Positions 1 to 64,000 of a stretch of 64,000 nt of DNA are shown here, one piece after another. The stretch's first letter is position 1; each line of letters begins with the position of its first letter. The position numbers and the translations under genes are program-made. The notes under the pieces are model-generated. The model was not told the DNA's origin. It saw only the letters and a program-made list of their open reading frames with translations, and made no database searches. Source of the stretch: Leptolyngbya sp. SIOISBB (GTDB lineage Bacteria; Cyanobacteriota; Cyanobacteriia; Phormidesmidales; Phormidesmidaceae); the NCBI GenBank assembly GCA_010671905.1, contig JAAHII010000001.1:3038001-3102000 (forward strand), given 5' to 3'.

Positions 1-443
1 TCCAGCGTGGCGTCGGGGCCGAATACAATACCGTTGGGGTTCAGCAGAAACAGATCCGCTAGGCCAGCAACGCCAAGGGTGCCCAAAATATTCGATGGGT
101 CGCCGCCTGTAACCCGGCTTAGGATATTTTCAATGCCGAGAGGGTTGGCAAAGTAAACTCGCTGCCCCTCACCCACATTGAAATCTTGAAAGCTATGGAA
201 GAGGTTGCCACCCCGCTTTGCTCCCCCCTCAATCAAAGTGGTTTGCAGTCCATCAACCAAACCATCAGTCAAGAGTGAGCCCTCGCCCCCTAGGCTGTCG
301 TCTGGCAGAAGTTGTGCTACTGCCCCCTGCTCTATGAATAGAGATGCGATGGTAGCGATGAACAGCCCCTGTAATAGCTGCCGAGAAGCAGTGCTTGACC
401 TTCGTCTTTCCGCTGCGATCGCGGTTTGCTGATAAATGCTCAC
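1..443 (-). CDS. Two-partner-secretion exoprotein, FHA N-terminal domain (partial)
   Basis: The minus strand encodes the first ~147 residues of a filamentous-haemagglutinin-type exoprotein; the rest lies beyond the left edge. A GTG at 441-443 is the likely start. It is followed by a basic stretch, a hydrophobic segment and an A-Q-like signal cleavage region, then the family signature blocks GGNLFHSFQDFNVGEG, an ENILSRVTGG block and FLLNPNGIVFGPDATL. In two-partner secretion this domain is exported through a TpsB outer-membrane pore; no TpsB gene is visible here. The same blocks occur in the complete exoprotein at 6945-10689, so these are two paralogues. The function of the C-terminal region cannot be seen. 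Confidence 0.85.
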   Translation of the reverse strand, partial: MSIYQQTAIAAERRRSSTASRQLLQGLFIATIASLFIEQGAVAQLLPDDSLGGEGSLLTDGLVDGLQTTLIEGGAKRGGNLFHSFQDFNVGEGQRVYFANPLGIENILSRVTGGDPSNILGTLGVAGLADLFLLNPNGIVFGPDATL

Positions 444-817
444 GCTACGGATGCCTACAAAATCATCAAGTTGGCTTCATCATATGCTGATGTTTCTAGC
501 CTGATGCTAAGGGTTCAATAAGCTTTAATACCAAAAGCCTTCATTCCCTACTTTGATGGCTCTCATCCCTGCTGAAAAAAGCAACTAACCACACTGTGTA
601 GTTTTCTGAAAAAGAGTCTCAGAATCCCGAAGCCAAGACTACAGAAAGACAACAAATCTTTTTTAGTCGTAACCCCTACTGTGTCAATTAAGCACTGACA
701 AACAAGTAATCACTGCCGTTTTAAGAGTGCTTAAGAGCGCTCGTTATTGCTTGATGATTGCTCGAGATTTACGCATATCCCCCTGCTTTTTCTTCTTCAC
801 TTCTGGAGCTAAATACT
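444..817. other. Divergent intergenic region
   Basis: AT-rich spacer between the exoprotein (leftward) and the protease (rightward). It must hold both promoters, but I cannot assign boxes with confidence. Short frames here have no coding character. Confidence 0.5.
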
Positions 818-2253
818 ATGACCTTTCAACTTCCAGCTCGAATTTGTGTCTCTTATCGCCGTTTAGCAGTTTCCAGCTTGATTGCCCTACAAGCTGCAGT
901 TATTGGCACCACTGTGAGCGAGTTTGTAGCAACCCAACCTCAGCTCTCCAATACTCGGGTTGCATTTGCCCAAGGTAATCAAGTTCTTGCTGCCGAAGAA
1001 GCTACGGTCTATATCGAAACTGACCAAGGCAGCGGTAGTGGCGTAATTATTGACCCCAGTGGTTTTGGTAGTGACTAATGCTCATGTTTTTGGAAGGATC
1101 GCGTCAGCTCAGCATCATGCGCCAAGGCCACCGATACAACGCCAGTGTTGTTTCTATGGGAGACTCTCGCTGCTTAGACTTAGCCCTTATCCAGATAGAA
1201 GGGGTTCAAAATTTGCCTACAGTTTCCTTCGGGGACACCGACAGTATTTATAAGACGCAAGCTATCTATGCAATTGGGTTTCCGTTTGGGAACGGCATAT
1301 CCCCAGTTGAGGCAACCATTACTCGCGGAATCGTCAGCAATATTCACTCAGAAATTGGTCGTGTTCAGCTTGATGGCCCCATCAATCCTGGGAACTCTGG
1401 GGGACCTGTTGTCAATGACAACGGCGATCTGATTGGAATAGCGACATCAGGTAGAGGCAACGACGTCAATTTTGCAGTATCCGTCGATAAAGTAATCGCC
1501 TTTGTTGAAGCTTATCAAAACGGCATTTTCGTACCTGCTGAAATCATGGTGGGTAGCCAGCCCGATGATGGTTCTCTATCTGAAAACATAAGCTTTGACG
1601 GCAGAGGGATTCAGGGTCTGTTTCAAAACCAAGATAGTCGATTCTGCGGTGATGGGAGTCTGGCTGATCTCTATACCTTTGAAGCCAAAGCAGGCGAGAG
1701 CATCATGCTCGATATGATTAGTCAGGATCTGGGCAGTTTCCTATTTCTCTTTGCTCCGAATGGCAATCTCATTGCTAGATCTGGTAATCAGGATCGAAAT
1801 CAAGCCGCAGTTATTCTAGAGAAATTACCTCAGACAGGTACCTATACCGTGGTTGCCAATGCCGCTGCCCAGGGCCAAACTGGCCATTATCAACTACAAG
1901 GAACTCAACCGATACTTGTAGAAAACGGTGCTATCTACAGCAGCGATCGCCCCTGCTTTGAGGATGGTCAACGTTGCCTGAGCTATCAATTTCAAGGCTC
2001 AGCTCAGCAAGCCATTACGCTGCTGTTGCACCACGCTGATTTTGACCCCTACATTATGCTGATAGATCCAGCTGGAGAAGTTGTCAGTCAGGCTCCGACA
2101 GACCGACAAACAACAGCCAACTTTGTCCTCAATCAAGACGGCTGGTACACCGTTGTAATTGGCACAAGTCAGCCAGAAGAGAGCGGCAATTTTATCGTGT
2201 CCGTTCACGATACCGAAATTCTCAATCCTCAATCGGAGGTTTCTCAACGGTAG
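818..2253 (+). pseudogene. Secreted trypsin-like serine protease with PPC domains, double frameshift
   Basis: The start is the ATG at 818-820 behind GGAG. A basic N-terminus and hydrophobic segment form a probable signal peptide ending near VAFAQ. The protease domain has the His in TNAHV (codon 1083-1085), the Asp in LDLALIQ (1177-1179) and the Ser in NPGNSGGPV (1396-1398), the HtrA/trypsin order. Two pre-peptidase C-terminal (PPC)-like beta domains follow. The gene is broken by two extra T bases, in the runs at 1063-1066 and 1087-1091. Removing one T from each restores a continuous frame through DPSGLVVTNAHVLEGSRQ. The catalytic His lies in the 25 bases between them, so neither open frame alone could be active. 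Either this is a pseudogene or these are homopolymer read errors. Confidence 0.85.
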
Positions 2254-2292
2254 GCGACGGCATTACTTTGCCTGGCAGATACAACGCCTTGA

Positions 2293-3178
2293 GAGGGCGT
2301 TTGAAAAGTCTGAGTTTATGCCAAACGCTTGAGCATGAGGTGAATCATCGCCAAATAGATGAAAGTTTCAGCACTCTCAGGTAGCCCTTCATCGTCCTTG
2401 CTCAAACGTCGGCAGCATTGCAGCCAGCCCAAGGTCCGCTCAACTATCCAGCGCTGAGGCAGGACTCGAAAACCGCGCTGATGGTCAGTGCGCATCACGG
2501 CTTCGAGCAACCAGCCATAAGTATCAAAGACCGATTGGACAAAGGTCTTCCCCCGATAGGTCCCATCGGTGTAAATCAGCCATAACCGCTTGAGCCATAA
2601 ACGTTTCCGTTTGAGCCTGGCAAAGAGAGCTTGGGCACCAGCTGGGTCAGACACATGTGCCGCAGTCACGACTACCATGAGCACGAGTCCGAAGGTATCG
2701 ACAAGTAAATGACGCTTGCGACCCTTGATTTGCTTCCCGCCATCAAAGCCGACGGCATGGCGAGTTAAGGTGCCGATTTTGATCGATTGGGAGTCGATGA
2801 TCGCCACACTGGGACTGCTATGCCGATGCTGCTGCAATCGGACCCATTGCCTGAGATAGCGGTGAATCCGCTCCCAAGTGCCATCGAGTCGCCATCGGCG
2901 AAAGTAGCTTTAGACGCTTTGCCAGGCGGGAAAGTCTCCCGGCAACATGCGCCAGCTACAGCCTGAAACCAGGACATAGAAAATCGCATTGAGCACCGCT
3001 TGCAAATGGAGTCTGCGAGGTCTGCCGCCAAGTTTAGCCGCGGTAGGTAGGGCGCGATGAGATGCCATTGAGCGGCAGTGAGATTACTGGGATACGATTT
3101 GGGCGTCGCTTTCATGAGATTGTCAAGGGTTAGGTAACGACAACCTCATGAAAGCTTTCTTACTTTTCAAACACCCTC
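2293..3178 (-). mobile_element. IS5-family insertion sequence (IS1031-like), degenerate
   Basis: An 886-bp element with near-perfect terminal inverted repeats, GAGGGCGTTTGAAAAGT at 2293-2309 and the complement of GAGGGTGTTTGAAAAGT at 3162-3178. It is flanked by a TGA direct repeat (2290-2292 and 3179-3181), matching the TNA target duplications of the IS1031 group. It sits just downstream of the protease stop and interrupts nothing recognisable. Confidence 0.88.
2316..3115 (-). pseudogene. IS5-family transposase, frameshifted and with a nonsense codon
   Basis: The N-terminus ([20 protein letters not shown]) has the DUF4096-like opening of IS5 transposases. The C-terminal frame carries the DDE blocks AIIDSQSIK, LVDTFGLVLMV and WIVERTLGWLQ. 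The reading frame shifts near 3040 (after IAPYLP), and the second frame then contains an in-frame TAA at 2910-2912 where a Tyr codon is expected in QSVYSYFRRW. Programmed frameshifting is known in IS5 groups, but the additional nonsense codon argues that this copy is inactive. Confidence 0.85.
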
Positions 3179-3181
3179 TGA

Positions 3182-3536
3182 TTATACCCAAGGATTTTCG
3201 GTCAGTTTTCGCCCTTTTCTGACCATGAAAATGCTGCCATGACCAAAATCCATATCGTTAGTAGGGATGTGACTTTACATATCCCTGCTTTTTTGCCTGG
3301 AAATGAGTATCTGTGCAGCAAGGAAATAGCTCTTTGAATTTCAGAAAACTGAAATATACATGCACAATAATACAATTATATTGCTCTTAAAAGCAAGATA
3401 TGAAAACCACTTTATGAACGAAGTTTCAGATATTTTTACACTCATTTTTGCTGCTAATTCACAAGTTTTTTGTATTCAAAAATCCTAATTTTAGAACAAG
3501 CCAAAAGGCCATTGTCCCAAGATTAGGAAATGACAA
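3182..3536. other. AT-rich intergenic region upstream of the subtilase
   Basis: About 350 bases with no supported gene; presumably holds the promoter of the downstream subtilase gene. Confidence 0.5.
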
Positions 3537-5573
3537 ATGTCCACAGACCTACTTAAAGAATTAGTAGACTCCAGCGCCAGTTCAAACTATTTAGGAAATT
3601 TCACAAGTTTAAATCCAGCGGCAACATCCTATGGTTTAGACCTGGGTGAAATGGAAACAGGTTTAGGTAACAGCCCTCATGCCGAAATTGCTCCCGAGAG
3701 ACCTCTAAATTGCTCAGAATATAGCTCCTTAAAACACTCCACAGCGCTTTTGGAAGCTTCTGAGACCTCTCTACTACTTGACGGCGGCGAAATCAATGCG
3801 TTAACACAACCAGCCATTAATGCCGATGTCTTGACAGGAATTGAGGAAGGGGAACCTTTGCTGCTAAATCCTGATGGAGCAGCCGTTTCTTCTGATACCA
3901 TCCGAGGCAGTTTAGATTTTTCCGACTATTTCAATCCCACTCGACTTTACGCTTACAAAGATGACTACTTGCTTACAAGCCCCGTCAGCGGTTCTGTTCA
4001 AATCAACCTTGACTCCTGGCAATTTGATGCTTATCTCCAACTCGTAGATGCTACGACGGGTCGTTTATTAGCCTTTGATGACGACAGTAGCAGCGGGACG
4101 AATGCTCAACTTAGCTTTACTGCTCAAGCGGGAGAGCAGTATCTCATCCGTGCGACCAGTTACTGGTCATTTGAAGTCGGCGGTTATAGTTTGACGGCCC
4201 AGCTAGGCTCTGGTGGGCAGCCTACTCCACCTACTCCTCCAAGTGACTTCGATAGTGCTTACGGATATGGACTTGTCAATGCAGCCGCGGTGATCGCTGA
4301 GACGACCGGTCAATCACTGCCTGCGAGTAGCGACACCACCAGCAACCAATGGTGGAATAACGAAATGGTGAATGCTCCAGACGCTTGGGCACAGGGGTAC
4401 ACCGGACAAAACGTCACGGTTGCCGTCATTGACTCCGGGGTCGACATCTACCACGAAGATCTGCGAGGCAATATTTGGGTCAACACTGACGAAGTCTTAG
4501 GGGATGGCATCGATAACGATGGCAACGGCTATATCGATGACCGCTACGGTTGGAACTTTGGTATTGGCCAGAACAACAATAATGTTTTGCCCGGAACTAA
4601 CGACTTTGGTCAAGGACACGGAACTCATGTAGCCGGAACGATCGCCGCTGCTAACAACGGCATTGGCATGACCGGAGTCGCTTACAACGCTGACATCATG
4701 TCGATTCGGATGGGGGATGTTGCTGGGGGTAGCTTCGTGAATGGGGGAGACTTAGCACAGGCCATTCGTTATGCCGTTGATAATGGTGCTGACGTGATTA
4801 ATATGAGTCTGGGCTGGTCTGACCCTACCGGTAGCATTCGTGATGCCCTAGCCTATGCAGCTTCTCAAAATGTCATTGCTGTCACCGCAGCAGGTAATAG
4901 TAGCCTCTCTGCTCCGGGATCTCCAGCTTACTATGCGACTGATTACGGTATCTCAGTTGGTGCTGTAGATATCAACGGCAATATCACCAGCTTTTCTAAC
5001 CGCGCTGGGAATGATAGCCGCATGCATCACGTTATGGCTCCAGGTCAAGATATTTACTCAACGCTACCCGGCGATCGCTACGGTAATTCGAACGGAACGT
5101 CAATGGCAGCTCCCCATGTTGCCGGAGTGATTGCGCTGATGCTCAGTGCCAATCCAAACTTGACTCACGACCAAGTGCGGGAAATGCTAATCGGTGCAGC
5201 GGACCTTAATAGCGTTTCTACCAACCCCTCAGCGACTATCAATGCAGAGCTAGCTGAGCTTTCTAATGACTGGAAACAATCAATTAACAAGACATCTGAA
5301 TTAGGGGCAATAGCGTTGGCGTCTCACGAAAATGACGTTAACTTGGGAGCACTTGAAACAGTTGATTCCATTCTGACTCAGGAACCCATATTCCAAGTTC
5401 AGATACCTGAGTTGGCGATCGCAGATGCACCTGCACCCACAATGGAGCATCGTAGCAATAGCTATCTAAACAAACGCAGCCAGCTTCAAGGAGATGACTG
5501 GCTAACCCACGATTGGCTAGCCAATCAACAGTCACTGCTGGCAGATGATTTAATCGGTTCCTTGACAGCGTAA
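3537..5573 (+). CDS. Subtilisin-like (S8) serine protease with PPC domain
   Basis: A 678-residue protein. Residues ~120-225 form a pre-peptidase C-terminal-like beta domain (RGSLDFSDYFNPTRLY, FDAYLQLVD, GGYSLTAQ) placed unusually ahead of the catalytic domain. The S8 triad is Asp299 (VAVIDSGVD), His361 (GHGTHVAGT) and Ser522 (NGTSMAAPHVAG). The calcium-binding-like DGIDNDGNGYIDD stretch sits between Asp and His, as in many cyanobacterial calcium-dependent proteases. There is no classical signal peptide; the 120-residue Ser/Asn-rich N-terminus may be a propeptide. The ~110 residues after the domain are unassigned. It lies in a cluster with a trypsin-like protease, FHA exoproteins and a CHAT protein. 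Confidence 0.93.
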   Translation: MSTDLLKELVDSSASSNYLGNFTSLNPAATSYGLDLGEMETGLGNSPHAEIAPERPLNCSEYSSLKHSTALLEASETSLLLDGGEINALTQPAINADVLTGIEEGEPLLLNPDGAAVSSDTIRGSLDFSDYFNPTRLYAYKDDYLLTSPVSGSVQINLDSWQFDAYLQLVDATTGRLLAFDDDSSSGTNAQLSFTAQAGEQYLIRATSYWSFEVGGYSLTAQLGSGGQPTPPTPPSDFDSAYGYGLVNAAAVIAETTGQSLPASSDTTSNQWWNNEMVNAPDAWAQGYTGQNVTVAVIDSGVDIYHEDLRGNIWVNTDEVLGDGIDNDGNGYIDDRYGWNFGIGQNNNNVLPGTNDFGQGHGTHVAGTIAAANNGIGMTGVAYNADIMSIRMGDVAGGSFVNGGDLAQAIRYAVDNGADVINMSLGWSDPTGSIRDALAYAASQNVIAVTAAGNSSLSAPGSPAYYATDYGISVGAVDINGNITSFSNRAGNDSRMHHVMAPGQDIYSTLPGDRYGNSNGTSMAAPHVAGVIALMLSANPNLTHDQVREMLIGAADLNSVSTNPSATINAELAELSNDWKQSINKTSELGAIALASHENDVNLGALETVDSILTQEPIFQVQIPELAIADAPAPTMEHRSNSYLNKRSQLQGDDWLTHDWLANQQSLLADDLIGSLTA

Positions 5574-5585
5574 CGTCTGACTTAT

Positions 5586-5615
5586 ATGCCTACCTGTTTC
5601 AATTCGGGTAGGCAT
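5586..5615 (+). terminator. Hairpin after the subtilase gene
   Basis: A 9-bp stem, ATGCCTACC (5586-5594) with GGTAGGCAT (5607-5615), 12 bases after the subtilase stop. A short T-run follows some 10 bases later, so it is only a probable intrinsic terminator. Confidence 0.5.
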
Positions 5616-5787
5616 GTATCCGATTTTTGAGAAGCCACTGTTTGCGAACAACCATTTGGAGCGATCGCAGATGGGAACGTCATACCTATCGTTATCGCAA
5701 ACCGCACTTAGATTTGGATATGTACAGGGGTTACAGTTCTCACCCAGCAAGGCTTTTAATTCTGCCTTTTGCTTTCTTCCTTTCGCT

Positions 5788-6303
5788 ATGTCTACTCCGA
5801 TGCATCATTTCCAGTTTTTGTATTCAGCGCCATTGTTGGTCGCCCTAGCGCTAACAGGTTGTCAAATTTCAACGGTATCTAACATGTGTACAGCCTCAGA
5901 TAGCGGCACGCAGCAGTCTCTCATCCAAGGGGTTCGAGGGAAAGTCAGAAAGCTCACTGGCAACCAGATGCCGAGCAGTCCTGATCAGCCCAACTCAGGC
6001 AATATGGAACTTGTACAAACCACCGTCTGGATTTTTACAGCTCCTATTCCCGGTAATGGCTCTCCTCGATGGCCTGTTGCCGAAGCTGAGCAGCATTCTA
6101 ATTTAGTGCGTCAGGTGGAGAGCGATCGCAACGGCTGTTATAGGGTGGAACTACCGCCCGGAGAGTACACGATATTTGCTCAATATGATGATCATCTCTA
6201 CCTAAACTCGTTCCAAGGGGATGGGAGCTACAGCTTTATTGAGGTCGCGCCCAATCAACTGGTACAGCTAGACCTAACGAATACTGAAAACGCCTTTTTC
6301 TGA
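5788..6303 (+). CDS. Putative lipoprotein
   Basis: The ATG at 5788 gives a typical lipoprotein signal peptide: a hydrophobic stretch ending in the lipobox LALTGC. The mature part contains a beta-rich region (VQTTVWIFTAPIPGNG, then GCYRVELPPGEYTIFAQYDD) resembling carboxypeptidase-regulatory-like or transthyretin-like folds. An earlier in-frame start at 5614 would bury the lipobox and is unlikely. Probably anchored in a membrane facing the periplasm; substrate and role unknown. Confidence 0.7.
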   Translation: MSTPMHHFQFLYSAPLLVALALTGCQISTVSNMCTASDSGTQQSLIQGVRGKVRKLTGNQMPSSPDQPNSGNMELVQTTVWIFTAPIPGNGSPRWPVAEAEQHSNLVRQVESDRNGCYRVELPPGEYTIFAQYDDHLYLNSFQGDGSYSFIEVAPNQLVQLDLTNTENAFF

Positions 6304-6514
6304 ACTATTGTCAGCCGAAGCTCATGCAACAGGAAATCCGCTTCCTGAAAGGCGCCCCGTCTTCGGGCTTCATTCTTCTGTCTCCGCCGGTGCATAAACC
6401 TCCACAGAGATTAGCAAATTCAGGAAGCCTGATTGACTGAGATAGCTAGTGAATCTACTTAACCACACTCATATAGTCAAGGTGTTCGCGATTCAAACAG
6501 AAGGAAACAGCACC

Positions 6515-6850
6515 ATGACTTGTCTATTTCAACGCCATCTCAACTACCTCGCTTATGCCACCATTTTAACAGCTGGATTGACCTTAATTCAGTCCGCCGC
6601 CGCCGCTCAGACTGTCCCTAACAGCGCTGATTTACTCCTCGGAGGTGACCTGGTAATTGGTTATGGAGATGGCATGGGGGGAGCACTTTTATCTGAACCT
6701 GAAAGCCACACTTTGGGTGAAATTGCACAAGAGATTAACAATTCATTGGAGCGTGAATTCTCTGATCGATTGACCGTTTCTGCAGGCAATTTGGAATTCG
6801 AAGGCTACCCTCAACCTGAGCAAATGATTCTCGTTCGCCCAGATTTTTAG
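6515..6850 (+). CDS. Small secreted protein of unknown function
   Basis: The ATG at 6515 follows AAGGAAACAG. The first ~30 residues are a Sec-type signal peptide (hydrophobic core, then SAAAAQ). The mature ~80 residues contain a Gly-rich stretch and end in ILVRPDF. No family recognised. A good intrinsic terminator lies about 60 bases downstream, supporting a real monocistronic gene. Confidence 0.6.
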   Translation: MTCLFQRHLNYLAYATILTAGLTLIQSAAAAQTVPNSADLLLGGDLVIGYGDGMGGALLSEPESHTLGEIAQEINNSLEREFSDRLTVSAGNLEFEGYPQPEQMILVRPDF

Positions 6851-6911
6851 ACGGCTTGGGTTCACGCAAACCCATCACACTCAGTACAAAATTCCAATTT
6901 GTTAGACAGTT

Positions 6912-6944
6912 AGGCCGAAGCATTCTACGCTTTGGCCTTTTTCT
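6912..6944 (+). terminator. Rho-independent terminator
   Basis: The stem GGCCGAAGC / GCTTTGGCC (one G-T pair), loop ATTCTAC, is followed directly by TTTTTCTTT. It serves the 6515-6850 gene and lies just past the end of the convergent exoprotein gene. Confidence 0.8.
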
Positions 6945-9900
6945 TTACTCACAAGTATGGCTAAGCACCAATCGACCATCCGCTAACTCATATACGCCAG
7001 TCGGTTCACGCATCGGGTCGCCCTGCTGCCACCCTGACTCGACTGTTGCGGCATCAGTATCGCTGATTGATCGCACTACCCCTGTATGAAAAGTGGCGAT
7101 CGCCGTATTCTCTGGTCGCGTCGGTAGCCCCTCGCCACCAGTCACCACAAAAGAACCTTGGTCCTCGTTTACACGGGCAATGCAGCTACCAGCAAGCATT
7201 TGTTCTGGTGCAACAATAGCTTCTGGCAAGCTATTAAGGATATTTTCAATGAAGCTGATATCCGGGACTGTGACCACACCATTAACAGCTCCAGTGGCGT
7301 TGATATCGACGCGATTATTTCCATCTAGCGTGTCAGGATCCGCCGCCAAAGAAGCCAGCGTGAAGTGCCGTCCAAAAAAGCCAGGGGTATTCAGCGTAAT
7401 GTTGCCACCATGGCCTTCAGCAGCTGAGGCTATGATGTCACTGTCATCCAAGGCAATAATGAACCCTGCTGCTGTTAGGGGTGATATCGCCACCACTGCC
7501 AGCACCACTAAAGACGCGCGTCCTAATGTCACTATCCCCTCTTAAGAAAAGATTAGTGGTGGTTAAATCAATCTCCCCTCCAAAAGAATGGTCAGAAATA
7601 GTCTCAATTTCACCATTTTCAAGAGTGATGTCATCTTCCGCAGTGAGGGTAATGTTGCCAGCGGTACTGTTGCTCATCGATGCTGCATATAGTGAGGCCC
7701 CATTAGTAAGACTGATATCGCGAGCCCTTATTTGAATATCCCCACTGCCACCCGTTGCCGTGGATTCTACATCGCTGAAAATAGCACTCGGGAATTGCCC
7801 ATCTGTGGTGGTGCCATCCAGACTGACTGTATCTTGAGCAGTAATGGCAACGTTGCCTGCCCTGCCCTGCCCTGCAGTCCAAGTCTGGAACTGAGCCCCC
7901 CCCAACAGAGATAAGGCTCCAACATTGAGTTGTATATCGCCCCCTTGGCCCTCAGAACCTTCAAACGTCTTACTAAGAATTTCACTATCTACAAATGTTG
8001 CGGAGCTATTAGCCGTGATTCCCACATCCCCAGCATTTCCTAAGCTTGAGGTTGTGGTGTCGAAATTTGCTCCATCTGTAAGTAACAGGGAATCTGTCAA
8101 GACTGAGATGTTACCGCCCGCACCTTGCCCTGCCGTGTAGGTCAATATACTTGCTCCCCCCGATAGGACTGTTGCAGCTCGGGTCTCAATCACAACATCC
8201 CCAGCATTGCCTTCACTGGATGTTCTTGTAGAGAACCATGCCCCATCTCTCAGAATCAAGTTGTCAGAGGTAATGTAGATGCTGCCTCCGTCACCAGTAG
8301 AATTTTCTGTACCAGTGATGATGGCGCTGGTGTACTCGCCATCAGGGCTACTGCCTTCAAACAAAACCGTATCTGCTGCAATGATAGATACGCTGCCTGC
8401 ACGTCCTTGACCTGATGTATCTGACTCTAACTGGGCTGCATTGCGGGCATAAAAAGAGCCTGCAACAATCTGAATGTCACCCCCGTTGCCAACTGCATCG
8501 GGTTCAACATCGCTGAAGATATGCGCATCATCTAACTCAACTGCATCGGTTGCAAAAATAGAGATATTCCCTGCATCACCCGTGCCTTCGGTATAGCTAC
8601 TTAACCAAGAATCATTCCCAATCATGGCAAGTGAGGCAGCAGTAATTTGGATGTCTCCACCATTACCAAAGGTTGCCTTTCCAATCACATTGCTGCGAAT
8701 ATCCCCGTCATTTTGTAGAAGGACAAAATCTTGAACTTCGATGGTGATATCTCCGGCATCACCTCTACCTTCAGTACTCGCAGTAATTGCAGCCCCACCA
8801 ATCAAGAATAGGTAGCTTGATGTTACCTGAACTTGGCCTGCATTTCCAACCGCGCCGAATCCTACATTACTTCTAAGAACACCGTTATCACTAAACAGAA
8901 CTCCATTGCGAGCATTGATGATAATGTTGCCTGCATTTCCAATCCCTTCAGTATCTGCTCTCAGCTGAGCATCGTCAGAGACAATCAAAGAGCCCGTTGC
9001 AATCTCAATGTTGCCACCATGCCCTTGTGCTCCTTGCTCAACATTACTGAAGGCACCACTTTCTAAGTCAGAGAAATGACTAAAAGGACTTTGTCCATCG
9101 AAAATCACAGTGTCTTGCGCAGAGATGAAAATATTTCCGGCGTTGCCCTCTTCAAAGGTTCTGGAACGTAATCTTGCACCTTCTTTGACTAACAATGAAT
9201 TGGTGAAAATCCGAATATCACCGCCATCCCCTTGGCCAAATGCATCTGTGCTGATGTCGGCATCCGATAGCACGATGGACTCTGAAACGACGTCAATATT
9301 GCCGCTCTCTCCTTCTGCACTAAGATGACTATAAATAGCTCCACGGCTAAGATTGATTTCTGGCACAAAAACATGAATATCTCCGGCCTTGCCAGAGCCA
9401 TTCAATCTTGTCTCTATAAAGCCAATAGAAGATGTCAGTGAGTCGGCCACAATTTCAACATTGCCGCCATTACCAATGGCATCTGACTGTACGTCACTAC
9501 GAACCGTGCTAAAGCCTTCCAAAAAGATATGCCCTGCATGGATACGGACATTTCCCGCATTTCCCAAGCCATTGGTATCCGATTTTAGATAGGAGAAATC
9601 AACCAGTTCCAGTAAAGAAGTCTCAACGAGAATGTTGCCCCCTTGGCCAGTGGCATTTTCACCTACGCTATTTTCGATATTACTATCATCCATACGGACA
9701 CGTTCACTGGCCCGTAAAACGATATCCCCTGCCACTCTTGTTTCATGGCCGAGCCCCCTATAGATGCCTGCGAGCAAGGCGCTATCATCTGTCATCTCAA
9801 TATTGCGGGCTGTAATACCAATATCTCCGCCATCGCCTAAGCTGACATCAATTCGGGCTTCGTTCGTCAACGTCACATCAGACAGAACAGCCGTCTCAGG

Positions 9901-10689
9901 AAAAAGCAAACTGCCATTCGTGCCGATTTGCACGGTGCCGCTGCCACCCATCGCCCCAACTTCTATTCGACCACCCCAAGCGTGAAGCCCAGCCTCTTGG
10001 CCACCCCCATCAATAACAACGTTGCCCCCCAGGAAAGTGAGCGTTTCACTATTGGGCACTCGCAAACCCGGAAAGCTTTGTCTACTGGTTGAGCGACTAG
10101 CGATGTTGCCTGGTGTTAGATGGGTGAAGAAATAGGCCGATGGGTTAACGGTTAGCAGTAACGGAGCTTCTGGATTAACGGCGCTAAAGCTTCCCGCATC
10201 GCCAAACTCGACACCACTCGCGGTCGTTGCGGTAAACGAGCCCCCTAAATCTAATGCGGCGTTTTCACCAAAGACAATCCCATTGGGGTTAATCAGAAAA
10301 AAATTGGCATCCGTTAGGACAAAATTACCGCCTGTAAATAGTCGAGTTCCTAGGGTGCCTTGAATGTCGGAGATATTACTGCCTGTAACGCGGGCAAAGA
10401 TATTAGAAACGGTTTCTAAATCAGTAATAAAATAGGCCTCGCTATCATTGCCAATGCTAAATTCTTCAAAGCTATGAAATAGATTTTGCTCACGGATTGC
10501 GCCACCTGTGATGATGTCATTGTTGACATCAAAGGGCGTGACGATTGATGACTCAGCACCCAGCGTTACATCCGGAATAATTGTGTTCTGTGCTACGGCT
10601 GCGGCTGAACTCAGCAAGCTTACAAAGAAGCTCATATTGCCGATCAAGCAAATTTTCGAAATGTTTGATTGCAGTTTGTAATCAGCCAT
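6945..10689 (-). pseudogene. FHA-type two-partner-secretion exoprotein, frameshifted near the C-terminus
   Basis: The ATG at 10687-10689 opens a signal peptide (SLLSSAAAVAQ), then the FHA secretion domain (NLFHSFEEFSIG, FFLINPNGIVFGENAALDLG). About 900 residues of repeated beta-helix units follow, each with a G-N-A/G-G-(D/N/Q)-I turn roughly every 50-60 residues. The true C-terminus (NRVDINATGAVNGVVTVPD, GSFVVTGGEGLPTRP) is in another frame. An extra base in the G-run at 7478-7481 (CCCC on the coding strand) causes an early stop; removing it gives GGDITLTAAGFIIALDDSD and a ~1245-residue protein. Likely a surface adhesin. Either a sequencing indel or a young pseudogene. Confidence 0.85.
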
Positions 10690-10816
10690 TGCGCTATTTC
10701 TGGTGGGGGTTGGTAGTCTAAAAGGCGACTAGCTGAGCTGATAGTTTCAGCAAGGGTAAACCAGTCAGCGATCGCCAACCAAAAACTTGATAAATTCCTA
10801 TCACGGGCTTCTATCG

Positions 10817-13516
10817 ATGTATAGTCTCTTGCGCCGTTTCTTAATACGCCGTTTGCTGAGAATGCTGTTCGTCTGTAGCCTAATTCTGGCTCTGGTTATT
10901 GGGCATCCTCTACAGCCTGGCGGGTTAGGCACTCCCGCTATCGCCCAAGAGCAAACTCCAGCCCAACTGGTGCAAAGCGGGGTTGAGGCTTACCAACAAG
11001 CAGACTACAGAGCAGCGATCGCCGTTTGGGCTCAAGCCTTAGCTGCATATCCTGCCGACGCCAACGCTGAGCGGGCCATCGTCCATGAAAATCTGGCTCG
11101 CGTTTATCAGCAGGTAGGTGAAACTCAAGCCGCGATCGCCTCGTGGGAAGCCGCTGCCGCAGACTATCAAGCGATCGACAACTCGACCCAGTTTGGCCGC
11201 ATGCTGACGGAACAGGCCCAAGTGTACATCACTTTAGGCCAGTATCAGCGAGCGGCGGTTCTCCTCTGCGGTGATGCAGAACTGGACATTCATCTTGAGG
11301 GTGAAATGGACATTCACTGTGTGGGTGGGGCTTATGCCATTGCGGTAGCAACCACAGATCCAACCGGACAAGCGACGGCTCTGGGCAGCCTGGCAGAAAC
11401 CTATCGTCTCCAGGGCGACTATGAAACAGCAGAGTCGATTTTGAAAATCGGGCTAGACCTAGTCAACAGTCATGAAGGCTTAGCACAGTATCAAGCTGCT
11501 ATGCTCAATAGTCTTGGAAATACCTACGCTCGATGGTCGCAATTCAGTCAGCGACGCGCTGAAGCTTCAGAGCTAGTCGGTCTGAGTAGTGCTCTTGATG
11601 TTGCTAAAAGACTGCAAGCAGAAGCTGACCAGAAGCGAACGCAGGCATTGAAAGCATTCACTGAGGCTGTCGATGCCGCAGTTATCCGGTCAGATGTGTT
11701 TACAGAGATGCGATCGCAGCTTAGTCTCGTCTTTCTCTCGCGGAGAAACCCTGTTCCCAATCAGACCGATACTGCTGCTCAAGAACGTCTGGCTCAGCTC
11801 ATTGTTGAGCTGCCCCTCAGTCGCGATACCGCTTATGCTGCGATCACTCTAGCCAAATCTTATTACACGCTTGCGCAGGACTTCGCATGTCCAAATGCTC
11901 AGGCAAGGAATCAAATCATTCCTCGCGATTGTCGAGTCAAACACTGGTTAGAAATCGGCCTACAAATTGCTGATCGAATTGAGGACGATAGAGCGCAGTC
12001 TTTTGCACTAGGGGAACTCGGACATTTAGCTGAGTGCCAGCAGAACTGGGAAGAGGCAGCCCACCTCACTCATCAAGCTCAGCTCGCCGCTAGCCATGCT
12101 TTAGAATCGGCTGATAGCCTGTATCTGTGGGAATGGCAGATGGGGCGCATTCACAATCAGCAGGAGCAGACTAACCAAGCCATCGCCTCTTATAAACAAG
12201 CGATCGCGACCCTAGAAGATATTCGTACCGATATCCTCACCGCTGACCGTGACCTCCAGTTCGATTTTCGGGACACGGTTGAGCCCATTTATCGCCAGTA
12301 CATTGCCCTGCTGCTGACAACTGCTCAGGATGACTCATCAACCAAACAAGTTTCCCCCATCGCTGATATCAACATGGCAGAAACGCTACAAGCCGTTGAT
12401 GCTTTACGGCTAGCCGAACTACAAAACTTCTTTGGGGATGACTGCGTACTGATAGCCTCAACGGATGCCCGTGAGCAGCTGCTAGCGAATGATCCCCAAA
12501 CTGCCGTCATTACCTCTGTTGTACTGGAAGACCGTACAGTCTTGCTGGCCAATCTCCCTGACGGAACCGACAAAATTTTCTTTGTAGGTGAAACTCCGCA
12601 ATTGAGGGCACTTGCTTCTGACTTTCGTAGAACTTTGAAGCGCTTTCGTGACTTTGCCTTTGATCTTTCCTCTTCTGAAAGCCTATACCAACAACTCATC
12701 GCGGACCTGGATAAAGATTTAGAGCGCACCCAAACTAAAACCCTGGTGTTTGTGCAGGATGGGTTTCTCCGCAATATCCCAATGGCAGCACTTTGGGATG
12801 GCGATGAATATTTGATTCAGAAGTACGCGATCGCCACAACCCCAGCGTTGGGTCTTACGGCTCCCCGCTCCAATAATCGCGACTTTCGAGCATTAGCCGT
12901 TGGCTTAAATCAGGAGATTGTCACCGAAAGCGGACGTTCATTTAATGACCTCGGAGCTGTCCCAGAAGAGCTGAATGCGATATCGGAGCAGTTGCCCGGC
13001 AGCCGAACGCTTTTGAATGAGGAATTTACGGTGGAGCGCCTTAAGGAGGCTTTGCAAGAGAACAGCTACCCAATATTGCATCTGGCCACTCACGGACAAT
13101 TCAGCACCGTTCCTGAGGAAACCTTTGTGATTACAGGCCCTAACAACGCTGGTTTATCCGAAGAAATTACTTTCAACCAGCTTGAAGCCATCCTCAATGA
13201 GTTTTCCCTTAACGATGAACCCCTGGAACTCATTACCCTGACAGCCTGCCAGACAGCAACGGGCGATGATCGCGCCACACTTGGGTTAGCTGGGGTAGCC
13301 ATTCAAGCGGGGGCTCGTAGCGCGATCGCGTCACTCTGGAACCTGGATGACAACATCGCTGCAACGCTAATTCCTAACTTCTATCGCAACCTAAGAAATC
13401 CAGATTTAAGCAAAGCTCAGGCCCTACAAGCCGCACAGGTTGACGCCCTCGAGGCCAACTCGAGGGCTAATCCAGGCCGATGGGCGCCTCTCATTCTCGT
13501 TGGTAACTGGCAGTAA
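10817..13516 (+). CDS. CHAT-domain protease-like protein with TPR repeats
   Basis: The ATG at 10817 gives a very basic N-terminus and a hydrophobic segment ending AIAQ (signal peptide or anchor); an upstream TTG at 10787 is possible. The central part is TPR-like helical repeats (AIAVWAQALAAYP, AIASWEAAAADYQ, AIASYKQAIATL). The C-terminal ~300 residues are a caspase-like CHAT domain with the catalytic pair His759 (LATHGQF) and Cys811 (TLTACQTA), and the family ending WAPLILVGNW. CHAT proteins with secretion signals are often found beside FHA exoproteins in cyanobacteria, as here with the divergent gene at 6945-10689. The substrate is unknown. Confidence 0.9.
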   Translation: MYSLLRRFLIRRLLRMLFVCSLILALVIGHPLQPGGLGTPAIAQEQTPAQLVQSGVEAYQQADYRAAIAVWAQALAAYPADANAERAIVHENLARVYQQVGETQAAIASWEAAAADYQAIDNSTQFGRMLTEQAQVYITLGQYQRAAVLLCGDAELDIHLEGEMDIHCVGGAYAIAVATTDPTGQATALGSLAETYRLQGDYETAESILKIGLDLVNSHEGLAQYQAAMLNSLGNTYARWSQFSQRRAEASELVGLSSALDVAKRLQAEADQKRTQALKAFTEAVDAAVIRSDVFTEMRSQLSLVFLSRRNPVPNQTDTAAQERLAQLIVELPLSRDTAYAAITLAKSYYTLAQDFACPNAQARNQIIPRDCRVKHWLEIGLQIADRIEDDRAQSFALGELGHLAECQQNWEEAAHLTHQAQLAASHALESADSLYLWEWQMGRIHNQQEQTNQAIASYKQAIATLEDIRTDILTADRDLQFDFRDTVEPIYRQYIALLLTTAQDDSSTKQVSPIADINMAETLQAVDALRLAELQNFFGDDCVLIASTDAREQLLANDPQTAVITSVVLEDRTVLLANLPDGTDKIFFVGETPQLRALASDFRRTLKRFRDFAFDLSSSESLYQQLIADLDKDLERTQTKTLVFVQDGFLRNIPMAALWDGDEYLIQKYAIATTPALGLTAPRSNNRDFRALAVGLNQEIVTESGRSFNDLGAVPEELNAISEQLPGSRTLLNEEFTVERLKEALQENSYPILHLATHGQFSTVPEETFVITGPNNAGLSEEITFNQLEAILNEFSLNDEPLELITLTACQTATGDDRATLGLAGVAIQAGARSAIASLWNLDDNIAATLIPNFYRNLRNPDLSKAQALQAAQVDALEANSRANPGRWAPLILVGNWQ

Positions 13517-13653
13517 GCAGTAATGCAGTTTTGTTGCTAAGTATTTGGGAAACGACTTCAAATACTGCAAAAGATTTTCATATTTTTCCAGTGATGATAG
13601 TTCCTAGAAAAACTTGTCGAAGCAATCTCAAGACTCTTTAGCTCAAATCAAAC

Positions 13654-13905
13654 TCACCTTCTTTTTCGAGCACTGAGTAAACCCTTTTGGTAGGTTTCAA
13701 TCGCCCGCATGTGCGCCTTGGGATTGCCCCGATTCTGCAACCAGTCCTTGATTAGTTCCAGGTTGTAACGAATACAGCGACTGTTGAGCCTAACCCAGTG
13801 GATGCCTTCAATCCACTCACCACTGAGCCGATACTTCTTCAGTGTCGAACCGCTGAGACTCAAGCATTCCGATGCTTGCCGTTTGCTGACAAATAGTTGC
13901 ATCAT
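13654..13905 (-). CDS. Small helix-turn-helix DNA-binding protein (excisionase/AlpA-like)
   Basis: About 83 residues. The ATG at 13903-13905 is preceded by AGGAG at good spacing. The sequence FVSKRQASECLSLSGSTLKK fits a MerR/AlpA-type winged helix at the N-terminus and the C-terminus is Arg/Lys-rich. It is the last gene of the leftward partition operon, so it could be the operon's DNA-binding regulator or an excisionase-like factor. Confidence 0.6.
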   Translation of the reverse strand: MMQLFVSKRQASECLSLSGSTLKKYRLSGEWIEGIHWVRLNSRCIRYNLELIKDWLQNRGNPKAHMRAIETYQKGLLSARKRR

Positions 13906-14007
13906 CTCCAACTCCTAACAAAATATATGGGCATTCCCCAAAGGGAGTCGGTAGACCCTGATATTCGGAATACTTCAAACCCTCTTACCTGAGAGCAACG
14001 CAGCCCT

Positions 14008-14406
14008 TTACTCCAAATCCATTCCCGTTTGCTGTTGCCTGCGCTGACTCGGCTGCGCTTGACTAGCCTGCGTTTGCTTCCACTGCTGCAAGACCTTCAT
14101 CACCGTTGAGCGCACATATTGACTCATCGGCGCAACCGGCACCCGATTGTGATGTACCTGATGCTGCACATAGGGACTCTGGTGCAAAATTCCTGCCACG
14201 GTCTTCGGCGAGTGCCCTGCCTTCAAGCCCTTCAACGCCACCGCATCATCCAACTTGACCGCCGCCCAATCGTTCTCGGCAAAGCGCTGATAGAGAGCGG
14301 TGTAGTCAACCTGGGCATCGCCAATCACCTGTTGTGCCAGCTCTAAGTACTGCTGCCGCGCTTCCTGGCCTGCCTGGGTTTCTGGAGTTTTAGGAGTGAG
14401 TGCCAT
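14008..14406 (-). CDS. Hypothetical plasmid-type protein
   Basis: 132 residues, helical, with a Gln-rich C-terminal tail. The phrase LKAGHSPKTVAGILHQSPYVQ looks like a helix-turn-helix-like segment seen in plasmid accessory proteins, but no family is assigned. Seven bases separate it from the preceding gene, indicating one operon with the ParM-like gene. Confidence 0.5.
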   Translation of the reverse strand: MALTPKTPETQAGQEARQQYLELAQQVIGDAQVDYTALYQRFAENDWAAVKLDDAVALKGLKAGHSPKTVAGILHQSPYVQHQVHHNRVPVAPMSQYVRSTVMKVLQQWKQTQASQAQPSQRRQQQTGMDLE

Positions 14407-14413
14407 AATTCAC

Positions 14414-14929
14414 CTACGCCACCTTGTCATGCTCATCCAACAATCCGCCCAGGACTGCATCCTCATCAAAGTCCACACCCTCAGGCACTTGTGGTTGAGA
14501 GGGAAGCTGACGATTACTTTGCGGCATTGTGATCGCGCCCGACTCCACCAAATTCAACATCGCTGCGGTCACCGCCTGCTGAATCAGTTCCTGGAGTTGC
14601 TCCTGCGGTGGCCCCAACTCCGTTTCTGGCATCTCAACGCCAAAGGTGCTGCTAATCAGCGCCATCTGGTGGCTCAACGCCTCCATGGCCTCGCGGGCCA
14701 GCACCTTCAGTTCCTCCTCTGACATATCGGTGCAGTCTTGATAAGCAAAGGGCTTCCAGAAGGCCGACATAGCATCCAAACCCTTGTGCTTGCCCTCCCT
14801 GCTCGACAGACGAGGATTGTCGATGAGGTAGCGAAAGACCACCCCAATCGGCATCTCCCGGTCTGCGTTGTAGGCGAACTGGATGCGTTGGCGATCGCTT
14901 TTAGTTCCAGTCCCGGCTTTGCGTGGCAT
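14414..14929 (-). CDS. Hypothetical protein in the ParM operon (possible ParR-like partner)
   Basis: 171 residues with a basic N-terminus (MPRKAGTGTKSDRQRIQF) and an acidic, helical remainder ending in a run of Asp/Glu. It starts 5 bases after the stop of the ParM-like gene, the position where the DNA-binding adaptor of an actin-type partition system normally sits. No ParR motif is visible, so the adaptor role is inferred from context only. Confidence 0.5.
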   Translation of the reverse strand: MPRKAGTGTKSDRQRIQFAYNADREMPIGVVFRYLIDNPRLSSREGKHKGLDAMSAFWKPFAYQDCTDMSEEELKVLAREAMEALSHQMALISSTFGVEMPETELGPPQEQLQELIQQAVTAAMLNLVESGAITMPQSNRQLPSQPQVPEGVDFDEDAVLGGLLDEHDKVA

Positions 14930-14934
14930 AACTC

Positions 14935-16080
14935 TTACCTCGAAGCAGCAGTGGATGGCAATTTGCCGATGAGCCCTAAGAATAAACCATATCCATCCAT
15001 CATGCGGATAGAAAGCGTAGAAAGCTGATAAGATTCGGGCAAATCTCTAACCACATCGGTTAACGTGTCATCGTCCCCTTCCGTAAACGTGACCCGCTCC
15101 CGACAGTGAATCTCCTCAAAAAAACCTTCGAGTTGGGCGCGAATCATGGGAAACGCCCCACCACTGATCAAAATATCTGCTGAACCTTCAAGCACCCGTC
15201 CCAGCAGGTTGTCCCGGAGATAAACTGTCACAGCTTGCCCGTAGGCACTTTGCACCGCTGCCATCGCCACTGAGAAATCAAAGACGCTGGCACGAGCAGG
15301 TGAAATCTGTTCGGCGTCACCTGAACTCAAGGCTCGAAGCAATGCGGGATAATCGGGAGCCGTCATCCCAGCTGACCGCGCTGCTTTCTCAAAAATGGGC
15401 CAAAAGCCTGGCCCATCAGATGCGGAACCGGCAAGATTCAGAGAACCATTTTCAAAACTGAGGATTGAGAGATTGCGGTGTCCCATCATGACAATTGACG
15501 TGGGCCTGAGAGCAATCTTTTCTCCCAGTCGCTCTAGCTGCTGCTTGCGATGCAGATACAGACCAAAGCCTTCCGGAAAACATTTCAGATTAACCGTTGG
15601 CTGTTGCGCTTTCCCTCGGAAGGTGAACCCTCGCTGGCACAATGCAACCAGCTTCGCTGAAATCTCATGGCGAGTTTTGATTTCCGCCAAGGGTAGTGAG
15701 AGCCAAATCGTGGCTTCATACCGACTAGGGAGCTGTTCAAGTTCTGCGAGCACGCCCAACACCGCCGCTAATTTATAAACCGCTTTCTCAGCCTTATTGG
15801 CAGACAAGCTATTCGAATCCAGAAACGCCTTAGCGGCTTCCCCCACCATCACGACATTGCCATCCACTTCTAACCAAGCATTGTCCTGGGGGCGTCCTCC
15901 GGCATTGAAACCATTCAAGATCTCCGGGGCCAGTCCCTCGACCACTTCTGCCCCCACCCAGATTGGGGCGGTTTGCTCTAAATGCAATCGATAGAAGAAC
16001 TTCGAAGCAGATGATCCTAGATCAGCGGACACATACACTTTGGGCGGATCGATTAGAGAAAGTCTCATCACGAAATCCAA
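14935..16080 (-). CDS. ParM/StbA-like actin-type segregation protein
   Basis: An actin-fold ATPase. The phosphate-1 loop VSADLGSSASKFFYRL is near the N-terminus. A second segment, TSIVMMGHRNLSILSFENGS, fits the phosphate-2 hairpin and ADILISGGAFPMI fits the adenosine loop. The start is uncertain: a TTG at 16078-16080 has AAAGGAG 6 bases upstream, and an ATG follows at 16066-16068. In plasmids such proteins form filaments that push replicon copies apart. It is divergent from the relaxase and heads a leftward operon of small genes, a plasmid backbone arrangement, here possibly an integrated plasmid or ICE. Confidence 0.75.
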   Translation of the reverse strand: MDFVMRLSLIDPPKVYVSADLGSSASKFFYRLHLEQTAPIWVGAEVVEGLAPEILNGFNAGGRPQDNAWLEVDGNVVMVGEAAKAFLDSNSLSANKAEKAVYKLAAVLGVLAELEQLPSRYEATIWLSLPLAEIKTRHEISAKLVALCQRGFTFRGKAQQPTVNLKCFPEGFGLYLHRKQQLERLGEKIALRPTSIVMMGHRNLSILSFENGSLNLAGSASDGPGFWPIFEKAARSAGMTAPDYPALLRALSSGDAEQISPARASVFDFSVAMAAVQSAYGQAVTVYLRDNLLGRVLEGSADILISGGAFPMIRAQLEGFFEEIHCRERVTFTEGDDDTLTDVVRDLPESYQLSTLSIRMMDGYGLFLGLIGKLPSTAASR

Positions 16081-16155
16081 ACGCAACTCCTTTACCCTAA
16101 AGCTTTTGATCGACCAAGGATGAAAAAGGTTAATTATTTTAATGATCGGCTCCAA

Positions 16156-16365
16156 GATTACTCAAAAATGGTTATATAAAGTTAGTGACTTTCAGGGTTG
16201 TGTCACTAGCTACGCCCCCATTCGGGGACTGCGCGGAGGGGCCACACAGGACGCCAAGGGTCTGGCAAAACCCGGTCAAACAGCCTCCTCGTAATCACTC
16301 TATCGATTTCCGCTTCGCTTCAGCGTTCTCTTTGGAGGGCGTTCTGCTTTTAACCTGAGCTATCC
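16156..16365. other. Candidate oriT / divergent promoter region
   Basis: The intergenic region between the partition operon and the MobF relaxase, where MobF elements often keep their transfer origin. It contains an inverted repeat TAGTGAC (16183-16189) / GTCACTA (16202-16208) with a 12-base spacer. The nic site cannot be assigned from sequence alone. Confidence 0.4.
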
Positions 16366-17889
16366 ATGCTTTCCACGAGCAATCTCTCCGCCGCTCAAGC
16401 GGAGACCTATTACACGAAAGAGGACTATTACTCTTCCGAAGCAGAGGCGCATCCGACAAAGTGGGTGGGCAAAGGCGCGACTGCCTTGGGACTATCGGGA
16501 ACAGTGAGTCAGCATGAGTTCAGCAGTTTACTCTCGGGTCAGGCTCCGGATGGTCAGTCGCTGTCAGGTAAGGTGGTTAACCCTGAGAAGCGTCGAGCGG
16601 CAACGGATTTCACTTTTAGTGCGCCGAAGAGTGTCAGCATTGCGGCGTTGGTGCAAGGCGATGAGCGGGTATTGGCAGCTCATCGCCTTGCAGTTGACAA
16701 AGCGTTATCGGTGTTGGAGGAGCGTTACGCTCAAACGCGAGTTTCAACCGAAGCTGGTCGGCAGAAGGTCAACACAGAAAATATCACCGCAGCAGTGTTC
16801 ACCCACTCCACGAGTCGCGAAGCCGAGCCCCAGTTGCATAGTCATTGTGTGGTGATGAATGCCACGCAACTGCCGGATGGTCGGTGGTTTAGCTTCAGCA
16901 ATGAAAGTGCGATCGCGAACAAGAAACTTCTCGGCCAGATTTATCAAAATGAACTGGCGATCGCGCTCCAGCAGCAGGGCTATCAAATTGAGCCTAAAGC
17001 CCATGGGAAATTTGAGTTGCAGAGTTACTCGCCAGAACTGCTGCAAACGTTTTCCACGAGGCGGCAGCAGATTCTGAAGCTAATTGAAGAGTGGGAGGCG
17101 ACGGGCTCAGAGAACAACTTGGCGTTGCGGGAAATGGCGACGTTGGTGTCGCGGAAGCGCAAGCCGAAAGAATTGGATGAGGGTATCTTGCAGCGAGGTT
17201 GGCAAGCGCTGATTCAGCTCAAGGGGTTGGCGTTGCCGGACTTGCCGAAAGCGGAACCTCAGTCTGATCGGCAATCAGTATCTGCTTCTACGTTGATTGA
17301 TTCAGCAATTCAGCATTGCAGCGAGCGAGAGTCAGTGTTTCGGCAGACGAAGCTAGAGCGGTTCGTCTTTGAGCATCAGTTGGGGCAAACAAAGTTTGAT
17401 GAGATTGAGGGGGCGATCGCTGCCCATCCTGAACTTATTCGGGTTGAAGAGGGGAAGTTCACGATGCAAGCCGCGCTCAATTTGGAGCTGAATACGCTGC
17501 GATTGATGCAGCAAGGGCAAGGATCGGTAAGTGAGATTGCCAATGCCGCGATCGTCAAAAATTACTTGACTCCCACCTGTCTGAATCCAGAACAGCGACA
17601 GGCAGTGGAGATTTCTGCGACGACGACCGACCAGATCATGGCGTGGCAGGGGGTAGCGGGAGCTGGAAAGACCTATGCCCTGAACGCCCTGAAGGAAATA
17701 GCTCAGGCTCAAGGGCTAACGGTGCGAGGATTTGCGCCCAGTGCTGAGGCGGCCCATGGATTGGGTGAATCACTCAGCATTGAAACCGAAACGGTGGCCG
17801 GATTGCTGGTGTCTCAGCCCCTGGATGAACCACCTCAACCGACTCTCTGGATTGTGGATGAAGCGGGATTGCTCAGCATGAAGGATGCC

Positions 17890-17911
17890 TATACGTTGCT
17901 TATACGTTGCT
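17890..17911 (+). repeat. 11-bp tandem duplication that frameshifts the relaxase
   Basis: Two exact copies of TATACGTTGCT in tandem (17890-17900, 17901-17911). Eleven extra bases shift the frame and create a TGA at once. Confidence 0.9.
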
Positions 17912-18978
17912 GAGGCGAGCGGCATTGGAGCGAGCGAGAGTATTGCTCGTCGGTGACACACGACAGCTATCGGCAGTAGAAGCCGGGAATCCGTTCAAAA
18001 GCTTGCAGGCGGGCGGCATGACGACGGCTTATCTGGAAACGCATCGGCGGCAGCAGAGTCAGGCGTTGCGATCGGCGGTGGAGTTGGTGGCTCAGGGACA
18101 GATTGGTGATGGGATTCAGCTGTTGGAGAAAGCAGAGTGCGTTAAGGAAGTGGTGGAGGCGGAGGAGCGATCGCAACAAATTGCCCAAGACTATCTGAGT
18201 CTGCCTGACGCCGAGCGCGAGAAAACCCTGATTCTGGCAGGTACCAACCAGGAGCGGCTGGAATTGACCCAAAAGATTCGAGCGGGTTTGCAGGTTGCAG
18301 GGGACTTGGGGCCGGACAGTTTTGTGTTGCAGAGTTTGCGCCGAAAGGATTTAACCACGGCTCAGGCTAGCTATGCTTCGGCCTATCTCCCCGGAGATTT
18401 GCTGGTGCCGGTGCAAGATTATCGGCTGCAGGGGCTCTATCGAGCAGAAAAATACACGGTGCTGACGGTAGACCCAGACACGAATCGGCTAACCCTGGAA
18501 ACGCCTAATGGATCAGTGCTTGCCATCGACCCAGCTCAGTGTCCTCGCAACACAATCTACACAACACAATCGCTCTCAATTGCGATTGGCGACAAGCTGC
18601 GGTGGACCCGTAATAACCGACAGGCCAATGTCCGCAATGGTCAAACCATCGTGGTGACTCAGATTGAGCCGGATGGAATGGCAAAGGTGATTGATGCCGA
18701 AGGCAAAACCAGAGCAGTCAACCTGACTGGCAAGCAGTACCTGGACTATGCCTGGGTCAGCACCACCTACAGTAGCCAGGGTAAAACCGCGAACCGAGTG
18801 CTGGCGCTATTGGGAAACACAACCCATCGAGAAGCCTTTTATGTGGCGATTTCCCGAGCCAAGCATGAGTTGACGCTGTACACCGCAGGCCGGGAGGAAC
18901 TGATACAACTGGCGCGGGTGTCGAGAGCGAAGGAAAACGTGAGTGACTATGTCCCCTTATTTGAACAGGTGAAGACGA

Positions 18979-19395
18979 ATGAACAACGACAACAATACCC
19001 CCAATCCATCTCCAGAATTGACGCCCGAGTACTGGGAGACCGTATTGGAGACCGCGTTGCGGAACAGCTTGCAGCCACTGCAGGCGGAAATTCAAGTGAA
19101 CACTCAGCGAGTCATACATTTGGAGCAAGACGTGCAGACCTTGAGGGAGGATTTAGCGACCTTACCGCAGCACTTGAGCAGCAGCTTGAGCCACTTTCTG
19201 GTGCAGTTGCAGGCTATCGTGAGCGACAAGAACTCCTCGAATACACAGGAGACCTTGCAGGAGCAGTTCAAGCTGTTGATTGCAGCCTTGAGCAGTTGGC
19301 ACAATCAGCTCAAAACCGAACTCGATTTGCAGCAGCAGTTGATCAGTTCCTTAGAACGTTTGGACAGAAGACTAACCCAAGGCGACACCTCTTAG
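18979..19395 (+). CDS. Possible overlapping gene inside the relaxase C-terminal region
   Basis: A 138-codon frame wholly inside the relaxase gene in another frame, starting with ATG behind an AGGTGA-like site. Its product is protein-like: a polar N-terminus, then long amphipathic helices with coiled-coil spacing (IHLEQDVQTLREDLATL, LDLQQQLISSLERLDRRL). The relaxase frame at the same place is also protein-like. Either both are translated (an overlapping gene) or one is a by-product of base composition. Confidence 0.4.
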   Translation: MNNDNNTPNPSPELTPEYWETVLETALRNSLQPLQAEIQVNTQRVIHLEQDVQTLREDLATLPQHLSSSLSHFLVQLQAIVSDKNSSNTQETLQEQFKLLIAALSSWHNQLKTELDLQQQLISSLERLDRRLTQGDTS

Positions 19396-19555
19396 GAGAA
19401 GCCACTAACGATTCTTTGACGCCGAGAGAACGCTATCTACAGCTGTGGCGGCAATATTCTCAAGGTTTGCCGTCGGACAGCTTGGAGTTGCGGGTGGCGC
19501 AGCGGGCGTTGCGCGATGAGGTGCTGCCGAAAGAGGTGACGTTGATGTTGGTGGC

Positions 19556-20876
19556 CTGAGCGGGTGACAAAGGGGCTTGAGGTCTTAGCGGACAAGGCTT
19601 TGAGAGAATAGTCAGGCAAAAAAACAGGGAAGCTTCTAGGCCTCCCCAAACAAAATATGTTGCCTGCATTCTACCAAACGACGCTCCGTGCTCACCTGAG
19701 CGAGACCCAGTATCTCACCTTGCAATTGCTGTTGTTATTGCTACAAGTTCATCGTCAAGTCAAGCTTTCGACTCTCGCCAGTGTGTTTCCCCAACCGATT
19801 CACTACCAGAGTCGGAAACGCCACTTACAACGCTTTTTAGTCCTGCCGCAATTGAGTGTCAAGCTGCTCTGGTTTCCCGCTGCTGAAGTACTGGATTCGC
19901 CAAAGGCAAACCGGGCGGCAGTTGAATCGGACGCAACGCCGACGGTTGCGAAAGTTGAAGCATCACAAATTCGGCTATTGGCTCGTGGCGATCGACCGCA
20001 CCCAGTGGCAACAGCGCAACGTTTTTATGGTGTCTCTGGTCTGGGGCACCCATGCCCTGCCCTCTATTGGGAGGTCTTACCGCAGCACGGCAATAGTGAC
20101 CTCAGAACCCAGCAACGGTTGCTCAAAACCGTCTTGCCGCTCTTCAAGAATTACCCCGTCCTAGTGCTCGGAGACCGCGAGTTTCACAGTCCCAAATTGG
20201 CTGAGTGGCTCGATTCTAGAGGCGTGGCCTTTGTCCTCAGGCAAAAGAAAGACTTGCACTTTCAAGTCGCAGGCGAGACCGAGTACCAAGGGGTGAGAGA
20301 CCTCGAAATTTGCCCTGGCATGACGCAGTTTTACCCCGGTGTGGCCTGCAATAAAGGCGATGGATTAGGTCCGTTCAATGTAGCCATTTATTGGAAGCGT
20401 CAATATCGCGGCAAAGGCCCCAAAGACCCCTGGTATATCTTGACAAATTTGTCGGAGGTCAAACGGGTGATGGCGATTTATCGCTGTCGCTGGGGCATCG
20501 AACAACTCTTCAAAGACTGCAAAACGGGCGGTTACAACCTGGAGGCTACTCAGGTGAATGACCAGCGATTTTTGGCGTTGGTGTTGCTCATGGCCCTCGC
20601 CTACACACTGGCGACGTTCCACGGACAATGGTTGCGGCAATTACGGATAGACCACTATGCCGGACGTCTCCAAGAACACCAGGATAAAACGTTGCGACAG
20701 AGCGAGTTTAGTTTAGGGCTCTATGGCCAACGCTGGACTTATGCCATGGAACTTTGGTATCCCTGGGCTGAGCAACTGATGGCCCTCAAGCCCCATAAAC
20801 GGCTCTTTTTTCAGCGCGGCCTCCAGGCTCTGTCCCTCATGCAGAAAGCTTTCTAGCTGGGTTGTCACCCGTTGAG
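19556..20876 (+). mobile_element. IS4-like insertion sequence inside the relaxase gene
   Basis: 1,321 bp with terminal inverted repeats CTGAGCGGGTGACAA (left, 19556-19570) and CTCAACGGGTGACAA (right, read on the minus strand, 20862-20876). It is flanked by a perfect 9-bp target duplication GTTGGTGGC (19547-19555 and 20877-20885). Removing it with one repeat copy rejoins the relaxase reading frame. Confidence 0.92.
19657..20856 (+). pseudogene. IS4-family transposase with two compensating frameshifts
   Basis: A 399-codon open frame of IS4-type DDE transposase: the second Asp region PVLVLGDREFHSPKLAEWL and the Y-(2)-R-(3)-E-(6)-K signature YRCRWGIEQLFKDCK. Between 19876 and 20062 the protein-like sequence is in a different frame (LLKYWIRQRQTGRQLNRTQ, then VAIDRTQWQQRNVFMV). 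That segment contains the first catalytic Asp (codon 19994-19996). One extra C at 19876-19878 and one missing C at 20060-20062 explain the switch. As read, the open frame looks intact but lacks a catalytic residue. Confidence 0.87.
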
Positions 20877-21024
20877 GTTGGTGGCAGGGAGTGAGACGGT
20901 GCAGCAATTGTATGAAGCGCAAGGGAAGCAGCACGCCATGAAGTTTGCGGCCCATATTGTGCAAATAGCAGGGAAATCCAAGGTTCGGCGGTCTCAAGAA
21001 ACTGGGAAGAAGCGACAGTTTGAC

Positions 21025-23109
21025 TTAGAGATGGGCGATTGAATAAGCTTGCCAAATTTCCTTGCCAACTTCCTTTATCTTGTTGGCTAGAAATTCCGGC
21101 GCGACCACGCGAACCTGCCCTCCAAACCCTAATATCCAGCGCTTAAAATCCACGTCATCCGTAAGTATCCATCGGGGAAAATCAGCTTTGAGGCGATTGG
21201 GGAAGACTGGGTTTCCCGTTTTGGGCAACGTAAAGATGGACGTTTTCTCAGACTCGGTCATCACAGCATCGGGCAACCGGGGCGACATCTGACAGGGAAA
21301 TCGTTGAGTTCCCTCACTAATAAATCGGAAGATCGCATCGTTGAACCAGAGCTCGCAGTTCACTGTCACTTCAGCCCGTTGCTCCGGATCAGGACTGAGA
21401 AACTTTTGCTGCTCGATCGCGCTATTCCCGAGATAGACACCATAGCTGGCTTCGTACAGCTTTTTGAGACGACGGCGTGCTTTGTCTTGGGATGATCGAG
21501 GGCGACTAAAACCAGCATCCTGAACTATCTCTAGGCGATCGAGCCGTTCATAGCGAAGTAAATTATCGGCGAGCCGTTCATACCCCAAGTACCAGGCAAT
21601 ATTGTTAAACGCAATCTGCAGGGGTAATACCTGAAAAGTTGTCTCATCTTCGCTTGAAAATCGCCCGGTGCCTCGGCGGCGCTTGAGGGTCAGCACCTGA
21701 CTTTGCAGGATTGCTTCTTCCAGTCTTTCAGCGTTACCGGGTGCAGCTAAGGAGTCGCTGTTTGGCGGTAATTGCTGAGCATTTACAATGGGCTGTTGAA
21801 GCACTGCCCGTACAGGGAGGTTAGGCATTTCATCCAACTGCAGGAATTTGAGGCGCTCTCGAAACGCCATATGAGTTGAGAGGAGGACTGGGTCATCTAA
21901 ATACTGAACCTGGCCTATCAAGCTATTGAATATCCTTAAGAGGTCTGGTTTAGAGAGGATAGCGGTACCGACAAAATAGCCTTGGGTCTGTGAAAGTTGG
22001 GACATCAGTCCATATGGCTTGAGGACTTCACCCATGTCACGGCGGACGCTATCGGTATACCCGGTGGCGATCGCCCCCTGAGCTTCCATCGCCGCGATCA
22101 ATGTCTTGAGGCTGCCCTGTTCAGGTGCGTACAGAAACGGATGATGGGCAATAAATCGCAAAGTGCTGATGAGTCGCGTGAAGACGTCTCGATCGGAGTA
22201 GCGATGCAGTGCAAAAGTCGCTGGGCCTGCTACTTCGGGTACGGAAATGGGTTGCGTCGTGTAAGGGGCATTCACAATATGGTTAGCCCGCAACCATTGC
22301 AGATTGCGCTCGATCGCCTCTGTCTCAGCGTAAAGCGCCCCATATTTCCCCTGGATTAGGGCACTAATTTCCGCGACAGGGCTATCAAAATCAGACAACT
22401 CTTCTAGCTGTAGTGCTTGTTGTAATAAGGATGGCTCCCGCTGCTGTAAGTGACCGGCTCCGGGATATTCCAATAGAATGGCGATAAGGTAGAGCAATTG
22501 CTCAAAGGCCAGCAGACTGGAATATGGATGCAGTTGACAGTTGGCTTGCCGTCTTTGCCGCTGTAGCAAGGACTGAGGCAGGGTTTGGATTTTGTGTTCA
22601 ATCGCTCCAAAATCAAACTGAGTCTGGCGCATTGGCACTGGATTGACAGCAGCAAATCCCTCAGCGGGAATCGGGGGCATTGCTTTAATCGCAGCGTGCA
22701 TTTCGTCAATCACGCGAGCTTCTACCTGGCGATCGCGCCTTTGGTTGTATGCTTTGCACTGCTGCAATGGTGTTTTCAACCACCAGGCCATCCACTGGGT
22801 AGAGCGATCAGCGAGTTTCTGCATTAAGTCGAGCCGCCAGACCCGCTTAGCATTGGTGGCATCGTAAATGACGGGGGTATCGTTCGCGATCGCGGCTTTG
22901 ATTTGCCGAATCACTTCGGCTTCCACTTGAGGCCAGTTACCTTGAGTTGCTGCATCCCCAAAGAGGTCTTGGCGAATATGGTCGGTGGAGATCCATTGAT
23001 AGTGGGGCGATCGCTTGACCCACTGCTGCGCCAGGGTGGATTTGCCAGCACCGGGTGGCCCAATCAGGCAATGGCAGATTAAGGGTAACGGCTCAGCTTT
23101 ATCCACCAT
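21025..23109 (-). CDS. P-loop kinase-WYL fusion, putative CRISPR-linked regulator
   Basis: 694 residues. The N-terminus is a polynucleotide-kinase-like P-loop domain: Walker A IGPPGAGKSTLAQQW (residues ~16-30), STDHIRQDLFG and VIYDATN. The middle is helical. The C-terminal ~250 residues form a WYL-type sensory domain (FNNIAWYLGYERL near residue 500, then the Arg-rich RPRSSQDKARRRLKKLY). WYL proteins control CRISPR operons in cyanobacteria and sense nucleic acids or nucleotides. Fusion to a kinase-type P-loop is unusual. It is the last gene of the leftward type III operon, 12 bases past the CARF-HEPN gene. Ligand and targets are unknown; a nucleic-acid-repair or signal-degrading role is also possible. 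Confidence 0.75.
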   Translation of the reverse strand: MVDKAEPLPLICHCLIGPPGAGKSTLAQQWVKRSPHYQWISTDHIRQDLFGDAATQGNWPQVEAEVIRQIKAAIANDTPVIYDATNAKRVWRLDLMQKLADRSTQWMAWWLKTPLQQCKAYNQRRDRQVEARVIDEMHAAIKAMPPIPAEGFAAVNPVPMRQTQFDFGAIEHKIQTLPQSLLQRQRRQANCQLHPYSSLLAFEQLLYLIAILLEYPGAGHLQQREPSLLQQALQLEELSDFDSPVAEISALIQGKYGALYAETEAIERNLQWLRANHIVNAPYTTQPISVPEVAGPATFALHRYSDRDVFTRLISTLRFIAHHPFLYAPEQGSLKTLIAAMEAQGAIATGYTDSVRRDMGEVLKPYGLMSQLSQTQGYFVGTAILSKPDLLRIFNSLIGQVQYLDDPVLLSTHMAFRERLKFLQLDEMPNLPVRAVLQQPIVNAQQLPPNSDSLAAPGNAERLEEAILQSQVLTLKRRRGTGRFSSEDETTFQVLPLQIAFNNIAWYLGYERLADNLLRYERLDRLEIVQDAGFSRPRSSQDKARRRLKKLYEASYGVYLGNSAIEQQKFLSPDPEQRAEVTVNCELWFNDAIFRFISEGTQRFPCQMSPRLPDAVMTESEKTSIFTLPKTGNPVFPNRLKADFPRWILTDDVDFKRWILGFGGQVRVVAPEFLANKIKEVGKEIWQAYSIAHL

Positions 23110-23121
23110 AGGTCTGCCAGG

Positions 23122-24786
23122 TTAGCTCCTTAGCGTTGCGATCGCCCAATCGCGAATTTGTTCATAAAGGCCATAGCCAGGGTCCTGCCGCGCATTAGAA
23201 GCCTCTGCGGCAGAACCCATTTGGCTCAAATCAGTCAAGATCGCGGCCATCGTCGGCAAGATACCACCATAGGGACAGGCGATTTGATGCTTTGATTCGC
23301 GCTGCTGATAGACCGCTTCTAGCCGGTCTTCATTGATGCCTGTAGCCCCATGCACCAACTGATTACGGACGTCATACCAAAAGTCGAGTTTCTTCCAGTG
23401 GTCCAGGGAAGGGGGCTGCTGGGAAGACGAATTGCCGTAAGTGTATTCAATTAGCGCCTTGATGAAACTGCGCTTCTTGAAGCGATCGCGAAGCCCAAAT
23501 GCCTCCGGATAGTCGGCTGGAGAGCGCCATTTGAAAGTTCTCCCCAGTAGTTGCCACAGGTCCGGAACATCTGTCTCTAGAGCTTTCACTTGAATTTCCC
23601 AAGGCCCTCGTTTTTGAGTATCTAGGTATTGAAGCCCTCCGAGTTTCTCAATGAGGCAATTTTGAGTCGCTTCATAGAATGAGCCTAAGCGTGACAGAAA
23701 ATGGCTAATTTGCTTGAGTTCGGCATAAATTTTGCACTGAGCGTAGAGATTTTCAAGCGCACTGAACTGGCTAAGTAAAGCTAGAAGCTCACGATGATTA
23801 CTAGCTAAACCATCGGCAGCCTGACTATCGAGATTCAGGTGAGCGACTGCCATCTGGAGGCCGCGGGTAGCTTGAGTTACCTGGATTTGGTGGTCTTGCA
23901 AGGTAGCTTGATCATCGGTTACCAAGGCTTGTAGTGTAGCTTCCCAGTTCTCCAGAAGAACTGCGGCACCATCAAAATCCCAACGATCTAGCAATAGCTG
24001 AACCGTTTGATATTTTTGATTTTGTTGGTAGCGCCAGTAGGCAATTCGCTGGCAGTCCGACGGATGTCCCGCCAAAATCTTGCTGACTTGTGGTTTGGGG
24101 CTCAAGAAAATTTGAGCTTTAGTATTAGAGGCCAAAGCCTGCACCTTAAGTGCTTGCTGCATTTGATAGGTACCGCCTTTAACACTCAGGTAGATGATGT
24201 CGTCTGGTGTGAAGGTCTGAAAGAGCTGATAGTAATGCTCATGGAGCAAATCTTCGTGAATGGCAGGCACACGAATCGTGTTGGGCACCAGTGTGAGGGG
24301 GGCAGATTCTCCTACGGCTAAAGCTGGTAGCTGTCGCGATAGCCATGCTTGAATGATGTCGAAGGCGTAAAGGGTATCTGTTGGGTAGCCTTTTACTTCC
24401 GTTTTGGGCTGATCTGTAACGATTAAGTAGGCGGTGATCGTTGACGGGAATTGCTGAACCTTAGCTTCGGCTTCAAGCACGGAATTGATGACGCCTTGGA
24501 GACGCCCAATACTGATGCGGGGATGCCAGGTTTCCGGATCGGCTCGATAAGCTGACAGAATTGCTTCACAAGCATCACGATATTTGGTTTTTGGGGCAAT
24601 CTTGAGATCGGCTTGGAGTTGCTTGTCCACGAGCGTTTGCCGCTCACGCCAGGCTTCATCTTCAGACGTATTAGGATCAGGTTCTTCGAGGTTTGGTTCG
24701 CTGCGATCGAAGCCGATGGGGAGATAATAGTCACCGACTTTGATGGCAATATCTGAGGTGCCGATATTGGCAATAAGGATAGACAT
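23122..24786 (-). CDS. CARF-HEPN ribonuclease (Csm6/Csx1-like, type III ancillary)
   Basis: 554 residues. The N-terminal CARF-type Rossmann fold opens with MSILIANIGTSDIAIKV and has the ligand-loop pattern IYLSVKGGTYQMQQAL near residue 200. A long helical region follows. The C-terminal HEPN domain carries R-x4-H as RNQLVH (Arg474, His479). In this family cyclic oligoadenylate made by Cas10 binds CARF and switches on HEPN RNA cleavage. It lies between the cmr genes and the WYL gene on the same strand. The neighbouring Cas10 keeps its GGDD palm, so sender and effector are both present. Confidence 0.88.
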   Translation of the reverse strand: MSILIANIGTSDIAIKVGDYYLPIGFDRSEPNLEEPDPNTSEDEAWRERQTLVDKQLQADLKIAPKTKYRDACEAILSAYRADPETWHPRISIGRLQGVINSVLEAEAKVQQFPSTITAYLIVTDQPKTEVKGYPTDTLYAFDIIQAWLSRQLPALAVGESAPLTLVPNTIRVPAIHEDLLHEHYYQLFQTFTPDDIIYLSVKGGTYQMQQALKVQALASNTKAQIFLSPKPQVSKILAGHPSDCQRIAYWRYQQNQKYQTVQLLLDRWDFDGAAVLLENWEATLQALVTDDQATLQDHQIQVTQATRGLQMAVAHLNLDSQAADGLASNHRELLALLSQFSALENLYAQCKIYAELKQISHFLSRLGSFYEATQNCLIEKLGGLQYLDTQKRGPWEIQVKALETDVPDLWQLLGRTFKWRSPADYPEAFGLRDRFKKRSFIKALIEYTYGNSSSQQPPSLDHWKKLDFWYDVRNQLVHGATGINEDRLEAVYQQRESKHQIACPYGGILPTMAAILTDLSQMGSAAEASNARQDPGYGLYEQIRDWAIATLRS

Positions 24787-24917
24787 GTCGCTGGTGAGTG
24801 AGGAACATCAGAAGCAAAGTCAACTTAGTTATGCACATCACTGCCAATTCAGGCGACGAAACACAATGCACCTTGCAAAGTCGTCCTAGCTTAGGGGATG
24901 GGTGGGAGTAGTCATGT

Positions 24918-27047
24918 TCAAGTTAGTGGAAAAATCTGCACAGCATCCTGTAAGGAGTCAAGATATTTCTTGCGTGGGTTTTGTGTCGCGCCAAAAACAG
25001 TAACCACCTGATAGTTTCCAAGATCTTTTATCCAAATGGGAGATGGGATAGCTCCTCGATCTTTCCACTCAGAACCTATTCGGATTTTGTCTTTATTAGC
25101 ACCACCGCAGAGGCTCTTGGCTTCAGATTTCTTCGCTTTATATTGTCCAAATTTCCGTCCGGATTCTTGCAGATTATTACTTTTGAGTTGTTCAGAATCT
25201 TTTTTCAGATGTTCAGCTTCATCCTCTAGTTGATGAAATTGATCATGAAGAATGTCCAGCGCGTAAGGCTTTGTATTTTCTGCACCACTTACGATTAGAA
25301 TTCGACATTTTTTGTCCGCGGCATCTACCCAACTATGAGGAGTGACGTTGCCCGCAGAGAGAAGTTTAGGAAAGCTAGAGCTTGTATTTTCAGTGCTTAA
25401 CAAGGCATTCAAGCAGTTATGAAAACTTTGAATCTGCGCTTGAAACTTGGTTTTAGCAGCCTGAATTTCATTCGGACACTGCCAAAATAGATCGGAGCGA
25501 TCAGAGAAAAGTTCAGCCCCTCGCCAGTAAGGTTTGCTTGATCGCGAGTAGCAAGGTCGCCTTGCACCTTGTCCAACACTACCCAAATGAAACATTAACC
25601 AAGTCAAGTACTCGAACAAGTTGGAGATCGCGTCATAATGCTGAACTGGCGCTTCAGAAGAATAAGTCAGATTTAATGTGGCTGTGTATTCACCACAGTC
25701 ATCGCCTCTATATTTGGCTTCTGGTCGAATTTTCTCAATATTGCTTAAGGTGACACGTACCCACCCATGGGTCTGAGGATCAATCGCACCAAATAGTTTG
25801 GCTTCCCAGACTTTGACATCTTGTGGTCGCATCACTCCTAATGCAAAGACGCGGAACCAATAGCGCAACATTGATTTGAGAGCGATCGGACGTATCTCGG
25901 CGACGCTTTCAGTCTTGGGCTTCAGCTTGCCTTTAGCTCTTTTAAATTGTCCGGATTCACGCTTTCTTTCGTATGGCTCATGGACATTCTCAAACCTTTG
26001 ACGACCGTGAATCAGTTGCCCTTGCAAGGTGAAGTCCACCTGAAAAAAAGAAGTATCCGGGATATTGATGCTCAAAAGACTGCCATAGCCTGAATTTACT
26101 TGCGAGCCAATGCCAGCCGTGAGTCCGGCAGTCAACCATCTTTTAACTTGCTCAAACTGTTCCTGGCTACAGGCAGCGGTACGCCGAATACCAATGACGA
26201 ATGTTGACTCGGCCAGAGAAAAGTAGGGATTCGGATTAGGGTCATACTCTGGTGTATTGTCCTTCCATGACCAAATACTGTTGGCCATATCAACCGCCAA
26301 ACCACCACTTTTATCCTCGTCATTAGCAACCGGATAGGCATCTAGGAAAATAACTTTGCCTGTACGATCGCTGCCTTCTGCATCTAGATGCCCAAACCAC
26401 TCAGCAACTTGACGATCAGCCTCTTTCCAGGCTTTTTTGACAGCTTCTTTGTTGGAATAGTCCAAATCAGCAGCTAGTTTTTCACGAATGGCCTGGGTTC
26501 TGGCAACTCCCCGCAAAGTGCTAGAGGGAACATAGGGCATTCCCAAAGCATCAAATGCTGGCAGCAGAATGCTTTCTGGGCCGCGATGGCCGCCTACCCG
26601 AATGCGCCAGGGACAGGTCACGTTAAAACAGTTAGCTTCACCGGCAATGAGTTTTGTGCGCTGGTTAAGCTCTTTCAGTCGATCGCGGTAGTCAGCATTT
26701 TCCTCAGCTATTTGCAGAATTTGCACCTTTGTTGGGTCTTTGTAGAGGCTGTCGGGCGATCGCATCCAACGCAAATATTCAACAAAGCTAGCCGAGGCAT
26801 TCGGTTCAAATTCGGGGTCAATCAGCCAGGGAGATGTCTCTGGTGGTAGAGGTTCATCATTTCTGCGATCGCGACTGCCACCACCGCCACCTCTGTTTCC
26901 ACCCCGACTGTTTCGACCCGGCTTCCCCGAGTCACCGCGTTTGCCGCCAGTGGTAATTACCTTCTTTTTTTGCCCTGGTTTAGAAGGACGCTGGGTAGCT
27001 CGATTGAGATTGGCCTGCCCTGGCTTAGGAGGACGCTCAAATACCAT
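24918..27047 (-). CDS. cmr6-cmr1: Cmr6-Cmr1 fusion RAMP protein
   Basis: 709 residues. Residues ~1-75 are low-complexity and rich in Arg/Gly (repeated RGGNRGGGGG-type stretches), likely disordered and RNA-binding. Residues ~120-345 are a Cmr6-type RAMP domain (YVPSSTLRGVART; the Gly-rich TAGLTAGIGSQVNSGYGSL). From ~355 a Cmr1-type RAMP follows (RPIALKSMLRYWFRVFALG, then GSVGQGARRPCYSR). The C-terminal ~100 residues include a charged coiled coil. Cmr1 and Cmr6 cap the same end of the Cmr complex, so a fusion is structurally sensible. Its ATG is adjacent to the cmr5 stop. Confidence 0.85.
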   Translation of the reverse strand: MVFERPPKPGQANLNRATQRPSKPGQKKKVITTGGKRGDSGKPGRNSRGGNRGGGGGSRDRRNDEPLPPETSPWLIDPEFEPNASASFVEYLRWMRSPDSLYKDPTKVQILQIAEENADYRDRLKELNQRTKLIAGEANCFNVTCPWRIRVGGHRGPESILLPAFDALGMPYVPSSTLRGVARTQAIREKLAADLDYSNKEAVKKAWKEADRQVAEWFGHLDAEGSDRTGKVIFLDAYPVANDEDKSGGLAVDMANSIWSWKDNTPEYDPNPNPYFSLAESTFVIGIRRTAACSQEQFEQVKRWLTAGLTAGIGSQVNSGYGSLLSINIPDTSFFQVDFTLQGQLIHGRQRFENVHEPYERKRESGQFKRAKGKLKPKTESVAEIRPIALKSMLRYWFRVFALGVMRPQDVKVWEAKLFGAIDPQTHGWVRVTLSNIEKIRPEAKYRGDDCGEYTATLNLTYSSEAPVQHYDAISNLFEYLTWLMFHLGSVGQGARRPCYSRSSKPYWRGAELFSDRSDLFWQCPNEIQAAKTKFQAQIQSFHNCLNALLSTENTSSSFPKLLSAGNVTPHSWVDAADKKCRILIVSGAENTKPYALDILHDQFHQLEDEAEHLKKDSEQLKSNNLQESGRKFGQYKAKKSEAKSLCGGANKDKIRIGSEWKDRGAIPSPIWIKDLGNYQVVTVFGATQNPRKKYLDSLQDAVQIFPLT

Positions 27048-27449
27048 TTAACTCTCTCCCTTAACGTCGTGATAAACAGCAGTGGCCCAAAAGCTAAATT
27101 CTCGTGCGACGGTTAAACCCAAGCCAGTCAGCCCCAGATAGTCTTCAACATCCAACTGGCTGAGCGTCCCAAGACCATCCTTACCATGGATGCTTTGTTT
27201 GCCTGACAGCTCCTGTAAACAGTCAAAATAAGCCTTGACGACTTGCTTTTTACCTAGCTTTTCGTCACTAATTGCTTTCTCCTCGGCCTTTAAACGAAGT
27301 AAGCCCCAGGTTGCTAAATAGGTATAAAGCTCCACGGCTTGGCCTTTTTGCTGTTTGAGTAATGGATCATCTTTGCTGCGATCGCCTCGCAACTCGGTCA
27401 AAGCTCTATATACAGGCGTTGCGATCGCCCTTGGATCAAGTACTTCCAT
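27048..27449 (-). CDS. cmr5: Cmr5, small subunit of the type III-B complex
   Basis: 133 residues, all helical, with the Cmr5 pattern of an N-terminal repeat region (RAIATPVYRALTELRG), LYTYLATWGLLRLKAE and a C-terminal amphipathic helix (GLGLTVAREFSFWATAVYHD). Cmr5 lines the inner filament that contacts target RNA. Its stop abuts the cmr6-cmr1 start. About 120 bases separate it from cmr4. Confidence 0.82.
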   Translation of the reverse strand: MEVLDPRAIATPVYRALTELRGDRSKDDPLLKQQKGQAVELYTYLATWGLLRLKAEEKAISDEKLGKKQVVKAYFDCLQELSGKQSIHGKDGLGTLSQLDVEDYLGLTGLGLTVAREFSFWATAVYHDVKGES

Positions 27450-27567
27450 TAATTGACCTCAATTTGACGCTTAACGATAAATATCTAGACAATGCTCAAT
27501 TCCTTCTGCGCCCGTCGCAGAATGGAAACCTGATAACTCACAGTGATTCTTCTCGTGACTGCTCAAT

Positions 27568-28434
27568 TTAAGCAATGGCCTGTTCTAGAGGAATTGCTTC
27601 ATCGTCATCGGCCTTAGCTTGATCATTTGATGCTAGCCAGGTTTGTACAAAGCCACGGCCTAAACTCTCTTGCCCACCAATCTGCAAGATTTTTTGACGA
27701 GTCAGCACAGTCTGGAAATGCTGGCTCGCTGTTGCCCCCGTGCCATTGCTTTGGGCCGTCACGCCCCAAGGGAAATACATGAGTGAATCGGGCGGAATGG
27801 CTTCTTCGTAGCGAAATCCGCCATCTACCGTTTTGTGAGAATCAAGCTTTACCTTCACCTGTCGCCAGAGACTCATTTGAATTAGGGTTGTGCAATGCTG
27901 ATCCGGTAGTACAATGACCCGTTTGATGCTGTTGGTATGGTCGGATGTGGGAACGAATTTATGCCAATCGCTCCAGGCCTTAAGTTTATCTGGTTTCAAA
28001 ATGGCGTCTTTCAAATAAACCGCTTTACCCTGAGCAAGGTCAGGATGCACCGCGCATTGATCGGTAACATCAGGGATTGAATTTTTGCCCTGGTTCAATC
28101 TTGTCCAGCGTTGTAACAACAGCGGACAACTTACCCAAATGACACCGTGGCTGAGAGAGGGTACAGGTAGCCACAGGATAGAGCCGTCACCAACCCATAA
28201 GTTTCCTTGCTTCAGGTTGTCGTCCGCTCCTCCGGTAACGTCATCAATCGTGTTACCCCAGAGTAATTTTTTTTGGTCATCAGGGGTTTCAGCTCTCAAC
28301 CTTCCGCGAATAGTGCTGGAGGGAATGTAGGGCAATTCAGTGTGAGACTCGCGGGCGATGCCAACTAAGTTGCCCTCTTGGCTAGCGCCTCCAGTATGCA
28401 GAGGCGCGAGTAGATAAAGATAGGTTAGATCCAT
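27568..28434 (-). CDS. cmr4: Cmr4 (Cas7-group) backbone subunit, probably without the RNA-cleaving Asp
   Basis: 288 residues; RAMP fold with APLHTGGASQEG at the N-terminus, ELPYIPSSTIRGRLR and the Gly-rich end ILQIGGQESLGRGFV. In typical Cmr4 the loop before R-E-x-H-T holds the Asp that cuts target RNA every 6 nt. Here that loop reads GNLVGIARE (residues 21-29), so no Asp is present at or next to the aligned position. If the alignment is right, the complex binds target RNA but may not slice it. It starts 3 bases after the cmr3 stop. Confidence 0.87.
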   Translation of the reverse strand: MDLTYLYLLAPLHTGGASQEGNLVGIARESHTELPYIPSSTIRGRLRAETPDDQKKLLWGNTIDDVTGGADDNLKQGNLWVGDGSILWLPVPSLSHGVIWVSCPLLLQRWTRLNQGKNSIPDVTDQCAVHPDLAQGKAVYLKDAILKPDKLKAWSDWHKFVPTSDHTNSIKRVIVLPDQHCTTLIQMSLWRQVKVKLDSHKTVDGGFRYEEAIPPDSLMYFPWGVTAQSNGTGATASQHFQTVLTRQKILQIGGQESLGRGFVQTWLASNDQAKADDDEAIPLEQAIA

Positions 28435-28437
28435 GAG

Positions 28438-29733
28438 TTATTGACCCCAGAGTAAAATTCCGTAGTTAAGGGAGTTGAAGGTTTTGGCCCAGTTATCGTC
28501 TGCTTGCGGCAACAGTTTTAAGGGCGGGTCTGCTGCCTGAGCATGGGGTGGTAGTTGGCCAGACTGAAAGCGGTAGATGGTTCCTGGTGGGACGAAAGCC
28601 CGTTGTGGTTGAAAGGCAACATCTTTGTCTTGGCTGCCTGGTTTTTGAAACACCGACATACCGCCCCAGAGTAGAGGCCGATCGCCCACGCAACTCCGCA
28701 AAAATGGCTTCCAGGTTTCAGGGATGAGGCTGAAAAGTTCACTATCCGTGGTGGCCTCAGCCAAACCTGGTGTCAGCACATAGGCCGTTTCACGACCCGG
28801 TTGGGGCGATCGCAATTTCTCTAACTCATCCCAACCAGGAGGTGTACCCACCATGGGAGTAACGATTACCCGATGCCCCTCCCCGCCGAGTCGCACCACC
28901 TTGATGTTTGCGTCGAGTTCCTGACTAATCCCCGCGACCAGATGCCAATGAGGCTCCATACGGATAGCAACCTCAGTAAAGTAGCCTTCTTCGTCTGCAA
29001 CCTGACGAGTGCCGGGCTGTACTTTGATGTGAGGTAGCACCTGAGTACTCCAGGGATTTGAGTGGAAACAAGGCGCAGTCTCTTCAGAAGCCACCTTCTC
29101 AATGACCTCTCCCTGCAAATAACGCACTAAAATATCGGCCCGAATCCAGGGTTCAGGGCTTCCAGCAACCCCTTCCCAGGTTTCCGCATCGATCTGACGC
29201 AGATAGGCGTTTAAATCATCCCCGCTGTTCTGACCCAGTGCTAACCGCATCGGCGGCACCATCGGAGCTAGCTGATCGGGAGGAAAAAAATCTGGGTCAA
29301 TTCCCAAATATTGTCCTGAGTTCTCCCATGCTGGATTTTGTGGATCAAGTGGTTGAAACCGAGCGGTTCGCTGCCATTCCGTCGCTGTTTCTGTGAAATC
29401 TTCCTCGGGTTCACCCCCTCTGCTATTTTCAGTAGCTGTTTTGCGGGGCGTGACGCAGACTAAATCTTGGGGTGTTGGCAGCCATAGGGTTTCTGGCTCG
29501 CCAGGTGGCGCGTGAAGCAAAAAGGGACCGATGAATTTGAGATCTCGTTTCTTGTCGCGATCGCTCTCATCCCCAATCCACTTCGTAGCCGATCTCATCG
29601 CTTGAAACACGGTGATTGGCAGCGGCGGAAATTGTCCCTTGGCCCAGGAACCATCGCCAGGGCTGAAGGGTTTTGCCTCCCGCATCAGGAGTAGATCGAT
29701 GGGGTCAAGGGTGTACCAGTTCAGCTCAGACAT
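28438..29733 (-). CDS. cmr3: Cmr3 (Cas5-group) subunit
   Basis: 431 residues. The Cmr3 opening is clear (WYTLDPIDLLLMREAKPFSPG, followed by FPPLPITVFQAMRSA), as is the late LRSCVGDRPLLWGGMSVF and the Gly-rich GTIYRF region. Cmr3 partners Cas10 and holds the 5' handle of the crRNA. Its start overlaps the end of cas10 by 8 bases, indicating translational coupling. Confidence 0.88.
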   Translation of the reverse strand: MSELNWYTLDPIDLLLMREAKPFSPGDGSWAKGQFPPLPITVFQAMRSATKWIGDESDRDKKRDLKFIGPFLLHAPPGEPETLWLPTPQDLVCVTPRKTATENSRGGEPEEDFTETATEWQRTARFQPLDPQNPAWENSGQYLGIDPDFFPPDQLAPMVPPMRLALGQNSGDDLNAYLRQIDAETWEGVAGSPEPWIRADILVRYLQGEVIEKVASEETAPCFHSNPWSTQVLPHIKVQPGTRQVADEEGYFTEVAIRMEPHWHLVAGISQELDANIKVVRLGGEGHRVIVTPMVGTPPGWDELEKLRSPQPGRETAYVLTPGLAEATTDSELFSLIPETWKPFLRSCVGDRPLLWGGMSVFQKPGSQDKDVAFQPQRAFVPPGTIYRFQSGQLPPHAQAADPPLKLLPQADDNWAKTFNSLNYGILLWGQ

Positions 29734-32700
29734 AGCTCACCTCCGATGTTTCAGACTCAGGAACCTCAGGCTGTTTCAAGCCTCCGACCCAGTTCAATTC
29801 CTGTCGCCGTCGCGACACCCAAAAGGCTGTAAACCGCAGGAGTGCAGCGAGGTCTTTTAGTTCGGTTCCTTGCGCTTTTTCCTGTCGTTGTATAGCTGTC
29901 TGCTGTGCCGTCCAGGCCCAGGCTTCCCATTCAGATAGCCAATTCAGAATGGCGTTTTGCACATTCTCCGATAGCTGGTCTTCGCGACGCAGCAGGATCG
30001 CTTGCGCGGCTTGGCGGCAGAGGTGATGATTGGGCGTCACTTCCACATGCTTAGGTAGCTCCTCTGCCAGTCGGTTGAACACTGGGCTGAGGTCATACTG
30101 TGGATGGTCTTTGATCATTTCCCACCAAAGCTCTAGTAAATGGCCTTTCATCAGGGCTTCCAAGGTATTGCCAGAGCCATAGACAATACGGAAACAAAGA
30201 CCATCTTTAGGGGGAATCTTGGCCCCTGCATCAGGGGGACTACCTCCTAAGAGCTTTTTGGCCCGTTCTTTTTCGGCTTCCCAAAGGTTTTCAAGCACGG
30301 TGGGGAGCGGCACGCTTTTGTGAGCAATGATGATACCCATGCTCATGGTGGCCCCTTTCCCCATGGTGAATAGGGGACGGTTGGGCAAGTGTGATATCTT
30401 CTCTGGATAACGGGGACGCCAGTAGTCACCGACGTCTTGAAACTGATCGCTAGGTTCTTTGCCACCCGGATCTTCTCCACCACACCAGGCAGCGCGGAGC
30501 GATCGCACATAACCTGGTAAATCAGCCAACGGCAGTGCTACCAACACATCATCCCCACCGCTGTAGATGACTTTGCCGCAGTACCGATGCTCGGTGAGAT
30601 GGGGGACTAATCGGTTAGAGAAGTCAAGCAGGGCACGGTTCAGACCAACGTGGGTAGCAGGCCCCATCCGCTTTTTAGTGTTAGTGAGGAAGTCACTCCA
30701 AGCTTCGTCCTCAATCAAACTGTGGTTGACCAGATCTTCCAGCAAGTACTCCTTGTAGGAATGGAGATTACGACCGTTGACGTATTGGCCCATGCCATCG
30801 CCATCGGCTAAGAGCAGTACCCACCAATCGGAGGGACTACTATCCCCAAACCCGACATCCTGATGAGCTTTACTCACTAAACCGCGCAAGGTAGCTGTGA
30901 CGTCTTCTGTTTCACCAGTTTCCTGCTGGGGCTTTGAGTCTTTGTTCAGGGTCAGATCTTGAGCCAGCCACTTACTGTAAAACATGACGCCATTCAAGTT
31001 TTTTCGGGAATAGCGTCTTCTAGATCCTTCAGGATTAATTTTCCGATCTGTTTTCGCGATATTAGTCGGACGGATACGGGTCACTAACTTGAAGGCCCGA
31101 CGCTGCCTGGGCAAATTCTCTCGGATTGACTGCTCTAGTACTTGCCAGTATCGTTCAGCTACCTTGGGATGATCATGAATGAATCGCCCAGCTGCAATTG
31201 AGCTAGTGTTCGGAAATCTTGAAAAGAATTCATACCTGAGCTGAATACTCTGTTCAATTTTGAACTTCCGATTGGGTTGCTGAAGGTCAACTACTTGCTC
31301 TGTTGATTCCTCAGCTTTTTGATGTCTTTCAATAGATTCTCGCCGCTCGCGAATCCGTGTTTGGGTTTTTGAAACATCAATTCCTAACGCTTCGGCCACA
31401 CCACCGTAAATCCAGGCCATCCGTTTGGTGAGTTCCAGGGCGTTTAAGCGTTCAGAACCATCGAATAAGCCCGGATAGGCCAGTGACATCAGCTTCCAGA
31501 ACATACGGATGGAACCAGCCGCCATGCCCCGACCATGTTTGAGACGACCTTCATAGTGCAGGCAGGGATGGAGAGCACTGAATTGTCCCGATAAGCTCGA
31601 TCTCTCACCCGGTGCAATGGGGATTTGCCAGCGACGGGTATTTTTGATGGCCTGCATACTTTGCCCCAAGCGAGCTTGCAGGCTGCCCCACCAAGTACCC
31701 ACGTTCAATGTCTGGTAGGCTTGCTTTTCGGCAGGTGTAGGTAATGCTTCACGAGTCAGGGCGATCGCATTCTGCTGGTCGATCCAATCCTGATCAGAAG
31801 CAGCCGCTGCCAAGACATTTTCGGGATGGCCCAAGGGCACGGCAACAAAGTAAGGTTGCCAGGTGTTCTCAATCTGGGCACGCCAGAGTTTATTCCACTC
31901 CCAGCAGCCGTGCTGTTGATACTTTCTCAGTTCCGTTTGGTAAGTATCGTGTTCTGACTCTGGAAACAGATCCTTTAACGTCTTCCAGGCTTCATCAAAT
32001 CCCTGATCAGAGAGGTGCTCAATCACGCGAGTTTTAATGTGTTCGCGCACCTGCTTAGCAATGTCGCACCAGATATCCTTTAGTTCTTTTTGAAGGGCTT
32101 GCCCCAGGGCGATCGCCTTTTCTTTGCTGGGCACCAGTGCCGTGATTGTATTTGGGAAACCCGCAGTGCTCAAACTGGCAGACTCACGGCGATTAAACAG
32201 ACTAACTGGGTCAACATCAATATCGGGATTCTCTACATTTTTGAAGAATGATTTGAAATCTGAATAGCGGTTTACCAACAGTGCATCAATGATCTCTTGC
32301 CCCCAGAGAGAAGGGGTGATGACGGCATCGGGACCGTATTCTTGAGCGATGTACCAGCAGAGTTTCACACTTAGGTAGTGCAGCATGTAGGAGCCCGACC
32401 AAAAATCCACCAACTTGCGGGAGGCTTTGATGAACTCCTGCACAGGGGAGAAGGTAAACAGCAGCAGGTGAGGTTTTTGGGCCTCATTCTCTGGTTGCCA
32501 ATCGGATGGAAACATGGCCCCTGACAGAGCCGCGACGGTGCTGTTGTAGCTGGGGATAGGGCAGTCGGGCAGAATGCGGTGGGCGGGATTGAGGAAAGCT
32601 GTTTCGCGGTTTTCCCGCAGTTCTGGATAAAACCGCCAGCACCACCAATACAAGCGCTTCAAGGTTTCGGTAGGATCATTTGCCACTTCAAGGGCTGCTT

Positions 32701-33046
32701 TGGCAGCTTTGATCGCCTTTACACGCTCCTTGTCATTTAACGACTGAATCCTGGTGAGCTGTTGCGATTGGCCACTGATGGGATGGCGAACTTCAACTTC
32801 ATCAGGTAATGCCGACGCTGGCTGAAGGTTAGCGCGATCAGAAGCACTGCCGATGTCGCTCAGCAGGGGTCCCGCGTTTTTCCACCAGGTATCTACGCCC
32901 AAGTTGCCGAGTTCGGGGATTTCTTGGGCTAGGTCAGCAAAGAGGGTGCCACCGGGTTCTTCATCTGGAGCATCTCGCAGCAAAGCATAGAGCTTACGGG
33001 CGTAAAACGCCTGCACATTGCCTGACGGTTGGTTTTGTGTGGTCAT
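29726..33046 (-). CDS. cmr2: Cas10/Cmr2 with active GGDD palm, no HD nuclease motif
   Basis: 1,106 residues from the ATG at 33046, which has AGGGG upstream. The Cmr2 signature LFTFSPVQEFIKASRKLVDFWSGS lies near residue 200. The palm motif YSGGDDVLVALP (GGDD at residues ~830-833) is intact and should make cyclic oligoadenylates. Where other Cmr2 proteins have the PDH...DH nuclease residues, this one reads ILPDCPIPSYNSTVAALSG, so the HD-type DNase is apparently lost. First gene of the operon cmr2-cmr3-cmr4-cmr5-cmr6/1-CARF-HEPN-WYL. Confidence 0.92.
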   Translation of the reverse strand: MTTQNQPSGNVQAFYARKLYALLRDAPDEEPGGTLFADLAQEIPELGNLGVDTWWKNAGPLLSDIGSASDRANLQPASALPDEVEVRHPISGQSQQLTRIQSLNDKERVKAIKAAKAALEVANDPTETLKRLYWWCWRFYPELRENRETAFLNPAHRILPDCPIPSYNSTVAALSGAMFPSDWQPENEAQKPHLLLFTFSPVQEFIKASRKLVDFWSGSYMLHYLSVKLCWYIAQEYGPDAVITPSLWGQEIIDALLVNRYSDFKSFFKNVENPDIDVDPVSLFNRRESASLSTAGFPNTITALVPSKEKAIALGQALQKELKDIWCDIAKQVREHIKTRVIEHLSDQGFDEAWKTLKDLFPESEHDTYQTELRKYQQHGCWEWNKLWRAQIENTWQPYFVAVPLGHPENVLAAAASDQDWIDQQNAIALTREALPTPAEKQAYQTLNVGTWWGSLQARLGQSMQAIKNTRRWQIPIAPGERSSLSGQFSALHPCLHYEGRLKHGRGMAAGSIRMFWKLMSLAYPGLFDGSERLNALELTKRMAWIYGGVAEALGIDVSKTQTRIRERRESIERHQKAEESTEQVVDLQQPNRKFKIEQSIQLRYEFFSRFPNTSSIAAGRFIHDHPKVAERYWQVLEQSIRENLPRQRRAFKLVTRIRPTNIAKTDRKINPEGSRRRYSRKNLNGVMFYSKWLAQDLTLNKDSKPQQETGETEDVTATLRGLVSKAHQDVGFGDSSPSDWWVLLLADGDGMGQYVNGRNLHSYKEYLLEDLVNHSLIEDEAWSDFLTNTKKRMGPATHVGLNRALLDFSNRLVPHLTEHRYCGKVIYSGGDDVLVALPLADLPGYVRSLRAAWCGGEDPGGKEPSDQFQDVGDYWRPRYPEKISHLPNRPLFTMGKGATMSMGIIIAHKSVPLPTVLENLWEAEKERAKKLLGGSPPDAGAKIPPKDGLCFRIVYGSGNTLEALMKGHLLELWWEMIKDHPQYDLSPVFNRLAEELPKHVEVTPNHHLCRQAAQAILLRREDQLSENVQNAILNWLSEWEAWAWTAQQTAIQRQEKAQGTELKDLAALLRFTAFWVSRRRQELNWVGGLKQPEVPESETSEVSYV

Positions 33047-33734
33047 TATCAACCCCTATGGCTGAAGGTGTTTCAACGTTAACAGTGGTGTTCTCAGAAT
33101 TCTGGAAGTCTGATGCGAATGACCGGATTTGCGCAAAAGTGATGCCTTCCCAAGACGAGTGGCCTTAACCTCAGGTCGCACGATCGCGGTCAGCAGATGC
33201 TTTTAGCCTGATACGAAATTTTGGAAAGCGATCGCCCCTATGCCTTCATCCCCCCAGCAGTGTAGAGACTGAAGGATGGCATCCCCCCATCCCCCCATCT
33301 CCTCATCCCCCTCACTCAAGCCAGGAGGAAGTTGTAGCAGAGCATAAAGTTTGCAGCGGTAAACATGGTCAGAGTGTGACAAGCGGAACCTCTGAATCTA
33401 AAGACTTTGGGATGTCGCTGTTTACGGGTGGGTGCGACATCAACTTAAGTGCGGAAACACAACTGAGAATGGGATTTTTGCCGTTGGCTGTTCCAAGGTA
33501 CGCGGAGTTGCAAATGAGGCCCGGAAAGTTTCAGATTTTCTTCGACAAGGGGTTTATACAACGTTACTTGGTAGATAATTGAGGGTATTAGAAGCGTCTA
33601 AAATGCTTACAGAAAAAGGATTTTATGGTTTTGATAGTGGTGCAACCAAGCCGAAAAGCGGGTAAGTGGTGACTGTATTAAAAAGTCGAGGTGACATAGT
33701 GACGCAAGGAGGGAACGAGATCGCTACAATGCTG
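33047..33734. other. Intergenic region between cas10 and the CRISPR leader
   Basis: About 690 bases with no supported gene. It holds a C/T-rich tract at ~33280-33316 and must contain the leftward promoter of the cmr operon. Short frames here show no coding character. Confidence 0.5.
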
Positions 33735-33893
33735 ATTTTCTCGTCATCCTCCTTGAATCCTTTGATGCATATAGGCTTGGGGCGAATTCGCGATCGCCTT
33801 ATTGAGAATTATTTGCAGAGTTTTGCTACAAAGCCCATCCACCTTGTGTTTTTACGCTACGCTTCAGTCAGGGAAAGTCTTTCAAAGGCCGCT
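33735..33893 (+). promoter_or_regulatory. CRISPR leader of the main array
   Basis: The sequence immediately upstream of repeat 1. It shares with the two solitary units an ordered series of blocks: CTCGTC, GAATCC, a TAGG/TTG/GGG region and TTATTGAGAA..ATTTGCA....TTTTGC (33800-33830). Shared blocks upstream of all three loci fix the array orientation as rightward. Confidence 0.75.
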
Positions 33894-36800
33894 CCCAATA
33901 ACTTCTTCGGAAGTTGAATTAATGGAAACTTACCATAAAAGTCATGATTTCCGAGAACAAATACCCAATAACTTCTTCGGAAGTTGAATTAATGGAAACG
34001 GTTTAAATTTATTGGGGTACATTTTAAAATAAACTTGCCCAATAACTTCTTCGGAAGTTGAATTAATGGAAACTTGCTTACAGCTCTTTGAAACGCCTTC
34101 TTAACCGAAACCCAATAACTTCTTCGGAAGTTGAATTAATGGAAACTGGGAAAAGCAATTCTAGCCAAGTATCTTTACGGCACCCAATAACTTCTTCGGA
34201 AGTTGAATTAATGGAAACATCGCAAATCTCAAACAGCACCTGGCGCTGTTGCTCCCCAATAACTTCTTCGGAAGTTGAATTAATGGAAACCAAAATAGCT
34301 GAAACAGCTCCTTCTTTAACAGGGCCTACAGCTTATGGGCCTAGCTCCCAATAACTTCTTCGGAAGTTGAATTAATGGAAACACAACTACAAATAAAATT
34401 TCACCACTCTCTTCATTCCCCAATAACTTCTTCGGAAGTTGAATTAATGGAAACTTGTATTTTTAGTTTCTAGGGTATACTCCCCTTCCAAAGCCCAATA
34501 ACTTCTTCGGAAGTTGAATTAATGGAAACACTAGCCAAATTTTCGGAGAATTGGATAACCTAACCACCCAATAACTTCTTCGGAAGTTGAATTAATGGAA
34601 ACCCGAGTCACAGACAACAAGCGTAGGCAAATAGATATTGGTCCCAATAACTTCTTCGGAAGTTGAATTAATGGAAACTATCAAGAGGTTAAAGCGGCTA
34701 AATATAATCTCAGCTCCCAATAACTTCTTCGGAAGTTGAATTAATGGAAACATAGTGAGGGCTTCGAACGACTGAAACTCTACCCCATTTCCCAATAACT
34801 TCTTCGGAAGTTGAATTAATGGAAACCTCTCGAACCGGAAACTTAATGTCGGTGACATAGCCTCAATGACTTCTTCGGAAGTTGAATTAATGGAAACTCC
34901 ACACGTGAGAACATCTCATGCAGAGAAGGAGCATCCCAATAACTTCTTCGGAAGTTGAATTAATGGAAACCTCAGTCGTGATGTAAAAGCTTGGCTCCGC
35001 ATCTGGCCCCAATAACTTCTTCGGAAGTTGAATTAATGGAAACGTGTGGATTCTGACTAAATCCCCTATTCGATAGTTCCCAATAACTTCTTCGGAAGTT
35101 GAATTAATGGAAACTAATAGTCTTGACTGGCGGCACCAAGCAGTCCGGTGAGCCCAATAACTTCTTCGGAAGTTGAATTAATGGAAACACGTGCTGATGC
35201 GTCAGTGTGTTGAAGTGATCATTGAACCCAATAACTTCTTCGGAAGTTGAATTAATGGAAACTTCCCCACACCTCGCCGCTACGCCCACTGCGACTCCCC
35301 AATAACTTCTTCGGAAGTTGAATTAATGGAAACGATACTTGTTGTGCCGACGATAAGCCAGCAATACCCCCAATAACTTCTTCGGAAGTTGAATTAATGG
35401 AAACTCCTGCGGGAGAAACCCTGCCCTGGGTTTTCGCATCCCAATAACTTCTTCGGAAGTTGAATTAATGGGAACCCTGCCAAACCTGCACGACCAGAGA
35501 TAGTTCGGCAGCCCAATAACTTCTTCGGAAGTTGAATTAATGGAAACGCAAATGAAGCGGTGAAACGAGCCTCAGTGTAATAACCCAATAACCCAATAAC
35601 TTCTTCGGAAGTTGAATTAATGGAAACAAATTGATAGCTCAGTAGAGCTGCCAACCCCCCTAAACCCCAATAACTTCTTCGGAAGTTGAATTAATGGAAA
35701 CCTACGTCATTATCTGGCGGAATGAGCGGGTCTGGGCCCCAATAACTTCTTCGGAAGTTGAATTAATGGAAACGTTGACGATCGGGTTTGTGGTGATACA
35801 CAACCAGTCCCCAATAACTTCTTCGGAAGTTGAATTAATGGAAACATCCCCCACCTTCACAAACTGCCCCTGCTCATTCACACCCAATAACTTCTTCGGA
35901 AGTTGAATTAATGGAAACTCCGCCTTTGTGGAACTGTGCCCCACTAGCACCGGCCCAATAACTTCTTCGGAAGTTGAATTAATGGAAACCAATCACCACA
36001 GGGCAGATCCACCGCCATTCCCACCAATCCCCAATAACTTCTTCGGAAGTTGAATTAATGGAAACGATCATCGGTGTCACCCTGAATCTCTTTATCTAGG
36101 TCAACCGGCCCAATAACTTCTTCGGAAGTTGAATTAATGGAAACTCATCAAATGACTCGTGTGATCTGCTACGTAAAAGCCCAATAACTTCTTCGGAAGT
36201 TGAATTAATGGAAACTAGGAATTATCCTCAAACTGAAGTCGAGTGTCGAGGCCCAATAACTTCTTCGGAAGTTGAATTAATGGAAACTGTTAACGGTTGT
36301 AAACCATTGTGAAAAATGTGATCCCCCAATAACTTCTTCGGAAGTTGAATTAATGGAAACGGGTTGTGGGGTAAGTGAATGTAAATACTGCTGAGCCCCA
36401 ATAACTTCTTCGGAAGTTGAATTAATGGAAACGCGTTTAAGATATTCCTAATTCCGGTATTGACCCACCCAATAACTTCTTTGGAAGTTGAATTAATGGA
36501 AACATAGGGGCAGTTTTTAATAGGGCAGTCTTGGAGCTTGAAGCCCAATAACTTCTTCGGAAGTTGAATTAATGGAAACCAGTATCAAGGACAATTCTTG
36601 AATATTTGACTGAAATTCCCCAATAACTTCTTCGGAAGTTGAATTAATGGAAACCGCGAAGTAATCGGCCAATAATTTGGCATTGGTGTTGACCCAATAA
36701 CTTCTTCGGAAGTTGAATTAATGGAAACGAACAATGCCCATGAATGTGCCTGCACCAGATGGCCCAATAACTTCTTCGGAAGTTGAATTAATGGAAACTG

Positions 36801-38257
36801 TTTTTAGCCGCAAACCCCGAGGGCACTGAACTTCCCAATAACTTCTTCGGAAGTTGAATTAATGGAAACTCCATTCCTGGGCCGGCACAATGCGATCGCC
36901 CTCTGCCCAATAACTTCTTCGGAAGTTGAATTAATGGAAACACCAACATCATTGAGATCGCCAGGTCAATCGTGCGAGCCCCAATAACTTCTTCGGAAGT
37001 TGAATTAATGGAAACGCGATGGACATCGGATTATCCATGGCGTGGCAGGCAGCCCAATAACTTCTTCGGAAGTTGAATTAATGGAAACTCATGCCTTGGT
37101 TCTGGGCCAAGTTTGTTTATTGGAGCCCAATAACTTCTTCGGAAGTTGAATTAATGGAAACAAGATAAATCTATCTCCTTGCTTGCTAAAGCGTCTATCC
37201 CAATAACTTCTTCGGAAGTTGAATTAATGGAAACATGGAATTTGAAGATTGGAAAAAGTTTGATGATGAAGTGCCCAATAACTTCTTCGGAAGTTGAATT
37301 AATGGAAACTCTTCAAAACCGACATATGTTTGATAGTCGTAATGCGCAACCCAATAACTTCTTCGGAAGTTGAATTAATGGAAACGAAATGACCTCGCAA
37401 CCCAACTCGCGAATCCATTGCCCAATAACTTCTTCGGAAGTTGAATTAATGGAAACATGAAGTCCACGCCCCTGATAGCGTCATGGCGCGGCGGCCCAAT
37501 AACTTCTTCGGAAGTTGAATTAATGGAAACAGGTTGGTAAACTCAAGAATTAAACCTCCACCCTTAACCCAATAACTTCTTCGGAAGTTGAATTAATGGA
37601 AACCCGCTGAGGCTCCGCTCGTCGCAAGTGGTCGCTGACACCCAATAACTTCTTCGGAAGTTGAATTAATGGAAACTAAAAGCCGGAATCTGCGGCACAT
37701 CTTGAATGAGCTGGCCCAATAACTTCTTCGGAAGTTGAATTAATGGAAACAAGCGCGTGGCAGCTTCCGCGTCCTCGAAAGTCAACGCCCAATAACTTCT
37801 TCGGAAGTTGAATTAATGGAAACGCCTTAACCTGTGCGTCACTTTTTAGCGATACCGTCAACCCAATAACTTCTTCGGAAGTTGAATTAATGGAAACTGT
37901 TGTAGCTCCTCAGTGCTAGGAGCGTCGAACAACCCAATAACTTCTTTGGAAGTTGAATTAATGGAAACTCTTGAATAGGACTGATAAAATCAAACGTTGT
38001 TTGAACCCAATAACTTCTTCGGAAGTTGAATTAATGGAAACTCTTGAATAGGACTGATAAAATCAAACGTTGTTTGAACCCAATAACTTCTTCGGAAGTT
38101 GAATTAATGGAAACTGCTCTACAGCGTCTTTCAACTCTGGAACCGTTCCCCAATAACTTCTTCGGAAGTTGAATTAATGGAAACAAAGTCGCCCTTGCCT
38201 TGCGACGAGTTTCTTGGTCAATCCAATAACTTCTTCGGAAGTTGAATTAATGGAAAT
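33894..38257 (+). CRISPR. CRISPR array, 60 repeats / 59 spacers
   Basis: 36-nt repeats beginning CCCAATAACTTCTTCGG and ending GAATTAATGGAAAC, period about 73. I count 60 repeats from 33894 to 38257. Each repeat contains AACTTC-TTCG-GAAGTT, a 6-bp stem with a UUCG loop. Variant repeats are at 34861 (CCTCAATGAC start), 35440 (ATGGGAACC end), 36468 and 37933 (C to T in the loop, TTTGG). The last, at 38222, ends GGAAAT, marking the leader-distal end. Spacers are mostly 35-40 nt; the one at 34291-34346 is 56 nt. Spacers 37969-38005 and 38042-38078 are identical. At 35584 a partial repeat start (CCCAATAA) precedes the full repeat. Confidence 0.98.
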
Positions 38258-38292
38258 GGCGGATCTCATGTATATATGAGATCCGCCATTTC
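38253..38292 (+). other. Terminal hairpin of the main CRISPR array
   Basis: A perfect 17-bp stem, GAAATGGCGGATCTCAT (38253-38269) with its complement at 38276-38292, loop GTATAT. The 5' arm begins inside the last repeat (GAAAT). Similar hairpins follow both solitary repeats. It may terminate or protect the pre-crRNA; only a weak T-rich stretch follows. Confidence 0.8.
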
Positions 38293-38499
38293 TTTCAGAT
38301 ATATAGATATTTTAGTTCATTTGCACCTCGCAGATCTTGACGAAATACAGGCGTATTATTTTGCCAAAAGCCGTATTTATACCAAGTGATTTTGCTGTAA
38401 CTATTGGGGGTAATAGGGACAAGAGATCGCATCGAAAATCTCAGCCAAACCGCATCAACACATTTGCTGAGTTACTTTATTGCAGCGCTTTTGGTGATC

Positions 38500-40161
38500 A
38501 TGATGAATGCTACCAACACGCCCATTCAGCAATCCGAGCCGATTAACGTCAGTGCGCTGAATGCACTGATCTACTGTCCCCGACTGTTCTACCTTCAGGA
38601 AGTCGAAGGCGTGCGAGAAACCACCGCCGACATGTATGCCGGACAGCGCCTACATGCCGAAGTGGCCAAAGAAGTCGGGGGCGAGTGGCAGCAGTGGGTT
38701 TTAGAAAATGCTGAATTAGGCTTGCGCGGGCGAGTCGATGCGCTGAAAACTCATGCCGGAACCACTGTGCTGTATGAGCATAAGAAAGGCCGCAGTCGTC
38801 GAGATGAGCAGGACGAACCGCAAGCTTGGGAGAACGATCTCATTCAACTGCTCGCCTATGCCTGTTTGGTCGAGGCAGACCTGGGCCTTACTGTCACAGA
38901 AGGACGCATTCGCTATCACGCCGACGAGGTTACCGTCACCGTGGCCCTCACTACAGCGGGTCGTGAGGCCGTGCAAGCCGCTCTACACCAGGCTCGTCAA
39001 CTACAGACTGCAACCCAACGACCGCCTATTACCCCCCATCGTCATCGGTGCAATGGCTGCTCCGCAGCAGCAGTTTGCCTACCCGAAGAAACTCGCCTCG
39101 CCCAAGGGGCAAACGCACCCGCCCTACGCCTGTTTCCAGAAGATGACGAACGGATGATCATCCACGTCACCGAAGCCGGTACTCGCGTCGGCAAAAGCGG
39201 CGACCAAATCAAAATCACCAAACGCGACGGCACTATTAAATACCTGCCCTCGCGTCAGATTGGGCAACTGGTGCTACATGGCTATGTGCAAATTTCGACT
39301 CAGACTCTGTACTTTTGTGCCGAGCAAGACATCGGTCTGCACTACATCTCCGGCGGTGGGCGCTATCAGGGCAGCTTGCGGCCTTACGACCCGCAAATCC
39401 AGCGGCGCTTGCGTCAATATCAGGCACTCACGCAGCCAGACCGGTGTCTGACTCTGGCTCGCCAATTGGTGACCTGCCGCGGCCAGAGTCAGCGCAAATT
39501 TCTCATGCGGGGTAAACGCAGCGCTACCACCAGTGAGACTCTAAACAAGGCCATTGACCAGATGCAGCGCCTGCTCAAGCAGGTTCCCCAGGCTCAGTCA
39601 TTAGCAACGCTGCTAGGTTTAGAAGGTAATCTAGCCGCCCTCTACTTTGGGGCTTTGCCGGAATTGCTCTCCGAAACGGCTGCAGCTGACTTTCACTTTG
39701 CCGGACGCAATCGCCGCCCGCCGAAAGATCGCTTCAACGCCATGCTGGGCTTTGGCTACGCCTTATTGCTAAAGGATGTCATGAACGCCATTCTGGCGGT
39801 GGGGCTAGAGCCCGCCCTCGGCTTCTATCACCAGCCCCACCGCCAAGCCTCACCTCTAGCGCTCGACCTGATGGAAATCTTTCGCGTGCCCCTGGTGGAT
39901 ATGCCCATCATGGCCGCCATCAACCGCCACCAGTGGGATGCCGACAATGACTTTGAGATTACGAGCGATCGCGTCTGGCTCAGTGACTCCGGTCGGCGCA
40001 AGCTGATCGGCCTCTACGAACAGCGCAAAGCAGAAACCTGGAAACACCCCGTCATTCAATACTCCCTCACCTATCGCCGCCTCATCGAACTCGAAGTCCG
40101 CCTGCTCGAAAAAGAATGGACCAACGAAGGCGGCCTATTCGCCCAATTGGTTTTGCGCTAA
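38500..40161 (+). CDS. cas4-cas1: Cas4-Cas1 fusion (spacer acquisition)
   Basis: 553 residues from the ATG at 38500 (an upstream in-frame TTG at 38404 is less likely). The Cas4 domain has Fe-S cysteines Cys26 (YCPRLFYL), Cys184, Cys187 and Cys193 (CNGCSAAAVC), and RecB-type nuclease residues Asp80 (GRVDAL), Glu93 and Lys95 (EHK). The Cas1 domain has Glu375 (GLEGNLAALYF), His444 (LGFYHQPH) and Asp456 (LDLMEIFR). Cas4 trims prespacers and Cas1-Cas2 integrates them at the leader end. It lies directly downstream of the array and is followed by cas2. Such fusions are best known from type I-G and V-B; here it serves a type III locus. Confidence 0.93.
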   Translation: MMNATNTPIQQSEPINVSALNALIYCPRLFYLQEVEGVRETTADMYAGQRLHAEVAKEVGGEWQQWVLENAELGLRGRVDALKTHAGTTVLYEHKKGRSRRDEQDEPQAWENDLIQLLAYACLVEADLGLTVTEGRIRYHADEVTVTVALTTAGREAVQAALHQARQLQTATQRPPITPHRHRCNGCSAAAVCLPEETRLAQGANAPALRLFPEDDERMIIHVTEAGTRVGKSGDQIKITKRDGTIKYLPSRQIGQLVLHGYVQISTQTLYFCAEQDIGLHYISGGGRYQGSLRPYDPQIQRRLRQYQALTQPDRCLTLARQLVTCRGQSQRKFLMRGKRSATTSETLNKAIDQMQRLLKQVPQAQSLATLLGLEGNLAALYFGALPELLSETAAADFHFAGRNRRPPKDRFNAMLGFGYALLLKDVMNAILAVGLEPALGFYHQPHRQASPLALDLMEIFRVPLVDMPIMAAINRHQWDADNDFEITSDRVWLSDSGRRKLIGLYEQRKAETWKHPVIQYSLTYRRLIELEVRLLEKEWTNEGGLFAQLVLR

Positions 40162-40285
40162 CCCCATCCCCCCATCTCCCTATCTCCCCATCCCCCCATC
40201 TCCCTATCTCCCCATCCCCCCCTCTCCCCATCCCCCCCTCTCCCCATCTCCCCATCTCCCCATCCCCTTATCTTCCCCTCTCCTC
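40162..40285 (+). repeat. C/T-rich simple-sequence tract (CCCCATCT-type)
   Basis: Near-tandem units of CCCCATCTCC / CCCTATCTCC between cas4-cas1 and cas2. Related tracts occur at ~33280, 42938, 43431, 44340, 50367, 51410, 52645, 55107, 55790 and inside the chlH-like gene at 58208. Confidence 0.85.
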
Positions 40286-40291
40286 AAAACC

Positions 40292-40585
40292 ATGGGCACA
40301 ACCAAACACGATTACCTCATTTGCTACGACATCCGCGACCCCAAACGGTGGCGCAAGGCCTACAAAGTCCTGAAAGGCTATGGTGAAACGCTGCAATACT
40401 CCATCTTTCGCGTGCGGTTAACGGTGCGCCAACGCGAACAGCTCCGCCTCCGTCTAGACCAAATTTTGACTGATGACGATAGCCTGCTGATCATCGGTCT
40501 GTGTAACCGTTGTATCGAGCGCGTCACCGCCTGCAACCGCCCCGAAGTGTGGACGACCGAGCCGGAACTGCACGCCATTTTTTAA
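40292..40585 (+). CDS. cas2: Cas2 (with Cas4-Cas1)
   Basis: 97 residues. The ferredoxin-like Cas2 fold starts YLICYDIRDPKRWRKAYKVL with the conserved Asp on the first strand, followed by GYGETLQYSIFRVRL and the strand LLIIGLCNRC. It dimerises between two Cas1 dimers to set spacer length. It is separated from cas4-cas1 by the C/T tract. Confidence 0.93.
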   Translation: MGTTKHDYLICYDIRDPKRWRKAYKVLKGYGETLQYSIFRVRLTVRQREQLRLRLDQILTDDDSLLIIGLCNRCIERVTACNRPEVWTTEPELHAIF

Positions 40586-40628
40586 CCGCCCGCTTACACT
40601 AGAGGCAGTTCGTCGCGCCTCGCGCAGG

Positions 40629-41201
40629 ATGTTGTCCGTGGTTCATTCGCCCCAGACCCGACTCAGCTTAGAAGATTTTCTGGCCTCCCCGGAGGCGAGC
40701 GAGCGCTACGAACTCGTTGACGGACAAGTGGTTCCCAAGGTGGCTCCCAAACGCTTTCACTCGAAAACTCAGCGATCGCTGCTACGAATTTTGGAAAATT
40801 GGGGAGAAGACCAGGGCGAAATCGGCGTTGAATGGGCAGTGCAGTTGACTCGACAGGGACGAGACTGGGTGCCAGTGCCTGACCTCTCCTTTATCTATCA
40901 AAATCGCTTACCTGATGACATTGCCGATGTTGCCTGTCCGGTACCCGTTGATCTCGCGATCGAAATTATCTCCCCCGATCAAACGTTTGGAACAATGGCT
41001 GAAAAAGCGACCGACTACATTACCGCTGGCGTTATCCGCGTTTGGCTGGTAGATCCGACAGCTCAGACCATTACCGTGTTTGAACCGAATGCTTTGCCGG
41101 TCACCTATCGGGGCGATCGCGCCCTTACGGATGCCCATTTCCCAGACCTGAGCTTGACGCCTAAAGTTGTCTTTGAGCGGGCCGGTTTGTTTCGCGAGTA
41201 A
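40629..41201 (+). CDS. Uma2-family (DUF820) putative PD-(D/E)XK endonuclease
   Basis: 190 residues with the cyanobacterial Uma2 pattern: LSLEDFLASPEASERYELVDG, VPVPDLSFIYQ, then LAIEIISPDQTFGTMAEKATDY (the E-I-x-S-P catalytic strand) and GVIRVWLVDP. The family is highly expanded in cyanobacteria and its role is unresolved. Two more copies lie at 42172 and 50799. Confidence 0.85.
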   Translation: MLSVVHSPQTRLSLEDFLASPEASERYELVDGQVVPKVAPKRFHSKTQRSLLRILENWGEDQGEIGVEWAVQLTRQGRDWVPVPDLSFIYQNRLPDDIADVACPVPVDLAIEIISPDQTFGTMAEKATDYITAGVIRVWLVDPTAQTITVFEPNALPVTYRGDRALTDAHFPDLSLTPKVVFERAGLFRE

Positions 41202-41222
41202 AATCCTCAACCCGGCACCCTC

Positions 41223-42068
41223 TCATCCCTGCTTTACGACATCGGCAATGTAGGCGGCATTCACCGCATGACCAACCAGTGATAACGGACTATTCGCCCC
41301 GACACAATAGTGACCCGCAGCCGGTAATTCATTGATGGCTTGGTGGCGTCCTGTGGTGTAAGCCACTAACGTTGATCGCTGAAACGGTACCTTCTCGGCC
41401 ACCCAACGGATAATGCGATCGCGCTGCTCGTCATCAATGTGAGCATTCTCCAAATCCAAGACCACCACATCCCCCGTGAGCGGAGGCAGATTTTGAGCGC
41501 TGGCTGCCTGCTGAAACGCGGGCATAAACTGAGGCAGGGTTTGAAATCCCCGACTTTCCAACACTCTTAGCAGAAAACCCAAATTCTGAGGCCACGCCGG
41601 AGGCTCCGCGATCGGCAAAATATAGTCCACTTTGATAGTGCTTAAAATCGCCTCGCGCTTCAGCACATCTTCGAGGCGATCGATTCGACTCCGCACCACT
41701 AGCCCCACCTCGCGCTGCACGCGCCGCTGCACTGCCGTTTAGATCGCGGCCTGCTGATTTTGCATACTATCGGCCACCGCCACTTCAACTTTGCGCTGCA
41801 CGCTTTTCTCAACTTCCGCATTAATGCCTTGCAAGGTTTGGTGAAACTTGGACAGACTGTTGCGAAAGAACCAGGCTGCTACCGCTAAAACCGCCGTCAC
41901 CGCAAATCCAGCAATGGTGAGCGCTCGCTCGACGAGCCCAATGTAGCGTTCAAACGTGGCGTCAAGATTGGCATACTGCGCTTTGAGCAGCTCCAATTCA
42001 TCGGCTGTGGTTTGGGCCACGAGGTGAGGCCAGTGGCTGTGAGTAATCAGGTGCGAAAGCCAGTCCAT
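41223..42068 (-). pseudogene. Membrane-anchored coiled-coil protein split by an in-frame TAA
   Basis: From the ATG at 42068: a short N-terminus, a heptad-rich segment, one transmembrane helix (ALTIAGFAVTAVLAVAAWFF), then a second coiled coil. An in-frame TAA at 41739-41741 interrupts it. The same frame continues at once (TAVQRRVQREVGLVVRSRI) into a ~120-residue alpha/beta domain (KVDYILPIAEPP, GDVVVLDLENAHIDD, STLVAYTTGRHQAI), perhaps a Rossmann-like receptor or effector domain that I cannot name. A single substitution explains the break. Possibly two polypeptides are made, with re-initiation at the GTG at 41732. Confidence 0.6.
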
Positions 42069-42171
42069 GGGTGTTGTTTGCGCGATGACCCCGCAATTAT
42101 AGGCAACCTGGGAGAATTGAAAGCGTTGGCAGAGTCTGGCTGGCGGCAAATCGCCCCACCATCACGCCGTC

Positions 42172-42906
42172 CTACTCTGCCGATAGCTCGTCGGGATCAA
42201 TCCCCAACTCTCGAAGTTTGGCGGCCAACTTTGCATTCCGACGTTGTTCCGCTTCAGCACGTTGGGATTCAGCCTTGGCAGCTTCTTTGGGTGTCGGAAT
42301 CAGGTCACCTTCAAGAGAGAAGTAGCGCAGTTGGGATTCATGTACGCCTAGAAAGAGCTGCAGTTGCTCGCTCCATCGATGGCCGCGCTCGTTAGGTGCG
42401 ATCGCCTGATAGACGCCCCCGGTTAGCAGAAACCCTTCAAACTCCAGCGTGTCAGGGCTAAACCAAAAATATTCCGGTGTCCGAAAAATCGTTTGGTAGA
42501 TCTCTTTTTTCAAACCTCGGTCTGTCTTCGCCGTGCTGTCAGACAACAGCTCCACAATCACGTTCGGATAGCGGCCCTCTTCTTCCCACACCATCCAACT
42601 CTTGCGCGATCGCTTTTCCGTGCCAAGTATGACAAAAAAATCTGGCCCTCTAAAGTCTTTAGACTTTAATTGGCGAGCGTTGTAATAGATGGTCAGATTG
42701 CCTGCCGCAAAGTAATCGTTGCGGTCTTGCCACAGCCAATCCAGGCAGTTGAGCAACAGCATCATCTGCTGCAAATGCAGGGAGCTTTCCAAAGGCGGTT
42801 CATCACTCGGCAAGTCGTTGGGGGGCAAGGGCACTGGCCCTGCCTCAGTCTGCAAGATTCGGGTTTGATCTGCGGCAACCATACCGGCCCCACCAACTCT
42901 GCCCAT
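42172..42906 (-). CDS. Uma2-family (DUF820) putative endonuclease with charged C-terminus
   Basis: 244 residues. Core pattern GPDFFVILGTEKRSRKSWM, YPNVIVELLSDSTAKTDRGL (the E-x-L-S-x-S/T strand) and YFWFSPDTLEFEGF. The C-terminus is a Lys/Glu/Ala-rich helix (KEAAKAESQRAEAEQRRN), a common appendage in cyanobacterial members. No partner gene indicates its role. Confidence 0.83.
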   Translation of the reverse strand: MGRVGGAGMVAADQTRILQTEAGPVPLPPNDLPSDEPPLESSLHLQQMMLLLNCLDWLWQDRNDYFAAGNLTIYYNARQLKSKDFRGPDFFVILGTEKRSRKSWMVWEEEGRYPNVIVELLSDSTAKTDRGLKKEIYQTIFRTPEYFWFSPDTLEFEGFLLTGGVYQAIAPNERGHRWSEQLQLFLGVHESQLRYFSLEGDLIPTPKEAAKAESQRAEAEQRRNAKLAAKLRELGIDPDELSAE

Positions 42907-43084
42907 AGCTTAGCGGATGAGCTAGCCGTTTTCTGCTGTCCTTCCTCCGCCCTCCCTCTTCCTTCCTCCGCTTTCTGCCTTTTCTTCCGTCCTCCACCTT
43001 CCATCTTCCCCATCACCCCCACTCCCCCCTCCCATCCACTACCGTATGTAGCGAAACGCGCCCCCAAGCCCAGCTATACAGCTT

Positions 43085-43207
43085 TAAGCTAAAACCCATC
43101 GACTTTGCGTATTTGGATAACAGGGAAAACTCGTTAGATAGGCGTCCTCGCCTGTCCCACCCCACCTAAAGTTGAGCAGTTGTGCAAATTAAAGGGCAAG
43201 CAGCTTA
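43085..43207 (+). mobile_element. MITE copy 1 (119 bp plus TA duplications)
   Basis: This 123-bp sequence recurs exactly, in inverted orientation, at 46488-46610. Each copy is TA-AGCTAAAACC...CAAGCAGCT-TA, i.e. a 119-bp core flanked by TA. The TA duplication is proven by copy 2 inside xisH. TA duplications suit mobilisation by an IS630/Tc1-type transposase; none is present in the window. The centre holds a palindrome-like GATAGGCG..CGCCTGTC block. Confidence 0.85.
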
Positions 43208-43425
43208 ACTTGCCCGATCCAATCCCAATCTTTCCCCTGCCCCTCAAAGTTGGCGATCGCGAACCCCTGATTGACCTAAAACCCATCCTCGATGCGCTCT
43301 ACAATCGCGCTGGCTATGCCCTCCGCCTTGACTTTGACGCCCCGCCACCCGGCACTACTGCTGAAGAGCAAACCTGGATTCGCCAAATTTTAACCGCTGC
43401 ACCCGACAATTCTCCGGCGTCCTAA
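43208..43425 (+). pseudogene. DUF4058 protein, C-terminal fragment
   Basis: The ~72 residues after the MITE (IFPLPLKVGDREPLIDLKPI, ALYNRAGYALRLDFDAPPP, EEQTWIRQILTAA) match the C-terminus of the DUF4058 gene at 45011-45803. The 5' part is absent, replaced by the MITE and C/T-rich DNA. Confidence 0.7.
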
Positions 43426-43430
43426 CGCAA

Positions 43431-43552
43431 CCGCCCCCGCCCCCTCGTCCCTGAGCTTGTCGAAGGGCTCCCTATCTCCCCATCACTCCCAATCCCCCCC
43501 ACTCCCCATCTCCCCCACTCCCCATCTCTCCCCCATCCCCCTTGCTCCCCCC
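43431..43552 (+). repeat. C/T-rich simple-sequence tract with an embedded REP-like motif
   Basis: CCCCATCTCCCCC-type units. Near 43450-43470 lies CCCTGAGCTTGTCGAAGGG, a REP-like word widespread in bacterial genomes. Confidence 0.75.
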
Positions 43553-43792
43553 CATCAGATACGCTAAATTTCAAAGCTATAGCTGTGTGAGCGCAGCTTG
43601 TCTTCCCAAAAATTTGGTCTAGCGCCACTGGCAGGTGTTGGCGCACCTAACCAGCGGCTAACCCCCAAGGCTGAGCGAGCAGTCTCGGAGGCTGAGGTTA
43701 TTATTCCACGGTCGTCCCGAACTGAAGATATGTCTGGGGCGACCCAATTTTTGGGATTCCTACCCCATCGTTATATTTGGAGGAATCCCACC

Positions 43793-44077
43793 ATGATCTT
43801 GCTGATCAATCCAGCGTCTCAGGTACCCCACCCTGAGGCGGTCAAACCCGTGCGTCTAACCCATCCCGCAGCGGATCCAGGACGTGAAGCTCTACGACAC
43901 CTACTCATCGGCTCCCCCGATAGCGTTCGGTCAGCCATTCACCAACTGCATGTGCTGCGCTATGCCGAGCAAGCCACCTGGAGCCAACTGTTGACGATTC
44001 CCGAGTCGGGCATTTTGATTACGCCGGAACAGGGACAGGTGATGAGCTATCTGATTCGCCAGCGGCCCATGCGATAG
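43793..44077 (+). CDS. Small hypothetical protein
   Basis: 94 residues from the ATG at 43793, which has TTGGAGGAATCCCACC upstream (good Shine-Dalgarno, slightly long spacing). Features: LLIGSPDSVRSAIHQLHVLRY and GILITPEQGQVMSYLIRQRP, an alpha/beta arrangement. I recall similar short cyanobacterial hypotheticals but cannot name a family. Confidence 0.55.
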   Translation: MILLINPASQVPHPEAVKPVRLTHPAADPGREALRHLLIGSPDSVRSAIHQLHVLRYAEQATWSQLLTIPESGILITPEQGQVMSYLIRQRPMR

Positions 44078-44097
44078 AGAGGAGACTGGGGAGAGGT

Positions 44098-44220
44098 GTG
44101 AAGAGCGACAAACTTGATCCGTGAGGGCATCGCGCTCCTCGACTGGCAACCGTTTAGACAGCTCAAAACCTGCCATCGCAGCGTCAAAGACAGTTTGGCA
44201 AACCCGCAAATCCGTATGGT
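44098..44220 (-). pseudogene. Four-helix-bundle (PF05635/Avd-like) protein, N-terminal remnant
   Basis: The minus strand reads HTDLRVCQTVFDAAMAGFEL, SKRLPVEERDALTDQVCRSS, the first helix pair of the 23S-IVS/Avd-like family, then loses homology. The intact relatives are at 55191 and 55872. It precedes solitary CRISPR unit 1 as the intact ones precede unit 2, suggesting a decayed duplicate of that region. Confidence 0.7.
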
Positions 44221-44339
44221 TCAGGGCTGACGCAGTTGCATCCGATTTTGGCCCCTTAATCCCCAATTCTGGGGAAATTGGCTGCAACCTTCCCCCAAGA
44301 GTGCCAGAGGGCCATGCGGAGTCCTATGGTTTTGAATGC

Positions 44340-44412
44340 TCTCCCCATCTCCCCATCTCCCCATCTCCCCATCTCCCTCCCACCCCATCACTCCCACTCC
44401 CCATCTCCCCAT
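44340..44412 (+). repeat. C/T-rich simple-sequence tract
   Basis: Four near-perfect CCCCATCT units followed by CTCCCACC/CCCATCACTCCC variants, just upstream of solitary CRISPR unit 1. Confidence 0.8.
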
Positions 44413-44467
44413 CAACCCCAAAACCCTCTCTTGCTCAAGTTCAGAATTCACTCGGCGATGCCTTTCG

Positions 44468-44655
44468 GGGGATAGCGTCAAACGCTGAAACCCTGATGAT
44501 CTCGTCGGATCCCGCGAATCCCTTACTATGCCTAGGTTTGAGGGCAGTTCGAGGGTGGCTTATTGAGAACGATTTGCAAACTTTTGCAGCATTTTGGCTA
44601 TCCCCCGAAAATGCCGGGTTAAAATCCAGGCGTGGCAAGGGTTCTAGAACCCGGC
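44468..44655 (+). promoter_or_regulatory. CRISPR leader copy, solitary unit 1
   Basis: Closely similar over ~190 bases to 56686-56871 and, in ordered blocks, to the main-array leader (CTTATTGAGAACGATTTGCA...TTTTGC; GAATCC; TAGG.TTGAGGG). Both solitary leaders also share GGCTATCCCCCGAAAATGCC and CCAGGCGTGGCAAGGGTTCTA. Confidence 0.8.
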
Positions 44656-44691
44656 CCTCAAAACTTCTTCGGAAGTTGAACTAATGGAAAC
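44656..44691 (+). CRISPR. Solitary CRISPR repeat, unit 1 (no spacer)
   Basis: The 36 bases match the array repeat except at its 5' end (CCTCAAAACTTC for CCCAATAACTTC) and one T to C (GAACTAATGGAAAC). The UUCG stem-loop is intact. It sits at the leader junction and runs directly into a long hairpin. Confidence 0.88.
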
Positions 44692-44730
44692 GGCGGATTT
44701 TCAAAAATGAAAATCCGCCGTTTCCATTAG
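44681..44730 (+). other. Long hairpin capping solitary CRISPR unit 1
   Basis: A perfect 22-bp stem with a 6-base loop (AAAAAT, 44703-44708). The 5' arm starts with the last 11 bases of the repeat (CTAATGGAAAC) and continues GGCGGATTTTC; the 3' arm ends with the exact complement GTTTCCATTAG. The 3' arm is therefore an anti-repeat. Confidence 0.9.
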
Positions 44731-44760
44731 CACTTTTCAAGTGGACTATACTTGGAAATT

Positions 44761-44997
44761 TTACGAATATCGTTCTAAAAGTCGTTTTAATAGCTGCGGT
44801 GCAACCCAAAAATTCGTCACCTGAAGTCGATCAATTGCTGTAGGAAAATCGACTAGACTTAGCTCTGCGCCTGCCCCTAAAATCCCCAATAAGCCAACTA
44901 CTTTTAAGCCTCTTGCTTTTGCTGGAGTCTTGCTCCGTTTTCCATTTAGCAAAACGACATCCGCGTGAAGATATGCTGCTAAAGCAATCGCCGCTCA
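44761..44997 (-). pseudogene. DUF3368 (PIN-like) protein, C-terminal fragment
   Basis: The frame reads AAIALAAYLHADVVLLNGKR, then GLKVVGLLGILGAGAELSLV and the family ending NFWVAPQLLKRLLERYS. A stop lies immediately upstream, so the N-terminal PIN-like half, with the first acidic residues, is missing. DUF3368 proteins are toxin-like partners of UPF0175 antitoxins; none is present. Confidence 0.65.
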
Positions 44998-45010
44998 TTT
45001 ATGCGGGCGA

Positions 45011-45803
45011 TCACAAGTCCCGCATCCAGGCTTGTTCCTCGGCGCTAAAAGCAGGCGGGGGCGGGGGCTGATTGTAGTCAATGCGGAGGTCATAGCTGGC
45101 GCGATCGTAGACCCCTTGAAAAATATCAGACAAATCTACCCCGACGGCTTCATCCGGCCCTTTAAGCGGCAGCGGAAAGCAAGGCAACGGCGATCGCACC
45201 GTGACCGCATAGAGATCGGCCTGGGGACGGGTCTCAGCCCGACTTACCAGAACGTGATAATGGGCTAACTGCACGGCTCCCTGCATCGGCAGCGGCTCAT
45301 CTCCCCGCAGCAGATCAATTTCCACCAGATGAGAGGCCCCGCCCAAAATCAGTTGGCGTTTGTCTTCAATAGAGAGTACGCCCTTTGCCCTGACGCTTGT
45401 TTTTGGGCGACAGCACTTCCACCACGGTAATCACCGCGTCGGTGCCGACCTCTCGCACCTCCAGATAACGCTCCTTAATTTCAGTCGGCATCGGCAACGT
45501 TACCTGCTGAGGGGCCGCTTGGACAGCGACACCGCCACCCGTTGGCTGCGCATCCACGCCAGGAGCAGCAGGCTTTGCTGCCAACACCAATGCATCCGGA
45601 ATACCCACCAGCAGTTCGCCCCCATCCGGCGTGTCGGGATAGGTGCGGGTTTCCACTTCCACGTAATAGCGGGGGCGCAACTGGGGGGCGATCGCATCGG
45701 CCAACGCCACAATTAGCCGACTGTGAAAGGATGACCAAAACGTCGGCTGCTCCAGGTAGGGGTCCATGCCAGGGAAAGGGGAGGGCATTGTGCTCGTTAC
45801 CAA
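45011..45803 (-). pseudogene. DUF4058-family protein, frameshifted
   Basis: N-terminal part: MPSPFPGMDPYLEQPTFWSS, LRPRYYVEVETRTYPD, VTVVEVLSPKNKRQGKG. The C-terminal part is in another frame: GGASHLVEIDLLRGDEPLPM, then PLPLKGPDEAVGVDLSDIF and YDLRIDYNQPPPP. The shift is around 45360-45370. DUF4058 is a cyanobacterial/planctomycete family with PD-(D/E)XK-like character and unknown role. A C-terminal fragment of a paralogue lies at 43208-43425. Confidence 0.75.
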
Positions 45804-46028
45804 TTCGTTGGGGACTGAATGTTTTCGCTGTCGCTCAAGGTTCCCACTGCCTGATCGCCGTTAGGTTCCAGCGTCAGCACGGTGACTGTATTGACTGGTC
45901 GTTCGCAGTTCTCAGCAACAGTGTACTCAATAGAGTGGCCTCGCTTCCCCCACTGAAGAGGGATACAACTCCGCATAGGGGCGGCGATCGCCTCGCTTTT
46001 GCCCTGGTCGATGAGGTTTGCCTGTGGC

Positions 46029-46367
46029 CTAACCCAAGGCGAACTCCGTATATTGCCGCACATTGGGCGCATGATAAACCAGCACAATATCTTGCTTGGG
46101 GACACCCAGTGCTACGAGCTGATCGGCGATCGCGACTTCGGTACCGTCATGCTGCACCCAAATCTTGTCATCTTTGATATCCACATGTAGCAAACACCCA
46201 TATACCCGATGAGTACTGTCTCGCCAGCCAGTACGGACGAGTTGGTAATGGTCATGCTCACGATCAAAAATGAGCTGGGTTTCAACACCATCGCGTGAAC
46301 TAAACTCTCTGCCTCGCTGGGTTAATAACGATCGCACATGCTCTCGGTAACGGTTCAATTTATCCAC
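46029..46367 (-). CDS. xisI: XisI, fdxN-element excision controlling factor family
   Basis: 112 residues from the GTG at 46367, which overlaps the end of xisH. XisI features: MDKLNRYREHVRSLLTQRG, VETQLIFDREHDHYQLVRTG, VYGCLLHVDIKDDKIWVQHD, GVPKQDIVLVYHAPNVRQYT. In Anabaena XisH/XisI support XisF-driven excision of the fdxN element; elsewhere the pair is found without that element. Here the partner xisH is broken. Confidence 0.88.
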   Translation of the reverse strand: MDKLNRYREHVRSLLTQRGREFSSRDGVETQLIFDREHDHYQLVRTGWRDSTHRVYGCLLHVDIKDDKIWVQHDGTEVAIADQLVALGVPKQDIVLVYHAPNVRQYTEFALG

Positions 46368-46892
46368 TGGACAATCGCCTCCTGCTCAATTTGATAGAGC
46401 AATAAACTCATCTCATAGCGCTGGGTAATGTTTTGAATGAAGGACATAGTGAAAAACGTTTCATAGGTGTTAACGGGCACGGCGAGATAAGCTGCTTGCC
46501 CTTTAATTTGCACAACTGCTCAACTTTAGGTGGGGTGGGACAGGCGAGGACGCCTATCTAACGAGTTTTCCCTGTTATCCAAATACGCAAAGTCGATGGG
46601 TTTTAGCTTACAGCGATCGCTCAGGGGCTTGTTGTTCCAGCGCCACTCGATAGTTGATAAATTACCCCACCGCCATGTGAAACTCTGAAACCGTTGACGC
46701 CCCTAAAAAGCTTTTGACCTCCACCGCAATTTTTTGGTTATTTTTGGTCGCTGCAATGAGCTTTTCCGCCCCCAAATCGATATAAAAATCGGTAAAGCCT
46801 AAATCAAGATGGTAGGGGTCATCCGTAATCGTCCAACCGTCCTTCTGCAATGCGGTTTTGACAATGGGGTGAAAGGCATCACGGGTAGACAT
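46355..46892 (-). pseudogene. xisH: xisH, broken by a nonsense codon and a MITE insertion
   Basis: The N-terminal part (DAFHPIVKTALQKDGWTITD, DLGAEKLIAATKNNQKIAVE, VKSFLGASTVSEFHMAVG) is XisH, a PD-(D/E)XK-type fold. An in-frame TAA replaces the expected Gln codon after HMAVG; the frame continues FINYRVALEQQAPERSL and is then cut by the 119-bp MITE at 46488-46610. Removing the MITE and one TA rejoins SL-YLAVPVNTYETFFTM and runs to QEAIVQWIN and a stop at 46355. Both lesions are needed to explain the present sequence, so xisH is dead while xisI stays open. Confidence 0.88.
46488..46610 (-). mobile_element. MITE copy 2 (119 bp), inserted in xisH with TA duplication
   Basis: The exact reverse complement of 43085-43207. 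The target in xisH was CTG-TA-TCTCGCC; it now reads CTG-TA-[119 bp]-TA-TCTCGCC, proving TA duplication. Identity between copies implies recent movement. Together the copies form a 123-bp inverted repeat around 3.3 kb, so inversion of that segment by recombination is possible. Confidence 0.9.
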
Positions 46893-46970
46893 ATCGACTC
46901 AGCAGTCGTTAGCAAATGAATCGGAGCAGCACCTTTATCCTATCTTGACGATCGCTCCAGTTGCTATCAC

Positions 46971-49900
46971 CTAAACCCCCCGCACGCCGAGCACCAAACT
47001 CCGAATCTCCGGCGTATCGCCATACCATTGCAGCACCTGATCCAGCAGGGGCGACTGCGCCCCCTCGACCTTCCCGATCGCCTTAATCAGCGCCGACAGA
47101 TTATAGAACCACCCTCGCTGCAAAAGTTCCGCTCCAGCTTGTTCCAGCACGCTCGCCAAAAAGTCGAGCCGTAGCCAATACACCGCACACAGCACATCGA
47201 TAACTTCCGATTCTCCATTTTTGATTTGAATCAGGTGCAGTTGGGTCAGCAGTAGTCGCACTAAGCTACAGAGCTGATCCACATCCATCGCCGGGTCGCG
47301 CGACCGGGCCATGCGCTTGAGGGCGATGACGAGAGATCGACCCATGCCGCCCTCCAAAGCATTGGCTGTGACTAACTGTTGCACAATCACCATCAAGGTA
47401 TGCAGCACGGGTGCGGGTACTCGTTGTTGTCGATGCACCCATTCGGCAATCAAGTCACAATACAGTCGCCCCACCGTAGGATTTGTTTCCTCGACCAGGG
47501 CGATCGCTATCTCCGTCAAGATGGCTTCGGCCATTGGCTGGTGTGCTGATCGAGCCGTGATGGTGGTCAGGGCATTCACCCTCACACCCACAAAAGGCGA
47601 CTTTACCAGGGGCAGCCATGACTCCAAACTCACGTAGGCTGGATCGAGTTCACCCAAATGCCGACTGGCAGTGACCGCCGCATCGTTTTGCTGGCCCAGT
47701 GCTGTGGTCAATAGCTTCTCCACCGCTGCCGGATCGCCGACCGCCCAAGTTTGATACAGCGATAAGAGAAAGCGCTGATCGGGCTTGGATACCGTGGCAA
47801 TCGGCGGATGGGTGGCTAAGGGCTGAAATCGTAATAGCTGAATTTCAGCCTGGCGGCGCGTCTTTTGGGGGAGTTGCGGGGTGATGGCCGTTAACCCTTT
47901 TCGGGCCGTCGGGGCCGCATCAGCTAGAGCATTCAGCAACGTCCACAACGTCACCCCCTGCTCTGGCAGGTACGGGCTGAGCCACTGCGAGATCGCCTCC
48001 TGATCCGCTACTGACAACTGTTTAACCGCTCCTGCCGTCACCCCCTTCGCCAAAAAAGCGATGTTCATCTGAGCGGTTTTTGCTGCCGGTAGCCCGACCA
48101 GATACGGTGCCAGCCAGGGGGCGGCTCCTAGCAACAAACTTTCTTTCAACACCATCAGATTGGCCCCTAAATGAGCGGTCGGGCCAAATAAACCATCGTC
48201 CAGAATGGCCACAAACACGCCCTGGTCGCGTCCGGCCCAATGGGCCACCGCCAGAGTGAGCACAATTCCCCAACCCTTGGGCCACGGCTCATACAAAAAC
48301 GCTTCCCAGCGATCGCCTAAGGGAAATCCAGGAATCGCTAAATGCTCTGGCAGCAGGGAGGCAATCCATTGCACCAGGGCGGTTTTGATGTCTTCATAAC
48401 GGGGAACGGGCTCCCCAAGTAATTGCGCCAAGAGGGCGTGGTGTAAATCAGGAGTAGCGTCGCGGTGACAGTCAATTAACTGGGCACAACTGCCGTGCCC
48501 CAACAGAGAGACCTGCTGTCGCAGCGCCGTTAACACGCTGCCGGTCGGTTGGGCTTGAATCAGGGGCCAGCAAGGCTGCAACAGCCACCCCAACAACTGC
48601 GGGCGATCATCATATCCGTTAGGAAACTGCCCGTGGGATTGCACGGGTCGCGCAGCCACCGCTGTCAAGGCATCGGGGAGGCGGTCACTGAGCGATCGCC
48701 ACCACCGAGCCAATAATTCTCCCACCATTTGCACCGTATTGCTCGCGGTCACATGCTCCGCTTGGGTCATGAGTGTCAGCAGCACATCCCAAACCGTTTC
48801 AATGAGCTGACGCGGAGCCGCCGCCAGCGCCTGACGCAGCCGTTGCTGGTGAGTTTCGCCCATTTGCAGGGCGATGGGCAACAACTGTCGCAGGGCATCG
48901 GGGAGATCGCGCGAAACCGCCGCGTAGGCCACCGCGCCAAAAATGCCCATATTGTCCAGATCCAGTTGCTGCAAGCCAGCTTCAAAGTCCGCTTCTTCGA
49001 CAATGGCGAGAAACTGCCGCAATATCGGCAGCCAATGTGTCCTTTGCCCTTGCGTCTGCGGATCCTTAAGGTGCTCAAAAAATTCAGTTCTGGCGGCAGC
49101 CGCCGATTGGCGGGTCAGCCAGTAGGCGATCGCATATTCCAGCAACGTTTGGTGAAAGAAATGTAGCTTCCCCGACACCAGTTGAGTCAGCACCCCTTCA
49201 CTGAGCAAATCCGTTAGTGCCGCGATCGTTTCGGCGGTGTGCTCAACGCCCAACTCATCCTGATAAAAGGATTCTTGTAATCGAGTGTGTGATCGCGCAA
49301 AGAAATGCTCAGCAATCTGCAAACACACCCGTTCTTTTACCAGGGCTAGCGGCGCAAAGTGACTTTGATCGATCCGGCTAAACACCACCTTTTCTCGCCA
49401 ATAGCGCTGATATAGCTTGCTCACCGTGAGATCGGGGGGCACGTTACCCTCTCGACCAAACAAATCGCAGAGCAAAGCCAACAGCAGTGGATTCTCCAGA
49501 ATTTCTCGTAGAGAACGGTTATCTGCCGAGAGGGCGAGGACGTTCTCGGCAAAAGCGATGCCCCGCTGGGGTTCATCCGGCGTCAGTTTGTGAAAGAAGG
49601 CGGTGGCTGCGGCGCGAATCTCAGCAGTCGTAAAGTCCGGCACGGCGTAGCGGTCCAGCACTTGCGCGAGGCCGGGTAAGCGTTGATGCGGCGGTTCGAG
49701 AAAATCTGAATACTCATAATCGCGGCAGGTAAAGACCACAGTGGTGCCACCCGCAACGAGCTGACGCAGCAAATTGCCAAACGTAATTACAAAATCTCGG
49801 TTGATCACCAAATCGAGGGTGTCGATGAGCAACACTCCGCGTCCCAGGGTCGCCGTCAGTGCTTGCGCGACTTGGACGACTGAACGCGTTTCACCGCAGA

Positions 49901-50279
49901 GGCTCTGTCCGATGGCGGCATCCACCATTTCTTGTTGATGATGCGATGGCCCAGTTGCCCCGGCTCCGGCAGGGGAGACAAACGTCGCCGCCACCATCCC
50001 GTAAGACATGAAGCCTAAATAGCCTGTTGATAACGACAGGCTGCTGCAAAGTATGAGACCGACCCAAGGAGTGGCTACTGCAACCAACTCGTCATAGACA
50101 TTCCCCAGAATGGTACTTTTGCCGTAACCGGCTGGCCCAATGATGGCCACCACCCGGTCTTGTCCGTTGCCCCCACGGGTAATGGCAGGCAAATACTTTT
50201 GCCGCACCACCTGCCGAGGAATCCGCTCCAAAATTCGCGGCGTCAGAGCTTCACGAGCAGCAGTGGCCTGCGTTTGCAC
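46971..50279 (-). CDS. NACHT/STAND-type NTPase with HEAT-like repeats
   Basis: ~1,100 residues. Walker A IIGPAGYGKST near residue 50, Walker B GVLLIDTLDLV, a sensor-like VVFTCRDYEYSDF and the helical LREILENPLLLALLCDLFG typical of NACHT ATPases. The C-terminal ~600 residues are helical repeats (HEAT-like), the usual ligand-sensing part. Such proteins are often anti-phage sensors in cyanobacteria. The N-terminal HTH module is in the next frame upstream (50362-50643) and the two were probably one gene, separated by an indel in C-runs at 50369-50380. An effector domain is not obvious. Confidence 0.8.
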   Translation of the reverse strand: MQTQATAAREALTPRILERIPRQVVRQKYLPAITRGGNGQDRVVAIIGPAGYGKSTILGNVYDELVAVATPWVGLILCSSLSLSTGYLGFMSYGMVAATFVSPAGAGATGPSHHQQEMVDAAIGQSLCGETRSVVQVAQALTATLGRGVLLIDTLDLVINRDFVITFGNLLRQLVAGGTTVVFTCRDYEYSDFLEPPHQRLPGLAQVLDRYAVPDFTTAEIRAAATAFFHKLTPDEPQRGIAFAENVLALSADNRSLREILENPLLLALLCDLFGREGNVPPDLTVSKLYQRYWREKVVFSRIDQSHFAPLALVKERVCLQIAEHFFARSHTRLQESFYQDELGVEHTAETIAALTDLLSEGVLTQLVSGKLHFFHQTLLEYAIAYWLTRQSAAAARTEFFEHLKDPQTQGQRTHWLPILRQFLAIVEEADFEAGLQQLDLDNMGIFGAVAYAAVSRDLPDALRQLLPIALQMGETHQQRLRQALAAAPRQLIETVWDVLLTLMTQAEHVTASNTVQMVGELLARWWRSLSDRLPDALTAVAARPVQSHGQFPNGYDDRPQLLGWLLQPCWPLIQAQPTGSVLTALRQQVSLLGHGSCAQLIDCHRDATPDLHHALLAQLLGEPVPRYEDIKTALVQWIASLLPEHLAIPGFPLGDRWEAFLYEPWPKGWGIVLTLAVAHWAGRDQGVFVAILDDGLFGPTAHLGANLMVLKESLLLGAAPWLAPYLVGLPAAKTAQMNIAFLAKGVTAGAVKQLSVADQEAISQWLSPYLPEQGVTLWTLLNALADAAPTARKGLTAITPQLPQKTRRQAEIQLLRFQPLATHPPIATVSKPDQRFLLSLYQTWAVGDPAAVEKLLTTALGQQNDAAVTASRHLGELDPAYVSLESWLPLVKSPFVGVRVNALTTITARSAHQPMAEAILTEIAIALVEETNPTVGRLYCDLIAEWVHRQQRVPAPVLHTLMVIVQQLVTANALEGGMGRSLVIALKRMARSRDPAMDVDQLCSLVRLLLTQLHLIQIKNGESEVIDVLCAVYWLRLDFLASVLEQAGAELLQRGWFYNLSALIKAIGKVEGAQSPLLDQVLQWYGDTPEIRSLVLGVRGV

Positions 50280-50361
50280 TGCGGTCAGCAGGTTCAGTGA
50301 GTCAGCAGAGGGGTGGGGTGATGGCGCAGTCTGCCCGCAGGGCTTAGGAGTAGTTGGTAGC

Positions 50362-50643
50362 TTACTCTCCCCATCCCCCCTCGCTCCCTACCACCCCATC
50401 TCCCGGCTTATCCCCCTCTCCCCCGACCTCAACAACCGCCTGCCAGTCCAGCTCTAGCACCTCACAAATTTCTTGAAAGATGAAGCGATCAACCGGCTTA
50501 CCGTTAAAAAATCGATTGACCGTTGACCAAGCCGCGATCGCCCGTTCATAGGCGATCGCTTTTTGCGTCAGCCCCAAATACATCAGGGCTTGCCGCGCCT
50601 GCTGCTGGCCTGATTCTGAGAGTTGTAGCGATCGCCCCGCCAC
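50362..50643 (-). CDS. HTH module of the NACHT protein, split off by a frameshift
   Basis: From the GTG at 50643: SLQLSESGQQQARQALMYLG, LTQKAIAYERAIAAWSTVNR, FFNGKPVDRFIFQEICEVL, the HTH found at the N-terminus of many cyanobacterial NACHT/NB-ARC proteins. The frame ends in a Gly-rich stretch (GGEGDKPGDGVVGSEGG) coded by the C/T tract at 50367-50425. Shifting by one base there continues through ESKLPTTPKPCGQTAPSPHP into the NTPase. The split therefore lies in a repeat-prone, homopolymer-rich site. Confidence 0.75.
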   Translation of the reverse strand: MAGRSLQLSESGQQQARQALMYLGLTQKAIAYERAIAAWSTVNRFFNGKPVDRFIFQEICEVLELDWQAVVEVGGEGDKPGDGVVGSEGGWGE

Positions 50644-50798
50644 CGTTGGCTCCTAAAAGAACTGACTGACTTGCGCTCCAAATCCCGATAACCCAGGACT
50701 CGTCAACTCGTCGCTGGCATAGAGCGACAGCGCGAGTTTCAAACTATCGTGATCACCCCTCTGAATCTTTGCTCACTATAGCCCAGGCCTTCATTGGG

Positions 50799-51362
50799 CT
50801 AGGCTGCCGACAAGGTTACGCCTTGATAGAGCACCGTTAAGGGAATCGTTAAGCCAATGCTCTCCAGCACCACCGCATCATCGCCCTCATAGACCACTGA
50901 TTGCCAGCCGTCTTGAGGCGATCGTCGCCAACACTCTACTTGGCGGTGATCCTGCGCTATCAACACATATTCGTTGAGTGAGGCTAGGTGCTGATAATCT
51001 TCAAACTTTATCCCTCGGTCAAACTCCTCAGTCGATGGAGAAAGCACTTCCACAATCAATTTTGGGTAGCGCTTGATGTAGCGATCTTCCAGATCACGCG
51101 GATCACACGTTACAAAAGCATCTGGATAGTAGAAAAAATCATCTGCGTAATTGACCTTGACATCCCCCGAAAAAAACTGGCAGTCACTCTCACGTAAATG
51201 CAAGTTGATCTCAGTTAGCACATTGATGCTGAGACGGCTATGGCTATCGCTGCCACCCGCCATCGCATACACCAAGCCATATCGATATTCATGACGAACC
51301 GCATTGTCATGCTCCAGTGCTAAATACTCCTGCGGACTAAAGCCAGCTGGAATCGCAATCAT
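50799..51362 (-). CDS. Uma2-family (DUF820) putative endonuclease
   Basis: ~187 residues from the ATG at 51362 (upstream in-frame starts at 51398 and 51404 are possible). Pattern: FSPQEYLALEHDNAVRHEYR, GLVYAMAGGSDSHSRLSINV, YYPDAFVTCDPRD and KLIVEVLSPSTEEFDRG, the Uma2 catalytic strand E-V-L-S-P-S-T. Third family member in the window. Confidence 0.87.
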   Translation of the reverse strand: MIAIPAGFSPQEYLALEHDNAVRHEYRYGLVYAMAGGSDSHSRLSINVLTEINLHLRESDCQFFSGDVKVNYADDFFYYPDAFVTCDPRDLEDRYIKRYPKLIVEVLSPSTEEFDRGIKFEDYQHLASLNEYVLIAQDHRQVECWRRSPQDGWQSVVYEGDDAVVLESIGLTIPLTVLYQGVTLSAA

Positions 51363-51409
51363 CGGGATGTCAACCTCACCACAAATCGCCACATCCATCA
51401 GCACTTTTC

Positions 51410-51486
51410 TATTCTACTTCCCCCATTCTCCATCTCCCCATCCCCCCATCTCCCCATCCCCCCATCTCCCCATCCCCCCCTCTCCC
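51410..51486 (+). repeat. C/T-rich simple-sequence tract, left part (split by ISAs1)
   Basis: CCCCATCTCCCCATCCCC units running up to the left end of the ISAs1 element; the tract resumes at 52645. Confidence 0.85.
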
Positions 51487-52644
51487 CAGGGTTGATTCAT
51501 TGTAGGAGACGAAAAATCCTCTCAACCTGGTTGGCGAGCTCTCGTAGAGCGGAAGTAACCGACTTAAACCCATTCAGTCGGATCAAATTGATAGTAATGG
51601 AACGAAACAGAGAGGCATTGAGCAAAGCGTTCGGGTTTCGGCCATACGTTTCATCTTCATGAAGGACGACATCTTTCGGCCAATGCAATTGATTTTCAAT
51701 GCTCCAATGCCCTCGCACCATATTGTTCCAGAGTCTTGCCGTGGTCGCTAGAGAGCTGAGATAGTAGGCTCGATGAATGGAACATTTGTCTGGCGTACAG
51801 CGCCGTCGTTCAACACAGAGGATGGTTTTCGTCCCCTGCCAGCGTTGAGGGTCAATCCCTTGGGCAGAATACACGCTGACCCGCCGCTGTTCTTGACGGC
51901 CATGGTGGCATTCGAAGGGGGTTGAAGCGGTTTGTCGCGGTTGGCGATAACGAATGATCGTCTCGATCTGACGATACAGCTTCCCCTGATTCTCTTTAAC
52001 CGCCACCACATAGTCATTGCCCCCCTCAACAATGAGCGACAGTGTTTTTTTTGCGCGTGAAGCGCATCCAGGCTGAAAGCCACTCCGCTCAAGTGGAGTT
52101 TCTCTAACAGATACTGCACAACCTTCAACTCGCTATTGTCGGTGGGGGTCAGCGCGGCTAAATCGACGGTGATCCCTTGGGCTTGAGCAAAGACACTGAC
52201 GAGTCCGACAAAGCGCGTTTTGCCGTCATCGTCGGTGATGGGTTGTCGAATCCGCTTCCCGTCAATGGCATATACATCCTCGTCTACCGTGAGATACTGG
52301 CGCATCCATTGAACAAAGGCGTCGCTGAGCGCGGCAAAGTCAAGCCCGATATGGGCTCGCCGGAAGGTCGAAAAGGACGGTACCGCGTCAAGGTCAATCT
52401 GCAATAAGTCAGCTACCTCGGAACCGTAGCGTTGCGCAAACTCCTCTAGGGGGCGATTCCCTCGATAACCCGCTAAATTTCCCATCACAATGAACACCAA
52501 AATGATCCACAGCGGATGGCGTTTCCCACGAGCATGACGATAGTCAGGGACGGTCTGTAGGGCTTCTATAAGGTTCATCGCAACATCAACGATACGGGTG
52601 CCTTACAGCTTAATTTTTTATCTCATCACATTGAATCAGCCCTG
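51487..52644 (-). mobile_element. ISAs1-family insertion sequence
   Basis: 1,158 bp. Terminal inverted repeats CAGGGTTGATTCATTGTA (from 51487) and, on the minus strand, CAGGGCTGATTCAATGTG (from 52644). A perfect 10-bp target duplication CCCCTCTCCC flanks it (51477-51486 and 52645-52654), typical of ISAs1, placing the insertion within a C/T simple repeat. Confidence 0.93.
51497..52578 (-). pseudogene. ISAs1-family transposase, frameshifted at an A-run
   Basis: N-terminal part: LQTVPDYRHARGKRHPLWII, YAIDGKRIRQPI (first DDE Asp), FSLDALHAQKK (second Asp). The C-terminal part, in another frame, begins NDYVVAVKENQGKLY and includes IENQLHWPKDVVLHEDETYG, with the Glu. The shift is at a run of eight A (52045-52052 on the minus strand); nine A would give ALHAQKKTLSLIVEGGNDYV. 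Slippage at this run could restore some full-length enzyme. Confidence 0.88.
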
Positions 52645-52792
52645 CCCCTCTCCCCACCTCCCCTGCACTTGCCCAACTCATACCCAACTCATACATCCCC
52701 CCATACAAGCCATATCCATACTCAAATACGCGCTTGCGAAGCTGGATTTATCGGCAAACACAAAGCCACTATTCACTCGGGAGGTACACCCC

Positions 52793-54769
52793 ATGAACGT
52801 GTGCGCAGAACATCTGCACGCTGCCTGGAACCTCGTCCAACGGGGCAGCCGCGCAGCCGGAGTAGACAACATCACCGTTGATTTATTTACCGGCATTGCT
52901 CAAGAACATATCCGACATCTGCATCACCAACTCCAGCGCGATCGCTATGTCGCTAGCCCTGCTAGAGGTTTCTTCTTACCCAAAAAATCGGGCGGCAGGC
53001 GGCTGATTGGCATTCCGACCGTGCGCGATCGCATCGTGCAGCGCTTTCTCTTGCAAGCCAGCTACCCCTATCTCTAAGACATCTTTAGCGACAGCGCCTT
53101 TGCCTATCGTCCTGGTCTCTCAATCTACGACGCCGTGGCCCAAGTCATGGAACGCTATCGCTTTCAGCCCAGTTGGGTAATTAAGGCAGACATTCAGCAG
53201 TTTTTTGACCACTTGTCTTGGCCCTTATTACTAAACCAACTGGAACAGATTGGCCTGTCGCCGTTTGAGGTCCAGCTCATTGAGCAACAGTTGAAATCCG
53301 GCATCGTCATTCAGGGGCGTTTTTGTCGGCTCCATCAGGGGGTATTGCAAGGGGGCGTGCTGTCGGGAGCCCTAGCCAACCTTTATCTACACGATTTTGA
53401 TCACCGCTGTTTAGAGGCTGACATTCCCCTGGTGCGCTACGGCGATGACTGCGTCGCGGTCTGCCAGAGCGGGTTAGAGGCAACCCGTTCTCTGGCCCTA
53501 ATGCAGGACCGGATTGAGGACGTCTACCTCAAACTGCATCCCGAAAAAACGCGCATCATCCCGCCCGGTGAGCCGTTCACCTTTCTGGGACACCAGTTTC
53601 ACAACGGCCAGGTGCAAGCACCGGCAAGGCGGCAGGCAGCGGGCAAACCGCAAAAGCGCCGGACTCCGAGTCCAGGATATGGCCCGCCTCAGGTTTGCAG
53701 CATCGTCAGGACACGACATGTCGCGTCCCCACCAACATCCACCGACAACTATTGGAGCGACGGTATGACCACCTTATATATCAGTGAACAAGGCGCTTAC
53801 CTCCGGGTCAGGCAGCAGCAGTTTCAAGTCTTTCATGAGCGCGAGTTGCGGTGCAGCGTGCCCGCCAGCCGCGTCAGCCACATTGTGGTGTTTGGCTGCT
53901 GCAATCTATCCCACGGAGCCGTGGGGTTGGCGCTGCGGCGACGCATCCCCGTGCTGTATCTCGCCAGCAATGGCCGCTACTTTGGCCGCTTGCAAACCGA
54001 AGGCCATGCCCAAATCGAATATCTCACTCAGCAGGTGCAAAAATTCCTCGATCCAGACTTTGCCTTGCGGCAGGCCCAGCAAATTATTCTGGCCAAGTTG
54101 CACAATAGCCGCATTCTGCTGCTACGGCTCAATCGACGGCGCAAGACCGAGACTGCCACCGAGGCCGTCGCAGCGCTGGCTGACCTGATGCCCAAAGTCG
54201 AAACTGCCGAATCCATCGAGTCCATGTTGGGATTTGAGGGGCAAGGGGCCAATCTTTACTTTCAAGCCTATGCCACTTTGCTAAAGGGCCGCTTCGCTTT
54301 TGAAAAACGCACCCGCCGTCCGCCCACTGATCCGGTCAACAGTCTGTTGAGTCTGGGCTACACGCTGCTATCGCAAAACCTGCATTCCATGGTAGAAGCC
54401 GCCGGATTGCATACCCACTTTGGCAATCTGCACCTGCCCCAAAAGAACCGCCCCTCTTTAGTCTGCGACCTAGTGGAAGAGTTTCGCGCCCCCATTGTTG
54501 ATTCCTTTGTGGGGTATCTGATCAACAAAAATATCTTTACGGAAGAGGACTTTACCCCACCCGATGCCCGAGGCGGGGTCTACCTCTTTCCGGATGCGCT
54601 CAAGAAATTTCTCAAGCATTGGGAAGAAACCCTCAACAAAACGGTGACGCATCCCCACACCGGGCACAAAGTCAATTACCGTCGCTGCTTTGAACTGCAA
54701 GTTTGGGAATATGTCTCCTGCCTCATGGGAGAGCGAGACAGCTATCGACCCATGAGGTGGGACAAGTGA
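52793..54769 (+). CDS. Reverse transcriptase-Cas1 fusion, interrupted by one in-frame TAA
   Basis: ATG at 52793 behind GGGAGGTACACCCC. With the TAA at 53075-53077 (codon 95) read through, the gene is 658 codons. RT domain: AGVDNITVDLF, KSGGRRLIGIPTVRDRIVQ, IKADIQQFFDHL (Asp133), LQGGVLSGALANLYLHDFD and YGDD (Asp218, Asp219). Cas1 domain from Met325 (MTTLYISEQGAYLRV): Glu482 (GFEGQGANLYF), His547 (FGNLHLPQ), Asp559 and Glu562/563 (CDLVEEFR). The TAA sits where YPYL-x-DIFSDSAFAYRPG needs a sense codon. As it stands, the N-terminal RT part is cut off; the Cas1 half could be made from an internal start (53135 or 53765). RT-Cas1 can acquire spacers from RNA. No Cas6 domain is fused. Confidence 0.9.
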
Positions 54770-55056
54770 GAAACCCCACGTTATACCTCGTCTGCTATGA
54801 CATTGTGCTGACTAAACGCCGTACTAAGGTCGCTCACTTGTTAGAAGGCTACGGCATGCGAGTTCAGAAGTCAGTCTTTGAATGCGTTTTAACCGAGCAT
54901 CAGTTGGCCATGCTCGATCGCAAGCTCAACAAATACATCAAAGCCAACGAAGACCAGGTGCGGTTTTACCCCATGTCAGCCCACACCCGCCGCAAGGTCA
55001 ACATCCTCGGGCTACAGCCCGCGCGCCAGATCGACGACGCTGCCTTCATCGTCTAA
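54766..55056 (+). CDS. cas2: Cas2 (with RT-Cas1)
   Basis: 96 residues from the GTG at 54766, which overlaps the RT-Cas1 stop (GTGA). Cas2 pattern: LYLVCYDIVLTKRRTKVAHL, LEGYGMRVQKSVFECVLTEH, VRFYPMSAHTRRKVNILG. It differs clearly from the cas2 at 40292, so the two adaptation modules have separate origins. The overlap implies translational coupling to the Cas1 half. Confidence 0.93.
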   Translation: MRNPTLYLVCYDIVLTKRRTKVAHLLEGYGMRVQKSVFECVLTEHQLAMLDRKLNKYIKANEDQVRFYPMSAHTRRKVNILGLQPARQIDDAAFIV

Positions 55057-55190
55057 CCCATTACCCACCCTTTCCTCACAACAATCTTGTTCGATAGGCG
55101 TCTCCGCCTGTCCTCTTCTCCCACGCTCCCCACCTCCCTATTCCCCCTCTCTTTACCCACCCTTACTTCACTAAAAAAGGAGATCCAACC

Positions 55191-55613
55191 ATGTCGATTC
55201 ACGTCATCGCCTCCTATCAGCAACTGCCGGTTTACCAAATGGCCTTTCAGGGGTCGACTACTGTTTACCACTGGGCGCAGCCCCTGTTGGCAACCTCAGA
55301 TGCCGATGTTATCGGACAGTTGTTAACCCTCTCTCGCGCTATTTGTGCTGACATTGCCGCCGCTTGGAGCCAACGCCGACAACGCGCTGGGTTTATCAGT
55401 CACCTCAGCACTGCGCACCTCGCCGCCACCGAAATGCAGAGCTGGATCGAAGCCGCGATCGTCACTGGCGCTCTCACCCCCGACACCGGACAAGATTTGC
55501 ATGACCACTATCGCGACCTCTCCACCGCACTCGATCAACTCATGGCCACCGCTGTCGCTGTGCCGCAACTCTCCGAAAAAACCTCTGTAAACGCCCTCCC
55601 CGCCACCGCCTAG
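55191..55613 (+). CDS. Four-helix-bundle protein (PF05635/Avd-like), divergent
   Basis: 140 residues; ATG at 55191 behind AAAAAGGAGATCCAACC, a strong ribosome site. Helical throughout: LPVYQMAFQGSTTVYHWAQP, LSRAICADIAAAWSQRRQRA, FISHLSTAHLAATEMQSWIE, matching the order of the 23S-IVS/four-helix-bundle family (YQ-A, R-S-I-x-A-N/D-I-A-E/A-A-W, F-x-x-L-x-x-A-x-x-E/T). DGR accessory protein Avd, which binds a reverse transcriptase, belongs to the same fold. It lies 134 bases after cas2. A role beside RT-Cas1 is inferred from fold and position only. Confidence 0.75.
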   Translation: MSIHVIASYQQLPVYQMAFQGSTTVYHWAQPLLATSDADVIGQLLTLSRAICADIAAAWSQRRQRAGFISHLSTAHLAATEMQSWIEAAIVTGALTPDTGQDLHDHYRDLSTALDQLMATAVAVPQLSEKTSVNALPATA

Positions 55614-55789
55614 CCGATACAGACCCCGGTTTCTTCACTAGCCAACTCATTAGTTTTGCCTTTAGGGCTCAGCGCTTAAATAACCTCCCTACGAAAGCAA
55701 CGTTTATGTCAGGGTTTGACACTGCCAAACCCCAAACAATAGGGACGCTATTTCCAAGCAATTCTCTTACCTGCCCAGAAACCGGGTTT

Positions 55790-55860
55790 CTCCCTATCCC
55801 CCCATCCCCCCAGTCCCCATCTCCCCCACTCCCCCCAACTCCCTCACTCCCCACCTCCCT
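55790..55860 (+). repeat. C/T-rich simple-sequence tract
   Basis: CCCCATCCCCCCAGTCCCCATCTCCC-type units between the two four-helix-bundle genes. A shorter one lies at 55107-55155, next to a GATAGGCGTCTCCGCCTGTCC word also seen in the MITE centre. Confidence 0.75.
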
Positions 55861-55871
55861 CAACAGGAACC

Positions 55872-56258
55872 ATATCTAAAGACTTCATCACCACCCACCA
55901 AGAACTCCTCGTTTACCAACTCGCCTTTGAAGCCGCCATGCAGATCTTTGATTTGGCCCAAACCTTTCCCGAAACCGAGCGCCAACTACTGACGGAACAA
56001 ATGCTGCGCTCATCGCGCTCGGTGTGCGCCAACCTGGCAGAAGCGTGGCAAAAGCGGCGCTACAAAAAAGCCTTTGTCGCCAAACTCAATGAGGTCGAAG
56101 CGGAAGCTGCCGAAACTCAAGTCTGGCTGGAATTTGCCATCACCTGTACTTATCTAGAGGCCGAGGTGGGACAAGAGCTGTTTCATCAATACCGGGTGAT
56201 TTTGGCAGGGGCTAATCGACTGATTCAGCAGGCTGATGCCTGGGTGGTGCCCTCATGA
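55872..56258 (+). CDS. Four-helix-bundle protein (PF05635/Avd-like)
   Basis: The family opening ISKDFITTHQELLVYQLAFE, AAMQIFDLAQTFP is followed by LTEQMLRSSRSVCANLAEAW, QKRRYKKAFVAKLNEVEAEA, AETQVWLEFAITC: a near-consensus member. The natural start is an ATA at 55872-55874, after ACAGGAACC, where an ATG is expected. It is either a rare start or a start-codon mutation, in which case the ATG at 55938 would give a shortened protein. It overlaps the next gene by 4 bases (ATGA). It pairs with the divergent member at 55191. Confidence 0.83.
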   Translation: MSKDFITTHQELLVYQLAFEAAMQIFDLAQTFPETERQLLTEQMLRSSRSVCANLAEAWQKRRYKKAFVAKLNEVEAEAAETQVWLEFAITCTYLEAEVGQELFHQYRVILAGANRLIQQADAWVVPS

Positions 56259-56704
56259 GCCGCCGCCGTCGCAAGCACAAAAAGCGGTTTGCCTGTGGGC
56301 ATCGCGGGTTTGGGCAATACTGTCATCGTTGCGCCGCTCGGCAAGCCCGAAACCGAGCCCAACTAGCTAGAAAAGAGCGCCAAAGAGTGGAGTGGCAGGC
56401 CACCTTTGCCGATGATGCAATTGATCTCAGAGGATTACCCAGGCATATTGCGCTTAAAACTCGACAGGTGTTGACTGAGTTATCAGAAGGCACCCATTAC
56501 TGGGAAGTGTCGGGCAAACGCCTACACATGATCCGCGAGGTGGTGCGGATTCCGATTACCCGACGTTATCGCCTACTATGTCACCACGATGGCACGACGG
56601 TAAAACCGCTGAAGGTCATGTCTCATGAGGAATACAATCCCCTGTTTCGTAACCCCAAACGGCTGTTGGCCAAGCTGTTTTCGCGGGATAGGTCGAAACG
56701 CTGA
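56255..56704 (+). CDS. Zinc-ribbon protein, basic, of unknown function
   Basis: 149 residues. A very basic N-terminus (MSRRRRKHKKRFACGHRGFG) contains a Cys-His/Cys-Cys knuckle, CGHRGFGQYCHRC. The C-terminal part (LSEGTHYWEVSGKRLHMIRE, VVRIPITRRYRLLCHH) resembles the core of RelE/ParE-like small RNases. It is coupled to the four-helix-bundle gene by an ATGA overlap, so it belongs to the RT-Cas1 module's operon or tail. Nucleic-acid binding is a reasonable inference. Confidence 0.65.
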   Translation: MSRRRRKHKKRFACGHRGFGQYCHRCAARQARNRAQLARKERQRVEWQATFADDAIDLRGLPRHIALKTRQVLTELSEGTHYWEVSGKRLHMIREVVRIPITRRYRLLCHHDGTTVKPLKVMSHEEYNPLFRNPKRLLAKLFSRDRSKR

Positions 56705-56871
56705 AACCCGCATAACTTCGTCGGATCTAGCGAATTCCTTATGCTGCAAGGGTTTGAGGGTGTTTTACAAGGCGTTTATTGAGAACGATTTGCAAATTTT
56801 TGCTGCATTTTGGCTATCCCCCGAAAATGCCAGGTTAGCATCCAGGCGTGGCAAGGGTTCTAGGACCCGGC
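56686..56871 (+). promoter_or_regulatory. CRISPR leader copy, solitary unit 2
   Basis: Closely similar to 44468-44655 (blocks AAACGCTGAAACCC, TCGTCGGATC, TTTATTGAGAACGATTTGCA, GGCTATCCCCCGAAAATGCC, GGCAAGGGTTCTA). It overlaps the very end of the zinc-ribbon gene. Confidence 0.8.
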
Positions 56872-56907
56872 CCTCAAAACTTCTTCGGAAGTTGAACTAA
56901 TGGAAAC
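56872..56907 (+). CRISPR. Solitary CRISPR repeat, unit 2 (no spacer)
   Basis: Identical in sequence to solitary repeat 1, including CCTCAAAACTTC and GAACTAATGGAAAC, so the two solitary repeats share variants absent from the main array. Confidence 0.88.
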
Positions 56908-56941
56908 GACGATTTTGTACATGTACAAAATCGTCGTTTCC
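56902..56941 (+). other. Long hairpin capping solitary CRISPR unit 2
   Basis: A perfect 40-base palindrome: GGAAACGACGATTTTGTAC pairs with its complement around AT. The first six bases are the repeat's 3' end (GGAAAC). Same design as 44681-44730 and 38253-38292, with different stem sequence. Confidence 0.9.
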
Positions 56942-56981
56942 GCTTTGATATAAATTTCGTTTTCAAAAACTTCTAAACTTG

Positions 56982-57470
56982 TTAACTTTCCATGTCCAGA
57001 CCTGAAAATCGTTCTGTTTTGATGTCCAAACTTGACTTCGGCGTTGCCTTTTTTCCCAAATCGGCAGCAGCATTACAGTCTCTCTCCATAGCGACTTTGG
57101 CCTTTGCCGATAGCGCCGCTCCCCCAACAACCTCCCTGGCCACCTCCGTAATTCGGCTCAAGTAGCCCTCCGACCTTCCCAGCACATGGGCTGCCCCATA
57201 CCAGCGCCAAAGCCGACCCAGATCTACACGACGCTGTCGCTTAGCATCTCTTCCTTGCAGATGTACCAATCGCTCATTCCAATCTTTGCCCTGATCAGGC
57301 GTCAACCTTTCTACCCCTGGAAATTGTTGAGCCAACCGCCACCCTCTCACTCTCTGGATAGATTTGGGGAATCCATAGAGGAATCCATACATGATGAGAT
57401 TTGTGTTGGATGTAGAGCAATCAATCTCAATAATGGCAACCGCTTCAAAACGCAGACCGTATAAGATCAA
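56982..57470 (-). CDS. Hypothetical protein
   Basis: Up to 162 codons, possibly starting at an internal ATG (MYGFLYGFPKSIQRVRGWRL). The product has a basic central part (RDAKRQRRVDLGRLWRWYGA) and a helical C-terminal half. No family recognised. It is divergent from the chlH-like gene with almost no spacer, so its promoter would overlap that gene. Coding status uncertain. Confidence 0.35.
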   Translation of the reverse strand: MILYGLRFEAVAIIEIDCSTSNTNLIMYGFLYGFPKSIQRVRGWRLAQQFPGVERLTPDQGKDWNERLVHLQGRDAKRQRRVDLGRLWRWYGAAHVLGRSEGYLSRITEVAREVVGGAALSAKAKVAMERDCNAAADLGKKATPKSSLDIKTERFSGLDMES

Positions 57471-57497
57471 AAGTATGTGAGTTCGAGGGACTCCAAG

Positions 57498-60400
57498 ATG
57501 CCCAGGATTGTTTTAATTGCTGGCTTTGAGACCTTTAACGCTGGGCTGTATCGGCAAGCCGCAGAGCAAGCAACCAAGCGCTGTCCTGAGTTGGAAATCC
57601 ACATTTTCAGCGATCGCGACATCACCCAAAAACCCGATGCGATCGCTGAGGCGCTTGATGGAGCGGACGTGTTCTTCGCTAGCCTGGTTTTTGACTATGA
57701 CCAGGTGCTCTGGCTACGGGAGCGAGTGCGGCAGATTCCCATTCGTCTGGTCTTCGAGTCCGCCCTAGAGCTAATGGCGCTAACCCAGTTGGGCAAGTTC
57801 GCGATCGGTGACAAGCCCAAGGGCATGCCCAAGCCCGTAAAGTTCATTCTCAGTAAATTTAGCAACGATCGCGAAGAAGATAAGCTTGCAGGCTACCTCA
57901 GCTTCCTGAAAGTTGGCCCCAAGCTACTCAAATACATCCCGGTCGGCAAGGTGCAAGATCTCCGCAACTGGCTGATGATCTACGGCTACTGGAACGCTGG
58001 CGGCCCCGAGAACGTTGCCGCCATGTTTTGGTTTCTGGGTGACAAGTACCTCAGCCTCACCGTCGATGACATCCCCGAAGCCGTCACTGCTCCCAACATG
58101 GGCCTCCTGCACCCGGATTATGAAGGGTATTTTGAGTCCCCCAAGGCGTATTTGGAGTGGTATGAGGGTCGTAGGGTCGCAGGATTTTCCAGGCAAGCCG
58201 ACCTGACGACCGATTCCCCCCATCCCCCCATCCCCGACTCACCCAGCAACCCAGCCACTCCTCCCCCACTTCCCCCCACTTCCCCGCTTCTCATCATCGG
58301 CATCCTCCTCTACCGCAAGCACGTCATCACTCAACAGCCCTACATTCCCCAACTGATTCGGGCGTTTGAGCAGGCCGGGTTGGTGCCCGTGCCGATCTTC
58401 ATCAACGGTGTGGAGGGGCACGTGGCAGTCCGGGATTGGTTGACGACGGACTATGAACAAGGGCAGCGATCGCGGGGCAATGTCCAAACACCCTCCCTGT
58501 CGGATCAGGCGGTGCGGGTGGATGCGATCGTCTCCACGATTGGCTTTCCGCTGGTGGGGGGACCGGCCGGATCGATGGAGGCGGGTCGCCAAACGGCAGT
58601 CGCTGTGCAGATTTTGACGGCCAAGAATGTCCCTTATTTCGTGTCGGCACCACTGCTGATTCAGGACATTCACTCCTGGACGCGGCAGGGGGTGGGTGGT
58701 TTGCAGAGTGTGGTGCTGTACGCACTGCCGGAATTGGATGGCGCGATTGACCCGGTGCCGCTAGGAGGACTGGTCGGTGAAGATATTTATCTGGTGCCGG
58801 AGCGGGTGCAGCGGCTCATCGGCCGGGTGAAAAGTTGGGTGTCGCTGCGGCAAAAACCGGTCGCGGCACGCAAACTGGCGATCGTGCTCTATGGCTTTCC
58901 GCCAGGGTATGGGGCGGCGGGCACCGCCGCTTTGTTGAACGTGCCCCAGTCGTTGCTCAACTTGCTCCAAACGCTACAAGCAGCAGGGTATACCGTGGGC
59001 GATTTGCCTGACGATGGCGAAACCCTCATTGAGTGGGCTCAAGCTGCCGACGAAGCCGACCCGAGACTACCCAGTTCACAAGAGGATTGGGTGCCGCGCG
59101 GTGCCAGCATCGTCAACGTCCGCCAGTTGGAGAAGTGGTTGGGCTATCTGCTCACCACCCGTGTCGCCAAACAATGGGGCGAGTTGACCCGCACGGGCAT
59201 CAAAACCTACGACGAGGACTTTTGGTTAGGCGGCGTTCAGTTAGGGAATGTGTGGATTGGAGTGCAGCCCCCGCTGGGACTGGCGGGTGACCCGATGCGC
59301 CTGATGTTTGAGCGCGACCTGACGCCCCATCCCCAGTACGCAGCCTTCTATCAATGGCTGCAAAAGGAGTTTCAGGCAGATGCGGTGCTGCACTTTGGCA
59401 TGCACGGCACAGCAGAATGGCTGCCGGGTTCTCCCCTCGGCAATACGGGCTATTCCTGGCCTGACATTTTGTTGGGCAACTTGCCGCATCTATATGTCTA
59501 CGCGGCCAACAATCCCTCCGAGTCAATGCTGGCCAAGCGCCGGGGCTATGGAGTCTTGATTTCTCACAATGTGCCGCCCTACGGCCGGGCCGGGCTGTAC
59601 AAAGACTTGGTGGCCCTCCGAGAGCTGATCGCGGAGTATCGCGAAGACCCTGACAAGAACGACGTTCTGCGGGAGGCGATCTGCAAAAAAATTACCGATA
59701 CCGGCCTCGCAACCGACTGTGCCTTTGCGGAAGCACGCCAGTTAGGCATGGACTTTACCCCCGAGACAGCGCGCCTGTTCAGTAAAGAGTCGCTGCTGCA
59801 CTACTTCGGCACCCTATACGAATATTTGCAGGTGTTAGAAAATCGCCTGTTTTCCTCGGGCTTGCATGTGCTGGGGCAAGTGCCGACTGCCGCCACCCGC
59901 TACAGCTACCTCGAAGCGTACTTTGGCGATGCCCTCAAGCCGGCGGTGCTGGAAAGGCTGAGTGCCTTGGATATGGCCGAGCTTGATCGCACCCAATGGC
60001 CGACTGTGATCGATGATCTGATGCTGCATCACTACCGGTCCAAACCCGAGGCGGCGCTGCGGGCAACCGTTCGTCCCAAAATCGAGGAAGGGCTGGAGAT
60101 TTGCGATCGCCTGACCCAAACCACCGACGAACTCACCAATCTCGTGCGTGGGCTGAATGGCGAATACATTCCCCCCGCACCCGGTGGTGACCTGCTGCGG
60201 GATGGGCCCGGTGTGCTGCCTACGGGACGCAACATTCACGCGCTAGACCCCTACCGTATGCCGTCCCCCGCCGCCTATGAACGGGGTCGCCGCATCGCAC
60301 ACCAAATTCTTGACCAGCACCAAGCAGAGCACGGCACCTGGCCCGAAACGGTGGCGGTAATGCTGTGGGGGCTGGATACCATTAAGACTAAAGGGGAAGC

Positions 60401-61397
60401 GATCGGGACGCTGCTGGAATTGGTGGGAGCCGAGCCGATCAAAGAAGGGACTGGGCGGATCGTGCGCTATGACCTGATTGCGCTGGCGCAGCTCGGGCAT
60501 CCCCGCATTGATGTACTGGGCAATCTGTCGGGCATCTTTCGCGATAGCTTTGTCAATATTCTGGAACTGCTGGACGATCTCTTTCGCCGCGCCGCAGAGG
60601 CGGATGAACCGGAAGACCAAAACTTCATTCGCAAACACGTCCTGGCGCTCAGGGCTCAGGGGGTCGAGAATCCGACGGCGCGGCTATTTTCCAATCCCAC
60701 TGGGGACTACGGCTCGCTGGTGAACGATCGCATCGTCGATGGCAACTGGGAATCGAACGAGGAATTGGGCCAGACCTGGCGCGATCGCAACGCCTTTAGC
60801 TATGGTCGCGGCGATCAAGGCCAAGCCCGCCCAGAAATCCTCGACAGTCTACTCAACACCACGGGCCGCATCGTCCAACAAATCGACTCGGTAGAATATG
60901 GCCTTACCGACATTCAGGAGTATTACGCCAACACCGGAGCACTCAAGCAAGCCGCCGAACAGCGCCAAGGTCGCCGCGTGACCGCCAGCTTTGTCGAAAG
61001 CTTTTCCCAAGATACGACGCCCCGCAAGCTGGAAGACCTGCTCCGCATGGAGTACCGCACGAAGCTGCTCAATCCCAAGTGGGCCGAGGCCATGACCGCC
61101 CAAGGCTCCGGGGGCGCGTACGAAATTTCTCAACGCATGACCGCCATGATTGGCTGGGCAGGCACGACGAATTTCCAAGACAACTGGGTCTATGACCAGG
61201 CGGCCGAGACATATGCGTTTGACCCAGCTATGGCTGAGCAGCTCCGTCAGGCAAACCCCGAAGCCTTTCGCAATATCGTGGGGCGGATGCTGGAAGCCCA
61301 CGGACGCGGCTATTGGGCAGCAACAGAGGAGGCGATCGATAAGCTGCAAGTGCTCTATGACCAGGCCGATGAGGTATTGGAAGGTGTCGCTTTATAA
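57498..61397 (+). CDS. Magnesium-chelatase H-type / CobN-like large chelatase subunit
   Basis: ~1,299 residues from the ATG at 57498 (an in-frame GTG lies at 57477). N-terminal DUF3479-like region MPRIVLIAGFETFNAGLYRQ, then the conserved core LHFGMHGTAEWLPGSPLGNT, LPHLYVYAANNPSESMLAKR, NVPPYGRAGLYKDL and the C-terminal FSYGRGDQGQARPEILDSLL. It inserts a metal (Mg or Co) into a tetrapyrrole with I and D ATPase subunits; a D-type gene is at 62322. The motif wording is closer to green-bacterial BchH-type paralogues than to the main cyanobacterial ChlH as I recall it. A Pro-rich loop (~residues 238-263) is coded by a C/T tract. Confidence 0.83.
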   Translation: MPRIVLIAGFETFNAGLYRQAAEQATKRCPELEIHIFSDRDITQKPDAIAEALDGADVFFASLVFDYDQVLWLRERVRQIPIRLVFESALELMALTQLGKFAIGDKPKGMPKPVKFILSKFSNDREEDKLAGYLSFLKVGPKLLKYIPVGKVQDLRNWLMIYGYWNAGGPENVAAMFWFLGDKYLSLTVDDIPEAVTAPNMGLLHPDYEGYFESPKAYLEWYEGRRVAGFSRQADLTTDSPHPPIPDSPSNPATPPPLPPTSPLLIIGILLYRKHVITQQPYIPQLIRAFEQAGLVPVPIFINGVEGHVAVRDWLTTDYEQGQRSRGNVQTPSLSDQAVRVDAIVSTIGFPLVGGPAGSMEAGRQTAVAVQILTAKNVPYFVSAPLLIQDIHSWTRQGVGGLQSVVLYALPELDGAIDPVPLGGLVGEDIYLVPERVQRLIGRVKSWVSLRQKPVAARKLAIVLYGFPPGYGAAGTAALLNVPQSLLNLLQTLQAAGYTVGDLPDDGETLIEWAQAADEADPRLPSSQEDWVPRGASIVNVRQLEKWLGYLLTTRVAKQWGELTRTGIKTYDEDFWLGGVQLGNVWIGVQPPLGLAGDPMRLMFERDLTPHPQYAAFYQWLQKEFQADAVLHFGMHGTAEWLPGSPLGNTGYSWPDILLGNLPHLYVYAANNPSESMLAKRRGYGVLISHNVPPYGRAGLYKDLVALRELIAEYREDPDKNDVLREAICKKITDTGLATDCAFAEARQLGMDFTPETARLFSKESLLHYFGTLYEYLQVLENRLFSSGLHVLGQVPTAATRYSYLEAYFGDALKPAVLERLSALDMAELDRTQWPTVIDDLMLHHYRSKPEAALRATVRPKIEEGLEICDRLTQTTDELTNLVRGLNGEYIPPAPGGDLLRDGPGVLPTGRNIHALDPYRMPSPAAYERGRRIAHQILDQHQAEHGTWPETVAVMLWGLDTIKTKGEAIGTLLELVGAEPIKEGTGRIVRYDLIALAQLGHPRIDVLGNLSGIFRDSFVNILELLDDLFRRAAEADEPEDQNFIRKHVLALRAQGVENPTARLFSNPTGDYGSLVNDRIVDGNWESNEELGQTWRDRNAFSYGRGDQGQARPEILDSLLNTTGRIVQQIDSVEYGLTDIQEYYANTGALKQAAEQRQGRRVTASFVESFSQDTTPRKLEDLLRMEYRTKLLNPKWAEAMTAQGSGGAYEISQRMTAMIGWAGTTNFQDNWVYDQAAETYAFDPAMAEQLRQANPEAFRNIVGRMLEAHGRGYWAATEEAIDKLQVLYDQADEVLEGVAL
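58208..58290 (+). repeat. C/T-rich tract inside the chelatase gene, in frame
   Basis: CCCCCATCCCCCCATCCCCGACTC-type sequence within the open frame, encoding PHPPIPDSPSNPATPPPLPP. It resembles the intergenic C/T tracts, so the repeat may have inserted into the gene or grown there. Confidence 0.65.
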
Positions 61398-61481
61398 GCG
61401 AGATCATCTTGCCCCTGGGAAGGATTCCGCTGCTATAACCAGCCCATATGGGACATTTCAAAACTAAAACCGTATCATGCT

Positions 61482-61985
61482 TCATCCTGAGGAAATTTGG
61501 GAAGAAGCTATTAGTCTTGTAAAGAAGAATCCGGACAACCCCAAAGTCCAGAAGAGCGCCACCAAATAGAGCGCTGAAGTTCGGGAGGAAAAGACTCCCA
61601 ACCCATTCAGAATGGAGATTCCAACAATAACAATTGTCAACCAAACAATGACTTGGGTAGTCCGACCAGAAGTCAGACCCGCCTGAGTGAAAGCATGAGC
61701 CCGAGTAATCCCACGAGCGGTCAGGAAAGTAGCAAAGAGAGCATACAGAATACTAGAGATTCTCCATACGACTGGCTCTGGAACCCCAAAGGCTGCAATC
61801 AAGAAGGGGGTCACTGACATAGCCAAGGCTGAGAGGCTAGTGGTGATCATCTGAGTTAAGCGGTGCAGCAGAAGCTGTGCTTCTAGTTTTTGGGTCCGTT
61901 CCCTAAAAACCCCCACAACTCCTGAGAAACCAGCGAATGCCGCTGATACCTCAGCGATAGTGAGAAGCAGATCCTGGTGCTGCAT
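61482..61985 (-). CDS. Integral membrane protein of unknown function
   Basis: 167 residues with four predicted transmembrane segments (ITTSLSALAMSVTPFLIAAF, ISSILYALFATFLTA, VIVWLTIVIVGISILNGLGV, LYLVALFWTLGLSGFFFTRL) after an N-terminal AEVSAAFAGFSGVVGVFRER. It lies between the two chelatase genes on the minus strand. No family named. Confidence 0.65.
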   Translation of the reverse strand: MQHQDLLLTIAEVSAAFAGFSGVVGVFRERTQKLEAQLLLHRLTQMITTSLSALAMSVTPFLIAAFGVPEPVVWRISSILYALFATFLTARGITRAHAFTQAGLTSGRTTQVIVWLTIVIVGISILNGLGVFSSRTSALYLVALFWTLGLSGFFFTRLIASSQISSG

Positions 61986-62321
61986 GGCAATCTTGACCGG
62001 ATGGTTTACCTGTCCTTAGCAATCATCTCTCATATGATCTTAGGAACACGCACGCACTGTCAGCAGCAGGAGTTGGGGCGCGTCAAGATGTACCACTGGG
62101 GGATCCCTTCCGAGTATGCAGCTTTAGTTTTGCAATTTTCCACCAGGCATTTCCAACCATAACTCTGAAGCGATGTAGTCCAAAATCAGTCCGTGACTTG
62201 TCTGTGAGCCTTAACGACCCAAATTTTTCCATGGCTAAAACTAAGCTATTCCGAGATAGAAATCCTAGTTGGGAAGGGCTCAAGCAATCCCCAACCGTCA
62301 ATCTAAAAACCAGCATGGGCA
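61986..62321. other. Intergenic region
   Basis: About 335 bases between the membrane-protein gene and the end of the chelatase D gene. I see no convincing gene, repeat or terminator. Confidence 0.4.
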
Positions 62322-64000
62322 TTAGAGGGGACGTAATTCGTCGATGACTTGCTGAGTGGTGGCGGCGATCTCGCGATCGCTAGCTTTAGGCAAGGCGTAA
62401 TAGGTACCCTGGGCCTGCTGGGCCAGTTCTTTGGCTAAGCCCTTGGAGCGGTAGGGGTTTTCGGTATCGATGACCAGCAGTTGCATGCCGAGCGATCGCA
62501 TCACTCCCGCAATCCGCAACAGTTCTGTTTTTGGGTCTGTCTTTTCCCCGTTCTCGTTCCCTGAGACTGCTCCTAACGATCGGCAGAGGGGAATGTTGGC
62601 GCGACCATCGGTGATCAGCACCGCAATCACCTGACCAATATCTTTGCTGCGTAGGGCGTTTTGTCCCGTGCGAATGGCCAAGGCGAGACCGTGGGCGAGG
62701 GGAGAGCCGCCGCCACAGGGCAGGCGATCAAGGCGGCGACGGGCAGCGGTAATGGAGCGGGTGGGAGGCAAAACGACATCGGCCTGTTCGCCCCCAAAGG
62801 TGATCAGGGCAATCTGGTCGCGGTGACGATACGCCTCCCCCAGCAGTTGCAAAGCGGCTCCTTTAGCGGCCTGCATTCGGTTCAGCGCCATGGAGCCAGA
62901 GGCATCCACGACGAAAATGATCAGGGCACCCGCCTTCCGGGCCAGCCGTTTGACCCGCACGTCATCAGATTCGATAATCAGGCGGCGACCGGGTTGGCGG
63001 CGATGACGCGCCTTTTGATGAGGGGCGGCAGCGCGCAAGGTCGCATCCACCGCAATCCGCTGCACCGGACCTTTGGGAAACATCGGTTTCACATAACGTC
63101 CCCGCGCTTGAGAAAAGATCAGTCCGCGACCTCCGGCTGGCCCTTTTTGGCGGCGCACTTTTTGGGCAAAGGCCAGGACAGTCGGATCGAGCACTACTCC
63201 CTCTGGCGTGAAAACAAACTTCTCAGGCAAGGAAGCGGTTTCGGGCGGGGGCGGCGCGGATTCTGGTTCGCCGGTGTCAGGGGCAGGGGGCGTTTTATCA
63301 GGCAATGGCGGCGGGGGCGGGGGCGATTCCACCGGTTGCTCGATCACGAGCGCACGGGGGACGATCGCCAGTTTCACCCCACAGCGCAAATCTTCAGCGG
63401 TCACCCTCAGCCGTCCATTGAGGGCAGCATGGGCTTTGGCAATCCGGGTGGCAAACAGCTCACCCCGATGCCCTTCCACCTGACCGCGCATGGCTTCTTG
63501 GACAAGATAGCCGATTTGCTCGTGAGTAATGTGCACCTGGGGCAACCATTCGCGAGCCAGCACGATTTGCAGTTTCAGGTCTTCAATCTCATCCGCATAC
63601 TGGGCCCAAAAAGTCTGGGGCGCATCCAGATAGGTTAACACCCGTTCCACGGCCGTCACGCGATCGTCCAGACTGAGAGGGGTATCGGCGGAGAGGGCGA
63701 TCGCGAAGCGGTCCACCAGATGCTCCCGCAGTTCCCCTTCCTCAGGATTGTAGGTAGCGATGAACAGCGGCCGACAGGGATGCTCGATGCTGATCCCTTC
63801 GCGCTCAATGCGGTTAATGCCCTCGGCCAAGATGGTCAGCAGTAAATTCGTGATGTGCTCATCTAACAGATTGATGTCGTCCACATACAAAACGCCCCGA
63901 TGCGCTGCCGCCAATAACCCCGGCTGCCAAACCGGTTCTCCCCGCTGAATCGAGCGGGTCACATCAACAGCACCCAGCAACCGATCTTCAGTCACGCCCA
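62322..64000 (-). CDS. chlD: Magnesium-chelatase D-type subunit (AAA + vWA), 5' end outside window
   Basis: At least 557 residues; the frame is open to the right edge. AAA+ part: [20 protein letters not shown] (Walker B region), [41 protein letters not shown] Pro-rich/acidic linker ([16 protein letters not shown]) follows, then a vWA domain with the MIDAS motif [13 protein letters not shown] and [11 protein letters not shown]. The D subunit couples the I-subunit ATPase to the H subunit. It probably forms a set with the H-type gene at 57498, although on the opposite strand. Walker A lies beyond the window. Confidence 0.87.

What the first reader, a model, noticed from the sequence alone, without database searches (positions are those of the whole stretch)
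56686..56941. Spacer-less CRISPR unit 2, directly behind the RT-Cas1 module
The same leader and repeat variant as unit 1, but with a different stem sequence in the hairpin (a perfect 40-base palindrome). Leader and repeat are conserved while the hairpin keeps its shape but not its sequence, suggesting selection for structure. Its place just after rt-cas1, cas2, two four-helix-bundle genes and a zinc-ribbon gene suggests that it is the native target or output of that module.
Basis: partly seen in the sequence, partly recalled or inferred. Interest (0 to 1): 0.85.

Follow-up and report, generated by a model that had tools for sequence, protein, structure and literature searches.

The report
Empty CRISPR array with capping hairpin
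Next to a reverse-transcriptase CRISPR module, a cyanobacterium keeps an immune-memory array that holds no memories at all, only its start signal, one repeat and a hairpin; the same kind of hairpin closes the ends of full arrays in several related cyanobacteria and probably stops the last repeat from making a useless guide RNA.

Summary
In detail: at 56679-56941 lie a leader, one repeat and a perfect 40-base palindrome whose outer six pairs are the repeat's own 3' end. The interpretation needs one main correction. The hairpin is not special to spacer-less units: the 60-repeat main array here and spacer-bearing arrays in relatives end the same way. 15 of 46 terminal repeats carry such a stem, against 1 of 968 internal repeats (the sample favours capped arrays). 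Inner pairs change on both sides together (173 Watson-Crick, 1 G-U, 2 mismatches), and pairing with the repeat stops after GGAAAC. In four relatives the place behind the ParE-like gene of the module holds an array of 26-41 repeats, so unit 2 is most likely that module's own array with zero spacers. rt-cas1 here has an in-frame stop. Best mechanism (inferred): the hairpin hides the crRNA tag in the last repeat and prevents an extraneous crRNA from the trailer. Such terminal RNAs are reported for the type III-B array of Synechocystis, whose end lacks this hairpin. Comparable hairpins are known in class 2 systems; my searches listed none for type III.

The parts
56678..56871 (+). Leader of unit 2. 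Arms TTTTCGCGGGATAG (56678-56691) and CTATCCCCCGAAAA (56814-56827) form an inverted pair with one mismatch; -10-like TAGCAT 56836-56841; near-palindrome GGGTTCTAGGACCC 56855-56868
   Evidence: The inverted pair and the -10-like box of unit 2 are read by eye (one search lists the pair for unit 1, not for unit 2); the sigma-70 scan found no promoter
56872..56907 (+). Single (terminal) CRISPR repeat, own stem-loop AACTTC-TTCG-GAAGTT, 3' end GGAAAC (56902-56907)
   Evidence: same repeat family as the 60-repeat array
56902..56941 (+). Array-end hairpin: repeat 3' end GGAAAC + 28-nt palindrome (56908-56935) + GTTTCC (56936-56941)
44463..44655 (+). Leader of unit 1, with the perfect inverted pair TTTCGGGGGATAGC / GCTATCCCCCGAAA
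44656..44730 (+). Unit 1: single repeat (44656-44691) and hairpin 44681-44730 (23 pairs, 11 repeat nt in the stem)
33894..38257 (+). Main CRISPR array, 60 repeats
38252..38293 (+). Array-end hairpin of the main array; the terminal repeat ends GGAAAT, and the last C-to-T change is matched by A in the partner
52598..54769 (+). rt-cas1 with in-frame TAA at 53075-53077; the downstream frame 53135-54769 keeps YGDD and the whole Cas1 domain
   Evidence: uninterrupted homologues
54703..55056 (+). cas2
55191..55613 (+). four-helix protein, 23S_rRNA_IVP family
55938..56258 (+). four-helix protein, 23S_rRNA_IVP family (weak bAvd match)
56255..56704 (+). DUF7682 zinc-binding + ParE-like domain protein; its end overlaps the start of the leader
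38404..40161 (+). cas4-cas1 fusion beside the main array
24918..33052 (-). type III-B effector genes (cas10, cmr3, cmr4, cmr6)

Best explanation
Unit 2 is the CRISPR array of the rt-cas1/cas2 module reduced to zero spacers: leader, terminal repeat and trailer. Shown: the trailer hairpin is a recurrent end piece of type III-B arrays with this repeat, its inner part evolves by paired changes, and its outer pairs are the repeat's last bases (GGAAAC). Inferred from Synechocystis: those bases are the 3' part of the crRNA 5' tag. Inferred: in the transcript the hairpin locks that tag and the first 'guide' bases into a duplex, so that the last repeat cannot give an extraneous crRNA that would occupy Cmr complexes; it also caps the 3' end of the precursor. 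Inferred: the array was emptied by recombination between its first and last repeat and not refilled, fitting the stop codon in rt-cas1.
For: Handle-pairing stem (score 12 or more) at 15 of 46 terminal repeats against 1 of 968 internal ones (Fisher p 9e-21). Six-sequence alignment: 96.4% of cells paired, 9 pairs with changes on both sides; four of five measures reached by 0 of 500 shuffles, slid controls far lower. Over 15 hairpins: 173 Watson-Crick, 1 G-U, 2 mismatched inner pairs; repeat positions 32-35 paired in 15 of 15, position 36 in 13, position 31 in 13, position 30 in 4, position 29 in 3. Predicted openness of the last 8 nt is 0-0.35 at 16 capped ends against a median of 0.54 in 120 sampled internal repeats. 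An array of 26 (G043), 26 (G036), 34 (G112) and at least 41 (G242) repeats lies behind the ParE-like gene. Some uncapped ends have an altered last repeat instead (L118, L120 twice, L121, L123, L128, L130). In Synechocystis the last III-B repeat is cleaved and a crRNA-length terminal RNA accumulates (PMC3575380, passages); that array end is unmutated and uncapped.
Against: No RNA data: neither processing nor masking is shown for this organism. Outside unit 1 and G061 the hairpin covers only 5-7 of the presumed 13-nt tag, so a cut upstream of the tag could still happen; over 13 nt the predicted openness of capped ends (0.12-0.58) overlaps that of internal repeats (median 0.64). 31 of the 46 terminal repeats have no such cap, among them two of the four syntenic arrays (G112 altered last bases; G242 uncapped in the 72 nt before the contig ends) and G043's 15-repeat array; some uncapped ends show no alternative either. 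The sample was drawn partly with queries that contain the hairpin. One of five covariation measures, further pair types, is reached by 83 of 500 shuffles. Near absence of G-U pairs is more than RNA pairing needs and hints at a DNA-level process. The emptying is parsimony from four relatives; a never-filled array is not excluded. The stop codon could be a sequencing error.
Confidence: 0.6

Rival explanations
1. The hairpin is just a transcription terminator or 3'-end stabiliser for the CRISPR precursor; the overlap with the repeat is incidental.
For: Long stable stems at the 3' end of the array; one of 15 passes the simple T-tract criterion (unit 2 itself). Some arrays of the family have a separate terminator-like hairpin after the last repeat (L123, L127, L128 by the stem score, L120 by eye).
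Against: 14 of 15 lack five T in eight bases after the stem. A terminator need not pair with the repeat, yet all 15 do, with a sharp edge at GGAAAC (pairing with at least four repeat bases was part of the selection, the edge was not). In the main array a changed last repeat base has a matching change in the partner.
Confidence: 0.25
2. The palindrome acts as DNA: a cruciform or protein site that marks the array end for Cas1-Cas2 (either the RT or the Cas4 kind), protecting the trailer or guiding the second integration step at the repeat-trailer border.
For: Near-perfect DNA complementarity with one G-U among 176 inner pairs. The inner sequence of one G083 hairpin is the exact reverse complement of that of Phormidium sp. 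OSCR, as DNA strand switching within a hairpin would give. The repeat 3' border lies inside the palindrome.
Against: No shared sequence that one protein could read is apparent. No adaptation system that I recall needs such a site. Arrays of the same family without the palindrome have many spacers, for example 93 repeats in L127.
Confidence: 0.12
3. Unit 2 is a dedicated single-repeat element: a regulatory or decoy RNA gene, like the solitary repeat units that phages use against CRISPR, or a blank array kept ready for RT-Cas1.
For: Two zero-spacer copies in this genome and one in G061 keep leader, repeat and hairpin.
Against: Same synteny and leader as ordinary arrays. The repeat was not found in viral contigs (0 matches to one exact pattern). 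The hairpin hides the tag such a decoy would need.
Confidence: 0.08

Closest known systems
Leader-repeat hairpins that block extraneous crRNAs in type VI (PMC13187072; abstract, passages and discussion seen) and type II-A (as described in the abstract and passages of PMC12080349)
   Same: A flank pairs with the repeat that has no proper spacer and so stops a useless crRNA
   Different: Class 2, at the leader end, because there the guide precedes the repeat; here class 1 type III, at the trailer end, where tag-then-guide order puts the extra crRNA
Mutated terminal repeats of type V-A arrays (PMC6610086; passages seen)
   Same: Solves the same problem at the last repeat; 11 of 14 native V-A terminal repeats are mutated
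   Different: Mutation of the repeat instead of a cap; some uncapped arrays of the present family do look mutated
Type II-C terminators, guide hairpins and mutated repeats (PMC12080349; abstract and passages seen)
   Same: Several alternative solutions within one subtype; the abstract says the fate of such RNAs in other types remains to be explored
   Different: Upstream of the array, in a Cas9 system
Synechocystis 6803 CRISPR3, type III-B (PMC3575380 passages; PMC10989914 passages on RNase E; record NC_005230)
   Same: cmr effector genes, repeat ending UGGAAAC, no cas6 annotated beside the III-B genes
   Different: Last repeat unmutated and uncapped, and terminal crRNA-like RNAs are reported
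Arthrospira III-B locus with RT-Cas1 and a separate cas1 (PMC5513706; passages seen)
   Same: Cyanobacterial III-B with two adaptation genes; decay of cas10 and cmr6 at the RT locus is noted there
   Different: The main text has no occurrence of 'hairpin' or 'empty'

Membership tests
CRISPR array | At least two direct repeats separated by unique spacers | tested here: not met
   Unit 2 and unit 1 have one repeat each; they are zero-spacer arrays or array remnants by leader, repeat and synteny, not arrays by this definition
CRISPR array | Leader next to the first repeat, shared with true arrays of the same kind | tested here: met
   85-91% identity over query positions 140-231 with leader-repeat ends of arrays in G026, G036, G043; sequences side by side
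Type III-B CRISPR-Cas | cas10/cmr2 with cmr3, cmr4, cmr6 | tested here: met
   PADLOC matches for 24918-33052; the main array lies beside them
RT-Cas1 adaptation module | Uninterrupted RT fused to Cas1, with Cas2 | tested here: not met
   RT and Cas1 domains and cas2 present, but an in-frame stop in the RT part
Hairpins that block extraneous crRNAs | Conserved pairing of array flank with the repeat | tested here: met
   conserved among 15 array ends, absent from 31 others of the 46 read
Hairpins that block extraneous crRNAs | Opening the hairpin yields an extraneous crRNA | not testable with these tools
   Needs RNA work
Intrinsic (Rho-independent) terminator | Stem followed by a T tract | tested here: not met
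   1 of 15 hairpins has 5 T in 8 bases; that one is unit 2 itself, so for unit 2 alone the test is borderline
Solitary repeat unit / phage decoy RNA | Carried by phage or other mobile DNA, without leader | tested here: not met
   Leader present and syntenic with host arrays; 0 matches to one exact pattern in viral contigs

The most novel reading that the evidence does not exclude
The array end is a self-renewing perfect palindrome: hairpin strand switching at the DNA level keeps the two arms identical as they drift, so the last repeat always stays capped; the same palindrome marks the end of the array for the integrase, and the empty units are blank arrays kept ready for new memory.
Probability: 0.1. 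Interest if true: 0.85.

Novelty: new variant of a known kind. Interest (0 to 1): 0.6.

Why it matters
If right, it extends the control of extraneous crRNAs from class 2 to type III, at the opposite (trailer) end of the array, as the order tag-then-guide predicts. It gives a cheap sequence mark for the end and orientation of such arrays, and it shows that leader-plus-one-repeat arrays, which array finders that need two repeats cannot see, exist beside adaptation genes.

Tried and rejected
Known RNA families: no Rfam match above threshold in the window; below threshold, around the unit, only weak matches to unrelated families. I first thought of an IscB-type or other structured RNA because of the long stem in the leader; Rfam and synteny spoke against it. 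Tie of the hairpin to RT: not supported, because G058 has a capped array and no RT match to the query in its genome, and the cas1 beside the capped arrays of G060 and G061 has no RT; against a full rejection, G060 and G061 have RT-Cas1 elsewhere, and RT-like matches lie near arrays of G083 (L116) and OSCR (L144). General feature of array ends in this genome: ends of other repeat kinds read (L171, L174, L175, L176, L177, L179) have no such stem (best score 8); two rows there (L175, 8 repeats; L179, 13 repeats) are followed by a further repeat and are not true ends, and two (L170, L173) were cut. Phage-borne solitary repeat: 0 matches in viral contigs to one exact pattern. Plasmid relatives: repeat-level matches in 3 plasmids. 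Cas6 was sought with one family, PF10040. The first alignment of 11 sequences was dropped for pair counting because hairpins of other lengths were shifted by a column; the model and count use six of the eleven. The 15-hairpin count was made by my own script and leaves out G061 (bulged) and G003 (imperfect, 57 bits). The sigma-70 scan found no promoter in unit 2.

Sampling limits: genomes were found with queries that contain the hairpin, so 15 of 46 is not a prevalence. The 46 include ends broken by N or by locus edges and a few solitary or foreign repeats (L119, L128); five further ends were cut and not counted. The score threshold of 12 was chosen after seeing the scores. In the order-level set, by eye, 10 of 18 complete ends are capped and two more imperfectly; I left out two cut ends (L075, L077) and two poor repeat matches (L082, one in L084). 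One search used every third internal repeat of 14 locus strands.

Full report
What is there. Unit 2 (56679-56941) consists of a leader, one 36-nt repeat (56872-56907) and a perfect 40-base palindrome (56902-56941) made of the repeat's last six bases GGAAAC, a 28-nt palindrome and GTTTCC. Unit 1 (44463-44730) has the same plan with a different stem of 23 pairs that takes in 11 repeat bases. In the 8.3-Mb genome the repeat core occurs 62 times, 60 of them in the main array at 33894-38257 and one in each unit.

The hairpin is the end piece of ordinary arrays. The last repeat of the main array runs straight into a hairpin of the same plan (38252-38293). A search of the 63 genomes of the order, own genome included, found matches in 12; reading the array ends showed the same hairpin behind arrays of 63, 45, 26, 26, 24, 7 and 2 repeats. 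By eye, 10 of 18 complete ends in that set are capped and two more imperfectly; G043's 15-repeat array, for one, is not. A search of 388 genomes of the class with a covariance model matched 23 genomes. In G083, of another family, the three arrays in the stretches I read all have the hairpin. A pattern scan of GTDB genomes gave 12 stretches. The five matches with no further repeat behind them are all capped ends: RM1_1_2 (bulged, so that the script scored only its inner 8 pairs), Nodosilinea sp. LEGE 07088 (two), Phormidium willei and Phormidium sp. OSCR. Those inside arrays score 8 or less, except one in L135 with 13 pairs.

Control by internal repeats. With one scoring rule, 15 of 46 terminal repeats and 1 of 968 internal repeats have a stem that includes at least four repeat bases and scores 12 or more (Fisher p 9e-21). 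This is not a prevalence, since the genomes were partly found with the hairpin in the query. Ends of other array kinds read in the same genome do not have it.

Covariation. On six aligned ends, nine of 17 hairpin pairs changed on both sides and none on one side only. No shuffle of 500 reached the observed pairing, number of doubly changed pairs or cells, or covariation score; one measure, further pair types, was reached by 83 of 500. Slid controls gave covariation scores of 0.036-0.101 against 0.354. Over 15 hairpins the inner pairs are 173 Watson-Crick, 1 G-U and 2 mismatched. Repeat bases 32 to 35 pair in all 15, base 36 in 13, base 31 in 13 (two of them G-U), base 30 in 4 and base 29 in 3, so the pairing ends at GGAAAC. 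In the main array the last repeat base is T instead of C and its partner is A instead of G. The inner sequence of one G083 hairpin is the exact reverse complement of that of Phormidium sp. OSCR, which suggests strand switching in DNA. The scarcity of G-U pairs is in line with that and is not explained by RNA pairing alone.

Unit 2 as an emptied array. In G043 the order is cas10, main array, cas4-cas1, a 15-repeat array, a large gene that I labelled NACHT-like by eye, rt-cas1, cas2, IVP, IVP, ParE-like gene, a 26-repeat array with hairpin. Units 1 and 2 sit at the places of the last two arrays. A spacer-bearing array also lies behind the ParE-like gene in G036 (26 repeats, capped; only IVP-ParE-array on that contig, rt-cas1 on another), in G112 (34 repeats, last bases altered, one IVP match) and in G242 (at least 41 repeats, no cap in the 72 nt before the contig ends, one IVP match). 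The rt-cas1 gene of the window has an in-frame TAA at 53075-53077 in the RT part, while G043 has none there. The genome holds an uninterrupted homologue on contig C2 (72% identity) beside an array of another repeat, so help in trans is possible.

How it most likely works. Type III crRNAs carry a repeat-derived tag at the 5' end and then the guide, so the repeat without a spacer is the last one. In Synechocystis the CRISPR3 repeat gives a 13-nt tag AUUGAUUGGAAAC, the last repeat is cut, and an RNA of crRNA length accumulates from the trailer (PMC3575380, passages). RNase E recognises the stem-loop of that III-B precursor and cuts the single-stranded part after it (PMC10989914, passages). That array's last repeat is intact and without a hairpin. 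The repeat studied here has a similar layout, and none of the five Cas6 (PF10040) matches of the genome lies in the window. The hairpin would put the tag end and the start of the would-be guide into a duplex: predicted openness of the last eight bases is 0 to 0.35 at 16 capped ends, against a median of 0.54 in 120 internal repeats sampled; 14 of the 16 are as low as at most 5 of the 120, two (L117, L068) as low as 11 and 16. Over 13 bases the ranges overlap more (0.12-0.58 against a median of 0.64). That this prevents an extraneous crRNA is inference. Some uncapped ends show altered last repeats (L118, L120 twice, L121, L123, L128, L130) or separate terminator-like hairpins, as if the same problem were solved otherwise; others, such as L122, L125, L126, L137 and L139, show neither to me.

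Role of RT. As an array end the hairpin is wider than that: it caps the main array beside cas4-cas1 and an array of G058, whose genome gave no RT match to this query. But most capped genomes do have an RT somewhere, and in G083 and OSCR an RT-like match lies near the arrays.

Novelty. Hairpins or mutations against extraneous crRNAs are described for class 2 (PMC13187072, PMC12080349, PMC6610086). The II-C paper says that other types remain to be explored (abstract). My searches for a type III or trailer-end counterpart listed none; of the long lists only the best 15 to 20 titles were shown, and most listed papers were not opened. A search for empty arrays with a leader gave one paper, of which I saw the listing and the start of the abstract. 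The library lacks most subscription papers, so this is weak evidence of absence.

Noticed in passing
44463-44476 / 44597-44610; 56678-56691 / 56814-56827: The leader holds an inverted pair about 135 bp apart, upstream of the -10-like box, whose letters differ between genomes while staying paired (TTTCGGGGGATAGC/GCTATCCCCCGAAA here, TCGGGGTCTACC/GGTAGACCCCGA in G043). One search lists it in 6 of 11 leaders of this kind; unit 2 has it with one mismatch (by eye). Possibly paired protein sites.
   Followed up: partly
L117 (G083) and L144 (Phormidium sp. OSCR): The inner sequences of two related hairpins are exact reverse complements of each other, a sign of hairpin strand switching.
   Followed up: partly
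51497-53134: Premature stop in rt-cas1; directly upstream (51497-52578, minus) lie two overlapping transposase-like reading frames (label by eye).
   Followed up: partly
L170, L171 (own contig C2, about 222.5-229 kb): A second, uninterrupted rt-cas1-cas2-IVP-IVP module with an array of a different repeat (GTTCAAACTCC...GGAAAC) and no capping hairpin.
   Followed up: partly
L073:6767: G061 (RM1_1_2) also has a zero-spacer leader-repeat-hairpin, while its relative G060 has 7 repeats at the like place beside cas1.
   Followed up: partly
33780-33893: The main array's leader lacks the GGGTTCTAG element that the leaders of the matching arrays in G043 and G036 have before the first repeat (by eye).
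   Followed up: no
33280, 40165, 43470, 44340, 51430 and elsewhere: C-rich runs of 8-base units (CTCCCCAT) in tandem lie in several places between genes.
   Followed up: no
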